21,370 nucleotides of DNA from a virus. A program made the translations under genes and the position numbers. Positions 1-21,370 of this stretch are shown piece after piece. The stretch covers positions 1 through 21,370 of the IMG/VR virus record IMGVR_UViG_3300001097_001974, one strand, 5' to 3'. A model generated the notes under the pieces. That model did not search any database. It was not told the origin of the DNA and saw only the letters and a list, made by a program, of their open reading frames with translations. Positions within the stretch are counted from its first letter, which is position 1; the number at the start of each line of letters is the position of its first letter.

Positions 1-113
1 GCTTGTGTGGTCATATCTCGCTGTATACCCGTTGTATCTAGCCTGTTTATGGTACGTATTATGGCACGTTGAAAAGGCTTATACAACTCTAAGATGCGCA
101 CAGCAAGGGGGTG

Positions 114-134
114 TGGCGGTTAACATGGCCGCCA
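114..134. repeat. Short hairpin TGGCGG/CCGCCA
   Basis: Arms TGGCGG (114-119) and CCGCCA (129-134) with a 9-nt loop. The same arms with a 6-nt loop occur at 9191-9208 and 18188-18205 in the region between primase and capsid operon of E2 and E3. The rest of bases 1-180 shows no gene or other structure I can support. Confidence 0.4.
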
Positions 135-181
135 TAGTTGTCAGTGAGGGTACTGGGTAAAAAAAGGCGGGAATTTACAGC

Positions 182-240
182 TATGTTATAACGTAACATT
201 TCGGTCTTCGTCTACTGAGTGGGGACAGCCCAAAAGTGGT
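182..240. promoter_or_regulatory. Palindrome plus conserved intergenic block (E1 version)
   Basis: TATGTTATAACGTA at 182-195 matches 13 of 14 bases of the perfect palindrome at 9018-9031. A block at about 199-240, containing TTCGTCTACTGAGTG (207-221), aligns at about 80% by eye with 9112-9153, although the surrounding DNA differs. In E2 the two motifs are about 90 bp apart; here about 12. They are the only part of the intergenic region conserved between the two element types, so they probably carry a shared function such as an operator, packaging site or recombination site. Function not known. Confidence 0.5.
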
Positions 241-270
241 GGCTCTTAAAATGATAATGCGGCATCCGAT

Positions 271-523
271 TTTTATACGTTTTAGACACTTTTATACAGG
301 GTGTATAAACCCGCAAAGCCACGCCCCGCAAGGGCTGCAGGGCTTTTATACGTTTTATACAAAAGAGGCACACGCGGGGGGTGATTGCGCTCCACAAAGA
401 GGGGTGTATGTGTGTGTCTGTATAAGTGTCTAAATAACAGTAATAACACCTCTACAGCCCTTGCGCTGCAACGCTTACAGCTTTTAGACAAAAGTGTATA
501 AAAACGTATAAAAACGTATAAAA
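271..523. other. Presumptive replication origin of E1, iteron array
   Basis: About twelve 9-bp repeats of consensus YGTATAAAA or TGTCTAAAA occur in both orientations: 271-279, 280-288, 290-298, 302-310, 344-352, 353-361, 419-427, 427-435, 482-490, 495-503, 505-513 and 515-523. Some are less exact. An 11-bp inverted repeat (CGCAAGGGCTG at 327-337, its complement at 455-465) separates the clusters. The array lies directly downstream of the replication gene, where satellite origins with iterons are known to sit in SaPI-type elements. The iterons are presumably bound by the C-terminal half of the E1 replication protein. E2 and E3 have nothing like it. Origin activity is inferred. Confidence 0.65.
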
Positions 524-544
524 AAGCCCCGCAAAAAGCGAGGC
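519..544 (-). terminator. Rho-independent terminator of the E1 primase operon
   Basis: On the minus strand, a 7-bp stem GCCTCGC/GCGGGGC (one mismatch) with a TTTTT loop is followed by a run of Ts, 18 bp past the primase stop codon. The T-run overlaps the last iteron, so transcription would end at the edge of the presumptive origin. Confidence 0.8.
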
Positions 545-561
545 TAACGGGGTGACTGGAA

Positions 562-2877
562 CTATTGCCGCATAACAATGATTTTTTTGCTGTCGGGTAG
601 GTACTCGGCATCGCCTTGTTCAATCAGCGTTCTGATTACAGCGTTCTGCTCGTTGATGTGGAGCGCCTTATAAGCCCGGCTGCGCGCTTTCAATGTACTG
701 GTATATATGGGCTTGCCCTTCTTCAGTACCTCCCTGACTTGATCTAATGCTTTTGTGGTTTCATGTGATCCGCTAATGGCTCCAGATTGCTCCACTAGGG
801 AACTTGCGCGGCGATATAGCCCCAACCGGATCTTATAGGCCAGTTCCACATCATCGGCGTTGATCTCGGTACGCTTGGCAGACAATGCGAACAGCCCCGC
901 CAGTTTCAAGGCTTGTTCACTTAGGCGGCCACCCATCAGGCCATCAGCGAACTTGATAGGCTCGGCGTGTGTCCGGTCTTGATTGATGTATTCTTTAAGC
1001 CCTCCGGCTGTCATCTTGATATGGGTAGGCTTAAGCCTTGCGACAAAAGCGGCGGCCTCTATAGCGTCGGGGCTTGGCTTAAACTCCAGCCCTGTATACC
1101 GCTTGTCCGGCATACCTTCGGGCGCTACATAGATCACCCAGCGGTTGTATGCACCCATCTCGGCATCGTCTAGCGATAAACTCCGTAATGCTGATTCCGC
1201 CGTGGTTGTGGCGAACACACTTAAACGCGGGTTGTGTACTGTTTCATATCTATTTGTAACGGCGTTGCCTGGGTGGATCGTCCGCAATGCCCTGTTGTAT
1301 ATCTCCATCAGGTAGGCAAGCGCCTGTTGCTTGTGTGAGTCGTTGGAAGCCGCTTTCAGCCACTCGGCAAACTCATCACTTTGCACGTAAACAGAATGGT
1401 TTTTTGCCGCTTCAATAAGGTAGTGCAAACCCTGCTTGCTGCTAGGCGCGGCGCTTACAACGTCCGGTATATTTTCCCCTGATACCGTAGAAGAAAAACC
1501 CAGTTCCGTTATCAGCTTATTGAGCGGGTCGCGTAATTCCTCTTTGCCAAAACCCGTTTTTGCCAACGTCAGGTAATACTCGTTAAAGCCCAAACCCTGG
1601 CGGCTATCAATCGTTACTTTCGTTTGAGCAAAGGCGGCTAGGGTGGCTATTGAGGCCCATCCGGCGGTTGCTCTGCATGGGTAGGTCATTGATCCATGTA
1701 TGTACTCCTGAATAGCTCCAAGGCCGTCAGGGAGTTGATACAGCTCATCAGGTAGCGGCGGCAAGTTAAACTCTGGCCCGCTGTTTTCGCGTTCGCTGTC
1801 GGCGCTTGCGGTCAGCCTTGCCAGTTGGTCGACGGTGAATCGTGACTGTTCTGGCGGGCCTCCTTTCATGCCGTTTTCACGTGCAAAATGAATAAGCGTT
1901 CCAATGGTTCGCCCTTCACTGCGCTGTATTGAGTCCCATGTTTTTTGAAACTTGGCGTCATCGTGTTTCGGTGCCCGGGCGCTCCACTGGTATGCGTCAC
2001 CGTGGCCCGCATCGCCTAATTCATGCTTTACAGCCGATACGATATTAAACCAGTGGTTGTAACCCTCATCATTGTTCGGAATCCACTTGAGCAAGTCCGG
2101 CACCTTATGGCTATGCTCTCCCGGTTGTGGCGCTGTTCCCGTTTCGGGCTTGGCTTTGGGCTTAGTCACCAAACAATGACGCTCTGCAATCTCATCAAAG
2201 GCCCACAAAATGGCCTCTATGTCGTCTGCGGTAAGCTCCACCAGATCGGCGGGGCATACTTCCGACAATGTTTTGCTGTCGTCACCGTCAATATCATTCC
2301 ATTGATACGGCTGGCCGGTGTCTGGGTGGATCTGGTAGGCAACGAATTGTTGCCCTTTGCCCAGAATCTCAATCTGATTTTTCACATCGCGGCGGGTGTC
2401 AACTTTGCCATCTTCCGCAATCGGGTAGACTTCAGGCGATAGCTGTTTACTTTGTGGCGCTCTCGTTTTGTACGGAATCAGAAATTTAGGCGCGTTACCC
2501 ACTCTTATCAGCTTTTCGCCGGTACGCTTTGCCAGCAGTGGCCGGATGAAATCCAGCAGGTCAGCAGCCAGCGCCGGATGTGGCGTATCAACATCAAGCC
2601 CCTGAGTGCTCCATTCATCGGGCGCGGGCATTCCGCAAATAATGCCGATACCAGTACCAGCCCGCCATTCATCGGCGCGGCGCGGGTTGTTTGTCCAGTC
2701 CATAGCATCAGCGCCAGCGGGGTATTTCTTTTTAGGCGCAAGAAAACAACACGGGTAATTGGTCAGCAGCTTATTGGCTGATTTCTGATCAATAATGCTA
2801 TACTGAGCTTGTCCGCTTTGCTCTGTTCCCTCGTTCCCGGTTGCCGCCGGGGCGGGGCGATTCTTTAGATCTTCCAT
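562..2877 (-). CDS. Prim-pol/helicase replication protein, type A helicase half (E1)
   Basis: Presumably starts satellite replication: primer synthesis plus origin unwinding. 771 aa from the ATG at 2877, chosen because GGGGAGG lies 7 bases upstream; the GTG at 2883 would leave only one base. N-terminal archaeo-eukaryotic primase-like domain (about 25-235) with the acidic motif GLDVDT (D95, D97) and a motif around H184 (QFVAYQIHPDTG). A PriCT-like domain spans about 258-335. From about residue 365 the protein differs completely from the E2 and E3 proteins: probable Walker A AKTGFGKE (K445) and Walker B-like VYVQSDEF (D501, E502), a more distant P-loop ATPase. Last gene of the integrase-to-primase operon, followed by a terminator and the iteron array. 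The GTGA overlap with the upstream gene suggests coupled translation. Primase assignment is firm; the helicase role of the C-terminal half is inferred. Confidence 0.85.
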   Translation of the reverse strand: MEDLKNRPAPAATGNEGTEQSGQAQYSIIDQKSANKLLTNYPCCFLAPKKKYPAGADAMDWTNNPRRADEWRAGTGIGIICGMPAPDEWSTQGLDVDTPHPALAADLLDFIRPLLAKRTGEKLIRVGNAPKFLIPYKTRAPQSKQLSPEVYPIAEDGKVDTRRDVKNQIEILGKGQQFVAYQIHPDTGQPYQWNDIDGDDSKTLSEVCPADLVELTADDIEAILWAFDEIAERHCLVTKPKAKPETGTAPQPGEHSHKVPDLLKWIPNNDEGYNHWFNIVSAVKHELGDAGHGDAYQWSARAPKHDDAKFQKTWDSIQRSEGRTIGTLIHFARENGMKGGPPEQSRFTVDQLARLTASADSERENSGPEFNLPPLPDELYQLPDGLGAIQEYIHGSMTYPCRATAGWASIATLAAFAQTKVTIDSRQGLGFNEYYLTLAKTGFGKEELRDPLNKLITELGFSSTVSGENIPDVVSAAPSSKQGLHYLIEAAKNHSVYVQSDEFAEWLKAASNDSHKQQALAYLMEIYNRALRTIHPGNAVTNRYETVHNPRLSVFATTTAESALRSLSLDDAEMGAYNRWVIYVAPEGMPDKRYTGLEFKPSPDAIEAAAFVARLKPTHIKMTAGGLKEYINQDRTHAEPIKFADGLMGGRLSEQALKLAGLFALSAKRTEINADDVELAYKIRLGLYRRASSLVEQSGAISGSHETTKALDQVREVLKKGKPIYTSTLKARSRAYKALHINEQNAVIRTLIEQGDAEYLPDSKKIIVMRQ

Positions 2878-2879
2878 AA

Positions 2880-3161
2880 TCACGCCTCCCCGTCTTTGGT
2901 CAGCCGCACGATAATAGCGCCGCTTTTGTTCTTATCGTGTTTCGCTACGCCCTGCTTACACAGGCGATCAATACCATGTCGAACGTCAGCGGGTGTGAAC
3001 TCTTGCGCCTTGCCCAGCGCCACAAGCGAGGCGCGTGTTTTTGGGCCTCGGGTCAACTTCTCTGTTATGAGTTGGTCTAGCGCATATATAGCGCCGTTTT
3101 TTTGGCGGCGGCGCAATTTCTCGTAGTCTGGAATTTCAGGGCGAAATATTGAGAAGCTCAT
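2880..3161 (-). CDS. Small winged-helix-like protein (E1)
   Basis: 93 aa. The start at 3161 (MSFSIFRPEI) is preferred over a longer reading from 3206: it has GGGGAGG 7 bases upstream, overlaps the AlpA stop as ATGA, and matches the start of the E3 allele. Residues about 20-80 read as a winged helix: helices around DYEKLRRRQ and ALDQLITEKL, then TPADVRHGIDRLCKQG and a hairpin KNKSGAIIVRL. It lies between the AlpA-like gene and primase, both overlapping by 4 bases, so it is probably a DNA-binding accessory of replication or regulation. No family recognised with confidence. Confidence 0.75.
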   Translation of the reverse strand: MSFSIFRPEIPDYEKLRRRQKNGAIYALDQLITEKLTRGPKTRASLVALGKAQEFTPADVRHGIDRLCKQGVAKHDKNKSGAIIVRLTKDGEA

Positions 3162-3409
3162 GCTGTCGCCTCCCCTGAACAGGTGCGGGCGTTTGCTTCG
3201 ATCCACGCCAGAACATCATCGGCGCGGTAACGAACGTGGCGGCCCAGCTTCAGGAATCGGGGACCATCACCGGCCCAGCGGGCGCGTTCGCACCATGCGG
3301 TAGACTTGCCAAGGTAGGCGGCTAGGGTTTTTTGATCCCATAGCCGGGGCATGGTTACGAGGGATTCAGAGGGTAGGGCGTTTACTTGGTTTTGGACGAT
3401 GCTTTGCAT
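3158..3409 (-). CDS. AlpA-type excisionase/regulator (E1)
   Basis: 83 aa, start ATG at 3409 with GAGG 7 bases upstream. Residues about 21-78 form the MerR-like winged helix-turn-helix typical of AlpA and phage excisionases: PRLWDQKTLAAYLGKS (recognition of the first HTH), then PRFLKLGRHVRYRADDVLAWIE, the usual 'GR-VRY-DVLAWI' ending. In P4- and PICI-type satellites AlpA proteins activate satellite genes and aid excision; that role is inferred here. A 77-bp gap with a strong palindrome separates it from the 209-aa gene, the only real gap in this operon, so a separate promoter is likely. Stop overlaps the next start as ATGA. Confidence 0.85.
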   Translation of the reverse strand: MQSIVQNQVNALPSESLVTMPRLWDQKTLAAYLGKSTAWCERARWAGDGPRFLKLGRHVRYRADDVLAWIEANARTCSGEATA

Positions 3410-3459
3410 GATTTAGCCTCATTCGAGTTTGAACAAGGCCATGAAAACAAAGGGTTACA

Positions 3460-3480
3460 GACACAAAGTTACTTAGTGTC
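3460..3480. promoter_or_regulatory. 21-bp palindromic operator candidate upstream of the AlpA-like gene (E1)
   Basis: Arms GACACAAAGT (3460-3469) and ACTTAGTGTC (3471-3480) around a central T match at 9 of 10 positions. It sits 50 bp upstream of the AlpA-like start and just past the 209-aa stop. The 10-mer CAAAGTTACT inside it (3464-3473) recurs at 5461-5470 upstream of the integrase gene, so one regulator may bind both promoters. No clear -10/-35 pair found. Confidence 0.6.
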
Positions 3481-3485
3481 CCGTT

Positions 3486-4115
3486 TTACTTGGCGGGGCT
3501 GAAATAACGCTTTAAAAAGTTTGAGCGCGACTGCGATCCAATTTCACCGCCGGTCACTTCGTCAATAGCAACTACTCGTTGGCCTTCTTCGCTTCGATAA
3601 ACGGCCACGTCCTCATTGAGCGCAAAAGGCAAATTTTCATCCTCTGGAATCCACGCCCATGCTTTCGGAAAGCTCACTCCTAGCCCGGCTAAATGCTGTG
3701 CTAGATCCGTTGCCCACTCGCTACGCTTCTTTGCCTGGCCTCCTTTTTGACTCCCTTTGCGTTGGGTTATGACTATTTGCAGGCGGTCAAAAACAAATAA
3801 CAGTTTATTGATTCGCTCCAGTTGCAGCCCTGTATCCAACGCCAAGCGGGCAGCAGTAAACATATCGCCATTATCCAACCCCACCAGCGCGCCACTGGCC
3901 ATTTGGTTTAGAAATCGGGCATCTCTAATGACGTTTGCGGGCATCTTGAAATCAGCGGTGTAAATCGTCTGGCCTAATGCTCCTGCGCGGTCGGCGATGT
4001 AGCTTAGGCGCTGCTTTAGCTGGCCTGCTTCGTCCAAGGTCAGCCATTCATCAAGATCAAGGCCGCCACTATGGGATTGCTTGAAAAGCTCCGAAACGGT
4101 AACTGATATTTTCAC
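3486..4115 (-). CDS. Unknown 209-aa satellite protein (E1)
   Basis: Start GTG at 4115, overlapping the integrase stop as GTGA, with GGGAGG 7 bases upstream; translation is probably coupled to integrase. No family recognised. The N-terminal half is helical and mildly acidic (DLDEWLTLDEAGQLKQRL). A basic linker KGSQKGGQAKKR lies at about 121-132, and the C-terminus ends with a polar, serine-rich tail. No signal peptide or membrane segment. The strict coupling to integrase suggests a role in excision, regulation or helper interference, but nothing in the sequence decides this. Confidence 0.8.
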   Translation of the reverse strand: MKISVTVSELFKQSHSGGLDLDEWLTLDEAGQLKQRLSYIADRAGALGQTIYTADFKMPANVIRDARFLNQMASGALVGLDNGDMFTAARLALDTGLQLERINKLLFVFDRLQIVITQRKGSQKGGQAKKRSEWATDLAQHLAGLGVSFPKAWAWIPEDENLPFALNEDVAVYRSEEGQRVVAIDEVTGGEIGSQSRSNFLKRYFSPAK

Positions 4116-5413
4116 GCCCGCGCCTCCCTGTTAAACGGGATAATCTGCGCCGTTGGCTCTGGCTGGCCCTCTACCATACGTTGCAGCATTTCGAGTGCTT
4201 CTAACTTTTCCTCGTGAAAGCCGTGGTGCTGATAATGCCTAGCCTGAACTCCCCCCAGGCCATGGCTAAGTAATTGCGCCAGAACGTCCGAACTCACGCG
4301 ATAAGGTTTGGCCGCCAGCCGGGTTTCAATGGTTGCCCGGATAGTGCCAGCGGTGAACGCTCCACCTTCAAGCTCTTTGGCGGTTTCCATATCCTTTTGA
4401 ATGCGCTTTACCAGATCGTTTAGATAAAGCTCGTGGGCAGGCTTCAGCCCGCCATCACAACTAAACACAAATTCACCTGCGCCGGTTACGTTTTCGATAC
4501 ATTGCAGCGCGTCAGGTAGCAATGGGATTGAATGGCGGCGGGGTTCGGTTCTGCGGCCTTTGTAGTCCAGCAGGGTCAAGGTTTGGGTGTCGCGGTCTAT
4601 GTCGTGCAGGGTGGCGCGGGATAGCTGAACAATGCGCTGGCCGCCGGTTAGGACGTGCAGCATACCAAGTGAGCGGGCGGGTTCCGGTTGGGCCTTTACT
4701 CTTGCCCAATACGCCTGAAATTCCGAAACGGAAAGGGCGCGCGTTCTAGCCTGGCTCGATCCTTCCACCTTTACCATATCGCGGGCGGGATTCATCTTGA
4801 TGTTCATATTCCGCAACTTCGCCGGGGCGTTCACATTGCCACGCGCCTTGATTGCTTCGGTAAAGGCTGAACGAATATAAGAGCGGATCTTGTCGGCTTG
4901 GCGTAGCTTGCCCGCATCCTTAACAGCGGCAACGATCTTTATGCAATCGTCTAGGTCTACATCAGCAGCCCGCTTGCTCCAGATCTTCCGCTGCTTTTTT
5001 TCAATGTCTGCGGTGATCTGATTAGACACGTTGCGCGCGGATTTCTTGCCTTTGGATTCCAGCAGATCCACATAGCCGGTCATCATGTCGCCAAACGTGG
5101 CGGCCTCTGCGGCCTTTTTTTCGGGGCGGGGGTCTATACCATTAGCCAGTTCTGCGTTGATCCCTTTGGCCCGCTTGCGGCCTGCTTCGGCGCTGGCGGC
5201 TTCGCCTGAAAACCGGCCAATGGTGACACGGATAACTTCACCTTTGAAGCGAGCTTGAAAGAACAGGGTTTTGCTGCCGTTCGGCATAACGCGAACGCCA
5301 TAACCCTGAATTGCGGTGTCCCAAACAATAAGGCGCTTTCCGTCTGTCGCCTCCATCCGGTTTAGATTGGTCTTGTTTAGCGTTTGCTTGGCTGGCTTTT
5401 TGGTATCGGTCAT
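4112..5413 (-). CDS. int: Tyrosine recombinase, P4-type integrase (E1)
   Basis: 433 aa, start ATG at 5413 with GGGGA upstream. N-terminal arm-binding domain of the DUF4102 kind (about 12-95: VWDTAIQGYGVRV, FFQARFKGEVIRVTIGRFSG), a central core-binding domain, and a C-terminal catalytic domain. Catalytic residues seen: R260 (TGGQR), K285 (LDYKGRR), R359 (GTIRA), H384 (LLSHG) and Y394 (ARHYQHH). The usual first His of the HxxR box is replaced (G356), a known kind of variation. Catalyses integration and excision of the satellite, presumably at tRNA-Leu(UAA), whose gene starts 249 bp upstream. First gene of the operon that runs on to primase. Repeated 11-bp-phased sites in its upstream region are candidate arm sites. 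Confidence 0.93.
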   Translation of the reverse strand: MTDTKKPAKQTLNKTNLNRMEATDGKRLIVWDTAIQGYGVRVMPNGSKTLFFQARFKGEVIRVTIGRFSGEAASAEAGRKRAKGINAELANGIDPRPEKKAAEAATFGDMMTGYVDLLESKGKKSARNVSNQITADIEKKQRKIWSKRAADVDLDDCIKIVAAVKDAGKLRQADKIRSYIRSAFTEAIKARGNVNAPAKLRNMNIKMNPARDMVKVEGSSQARTRALSVSEFQAYWARVKAQPEPARSLGMLHVLTGGQRIVQLSRATLHDIDRDTQTLTLLDYKGRRTEPRRHSIPLLPDALQCIENVTGAGEFVFSCDGGLKPAHELYLNDLVKRIQKDMETAKELEGGAFTAGTIRATIETRLAAKPYRVSSDVLAQLLSHGLGGVQARHYQHHGFHEEKLEALEMLQRMVEGQPEPTAQIIPFNREARA

Positions 5414-5661
5414 GGCGTCCCCGTATCTCGCTGGTGCATCACTGGTGCATCACTTTAATTCAAAGTTACTCATACACACGAGGGACTATTATGGCCTAAC
5501 AGGTTGAAACTTCAAAGCTATTAATGGTCAACAGGAATACTTCAAACTCAAACAAAAGGACTTAAAATCAATTTTTGGTTGATTAAAAGTCTATGTTTAT
5601 CAGATTCTTACGTGTGGTTTTCGGGGTCGGTGCATCGCTGGTGCATCGTGTAGAAATAAAT
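5414..5661. promoter_or_regulatory. Integrase upstream / att region with phased GGTGCATC repeats
   Basis: This 248-bp gap between integrase and tRNA carries two pairs of direct repeats: GGTGCATCA at 5433-5441 and 5444-5452, and GGTGCATCG at 5629-5637 and 5640-5648. Repeats within a pair are 11 bp apart, one helical turn. This arrangement is typical of arm-type binding sites for integrase or excisionase. CAAAGTTACT at 5461-5470 is shared with the palindrome upstream of the AlpA-like gene. The integrase promoter should lie here but no convincing -35/-10 pair was found. A weak TTGGTT-17-TATCAG at about 5575-5605 may serve the tRNA. Confidence 0.65.
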
Positions 5662-5748
5662 GCCCGGATGGTGGAATTGGTAGACACACAAGACTTAAAA
5701 TCTTGAGACTTTCGGGTCGTGCCGGTTCGATTCCGGCTCCGGGCACCA
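5662..5748 (+). tRNA. tRNA-Leu(UAA), first copy
   Basis: 87 nt. Acceptor arm GCCCGGA pairs with TCCGGGC; anticodon stem CAAGA/TCTTG encloses CTTAAAA, giving anticodon TAA; there is a long variable arm as in class II tRNAs; T-arm GCCGG-TTCGATT-CCGGC; the CCA end is encoded. It is complete and lies between the integrase of E1 and the distal end of E2. tRNA-Leu genes are frequent integration targets. Because the integrase is on the 5' side of the tRNA, the element itself must carry most or all of this gene if crossover is near the 3' end. A T-run follows immediately. Confidence 0.97.
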
Positions 5749-5954
5749 TTTTTTAAGCCGCTCGCATGGATTTGCCAAGCGGTCGCGACACCTGCCTAGT
5801 GGTGGTACAGCCAGGAGGGTACTGGCACCCGGTCACGTTGAAGACACGCAAAAAACAGCGCCACAAAAGAAGTCGTGCCTGTTGCCGCAGATAAAACCTG
5901 GCATGATTTTTGAAATGGTACGAGTCTTGCTTGTCATGCACATATAGTGCCAAA
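5749..5954. other. Gene-free gap between tRNA and HTH gene
   Basis: 206 bp at the distal edge of E2. It begins with a T-run after the tRNA and holds a weak inverted repeat CCGCT/AGCGG near 5758-5781. A 66-codon minus-strand reading is not convincing (no RBS, biased composition). If crossover is in the tRNA, this is the far att arm; no copy of the GGTGCATC arm repeat was found in it. Confidence 0.5.
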
Positions 5955-6296
5955 TCAAAAAACGTGCCAAGAAAAACCCGCCGGTAAAGGCGGGCCTGGT
6001 GCTGTTACTGGTGCGCCGGCGTGCGATTGCAGGACCGGGGTGCTATCAACCGATTCCTTTAGCGCCTCATCTCCTGAGTCGATTACCTTCTTGGCCTGGC
6101 GATAGGTTTCACCTGACCAGCCTACGGACTTGGCCGCTATGTCGGTGGACTTCCCTTCTGTCGAGGTAGGCAAATGTTTGCCTAGGTCACGCCGAACCCC
6201 GTTACGCCCAGCCAACGCCGCCTCAATCCGCCGCGCAATCTCCACCCGTTCACTGGGTGTAAAGTCCTTGCGGATGTTGTTCTCGGCTTGCTCCAT
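5955..6296 (-). CDS. Small ParB-like HTH protein (E2)
   Basis: 113 aa, ATG at 6296 with a weak ribosome site. Residues about 12-31 (FTPSERVEIARRIEAALAGR) and 52-71 (DIAAKSVGWSGETYRQAK) resemble the helical DNA-binding segment found downstream of ParB/Srx domains in phage and plasmid ParB-like proteins; the ParB nuclease/CTPase part is absent. Last gene of the capsid operon, but separated from the 69-aa gene by 243 bp, so it may have its own promoter. TGTTAA repeats just upstream suggest autoregulation. The last codons run through the operon terminator, and the C-terminal tail (from about 85) is proline-rich and low in conservation signals. A partition, copy-control or late-regulation role is possible. 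Confidence 0.7.
   Translation of the reverse strand: MEQAENNIRKDFTPSERVEIARRIEAALAGRNGVRRDLGKHLPTSTEGKSTDIAAKSVGWSGETYRQAKKVIDSGDEALKESVDSTPVLQSHAGAPVTAPGPPLPAGFSWHVF
5972..5994 (-). terminator. Rho-independent terminator of the capsid operon (E2)
   Basis: Minus-strand stem CCCGCC/GGCGGG with a 6-nt loop, followed by TTTTT. It lies before, not after, the stop codon (5955-5957) of the last gene, so RNA ending at the T-run would lack that stop codon. Confidence 0.85.
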
Positions 6297-6307
6297 GCCT
6301 GGCGAGA

Positions 6308-6335
6308 GTTAACAGCCGCTTGTTAAGTGTTAACA
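6308..6335. promoter_or_regulatory. Repeated TGTTAAC operator candidate (E2)
   Basis: GTTAACA (6308-6314), TGTTAAG (6321-6327) and TGTTAACA (6328-6335) lie 12-40 bp upstream of the HTH gene start, giving one inverted and one direct pair. The position fits a binding site for the adjacent HTH protein. The rest of 6336-6539 holds no gene I can support. Confidence 0.5.
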
Positions 6336-6539
6336 GGTTTGTGTGGGCGGGAAAAAATCCGAGCGTGGCTGAGGTTGTGGTTTCCGGATCCTGAAACTCG
6401 TGGATTCCTGATATACCCCCTGCCTATTACTTTCCGCCTGTCGATAGGGAAAACGTTATCAAGTGAGTTAGCAATAAAATAAGACTATCCCAACGGTTTT
6501 TAGGGGCGCTGGTTTGGACGTTTAACCTTCCCCCTCCCC

Positions 6540-6749
6540 CTATACAGCGCGGACTTCATACGTTGCGCCAGTGTGGCCACAGCGGGTTATAAAGCGATTG
6601 GCGCGGGCTTCCAGGTCGTCAACTTCCCGGCCATGTATGCGGGCCACCTGTTTGCCGTGGGCATGAATCACCGCGCAATAGGCTGTAGGGACTGGCTGGG
6701 CCTTCATTAGCCAGGCTTCGCTGTCTTGCTTGTAGTAGATGGGGCGCAT
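6540..6749 (-). CDS. Hypothetical 69-aa protein (E2)
   Basis: ATG at 6749, GGAG 9 bases upstream. Basic soluble protein with no signal or membrane segment: CAVIHAHGKQVARIHGREVDDLEARANRFITRCG. The central part reads like a compact alpha-beta fold (strand-strand-helix). It follows the capsid gene after a structured 119-bp spacer. No family recognised. A 76-codon frame overlaps it but is rich in P, G and R and lacks support. Possible capsid accessory by position only. Confidence 0.55.
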   Translation of the reverse strand: MRPIYYKQDSEAWLMKAQPVPTAYCAVIHAHGKQVARIHGREVDDLEARANRFITRCGHTGATYEVRAV

Positions 6750-6786
6750 GGGGTACTGCTCCAGAAAGGTTAAAACCCCGGCGTTT

Positions 6787-6857
6787 GCCTTCCGGCCCGT
6801 ACCTGTCGCCGGGTAACAGGTCAGGGTGATTGCCCGGAAGGCTCTCCACCAGGAGAG
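6787..6857 (-). ncRNA. Structured spacer after the capsid gene (E2)
   Basis: Read on the minus strand, two adjoining hairpins follow the capsid stop codon: CTCTCC/GGAGAG (6842-6857), then a larger one with outer 9-bp stem GCCTTCCGG/CCGGAAGGC (6787-6795 with 6834-6842) enclosing ACCTGT/ACAGGT (6801-6806, 6816-6821). The two stems share base 6842. No T-run follows, so it is not a standard terminator. It may protect the capsid mRNA from 3' decay or act as an attenuator for the 69-aa gene. A stand-alone RNA is not shown. Confidence 0.45.
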
Positions 6858-6868
6858 ACTGCTTTGCT

Positions 6869-7963
6869 TTAGATGCCGACGGTCACGGACAGCACAGCGC
6901 TCGGGCTGAACACTGCTAGGCCTGCGCGCAATTCCATGCGGGCGTTGATGATATTCTCTGCAAATCCAGCATCAACATAGCCAAATTCAAAGCGCGGGCT
7001 TTGCCGATCCAGCAGCGCCACTTGCGCCGGGTCGAACACCAGCACCTCACCAGCAGCCAGGCTAGAACTGGTGATAACCGGAACTCCCCAGATTGAAGGC
7101 GCGGCCCCATCAGCCCAGCCACCAGCAACGTACTGGCCATCGGTCGCACGTTCGGCGCGGATGGTTTGCCAGTCAGCGGGACTCATTACGACTACACCAG
7201 CGCTGTAGCCTTTCCCATCCAGCTCTGCGATAGCTTCACCGATTGCGTCAGGCACGTTGGTAGCGGTAGCCGTAAACGCGGTTGCTTCGGTTTTCAGGCC
7301 GCTGATTGCTCCAATGCCACCAACGCCACCGATTAGCTCGGCTTCCAGCTTGTCGAGGGCGGCGTGGCCCATCTTGTCCTGAATAAACATACCCAGGCCA
7401 GGAGCGTCAGCAAGCACCTGTTCAGACATTGGCAGCAATGCGGCGATAGTGGCAATGGTGGCGGTTTTCAGTTCAAACGCCATGGCCTGTGTGGCTTTGG
7501 TGTCGCCTTGCTTCGCTTGAACGGCTGCGGCGTTGGTGAATCCGTCAAGGCTCACGAACTCATAGCTACCAGACGTTGCAGCGAGTGCCGGTAGTACGTC
7601 CATCAGCGATAGGCGGCGGCGTACATCATTGCCTACCACGTTACCGCGCTGCGGTTGAAGCGGATAAACGCTATTCCCGGTCGTGTTGCCAACGTCACCC
7701 ACAAGCGATTTGATGCTGATATTCATCGGAACGGATGCGCTGCGGCTCTTGCGTTCGATCATCGCCTGCATGGCTGGGTCTTCTACCACTTGAGCGGATG
7801 CGGTCTTGGTGGTGGTGGTGCTATAGCCAAGAGGGGTTGAGCCCTTTTGGGCAAGGTCCAGAATTTGATGGTCCAGCTTAGTGATGTTCTCTTTCATGGC
7901 TTTCAATTCGCCGGAGGTACTGGCGGCGTGTTCTTCTACTGCTTTCAAGATTTGTTCGGACAT
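6869..7963 (-). CDS. HK97-type major capsid protein (E2)
   Basis: 364 aa, close to the family's usual 350-400. Residues 1-40 are a coiled-coil-like delta domain, followed by a linker to about 75-90 that the prohead protease should cut during maturation. The remainder has HK97-fold signatures: QGDTKATQAMAFELKTATIA (E-loop/P-domain region), then SPADWQTIRAERA, IWGVPVITSSS and VLVFDPAQVALLDRQ, ending with ARMELRAGLAVFSPSAVLSV. Forms the icosahedral shell. It lies 2 bp downstream of the protease, as in HK97-like phages, but the portal and terminase genes that normally precede the protease are absent. A satellite-specific, possibly smaller capsid is inferred. Confidence 0.93.
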   Translation of the reverse strand: MSEQILKAVEEHAASTSGELKAMKENITKLDHQILDLAQKGSTPLGYSTTTTKTASAQVVEDPAMQAMIERKSRSASVPMNISIKSLVGDVGNTTGNSVYPLQPQRGNVVGNDVRRRLSLMDVLPALAATSGSYEFVSLDGFTNAAAVQAKQGDTKATQAMAFELKTATIATIAALLPMSEQVLADAPGLGMFIQDKMGHAALDKLEAELIGGVGGIGAISGLKTEATAFTATATNVPDAIGEAIAELDGKGYSAGVVVMSPADWQTIRAERATDGQYVAGGWADGAAPSIWGVPVITSSSLAAGEVLVFDPAQVALLDRQSPRFEFGYVDAGFAENIINARMELRAGLAVFSPSAVLSVTVGI

Positions 7964-7965
7964 GA

Positions 7966-8628
7966 TTATTTACCTGTGCGGATGATGTTGGTTGCCGCTT
8001 TCAGTGCGGCGATTATGGCCTGCTCGTTTTCTTCATCCGCTTGCACATCGTCACAATGCGTCAGAACGGGAAAACCAACCGAAGTGAGCCGCTTCGCTTG
8101 GCGTCGGGAAAGCCCCAGGGCGTCACGCACCAGGGTTTCAAATTCTCGGGCGTTGGTGCAGTCAGCGAAGCTCTTAACCTCGCTGATTAAGGCGCGGGGA
8201 TTAGCCGGTACGGATACCAAGCTGATCTCCAGCAGATCCACTTTTGTAAAATGCCGCACTCCGTCCTGTTCGTAGCTGTCGCCAGGCTGCGAGGTAAACC
8301 CAATGCTCAGGGAAAGCCCGCCGGACTTCAGCAGCGCGTAAGCGTCAGCGCCTTTGGTTATGGCCAATTCTACTTTGCCGGTTCCGGTCAGTCCTTCGGC
8401 GGTTTCTTTCAGTTCCAGCCAGGAGCCAACCGGCTCGTTATGGTCGTGTTGCCACAGCAGGGGCGGAAGGTTGCCGTTCTTCTCGTAAGCTGCCAGCGAC
8501 TCTACAAACGCGCCGGGTAAGATCACATCGCCAGTACGGTCAGGCTCACCAAACGCCCAGGCCAGGGCGGTGAACTCCCCGGCGGCATTGGTTGCCCGCT
8601 TTAGGTGTAGCTCTTGGGAAAACTTCAT
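7966..8628 (-). CDS. HK97-type prohead protease, S78 family (E2)
   Basis: 220 aa, start ATG at 8628 overlapping the 119-aa stop as ATGA. Opening pattern FTALAWAFGEPDRTGDVILPGAF is typical of the family. Catalytic candidates: H61 or H63 in LLWQHDHNEPVG, S108 in LSLSIGF, and E134 in DLLEISLVSVPANP. Cleaves the capsid delta domain and itself during shell maturation. The C-terminal part after about 155 is helical and may act as scaffold or targeting tail. Directly followed by the major capsid gene. Confidence 0.93.
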   Translation of the reverse strand: MKFSQELHLKRATNAAGEFTALAWAFGEPDRTGDVILPGAFVESLAAYEKNGNLPPLLWQHDHNEPVGSWLELKETAEGLTGTGKVELAITKGADAYALLKSGGLSLSIGFTSQPGDSYEQDGVRHFTKVDLLEISLVSVPANPRALISEVKSFADCTNAREFETLVRDALGLSRRQAKRLTSVGFPVLTHCDDVQADEENEQAIIAALKAATNIIRTGK

Positions 8629-8984
8629 CCTTCGGCTTCCTGTTTGGCCAGTTCGCGGATTTTCTCGGTCACGGCATCTGCATCGGATCGAAGCTCTTTA
8701 GACAGGTACGGCCATAGGTGTTCGGGAACATGGGCGGCAACGATGGTGGCAAGCCTCATTTGTTCGTCTACTTCAGCCCGCTGGTTGCGGTCGTCTTGCT
8801 CTTTGGCTTCGGCGTTGTGTTCTTCCAGCTTAGCCAGGCCCACCAGCAGGCCCATGGCCAGAACATCACCGGCATCAGCAGCGGCCCGCAGTTCGCGCAA
8901 GTAATCGCGCTGTGTTTGTTTACTGGGTAGCAGGTTTCGCTTTCCGGTTCTGCCTACGTTCAATGATTCGTTCATGGGTGCCAC
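8625..8984 (-). CDS. Hypothetical 119-aa first gene of the capsid operon (E2)
   Basis: Start uncertain: GTG at 8984 or ATG at 8975 (three residues shorter); neither has a strong ribosome site. Basic N-terminus (GRTGKRNLLPSKQTQRDYLRELR) followed by a long, charged, mostly helical body (LAKLEEHNAEAKEQDDRNQRAEVDEQMRLATIVAAHVP). No HTH or ATPase motif, so a small-terminase call is not supported. Its coupling to protease and capsid points to scaffold, size determination or DNA-packaging adaptor, undecided. Confidence 0.75.
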   Translation of the reverse strand: MAPMNESLNVGRTGKRNLLPSKQTQRDYLRELRAAADAGDVLAMGLLVGLAKLEEHNAEAKEQDDRNQRAEVDEQMRLATIVAAHVPEHLWPYLSKELRSDADAVTEKIRELAKQEAEG

Positions 8985-9017
8985 GCTTGGGTAGGGTTAG
9001 GATCAGTTCAATAGTGT

Positions 9018-9031
9018 TATGTTATAACATA
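9018..9031. promoter_or_regulatory. Perfect 14-bp palindrome upstream of the capsid operon (E2)
   Basis: TATGTTATAACATA, 34-43 bp upstream of the first capsid-operon gene. On the minus strand it follows and partly overlaps TTGATA, a good -35 candidate, while the -10 is poor (TATTGA at 16 bp). That fits an operator over a promoter that needs help. Conserved in E1 at 182-195 with one change. Confidence 0.6.
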
Positions 9032-9085
9032 TCAACTCTAGTTACCAGTCGATTACCGGCGTTCTCGAAATAACACAACGTGCCG

Positions 9086-9153
9086 GGGTGCCTGGGTGCC
9101 TGGGCTATGCTTTCGGGGTTTCGTCTACTGAGTGAGGACTGCTAAAAGTGTGC
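9086..9153. promoter_or_regulatory. Tandem GGGTGCCT and conserved 42-bp block (E2)
   Basis: GGGTGCCT is repeated at 9086-9093 and 9094-9101. The block 9112-9153 contains TTCGTCTACTGAGTG (9120-9134) and aligns with 199-240 of E1. It lies between the capsid operon promoter and the origin. A cos/pac-like helper recognition site is one possibility; nothing proves it. Confidence 0.45.
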
Positions 9154-9190
9154 GCTACTAATTCTTAGCCGGTCTGCGGGGTCAGTGCTT

Positions 9191-9314
9191 TGGCGGTGTT
9201 ATCCGCCAGCCTGAATAAGTTGAATTAGTTGTATGCGCGTACGATATGAAAAGTATAAGAACACCCTATATATATTCTTCACTTCGTACGCGTATACAAC
9301 TTTTACAACTAATT
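9191..9314. other. Presumptive replication origin, inverted-repeat type (E2)
   Basis: A 17-bp inverted repeat, GTTGTATGCGCGTACGA (9228-9244) and TCGTACGCGTATACAAC (9284-9300), with one mismatch, flanks a 39-bp AT-rich core (9245-9283). The core has a smaller dyad, AAGAA/TTCTT. Outer AATTAGTTGTA motifs (9224-9233 and, inverted, 9304-9314) extend the symmetry, and TACAAC is doubled on the right arm. A TGGCGG/CCGCCA hairpin lies at 9191-9208. The structure touches the primase stop codon, the same position the iteron array has in E1. It resembles a replication origin or cruciform; a bidirectional terminator is less likely because there is no T-run. Confidence 0.6.
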
Positions 9315-11874
9315 AAGAGGCGGCCTCCTGAATCGCACGATACCGTTCTGCTCTTTGGGATTTAATGCGCTCACTGTGCGCCTTGAACTGCTCAAATACT
9401 TTCGGGTTGGAAGCATAAACACCATCGGAGCGCCGGCCCCGTTTGCCCGCTATAGGTGGTGGTGTTATATCCGCAATCCATCCCAGTTCGACCAGGTAAT
9501 CAATGGCGTTTTCTGTTTGCCGGTTGTCGCTTCCTTGCCAGTAGGTGGCGTTCCTTGTCAGGTCACCACGCTTAAATGTCTTCCACGACTTGCTCAGGAT
9601 CGCTTCAGCAGCCGCAACAACCAGCCCTTGAACATCTCCCGCCTGCTCATCAAGTATGCGGTAGACTGACTCAGAATGCCGGTACATGACACGCATGAAC
9701 TTAATGGCCATCGTCATTGTCTCTTTGCTTACGTCACCCCCTGGCTGTCGCTCGTCGGCTGCGGCGTGAATGCAATGCAAAGCAAAGGCGGCTCGTCCCA
9801 ACATGCCAGGGAACTTGTTTAGGTGTTCTGCGAACCTTTGGGCTGCCGTTCTGGTTGCCAGCTTCCGTATGTTGTTGTGGTAGTCCTGCATCATCAGCTT
9901 GGCCGGAGTAGAAAGCCTTGCAGAGACCTGCTCTTTCCCTGTCCAGTTATGGATGCGCTCAATTAATAGGTTGTTGTTCATCTGAGTGAATGGTGATTCC
10001 TTCGCCATGTAATTCACATCGCCGGCCGGTTGCAGGCAGTACATCAAAAACCGTTGATAGAGTCCGTCAGATCCCCCGCCCTTTTGCTTGAACAAATAGG
10101 CCAGTTTTTCAGGCTGGATGCCTGCCAAAATGCCCACGCTGAAATTGTCGATAACAATCGGCTGAGGCTTGCCGGCGCGGTTTATAGTCACGTAACCGCC
10201 ATCATAAGATCGCAGATAAACGCCACGGTCTTTCCCGCCATCTTTTCCGCTGTATGCATCCATCCTGCCAATGAACTCGGTTATTTCGTGGTGGTACATA
10301 TTCACGCCTTCGGGGTTGTCTTGCAGTAACAAGCCCAGCGCCTCGGTGGTGGTGTCCAGGGCATGGCGCTGTTTCCATGGCGGCTTTGGTGGTGGGTCTT
10401 GCTTGTCGCCCTTGGCGTTCTGGCAGGCTTTAATCCACTTAGACAGGGCTGCGTTTGACTCGTCAAGTAATGCTTTGTCGATATGTTCGGCCCCTTGTTT
10501 GGAGTCGTTCAATATCGGGCTTTTCGCAGTACCTGAGTCACCAACTAGGCCGCCCCATTGATAGGCCGGCACCTTGAATGGCCCCAGATCCAGCCTTGCC
10601 CGATGGTCTACAGTATTGGCCGCCGTCATAAAAAGGCAAAAACCATAAGCGCCGGCATCAAAACCGGATTGTTCCGACTTCTCGGCTGCAAGTGTCCTGA
10701 ATTGCTCCGGTAATATCTCCATTGGAAAAGAAGGTACAACGTGTTCAGCGAATAGGTCGGCAGGCTCCGGCCAAAGGCTGCTCTCGCGTTCGCTGTCGGC
10801 GCTTGCGGTAAGCCTTGCCAGTTGGTCGGCGGTGAATCGTGACTGTTCTGGCGGGCCTCCTTTCATGCCGTTTTCACGTGCAAAATGAATAAGCGTTCCA
10901 ATGGTTCGCCCTTCGCTGCGCTGTATTGAGTCCCATGTTTTTTGAAACTTGGCGTCTTTGTGCTTCGGTGCCTGGGCGCTCCAGTGGTATGCGTCAGCAT
11001 GGCCGGCATCGCCTAATTCATGCTTTACAGCCGATACGATGTTAAACCAGTGGTGGTACCCCTCATCATTGTTCGGAATCCACTTGAGCAAGTCCGGCAC
11101 CTTATGGCCATCCTCCCCCCGGTGTGGCGCTGTTCCCGTCTCGGGCTTGGCTTTGGGCTTAGGCACCAAACAATGACGCTGTGCAATCTCATCAAAGGCC
11201 CGCAAAATAGCATCTATGTCGTCTGCGGTAAGCTCCACCAGATCGGAGGGGCATACTTCCGACAATGTTTTGCTGTTGTCACCGTTAATATCATTCCATT
11301 GATACGGCTGGCCGGTGTCTGGGTGGATCTGGTAGGCAACGAATTGTTGCCCTTTGCCCAGAATCTCAATCTGATTTTTCACCTCGCGGCGGGTGTCAAC
11401 TTTGCCATCTTCCGCAATCGGGTAGACTTCAGGCGATAGCTGTTTACTTTGTGGCGCTCTCGTTTTGTACGGAATCAGAAATTTAGGCGCGTTACCCACT
11501 CTTATCAGCTTTTCGCCGGTACGCTTTGCCAGCAGTGGCCGGATGAAATCCAGCAGGTCAGCAGCCAGCGCCGGATGTGGCGTATCAACATCAAGCCCCT
11601 GAGTGCTCCATTCATCGGGCGCGGGCATTCCGCAAATAATGCCGATACCAGTACCAGCCCGCCATTCATCGGCGCGGCGCGGGTTGTTTGTCCAGTCCAT
11701 AGCATCAGCGCCAGCGGGGTATTTCTTTTTAGGCGCAAGAAAACAACACGGGTAATTGGTCAGCAGCTTATTGGCTGATTTCTGATCAATAATGCTATAC
11801 TGAGCTTGTCCGCTTTGCTCTGTTCCCTCGTTCCCGGTTGCCGCCGGGGCGGGGCGATTCTTTAGATCTTCCAT
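9313..11874 (-). CDS. Prim-pol/helicase replication protein, type B helicase half, chimeric (E2)
   Basis: 853 aa from the ATG at 11874. The N-terminal prim-pol and PriCT-like part has the same key residues as E1 (D95, D97, H184). The C-terminal half from about residue 365 is DUF3987-like: Walker A GDSGTAKS (K451, S452), a Walker B-like MYHHEITEF in which the usual Asp is His (H529, E530), then FIGRMDAYSGKDGG, YLRSYDGGYVTINRAGK and SVGILAGIQPEKL. The sequence is a hybrid: bases up to 11496 equal E3, bases from 11384 equal E1, so crossover lies within 113 bp in the prim-pol region. Followed at once by the inverted-repeat origin. Confidence 0.88.
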   Translation of the reverse strand: MEDLKNRPAPAATGNEGTEQSGQAQYSIIDQKSANKLLTNYPCCFLAPKKKYPAGADAMDWTNNPRRADEWRAGTGIGIICGMPAPDEWSTQGLDVDTPHPALAADLLDFIRPLLAKRTGEKLIRVGNAPKFLIPYKTRAPQSKQLSPEVYPIAEDGKVDTRREVKNQIEILGKGQQFVAYQIHPDTGQPYQWNDINGDNSKTLSEVCPSDLVELTADDIDAILRAFDEIAQRHCLVPKPKAKPETGTAPHRGEDGHKVPDLLKWIPNNDEGYHHWFNIVSAVKHELGDAGHADAYHWSAQAPKHKDAKFQKTWDSIQRSEGRTIGTLIHFARENGMKGGPPEQSRFTADQLARLTASADSERESSLWPEPADLFAEHVVPSFPMEILPEQFRTLAAEKSEQSGFDAGAYGFCLFMTAANTVDHRARLDLGPFKVPAYQWGGLVGDSGTAKSPILNDSKQGAEHIDKALLDESNAALSKWIKACQNAKGDKQDPPPKPPWKQRHALDTTTEALGLLLQDNPEGVNMYHHEITEFIGRMDAYSGKDGGKDRGVYLRSYDGGYVTINRAGKPQPIVIDNFSVGILAGIQPEKLAYLFKQKGGGSDGLYQRFLMYCLQPAGDVNYMAKESPFTQMNNNLLIERIHNWTGKEQVSARLSTPAKLMMQDYHNNIRKLATRTAAQRFAEHLNKFPGMLGRAAFALHCIHAAADERQPGGDVSKETMTMAIKFMRVMYRHSESVYRILDEQAGDVQGLVVAAAEAILSKSWKTFKRGDLTRNATYWQGSDNRQTENAIDYLVELGWIADITPPPIAGKRGRRSDGVYASNPKVFEQFKAHSERIKSQRAERYRAIQEAAS

Positions 11875-11876
11875 AA

Positions 11877-12158
11877 TCACGCCTCCCCGTCTTTGGTCAG
11901 CCGCACGATAATAGCGCCGCTTTTGTTCTTATCGTGTTTCGCTACGCCCTGCTTACACAGGCGATCAATACCATGTCGAACGTCAGCGGGTGTGAACTCT
12001 TGCGCCTTGCCCAGCGCCACAAGCGAGGCGCGTGTTTTTGGGCCTCGGGTCAACTTCTCTGTTATGAGTTGGTCTAGCGCATATATAGCGCCGTTTTTTT
12101 GGCGGCGGCGCAATTTCTCGTAGTCTGGAATTTCAGGGCGAAATATTGAGAAGCTCAT
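11877..12158 (-). CDS. Small winged-helix-like protein (E2)
   Basis: 93 aa, identical to the E1 protein. ATGA overlap with the AlpA-like stop; GTGA overlap (stop TGA at 11877-11879) just before the primase start, placing it in a tight three-gene unit. The E3 allele differs at about a dozen positions, mostly in the first half, while the HTH-like segment and basic hairpin are kept. Confidence 0.75.
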   Translation of the reverse strand: MSFSIFRPEIPDYEKLRRRQKNGAIYALDQLITEKLTRGPKTRASLVALGKAQEFTPADVRHGIDRLCKQGVAKHDKNKSGAIIVRLTKDGEA

Positions 12159-12406
12159 GCTGTCGCCTCCCCTGAACAGGTGCGGGCGTTTGCTTCGATC
12201 CACGCCAGAACATCATCGGCGCGGTAACGAACGTGGCGGCCCAGCTTCAGGAATCGGGGACCATCACCGGCCCAGCGGGCGCGTTCGCACCATGCGGTAG
12301 ACTTGCCAAGGTAGGCGGCTAGGGTTTTTTGATCCCATAGCCGGGGCATGGTTACGAGGGATTCAGAGGGTAGGGCGTTTACTTGGTTTTGGACGATGCT
12401 TTGCAT
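12155..12406 (-). CDS. AlpA-type excisionase/regulator (E2)
   Basis: 83 aa, identical to the E1 copy, with the same GAGG ribosome site and upstream palindrome. In E3 the gene at this position is a different DNA-binding protein, which shows the regulator can be exchanged while the coupling to the next gene is preserved. Two identical AlpA genes in one array would cross-regulate. Confidence 0.85.
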   Translation of the reverse strand: MQSIVQNQVNALPSESLVTMPRLWDQKTLAAYLGKSTAWCERARWAGDGPRFLKLGRHVRYRADDVLAWIEANARTCSGEATA

Positions 12407-12456
12407 GATTTAGCCTCATTCGAGTTTGAACAAGGCCATGAAAACAAAGGGTTACA

Positions 12457-12477
12457 GACACAAAGTTACTTAGTGTC
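12457..12477. promoter_or_regulatory. Palindromic operator candidate upstream of the AlpA-like gene (E2)
   Basis: Same 10+1+10 dyad as in E1, 51 bp before the AlpA-like start. Confidence 0.6.
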
Positions 12478-12482
12478 CCGTT

Positions 12483-13112
12483 TTACTTGGCGGGGCTGAA
12501 ATAACGCTTTAAAAAGTTTGAGCGCGACTGCGATCCAATTTCACCGCCGGTCACTTCGTCAATAGCAACTACTCGTTGGCCTTCTTCGCTTCGATAAACG
12601 GCCACGTCCTCATTGAGCGCAAAAGGCAAATTTTCATCCTCTGGAATCCACGCCCATGCTTTCGGAAAGCTCACTCCTAGCCCGGCTAAATGCTGTGCTA
12701 GATCCGTTGCCCACTCGCTACGCTTCTTTGCCTGGCCTCCTTTTTGACTCCCTTTGCGTTGGGTTATGACTATTTGCAGGCGGTCAAAAACAAATAACAG
12801 TTTATTGATTCGCTCCAGTTGCAGCCCTGTATCCAACGCCAAGCGGGCAGCAGTAAACATATCGCCATTATCCAACCCCACCAGCGCGCCACTGGCCATT
12901 TGGTTTAGAAATCGGGCATCTCTAATGACGTTTGCGGGCATCTTGAAATCAGCGGTGTAAATCGTCTGGCCTAATGCTCCTGCGCGGTCGGCGATGTAGC
13001 TTAGGCGCTGCTTTAGCTGGCCTGCTTCGTCCAAGGTCAGCCATTCATCAAGATCAAGGCCGCCACTATGGGATTGCTTGAAAAGCTCCGAAACGGTAAC
13101 TGATATTTTCAC
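12483..13112 (-). CDS. Unknown 209-aa satellite protein (E2)
   Basis: Identical to the E1 protein, GTG start in GTGA overlap with the integrase stop. No recognised domain. Its retention intact in both copies only shows that the duplication is recent, not that it is essential. Confidence 0.8.
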   Translation of the reverse strand: MKISVTVSELFKQSHSGGLDLDEWLTLDEAGQLKQRLSYIADRAGALGQTIYTADFKMPANVIRDARFLNQMASGALVGLDNGDMFTAARLALDTGLQLERINKLLFVFDRLQIVITQRKGSQKGGQAKKRSEWATDLAQHLAGLGVSFPKAWAWIPEDENLPFALNEDVAVYRSEEGQRVVAIDEVTGGEIGSQSRSNFLKRYFSPAK

Positions 13113-14410
13113 GCCCGCGCCTCCCTGTTAAACGGGATAATCTGCGCCGTTGGCTCTGGCTGGCCCTCTACCATACGTTGCAGCATTTCGAGTGCTTCTA
13201 ACTTTTCCTCGTGAAAGCCGTGGTGCTGATAATGCCTAGCCTGAACTCCCCCCAGGCCATGGCTAAGTAATTGCGCCAGAACGTCCGAACTCACGCGATA
13301 AGGTTTGGCCGCCAGCCGGGTTTCAATGGTTGCCCGGATAGTGCCAGCGGTGAACGCTCCACCTTCAAGCTCTTTGGCGGTTTCCATATCCTTTTGAATG
13401 CGCTTTACCAGATCGTTTAGATAAAGCTCGTGGGCAGGCTTCAGCCCGCCATCACAACTAAACACAAATTCACCTGCGCCGGTTACGTTTTCGATACATT
13501 GCAGCGCGTCAGGTAGCAATGGGATTGAATGGCGGCGGGGTTCGGTTCTGCGGCCTTTGTAGTCCAGCAGGGTCAAGGTTTGGGTGTCGCGGTCTATGTC
13601 GTGCAGGGTGGCGCGGGATAGCTGAACAATGCGCTGGCCGCCGGTTAGGACGTGCAGCATACCAAGTGAGCGGGCGGGTTCCGGTTGGGCCTTTACTCTT
13701 GCCCAATACGCCTGAAATTCCGAAACGGAAAGGGCGCGCGTTCTAGCCTGGCTCGATCCTTCCACCTTTACCATATCGCGGGCGGGATTCATCTTGATGT
13801 TCATATTCCGCAACTTCGCCGGGGCGTTCACATTGCCACGCGCCTTGATTGCTTCGGTAAAGGCTGAACGAATATAAGAGCGGATCTTGTCGGCTTGGCG
13901 TAGCTTGCCCGCATCCTTAACAGCGGCAACGATCTTTATGCAATCGTCTAGGTCTACATCAGCAGCCCGCTTGCTCCAGATCTTCCGCTGCTTTTTTTCA
14001 ATGTCTGCGGTGATCTGATTAGACACGTTGCGCGCGGATTTCTTGCCTTTGGATTCCAGCAGATCCACATAGCCGGTCATCATGTCGCCAAACGTGGCGG
14101 CCTCTGCGGCCTTTTTTTCGGGGCGGGGGTCTATACCATTAGCCAGTTCTGCGTTGATCCCTTTGGCCCGCTTGCGGCCTGCTTCGGCGCTGGCGGCTTC
14201 GCCTGAAAACCGGCCAATGGTGACACGGATAACTTCACCTTTGAAGCGAGCTTGAAAGAACAGGGTTTTGCTGCCGTTCGGCATAACGCGAACGCCATAA
14301 CCCTGAATTGCGGTGTCCCAAACAATAAGGCGCTTTCCGTCTGTCGCCTCCATCCGGTTTAGATTGGTCTTGTTTAGCGTTTGCTTGGCTGGCTTTTTGG
14401 TATCGGTCAT
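13109..14410 (-). CDS. int: Tyrosine recombinase, P4-type integrase (E2)
   Basis: 433 aa, identical to the E1 integrase, with catalytic R260, K285, R359, H384 and Y394 intact. It lies 248 bp from the second tRNA-Leu. Two active integrases and repeated att regions in direct orientation would allow excision of E2 alone as an 8997-bp circle. Confidence 0.93.
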   Translation of the reverse strand: MTDTKKPAKQTLNKTNLNRMEATDGKRLIVWDTAIQGYGVRVMPNGSKTLFFQARFKGEVIRVTIGRFSGEAASAEAGRKRAKGINAELANGIDPRPEKKAAEAATFGDMMTGYVDLLESKGKKSARNVSNQITADIEKKQRKIWSKRAADVDLDDCIKIVAAVKDAGKLRQADKIRSYIRSAFTEAIKARGNVNAPAKLRNMNIKMNPARDMVKVEGSSQARTRALSVSEFQAYWARVKAQPEPARSLGMLHVLTGGQRIVQLSRATLHDIDRDTQTLTLLDYKGRRTEPRRHSIPLLPDALQCIENVTGAGEFVFSCDGGLKPAHELYLNDLVKRIQKDMETAKELEGGAFTAGTIRATIETRLAAKPYRVSSDVLAQLLSHGLGGVQARHYQHHGFHEEKLEALEMLQRMVEGQPEPTAQIIPFNREARA

Positions 14411-14658
14411 GGCGTCCCCGTATCTCGCTGGTGCATCACTGGTGCATCACTTTAATTCAAAGTTACTCATACACACGAGGGACTATTATGGCCTAACAGG
14501 TTGAAACTTCAAAGCTATTAATGGTCAACAGGAATACTTCAAACTCAAACAAAAGGACTTAAAATCAATTTTTGGTTGATTAAAAGTCTATGTTTATCAG
14601 ATTCTTACGTGTGGTTTTCGGGGTCGGTGCATCGCTGGTGCATCGTGTAGAAATAAAT
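14411..14658. promoter_or_regulatory. Integrase upstream / att region (second copy)
   Basis: Identical to 5414-5661. GGTGCATC pairs at 14430-14438/14441-14449 and 14626-14634/14637-14645; the CAAAGTTACT motif at 14458-14467. Because this is an internal junction between E2 and E3, it should represent an attP-like arrangement on the integrase side. Confidence 0.65.
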
Positions 14659-14745
14659 GCCCGGATGGTGGAATTGGTAGACACACAAGACTTAAAATCT
14701 TGAGACTTTCGGGTCGTGCCGGTTCGATTCCGGCTCCGGGCACCA
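14659..14745 (+). tRNA. tRNA-Leu(UAA), second copy
   Basis: Identical to the copy at 5662-5748, including the encoded CCA and following T-run. Both copies look functional. A tandem array thus multiplies the dose of this tRNA. Confidence 0.97.
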
Positions 14746-14951
14746 TTTTTTAAGCCGCTCGCATGGATTTGCCAAGCGGTCGCGACACCTGCCTAGTGGT
14801 GGTACAGCCAGGAGGGTACTGGCACCCGGTCACGTTGAAGACACGCAAAAAACAGCGCCACAAAAGAAGTCGTGCCTGTTGCCGCAGATAAAACCTGGCA
14901 TGATTTTTGAAATGGTACGAGTCTTGCTTGTCATGCACATATAGTGCCAAA
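14746..14951. other. Gene-free gap between tRNA and HTH gene (E3)
   Basis: Identical to 5749-5954. No gene supported. Confidence 0.5.
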
Positions 14952-15293
14952 TCAAAAAACGTGCCAAGAAAAACCCGCCGGTAAAGGCGGGCCTGGTGCT
15001 GTTACTGGTGCGCCGGCGTGCGATTGCAGGACCGGGGTGCTATCAACCGATTCCTTTAGCGCCTCATCTCCTGAGTCGATTACCTTCTTGGCCTGGCGAT
15101 AGGTTTCACCTGACCAGCCTACGGACTTGGCCGCTATGTCGGTGGACTTCCCTTCTGTCGAGGTAGGCAAATGTTTGCCTAGGTCACGCCGAACCCCGTT
15201 ACGCCCAGCCAACGCCGCCTCAATCCGCCGCGCAATCTCCACCCGTTCACTGGGTGTAAAGTCCTTGCGGATGTTGTTCTCGGCTTGCTCCAT
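14952..15293 (-). CDS. Small ParB-like HTH protein (E3)
   Basis: 113 aa, identical to the E2 protein. Helical HTH-like segments at about 12-31 and 52-71; proline-rich tail encoded across the terminator. It is the distal gene of the E3 capsid operon, next to the tRNA junction. Confidence 0.7.
   Translation of the reverse strand: MEQAENNIRKDFTPSERVEIARRIEAALAGRNGVRRDLGKHLPTSTEGKSTDIAAKSVGWSGETYRQAKKVIDSGDEALKESVDSTPVLQSHAGAPVTAPGPPLPAGFSWHVF
14969..14991 (-). terminator. Rho-independent terminator of the capsid operon (E3)
   Basis: Same hairpin and T-run as at 5972-5994, again upstream of the stop codon of the last gene (14952-14954). Confidence 0.85.
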
Positions 15294-15304
15294 GCCTGGC
15301 GAGA

Positions 15305-15332
15305 GTTAACAGCCGCTTGTTAAGTGTTAACA
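15305..15332. promoter_or_regulatory. Repeated TGTTAAC operator candidate (E3)
   Basis: Copy of 6308-6335. Bases 15333-15536 beyond it hold no gene I can support. Confidence 0.5.
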
Positions 15333-15536
15333 GGTTTGTGTGGGCGGGAAAAAATCCGAGCGTGGCTGAGGTTGTGGTTTCCGGATCCTGAAACTCGTGG
15401 ATTCCTGATATACCCCCTGCCTATTACTTTCCGCCTGTCGATAGGGAAAACGTTATCAAGTGAGTTAGCAATAAAATAAGACTATCCCAACGGTTTTTAG
15501 GGGCGCTGGTTTGGACGTTTAACCTTCCCCCTCCCC

Positions 15537-15746
15537 CTATACAGCGCGGACTTCATACGTTGCGCCAGTGTGGCCACAGCGGGTTATAAAGCGATTGGCG
15601 CGGGCTTCCAGGTCGTCAACTTCCCGGCCATGTATGCGGGCCACCTGTTTGCCGTGGGCATGAATCACCGCGCAATAGGCTGTAGGGACTGGCTGGGCCT
15701 TCATTAGCCAGGCTTCGCTGTCTTGCTTGTAGTAGATGGGGCGCAT
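15537..15746 (-). CDS. Hypothetical 69-aa protein (E3)
   Basis: Identical to the E2 copy at 6540-6749; GGAG 9 bases before the ATG. Function unknown; position between capsid and HTH genes is its only clue. Confidence 0.55.
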   Translation of the reverse strand: MRPIYYKQDSEAWLMKAQPVPTAYCAVIHAHGKQVARIHGREVDDLEARANRFITRCGHTGATYEVRAV

Positions 15747-15783
15747 GGGGTACTGCTCCAGAAAGGTTAAAACCCCGGCGTTT

Positions 15784-15854
15784 GCCTTCCGGCCCGTACC
15801 TGTCGCCGGGTAACAGGTCAGGGTGATTGCCCGGAAGGCTCTCCACCAGGAGAG
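15784..15854 (-). ncRNA. Structured spacer after the capsid gene (E3)
   Basis: Same adjoining hairpins as at 6787-6857. Confidence 0.45.
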
Positions 15855-15865
15855 ACTGCTTTGCT

Positions 15866-16960
15866 TTAGATGCCGACGGTCACGGACAGCACAGCGCTCG
15901 GGCTGAACACTGCTAGGCCTGCGCGCAATTCCATGCGGGCGTTGATGATATTCTCTGCAAATCCAGCATCAACATAGCCAAATTCAAAGCGCGGGCTTTG
16001 CCGATCCAGCAGCGCCACTTGCGCCGGGTCGAACACCAGCACCTCACCAGCAGCCAGGCTAGAACTGGTGATAACCGGAACTCCCCAGATTGAAGGCGCG
16101 GCCCCATCAGCCCAGCCACCAGCAACGTACTGGCCATCGGTCGCACGTTCGGCGCGGATGGTTTGCCAGTCAGCGGGACTCATTACGACTACACCAGCGC
16201 TGTAGCCTTTCCCATCCAGCTCTGCGATAGCTTCACCGATTGCGTCAGGCACGTTGGTAGCGGTAGCCGTAAACGCGGTTGCTTCGGTTTTCAGGCCGCT
16301 GATTGCTCCAATGCCACCAACGCCACCGATTAGCTCGGCTTCCAGCTTGTCGAGGGCGGCGTGGCCCATCTTGTCCTGAATAAACATACCCAGGCCAGGA
16401 GCGTCAGCAAGCACCTGTTCAGACATTGGCAGCAATGCGGCGATAGTGGCAATGGTGGCGGTTTTCAGTTCAAACGCCATGGCCTGTGTGGCTTTGGTGT
16501 CGCCTTGCTTCGCTTGAACGGCTGCGGCGTTGGTGAATCCGTCAAGGCTCACGAACTCATAGCTACCAGACGTTGCAGCGAGTGCCGGTAGTACGTCCAT
16601 CAGCGATAGGCGGCGGCGTACATCATTGCCTACCACGTTACCGCGCTGCGGTTGAAGCGGATAAACGCTATTCCCGGTCGTGTTGCCAACGTCACCCACA
16701 AGCGATTTGATGCTGATATTCATCGGAACGGATGCGCTGCGGCTCTTGCGTTCGATCATCGCCTGCATGGCTGGGTCTTCTACCACTTGAGCGGATGCGG
16801 TCTTGGTGGTGGTGGTGCTATAGCCAAGAGGGGTTGAGCCCTTTTGGGCAAGGTCCAGAATTTGATGGTCCAGCTTAGTGATGTTCTCTTTCATGGCTTT
16901 CAATTCGCCGGAGGTACTGGCGGCGTGTTCTTCTACTGCTTTCAAGATTTGTTCGGACAT
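15866..16960 (-). CDS. HK97-type major capsid protein (E3)
   Basis: 364 aa, identical to the E2 protein, with N-terminal delta domain and HK97-fold body intact. Two identical capsid genes in one array mean either could supply the shell; the copies cannot be told apart by short reads. Confidence 0.93.
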   Translation of the reverse strand: MSEQILKAVEEHAASTSGELKAMKENITKLDHQILDLAQKGSTPLGYSTTTTKTASAQVVEDPAMQAMIERKSRSASVPMNISIKSLVGDVGNTTGNSVYPLQPQRGNVVGNDVRRRLSLMDVLPALAATSGSYEFVSLDGFTNAAAVQAKQGDTKATQAMAFELKTATIATIAALLPMSEQVLADAPGLGMFIQDKMGHAALDKLEAELIGGVGGIGAISGLKTEATAFTATATNVPDAIGEAIAELDGKGYSAGVVVMSPADWQTIRAERATDGQYVAGGWADGAAPSIWGVPVITSSSLAAGEVLVFDPAQVALLDRQSPRFEFGYVDAGFAENIINARMELRAGLAVFSPSAVLSVTVGI

Positions 16961-16962
16961 GA

Positions 16963-17625
16963 TTATTTACCTGTGCGGATGATGTTGGTTGCCGCTTTCA
17001 GTGCGGCGATTATGGCCTGCTCGTTTTCTTCATCCGCTTGCACATCGTCACAATGCGTCAGAACGGGAAAACCAACCGAAGTGAGCCGCTTCGCTTGGCG
17101 TCGGGAAAGCCCCAGGGCGTCACGCACCAGGGTTTCAAATTCTCGGGCGTTGGTGCAGTCAGCGAAGCTCTTAACCTCGCTGATTAAGGCGCGGGGATTA
17201 GCCGGTACGGATACCAAGCTGATCTCCAGCAGATCCACTTTTGTAAAATGCCGCACTCCGTCCTGTTCGTAGCTGTCGCCAGGCTGCGAGGTAAACCCAA
17301 TGCTCAGGGAAAGCCCGCCGGACTTCAGCAGCGCGTAAGCGTCAGCGCCTTTGGTTATGGCCAATTCTACTTTGCCGGTTCCGGTCAGTCCTTCGGCGGT
17401 TTCTTTCAGTTCCAGCCAGGAGCCAACCGGCTCGTTATGGTCGTGTTGCCACAGCAGGGGCGGAAGGTTGCCGTTCTTCTCGTAAGCTGCCAGCGACTCT
17501 ACAAACGCGCCGGGTAAGATCACATCGCCAGTACGGTCAGGCTCACCAAACGCCCAGGCCAGGGCGGTGAACTCCCCGGCGGCATTGGTTGCCCGCTTTA
17601 GGTGTAGCTCTTGGGAAAACTTCAT
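16963..17625 (-). CDS. HK97-type prohead protease, S78 family (E3)
   Basis: 220 aa, identical to the E2 protease, with His (61/63), Ser108 and Glu134 present. Starts inside the stop of the 119-aa gene (ATGA) and ends 2 bp before the capsid gene. Confidence 0.93.
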   Translation of the reverse strand: MKFSQELHLKRATNAAGEFTALAWAFGEPDRTGDVILPGAFVESLAAYEKNGNLPPLLWQHDHNEPVGSWLELKETAEGLTGTGKVELAITKGADAYALLKSGGLSLSIGFTSQPGDSYEQDGVRHFTKVDLLEISLVSVPANPRALISEVKSFADCTNAREFETLVRDALGLSRRQAKRLTSVGFPVLTHCDDVQADEENEQAIIAALKAATNIIRTGK

Positions 17626-17981
17626 CCTTCGGCTTCCTGTTTGGCCAGTTCGCGGATTTTCTCGGTCACGGCATCTGCATCGGATCGAAGCTCTTTAGAC
17701 AGGTACGGCCATAGGTGTTCGGGAACATGGGCGGCAACGATGGTGGCAAGCCTCATTTGTTCGTCTACTTCAGCCCGCTGGTTGCGGTCGTCTTGCTCTT
17801 TGGCTTCGGCGTTGTGTTCTTCCAGCTTAGCCAGGCCCACCAGCAGGCCCATGGCCAGAACATCACCGGCATCAGCAGCGGCCCGCAGTTCGCGCAAGTA
17901 ATCGCGCTGTGTTTGTTTACTGGGTAGCAGGTTTCGCTTTCCGGTTCTGCCTACGTTCAATGATTCGTTCATGGGTGCCAC
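17622..17981 (-). CDS. Hypothetical 119-aa first gene of the capsid operon (E3)
   Basis: Identical to the E2 copy. GTG (17981) or ATG (17972) start. Charged helical protein without a recognised domain. Confidence 0.75.
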   Translation of the reverse strand: MAPMNESLNVGRTGKRNLLPSKQTQRDYLRELRAAADAGDVLAMGLLVGLAKLEEHNAEAKEQDDRNQRAEVDEQMRLATIVAAHVPEHLWPYLSKELRSDADAVTEKIRELAKQEAEG

Positions 17982-18014
17982 GCTTGGGTAGGGTTAGGAT
18001 CAGTTCAATAGTGT

Positions 18015-18028
18015 TATGTTATAACATA
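18015..18028. promoter_or_regulatory. Perfect 14-bp palindrome upstream of the capsid operon (E3)
   Basis: TATGTTATAACATA, copy of 9018-9031, with the same TTGATA on the minus strand. Confidence 0.6.
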
Positions 18029-18082
18029 TCAACTCTAGTTACCAGTCGATTACCGGCGTTCTCGAAATAACACAACGTGCCG

Positions 18083-18150
18083 GGGTGCCTGGGTGCCTGG
18101 GCTATGCTTTCGGGGTTTCGTCTACTGAGTGAGGACTGCTAAAAGTGTGC
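18083..18150. promoter_or_regulatory. Tandem GGGTGCCT and conserved block (E3)
   Basis: Copy of 9086-9153, including TTCGTCTACTGAGTG at 18117-18131. Confidence 0.45.
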
Positions 18151-18187
18151 GCTACTAATTCTTAGCCGGTCTGCGGGGTCAGTGCTT

Positions 18188-18311
18188 TGGCGGTGTTATC
18201 CGCCAGCCTGAATAAGTTGAATTAGTTGTATGCGCGTACGATATGAAAAGTATAAGAACACCCTATATATATTCTTCACTTCGTACGCGTATACAACTTT
18301 TACAACTAATT
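18188..18311. other. Presumptive replication origin, inverted-repeat type (E3)
   Basis: Copy of the E2 origin: 17-bp arms at 18225-18241 and 18281-18297 around an AT-rich core, hairpin at 18188-18205. Confidence 0.6.
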
Positions 18312-20865
18312 AAGAGGCGGCCTCCTGAATCGCACGATACCGTTCTGCTCTTTGGGATTTAATGCGCTCACTGTGCGCCTTGAACTGCTCAAATACTTTC
18401 GGGTTGGAAGCATAAACACCATCGGAGCGCCGGCCCCGTTTGCCCGCTATAGGTGGTGGTGTTATATCCGCAATCCATCCCAGTTCGACCAGGTAATCAA
18501 TGGCGTTTTCTGTTTGCCGGTTGTCGCTTCCTTGCCAGTAGGTGGCGTTCCTTGTCAGGTCACCACGCTTAAATGTCTTCCACGACTTGCTCAGGATCGC
18601 TTCAGCAGCCGCAACAACCAGCCCTTGAACATCTCCCGCCTGCTCATCAAGTATGCGGTAGACTGACTCAGAATGCCGGTACATGACACGCATGAACTTA
18701 ATGGCCATCGTCATTGTCTCTTTGCTTACGTCACCCCCTGGCTGTCGCTCGTCGGCTGCGGCGTGAATGCAATGCAAAGCAAAGGCGGCTCGTCCCAACA
18801 TGCCAGGGAACTTGTTTAGGTGTTCTGCGAACCTTTGGGCTGCCGTTCTGGTTGCCAGCTTCCGTATGTTGTTGTGGTAGTCCTGCATCATCAGCTTGGC
18901 CGGAGTAGAAAGCCTTGCAGAGACCTGCTCTTTCCCTGTCCAGTTATGGATGCGCTCAATTAATAGGTTGTTGTTCATCTGAGTGAATGGTGATTCCTTC
19001 GCCATGTAATTCACATCGCCGGCCGGTTGCAGGCAGTACATCAAAAACCGTTGATAGAGTCCGTCAGATCCCCCGCCCTTTTGCTTGAACAAATAGGCCA
19101 GTTTTTCAGGCTGGATGCCTGCCAAAATGCCCACGCTGAAATTGTCGATAACAATCGGCTGAGGCTTGCCGGCGCGGTTTATAGTCACGTAACCGCCATC
19201 ATAAGATCGCAGATAAACGCCACGGTCTTTCCCGCCATCTTTTCCGCTGTATGCATCCATCCTGCCAATGAACTCGGTTATTTCGTGGTGGTACATATTC
19301 ACGCCTTCGGGGTTGTCTTGCAGTAACAAGCCCAGCGCCTCGGTGGTGGTGTCCAGGGCATGGCGCTGTTTCCATGGCGGCTTTGGTGGTGGGTCTTGCT
19401 TGTCGCCCTTGGCGTTCTGGCAGGCTTTAATCCACTTAGACAGGGCTGCGTTTGACTCGTCAAGTAATGCTTTGTCGATATGTTCGGCCCCTTGTTTGGA
19501 GTCGTTCAATATCGGGCTTTTCGCAGTACCTGAGTCACCAACTAGGCCGCCCCATTGATAGGCCGGCACCTTGAATGGCCCCAGATCCAGCCTTGCCCGA
19601 TGGTCTACAGTATTGGCCGCCGTCATAAAAAGGCAAAAACCATAAGCGCCGGCATCAAAACCGGATTGTTCCGACTTCTCGGCTGCAAGTGTCCTGAATT
19701 GCTCCGGTAATATCTCCATTGGAAAAGAAGGTACAACGTGTTCAGCGAATAGGTCGGCAGGCTCCGGCCAAAGGCTGCTCTCGCGTTCGCTGTCGGCGCT
19801 TGCGGTAAGCCTTGCCAGTTGGTCGGCGGTGAATCGTGACTGTTCTGGCGGGCCTCCTTTCATGCCGTTTTCACGTGCAAAATGAATAAGCGTTCCAATG
19901 GTTCGCCCTTCGCTGCGCTGTATTGAGTCCCATGTTTTTTGAAACTTGGCGTCTTTGTGCTTCGGTGCCTGGGCGCTCCAGTGGTATGCGTCAGCATGGC
20001 CGGCATCGCCTAATTCATGCTTTACAGCCGATACGATGTTAAACCAGTGGTGGTACCCCTCATCATTGTTCGGAATCCACTTGAGCAAGTCCGGCACCTT
20101 ATGGCCATCCTCCCCCCGGTGTGGCGCTGTTCCCGTCTCGGGCTTGGCTTTGGGCTTAGGCACCAAACAATGACGCTGTGCAATCTCATCAAAGGCCCGC
20201 AAAATAGCATCTATGTCGTCTGCGGTAAGCTCCACCAGATCGGAGGGGCATACTTCCGACAATGTTTTGCTGTTGTCACCGTTAATATCATTCCATTGAT
20301 ACGGCTGGCCGGTGTCTGGGTGGATCTGGTAGGCAACGAATTGTTGCCCTTTGCCCAGAATCTCAATCTGATTTTTCACCTCGCGGCGGGTGTCAACTTT
20401 GCCATCTTCCGCAATCGGGTAGACTTCAGGCGATAGCTGTTTACTTTGTGGCGCTCTCGTTTTGTACGGAATCAGAAATTTAGGCGCGTTACCTACTCTT
20501 ATCAGCTTTTCGCCGGTACGCTTTGCCAGCAGTGGCCGGATGAAATCCAGCAGGTCAGCGGCCAGCGCCGGATGTGGCGTATCAACGTCAAGCCCCTGAA
20601 TACTCCATTCATCGGGCGCGGGCATTCCGCAAATAATGCCGATACCAGTACCAGCCCGCCATTCAGCAGCGCGGCGCGGGTTGTTTGTCCAGTCCATAGC
20701 ATCAGCGCCAGCGGGGTATTTCTTTTTAGGCGCAAGGAAACAACAAGGGTAATTGTTTAGCAGCTTATTGGCTGATTTCTGATCAATAATGCTATACTGA
20801 GATTGCCCGCTTTGGAATGTGTCCCCTTGCTGCCCGGCGGGGGACGTTCTTTGTAGATCATCCAT
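18310..20865 (-). CDS. Prim-pol/helicase replication protein, type B helicase half (E3)
   Basis: 851 aa from the ATG at 20865; GGGGAGG lies 7 bases upstream, and the in-frame codon at 20871 is TTG here where E1 and E2 have GTG, supporting the ATG. Identical to the E2 protein from the C-terminus up to base 20493; beyond that it differs at scattered positions (LLNNYPC, RRAAEW, WSIQGL), and the first 25 residues are largely different and two shorter. The GLDVDT motif and DUF3987-like ATPase half are intact. This is presumably the donor of the type B helicase half now seen in E2. Confidence 0.88.
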   Translation of the reverse strand: MDDLQRTSPAGQQGDTFQSGQSQYSIIDQKSANKLLNNYPCCFLAPKKKYPAGADAMDWTNNPRRAAEWRAGTGIGIICGMPAPDEWSIQGLDVDTPHPALAADLLDFIRPLLAKRTGEKLIRVGNAPKFLIPYKTRAPQSKQLSPEVYPIAEDGKVDTRREVKNQIEILGKGQQFVAYQIHPDTGQPYQWNDINGDNSKTLSEVCPSDLVELTADDIDAILRAFDEIAQRHCLVPKPKAKPETGTAPHRGEDGHKVPDLLKWIPNNDEGYHHWFNIVSAVKHELGDAGHADAYHWSAQAPKHKDAKFQKTWDSIQRSEGRTIGTLIHFARENGMKGGPPEQSRFTADQLARLTASADSERESSLWPEPADLFAEHVVPSFPMEILPEQFRTLAAEKSEQSGFDAGAYGFCLFMTAANTVDHRARLDLGPFKVPAYQWGGLVGDSGTAKSPILNDSKQGAEHIDKALLDESNAALSKWIKACQNAKGDKQDPPPKPPWKQRHALDTTTEALGLLLQDNPEGVNMYHHEITEFIGRMDAYSGKDGGKDRGVYLRSYDGGYVTINRAGKPQPIVIDNFSVGILAGIQPEKLAYLFKQKGGGSDGLYQRFLMYCLQPAGDVNYMAKESPFTQMNNNLLIERIHNWTGKEQVSARLSTPAKLMMQDYHNNIRKLATRTAAQRFAEHLNKFPGMLGRAAFALHCIHAAADERQPGGDVSKETMTMAIKFMRVMYRHSESVYRILDEQAGDVQGLVVAAAEAILSKSWKTFKRGDLTRNATYWQGSDNRQTENAIDYLVELGWIADITPPPIAGKRGRRSDGVYASNPKVFEQFKAHSERIKSQRAERYRAIQEAAS

Positions 20866-20867
20866 AA

Positions 20868-21149
20868 TCAAGCCTCCCCGTCTTTGGTCAGCCGCACGAT
20901 AATAGCGCCGCTTTTGTTCTTATCGTGTTTGGCTATGCCCTGCTTGCACAGGCGATCAATACCATGCCGAACGTCAGCGGGTGTGAACTCTTGCGCCTTG
21001 CCAAGCGCCAAAAGCGCGGTGCGTGTTTTCGGGCCGTTGGTCAGCTTTTCTGTTATGAGTTGTTCTAGTGCATAGGCTCCGCCATTTCTTTGGCGGCGGC
21101 GCAATTTCTCGTAGTCTGGAATTTCAGGGCGAAACATTAAGAAGCTCAT
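20868..21149 (-). CDS. Small winged-helix-like protein, diverged allele (E3)
   Basis: 93 aa, ATG at 21149 in ATGA overlap with the upstream partial gene. Close to the E1/E2 protein but with changes such as MSFLMF for MSFSIF, RQRNGGAYALEQ for RQKNGAIYALDQ, and TNGPKTRTALLAL for TRGPKTRASLVAL. Conservation of the TPADVRHGIDRLCKQG segment across alleles supports a real DNA-binding protein and fixes the short start. Confidence 0.78.
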   Translation of the reverse strand: MSFLMFRPEIPDYEKLRRRQRNGGAYALEQLITEKLTNGPKTRTALLALGKAQEFTPADVRHGIDRLCKQGIAKHDKNKSGAIIVRLTKDGEA

Positions 21150-21370
21150 TTCACGCCCCCCCGCTCTTCAGCCTTCCGTTCCATGGCTTCAATGACAAGG
21201 CGCATTTTTGGGTTTTTAAGCAGTCCACCATGGAACCGGAACAGATCCGTTACAGCCACGCACCGGCACCCGCTGATCTCCTGAACTGTCAGGGAACCGT
21301 TGCTTATGGCGTCGGTAATGATGTGTGCAGGTACGCCAACAACGTCAGCGGCGCGACTGAGGGCTACGTA
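21146..21370 (-). CDS. Excisionase-like HTH gene, 5' end outside window (E3)
   Basis: At least 74 codons, open to the window edge; stop TGA at 21146-21148 overlaps the next start as ATGA. The visible protein begins YVALSRAADVVGVPAHIITD and continues with ...GCRCVAVTDLFRF, which reads like a MerR/excisionase winged HTH (helix pair, then a wing and the 'V-DL-RF' ending), followed by a basic helical tail ending ERKAEERGGVK. It occupies the position of the AlpA-like gene in E1 and E2 but is unrelated in sequence. A regulator exchange is inferred. Family assignment is tentative because the start is missing. Confidence 0.6.
   Translation of the reverse strand, partial: YVALSRAADVVGVPAHIITDAISNGSLTVQEISGCRCVAVTDLFRFHGGLLKNPKMRLVIEAMERKAEERGGVK

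Follow-up and report, generated by a model that had tools for sequence, protein, structure and literature searches.

Homologous recombination between phage satellites has been proposed before, in the form of a circular satellite that enters another one, and for one identical PICI pair an assembly artefact of an active element was suspected (PMC10111431). IMG/VR contigs that carry one genome two or more times have been termed probable artefacts of assembly, and large duplications led to the removal of 6,543 direct-terminal-repeat contigs as assembler concatenation (PMC8116208). Cycles in metagenome graphs that correspond to no real circle are also well known (PMC9104695). A literature search on unequal crossing-over in prophages returned matches mostly from eukaryotic satellite DNA. 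The stretch analysed here, a 21,370-nt virus contig (the window), contains a phage satellite of about 9 kb from a Marinobacter-type bacterium, and contains it twice. The doubled unit could be a real recombination product, but it is also what an assembler would write on walking one circular or looped unit twice.

The exact repeat and the satellite unit

The repeat was defined by base-by-base comparison of the window with itself at an offset of 8997. Positions 2387-11496 and 11384-20493 form one unbroken match of 9110 bp with 0 mismatches, and the two copies overlap by 113 bp, a stretch that is shared by all three primase-helicase genes (E1, E2 and E3) of the window.

2387-11496, unstranded: exact repeat, first lap (9110 bp, offset 8997)
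11384-20493, unstranded: exact repeat, second lap (same comparison at offset 8997)
11384-11496 (also 2387-2499 and 20381-20493), unstranded: 113-bp stretch identical in E1, E2 and E3, with the E2 junction somewhere within
562-2883, minus strand: E1 primase-helicase, 773 aa; Prim-Pol and PriCT_2, with a C-terminal helicase-like half unrelated to E3
9313-11880, minus strand: E2 primase-helicase, 855 aa; start of E1 type, remainder of E3 type (DUF3987)
18310-20871, minus strand: E3 primase-helicase, 853 aa; Prim-Pol, PriCT_2 and DUF3987

E2 is identical to E3 over 9313-11496 and to E1 from 11384 up to the E2 start, so that its N-terminal side is that of E1 and its C-terminal side that of E3. The sequence-only reading had placed E3 identity at 9313-11496 and E1 identity at 11384-11874, and these coordinates are right, as is the exactness of the 8997-offset repeat; its two copies agree at all 9110 positions, with no scattered differences. 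Homology between E1 and E3 themselves is confined to 1780-3161 versus 19774-21149 (93.5% over about 1.38 kb), a region that takes in the primase start together with the small gene next to it, beyond which the sequences are unrelated. The runs of identity between E1 and E3 measure, in descending order, 113, 96, 85, 68 and 65 bp and less, the 113-bp run being the longest. Since E1 and E3 are clearly different outside the repeat, the pattern of identity among the three genes is far above chance expectation. Below, l and r denote the sequence to the left and right of the 113-bp stretch, and 1 and 3 its E1 and E3 versions.

The genes of the unit are a tyrosine integrase, an AlpA/HTH_17 protein, a Prim-Pol/PriCT_2 primase-helicase, a prohead protease, an HK97-type capsid protein and small genes without assigned function.

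5559-5569 (second copy 14556-14566), plus strand: att core GACTTAAAATC, with the integrase end joined to the left arm, attP-type; core shared with the ELB17 element
5662-5748 (second copy 14659-14745), plus strand: tRNA-Leu(UAA) carried by the element
5754-5829 (second copy 14751-14826), plus strand: conserved hairpin motif at the left end of the satellite
13109-14410 (first lap 4112-5413), minus strand: tyrosine integrase, second lap
12155-12406 (first lap 3158-3409), minus strand: AlpA/HTH_17-like excisionase-regulator
6869-7963 (second lap 15866-16960), minus strand: HK97-fold major capsid protein
7966-8628 (second lap 16963-17625), minus strand: prohead serine protease, Peptidase_S78

The integrase end runs straight into the left arm at both cores (5559 and 14556), which makes the two junctions attP-type; from one core to the next the unit spans a single whole satellite of 8997 bp. 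Within the 21,370-nt window there is no chromosomal attL or attR and no host flank, and the window itself thus shows no integration. The site is indicated by an element of Marinobacter sp. ELB17 (NZ_AAXY01000025; L006), whose integrase is 99% identical in protein sequence to that of the window. This element sits in the anticodon loop of a tRNA-Leu(UAA) gene and splits it (5552-5748 here; L006 18829-19131 and 9797-9862), and it brings a complete substitute tRNA-Leu 133 bp inside its left end. Given this integrase, the shared core and the intact tRNA-Leu restored when the ELB17 flanks are joined, the unit belongs to the integrative satellites at tRNA-Leu(UAA). The tRNA-Leu copies were also considered as marks of chromosomal junctions and rejected, being element-borne and 133 bp from the core both in ELB17 and here.

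Related integrases with similar split sites are found in four Marinobacter genomes. In these four carriers the arms are separated by about 9-10 kb or fall on separate contigs, and an exact tandem of one satellite was found in none of them. Searches of IMG/VR with both primases, the integrase, a 59-bp shared stretch and the att junction returned no close relatives, the capsid gave a single match at 23%, and a plasmid search for relatives returned none. Satellites at this site whose integrases are related do not have one common set of head genes (6869-8984; L006 15596-18551; L020 6338-7732). The window has capsid and protease, ELB17 has a ClpP-capsid fusion together with a Nu1-type small terminase, and a further genome (G012) has a large-terminase-like gene.

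The hairpin motif, of about 75 bp and directly after the tRNA, occurs in 21 of 124 Marinobacter genomes and contains at least two predicted hairpins with compensatory changes; it has no match in Rfam. At most of the loci examined it adjoins a tRNA-Leu, -Arg, -Ser or -Val gene, and from this variety of neighbours it follows that the motif does not depend on the integrase. Perhaps it is a packaging (cos/pac) site or a small RNA.

Domain exchange in the primase-helicase genes

The C-terminal half of E3 contains DUF3987, and that of E1 has no Pfam match. A Marinobacter genome (G006) carries, on its contig C4, the E3 helicase module (98.1% DNA identity, 18187-19776) fused to a different N-terminal part, which has a weak Toprim_3 match; the breakpoint lies within a few bases of the point where E1 and E3 diverge (1780 / 19774). 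With this fusion three combinations exist: Prim-Pol with DUF3987 (E3), Prim-Pol with the E1-type helicase (E1 and a gene on G006 contig C1), and a Toprim-type start with DUF3987 (G006 C4). Whole-domain exchange among the primase genes thus stands on independent evidence from a Marinobacter genome, whether or not the array in the window is real. The swap occurs at a fixed linker (1780, 10777 and 19774; L034 9056-11305), one DUF3987 module (98%) being paired with either a Prim-Pol/PriCT or a Toprim-type start.

The E1-type primase of G006 C1 (91%) belongs to an element near tRNA-Ser and changes allegiance along its length. Up to 2808, to the right of the junction, 10 of 12 informative sites carry the E1 base; every scorable one between 2812 and the start of the gene carries the E3 base, and the small gene upstream of the primase is of r3 type. 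The parental phase is therefore not settled by this gene, and the use of G006 C1 and C4 as outgroups for phase was dropped, both being mosaic between the E1 and E3 types. What the gene does show is frequent recombination in this region.

Two further features adjoin these genes. Downstream of the E1 primase, at 270-524, there are iteron-like GTATAAAA/TTTTATAC repeats, a candidate replication origin. At the 3' end of the E2 primase (9211-9317) there is a large imperfect inverted repeat with arms of 47 nt, 79% complementary, which recurs at offset 8997.

Origin of the doubled unit

Exact as the repeat is, E2 as a hybrid gene in a living cell is unproven, and sequence alone does not decide how the repeat arose. 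The weights given below to the competing explanations are judgements rather than computed values, and what they leave over is assigned to mixtures.

With a likelihood somewhat better than even, the doubled unit is an 8997-bp cycle of one unit walked twice by the assembler. A complete tRNA-Leu satellite cycle of 8997 bp would then be traversed twice in the window, entered from sibling sequence (1-2386) and left into sibling sequence (20494-21370) through the 113-bp stretch shared by the primase genes. The second lap would most likely have been written by the assembler, the source being either a circular or tandem satellite with E2 or a single-copy E1-E3 pair, and in the case of the pair the graph would have one loop at the 113-bp stretch. 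Short reads were probably used, and copy number would then have been set by the assembler and not by the cell; the number of turns around a cycle cannot be read from an assembly graph.

Two simpler genomes, one with E1-E3 only and one consisting of the 8997-bp circle and a single l1-r3 sibling, each contain all of the window's k-mers at all k values tested between 55 and 114, and at k of 115 and above some window k-mers are missing from both. Judged by these counts, the E2 junction must be present in the DNA if the assembly used k >= 115, and need not be if it used k <= 114. At k = 99 to 114 the graph of the E1-E3-only genome branches at a single point, and a de Bruijn loop at k values in this range is forced to use the 113-bp run, whereas homologous recombination, weighted by run length, would use it with a chance of about 0.16-0.32. 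The position of the junction in the longest run of E1/E3 identity therefore counts for the graph loop. Counted in the same direction are the zero differences in 9110 bp, the nature of the sequence as a 21370-bp virus contig of IMG/VR, where doubled genomes are a known artefact (PMC8116208), the identical PICI pair under the same suspicion (PMC10111431) and the arms of the Marinobacter carriers, which are never joined as a tandem; with both junctions attP-type and no host flank, the unit also looks as expected of a circle. On the other side, tandem satellites and satellite recombination do occur. Paired reads normally resolve a 113-bp repeat, which counts against a pure artefact, and so does the final k = 127 of many short-read pipelines, at which reads must contain the E2 junction.

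If the array is real, the same string results from an unequal crossover, from the return of a hybrid circle by the integrase or from the entry of an E2 circle into an l1-r3 satellite. The sequence-only reading held that unequal crossing-over creates exactly this arrangement. Its arithmetic is right and the string is reproduced, with a hybrid gene at a single exchange point flanked in tandem by both parental-type genes, but the other routes and an assembly loop give an identical string. It also took E2 for the chimera, which fits the sequence pattern; because that pattern is symmetric, calling E2 the hybrid is a choice, and the nearest outgroup, from Marinobacter, is itself mosaic here.

A real array of three satellites with E2 as the hybrid is rather unlikely. 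Neighbours with primase starts 93.5% similar would have recombined unequally in the 113-bp run, or an excised hybrid circle would have been reinserted by the integrase at an att junction. The fit to the string is exact, the longest run of identity is the likeliest single site for homologous recombination, and the outgroup E1-type primase is E1-like just to the right of the junction, as for a parental E1. Tandems of PICIs have been published, and G006 holds two different elements in tandem at a tRNA-Leu 3' fragment; against this, none of the four Marinobacter carriers has an exact tandem of one satellite. In G006 this tandem, at C2 557244-566640 (L036, L019), involves different integrases. G006 also has two contig ends with exactly 95 bp in common inside a satellite, which suggests that assemblies break at satellites.

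That RecA-type recombination in the shared primase segment of a real array multiplies satellites and makes new primase-helicase combinations without the integrase is unlikely. Such a route would add to the domain swapping observed between relatives. Independence from the integrase, as claimed earlier, is not established: both att junctions are intact, and an integrase route yields the same product.

The roles may also be reversed, a circular satellite with a native E2 having entered an l1-r3 sibling through one homologous crossover within the 113-bp run, as a dimer or twice, with E1 and E3 as the hybrids and E2 as the parent, an account that we regard as very doubtful. It yields the identical string, the unit is a whole satellite with attP closure, and such entry of one circular PICI into another has been proposed (PMC10111431). 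The r3-like start of the G006 E1-type primase, with the r3-type small gene upstream, means that an l1...r3 arrangement exists in nature, but the E1-like sites of the same gene to the right of the junction conflict with this phase, and a dimer or a second event is needed.

Set against these readings of a real array, a cycle walked twice by the assembler would make the contig a warning that a one-unit loop in a contig can mimic a perfect recombination product. A real array would be a clean natural case in which homologous recombination both amplifies and diversifies satellites, a process so far proposed from a few tandem PICIs.

Comparison with known systems

The defining head genes of capsid-forming PICIs (cfPICIs) are those for terminase, portal, protease, capsid and connectors, and such elements are induced by a helper phage that also provides their tails. 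The window shares with cfPICIs the integrase, the AlpA-like regulator, the primase and capsid and protease genes of its own; however, capsid and protease are the only members of the head-gene set recognised in the complete 8997-bp unit, which is without a recognisable terminase large subunit, portal or head-tail connector. Assignment to the cfPICIs was rejected on the missing portal and terminase genes. The ELB17 satellite resembles the window in its integrase, in an att core within the tRNA-Leu(UAA) anticodon loop and in having its own tRNA-Leu, but it is a single copy with proper attL and attR, and it has another primase, the ClpP-capsid fusion and the Nu1-type small terminase. The concatenated contigs described with CheckV come from the same collection and likewise repeat one genome per contig, which was attributed to assembly (PMC8116208). 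In the window, by contrast, the flanks are sibling sequences and not more of the same genome, and the repeat was therefore entered and left through the shared stretch. The tandem or recombination-fused PICIs (PMC10111431, Fig. 5D-F) also present two adjacent satellites and a duplicated segment; the proposal there is that a circular satellite entered by homologous recombination, and one identical pair is suspected to be an assembly artefact. Whereas those PICIs are enterobacterial and located at fis or tRNA-Ile2, the satellite described here is a Marinobacter-type element of tRNA-Leu, and its exchange point lies inside the primase gene.
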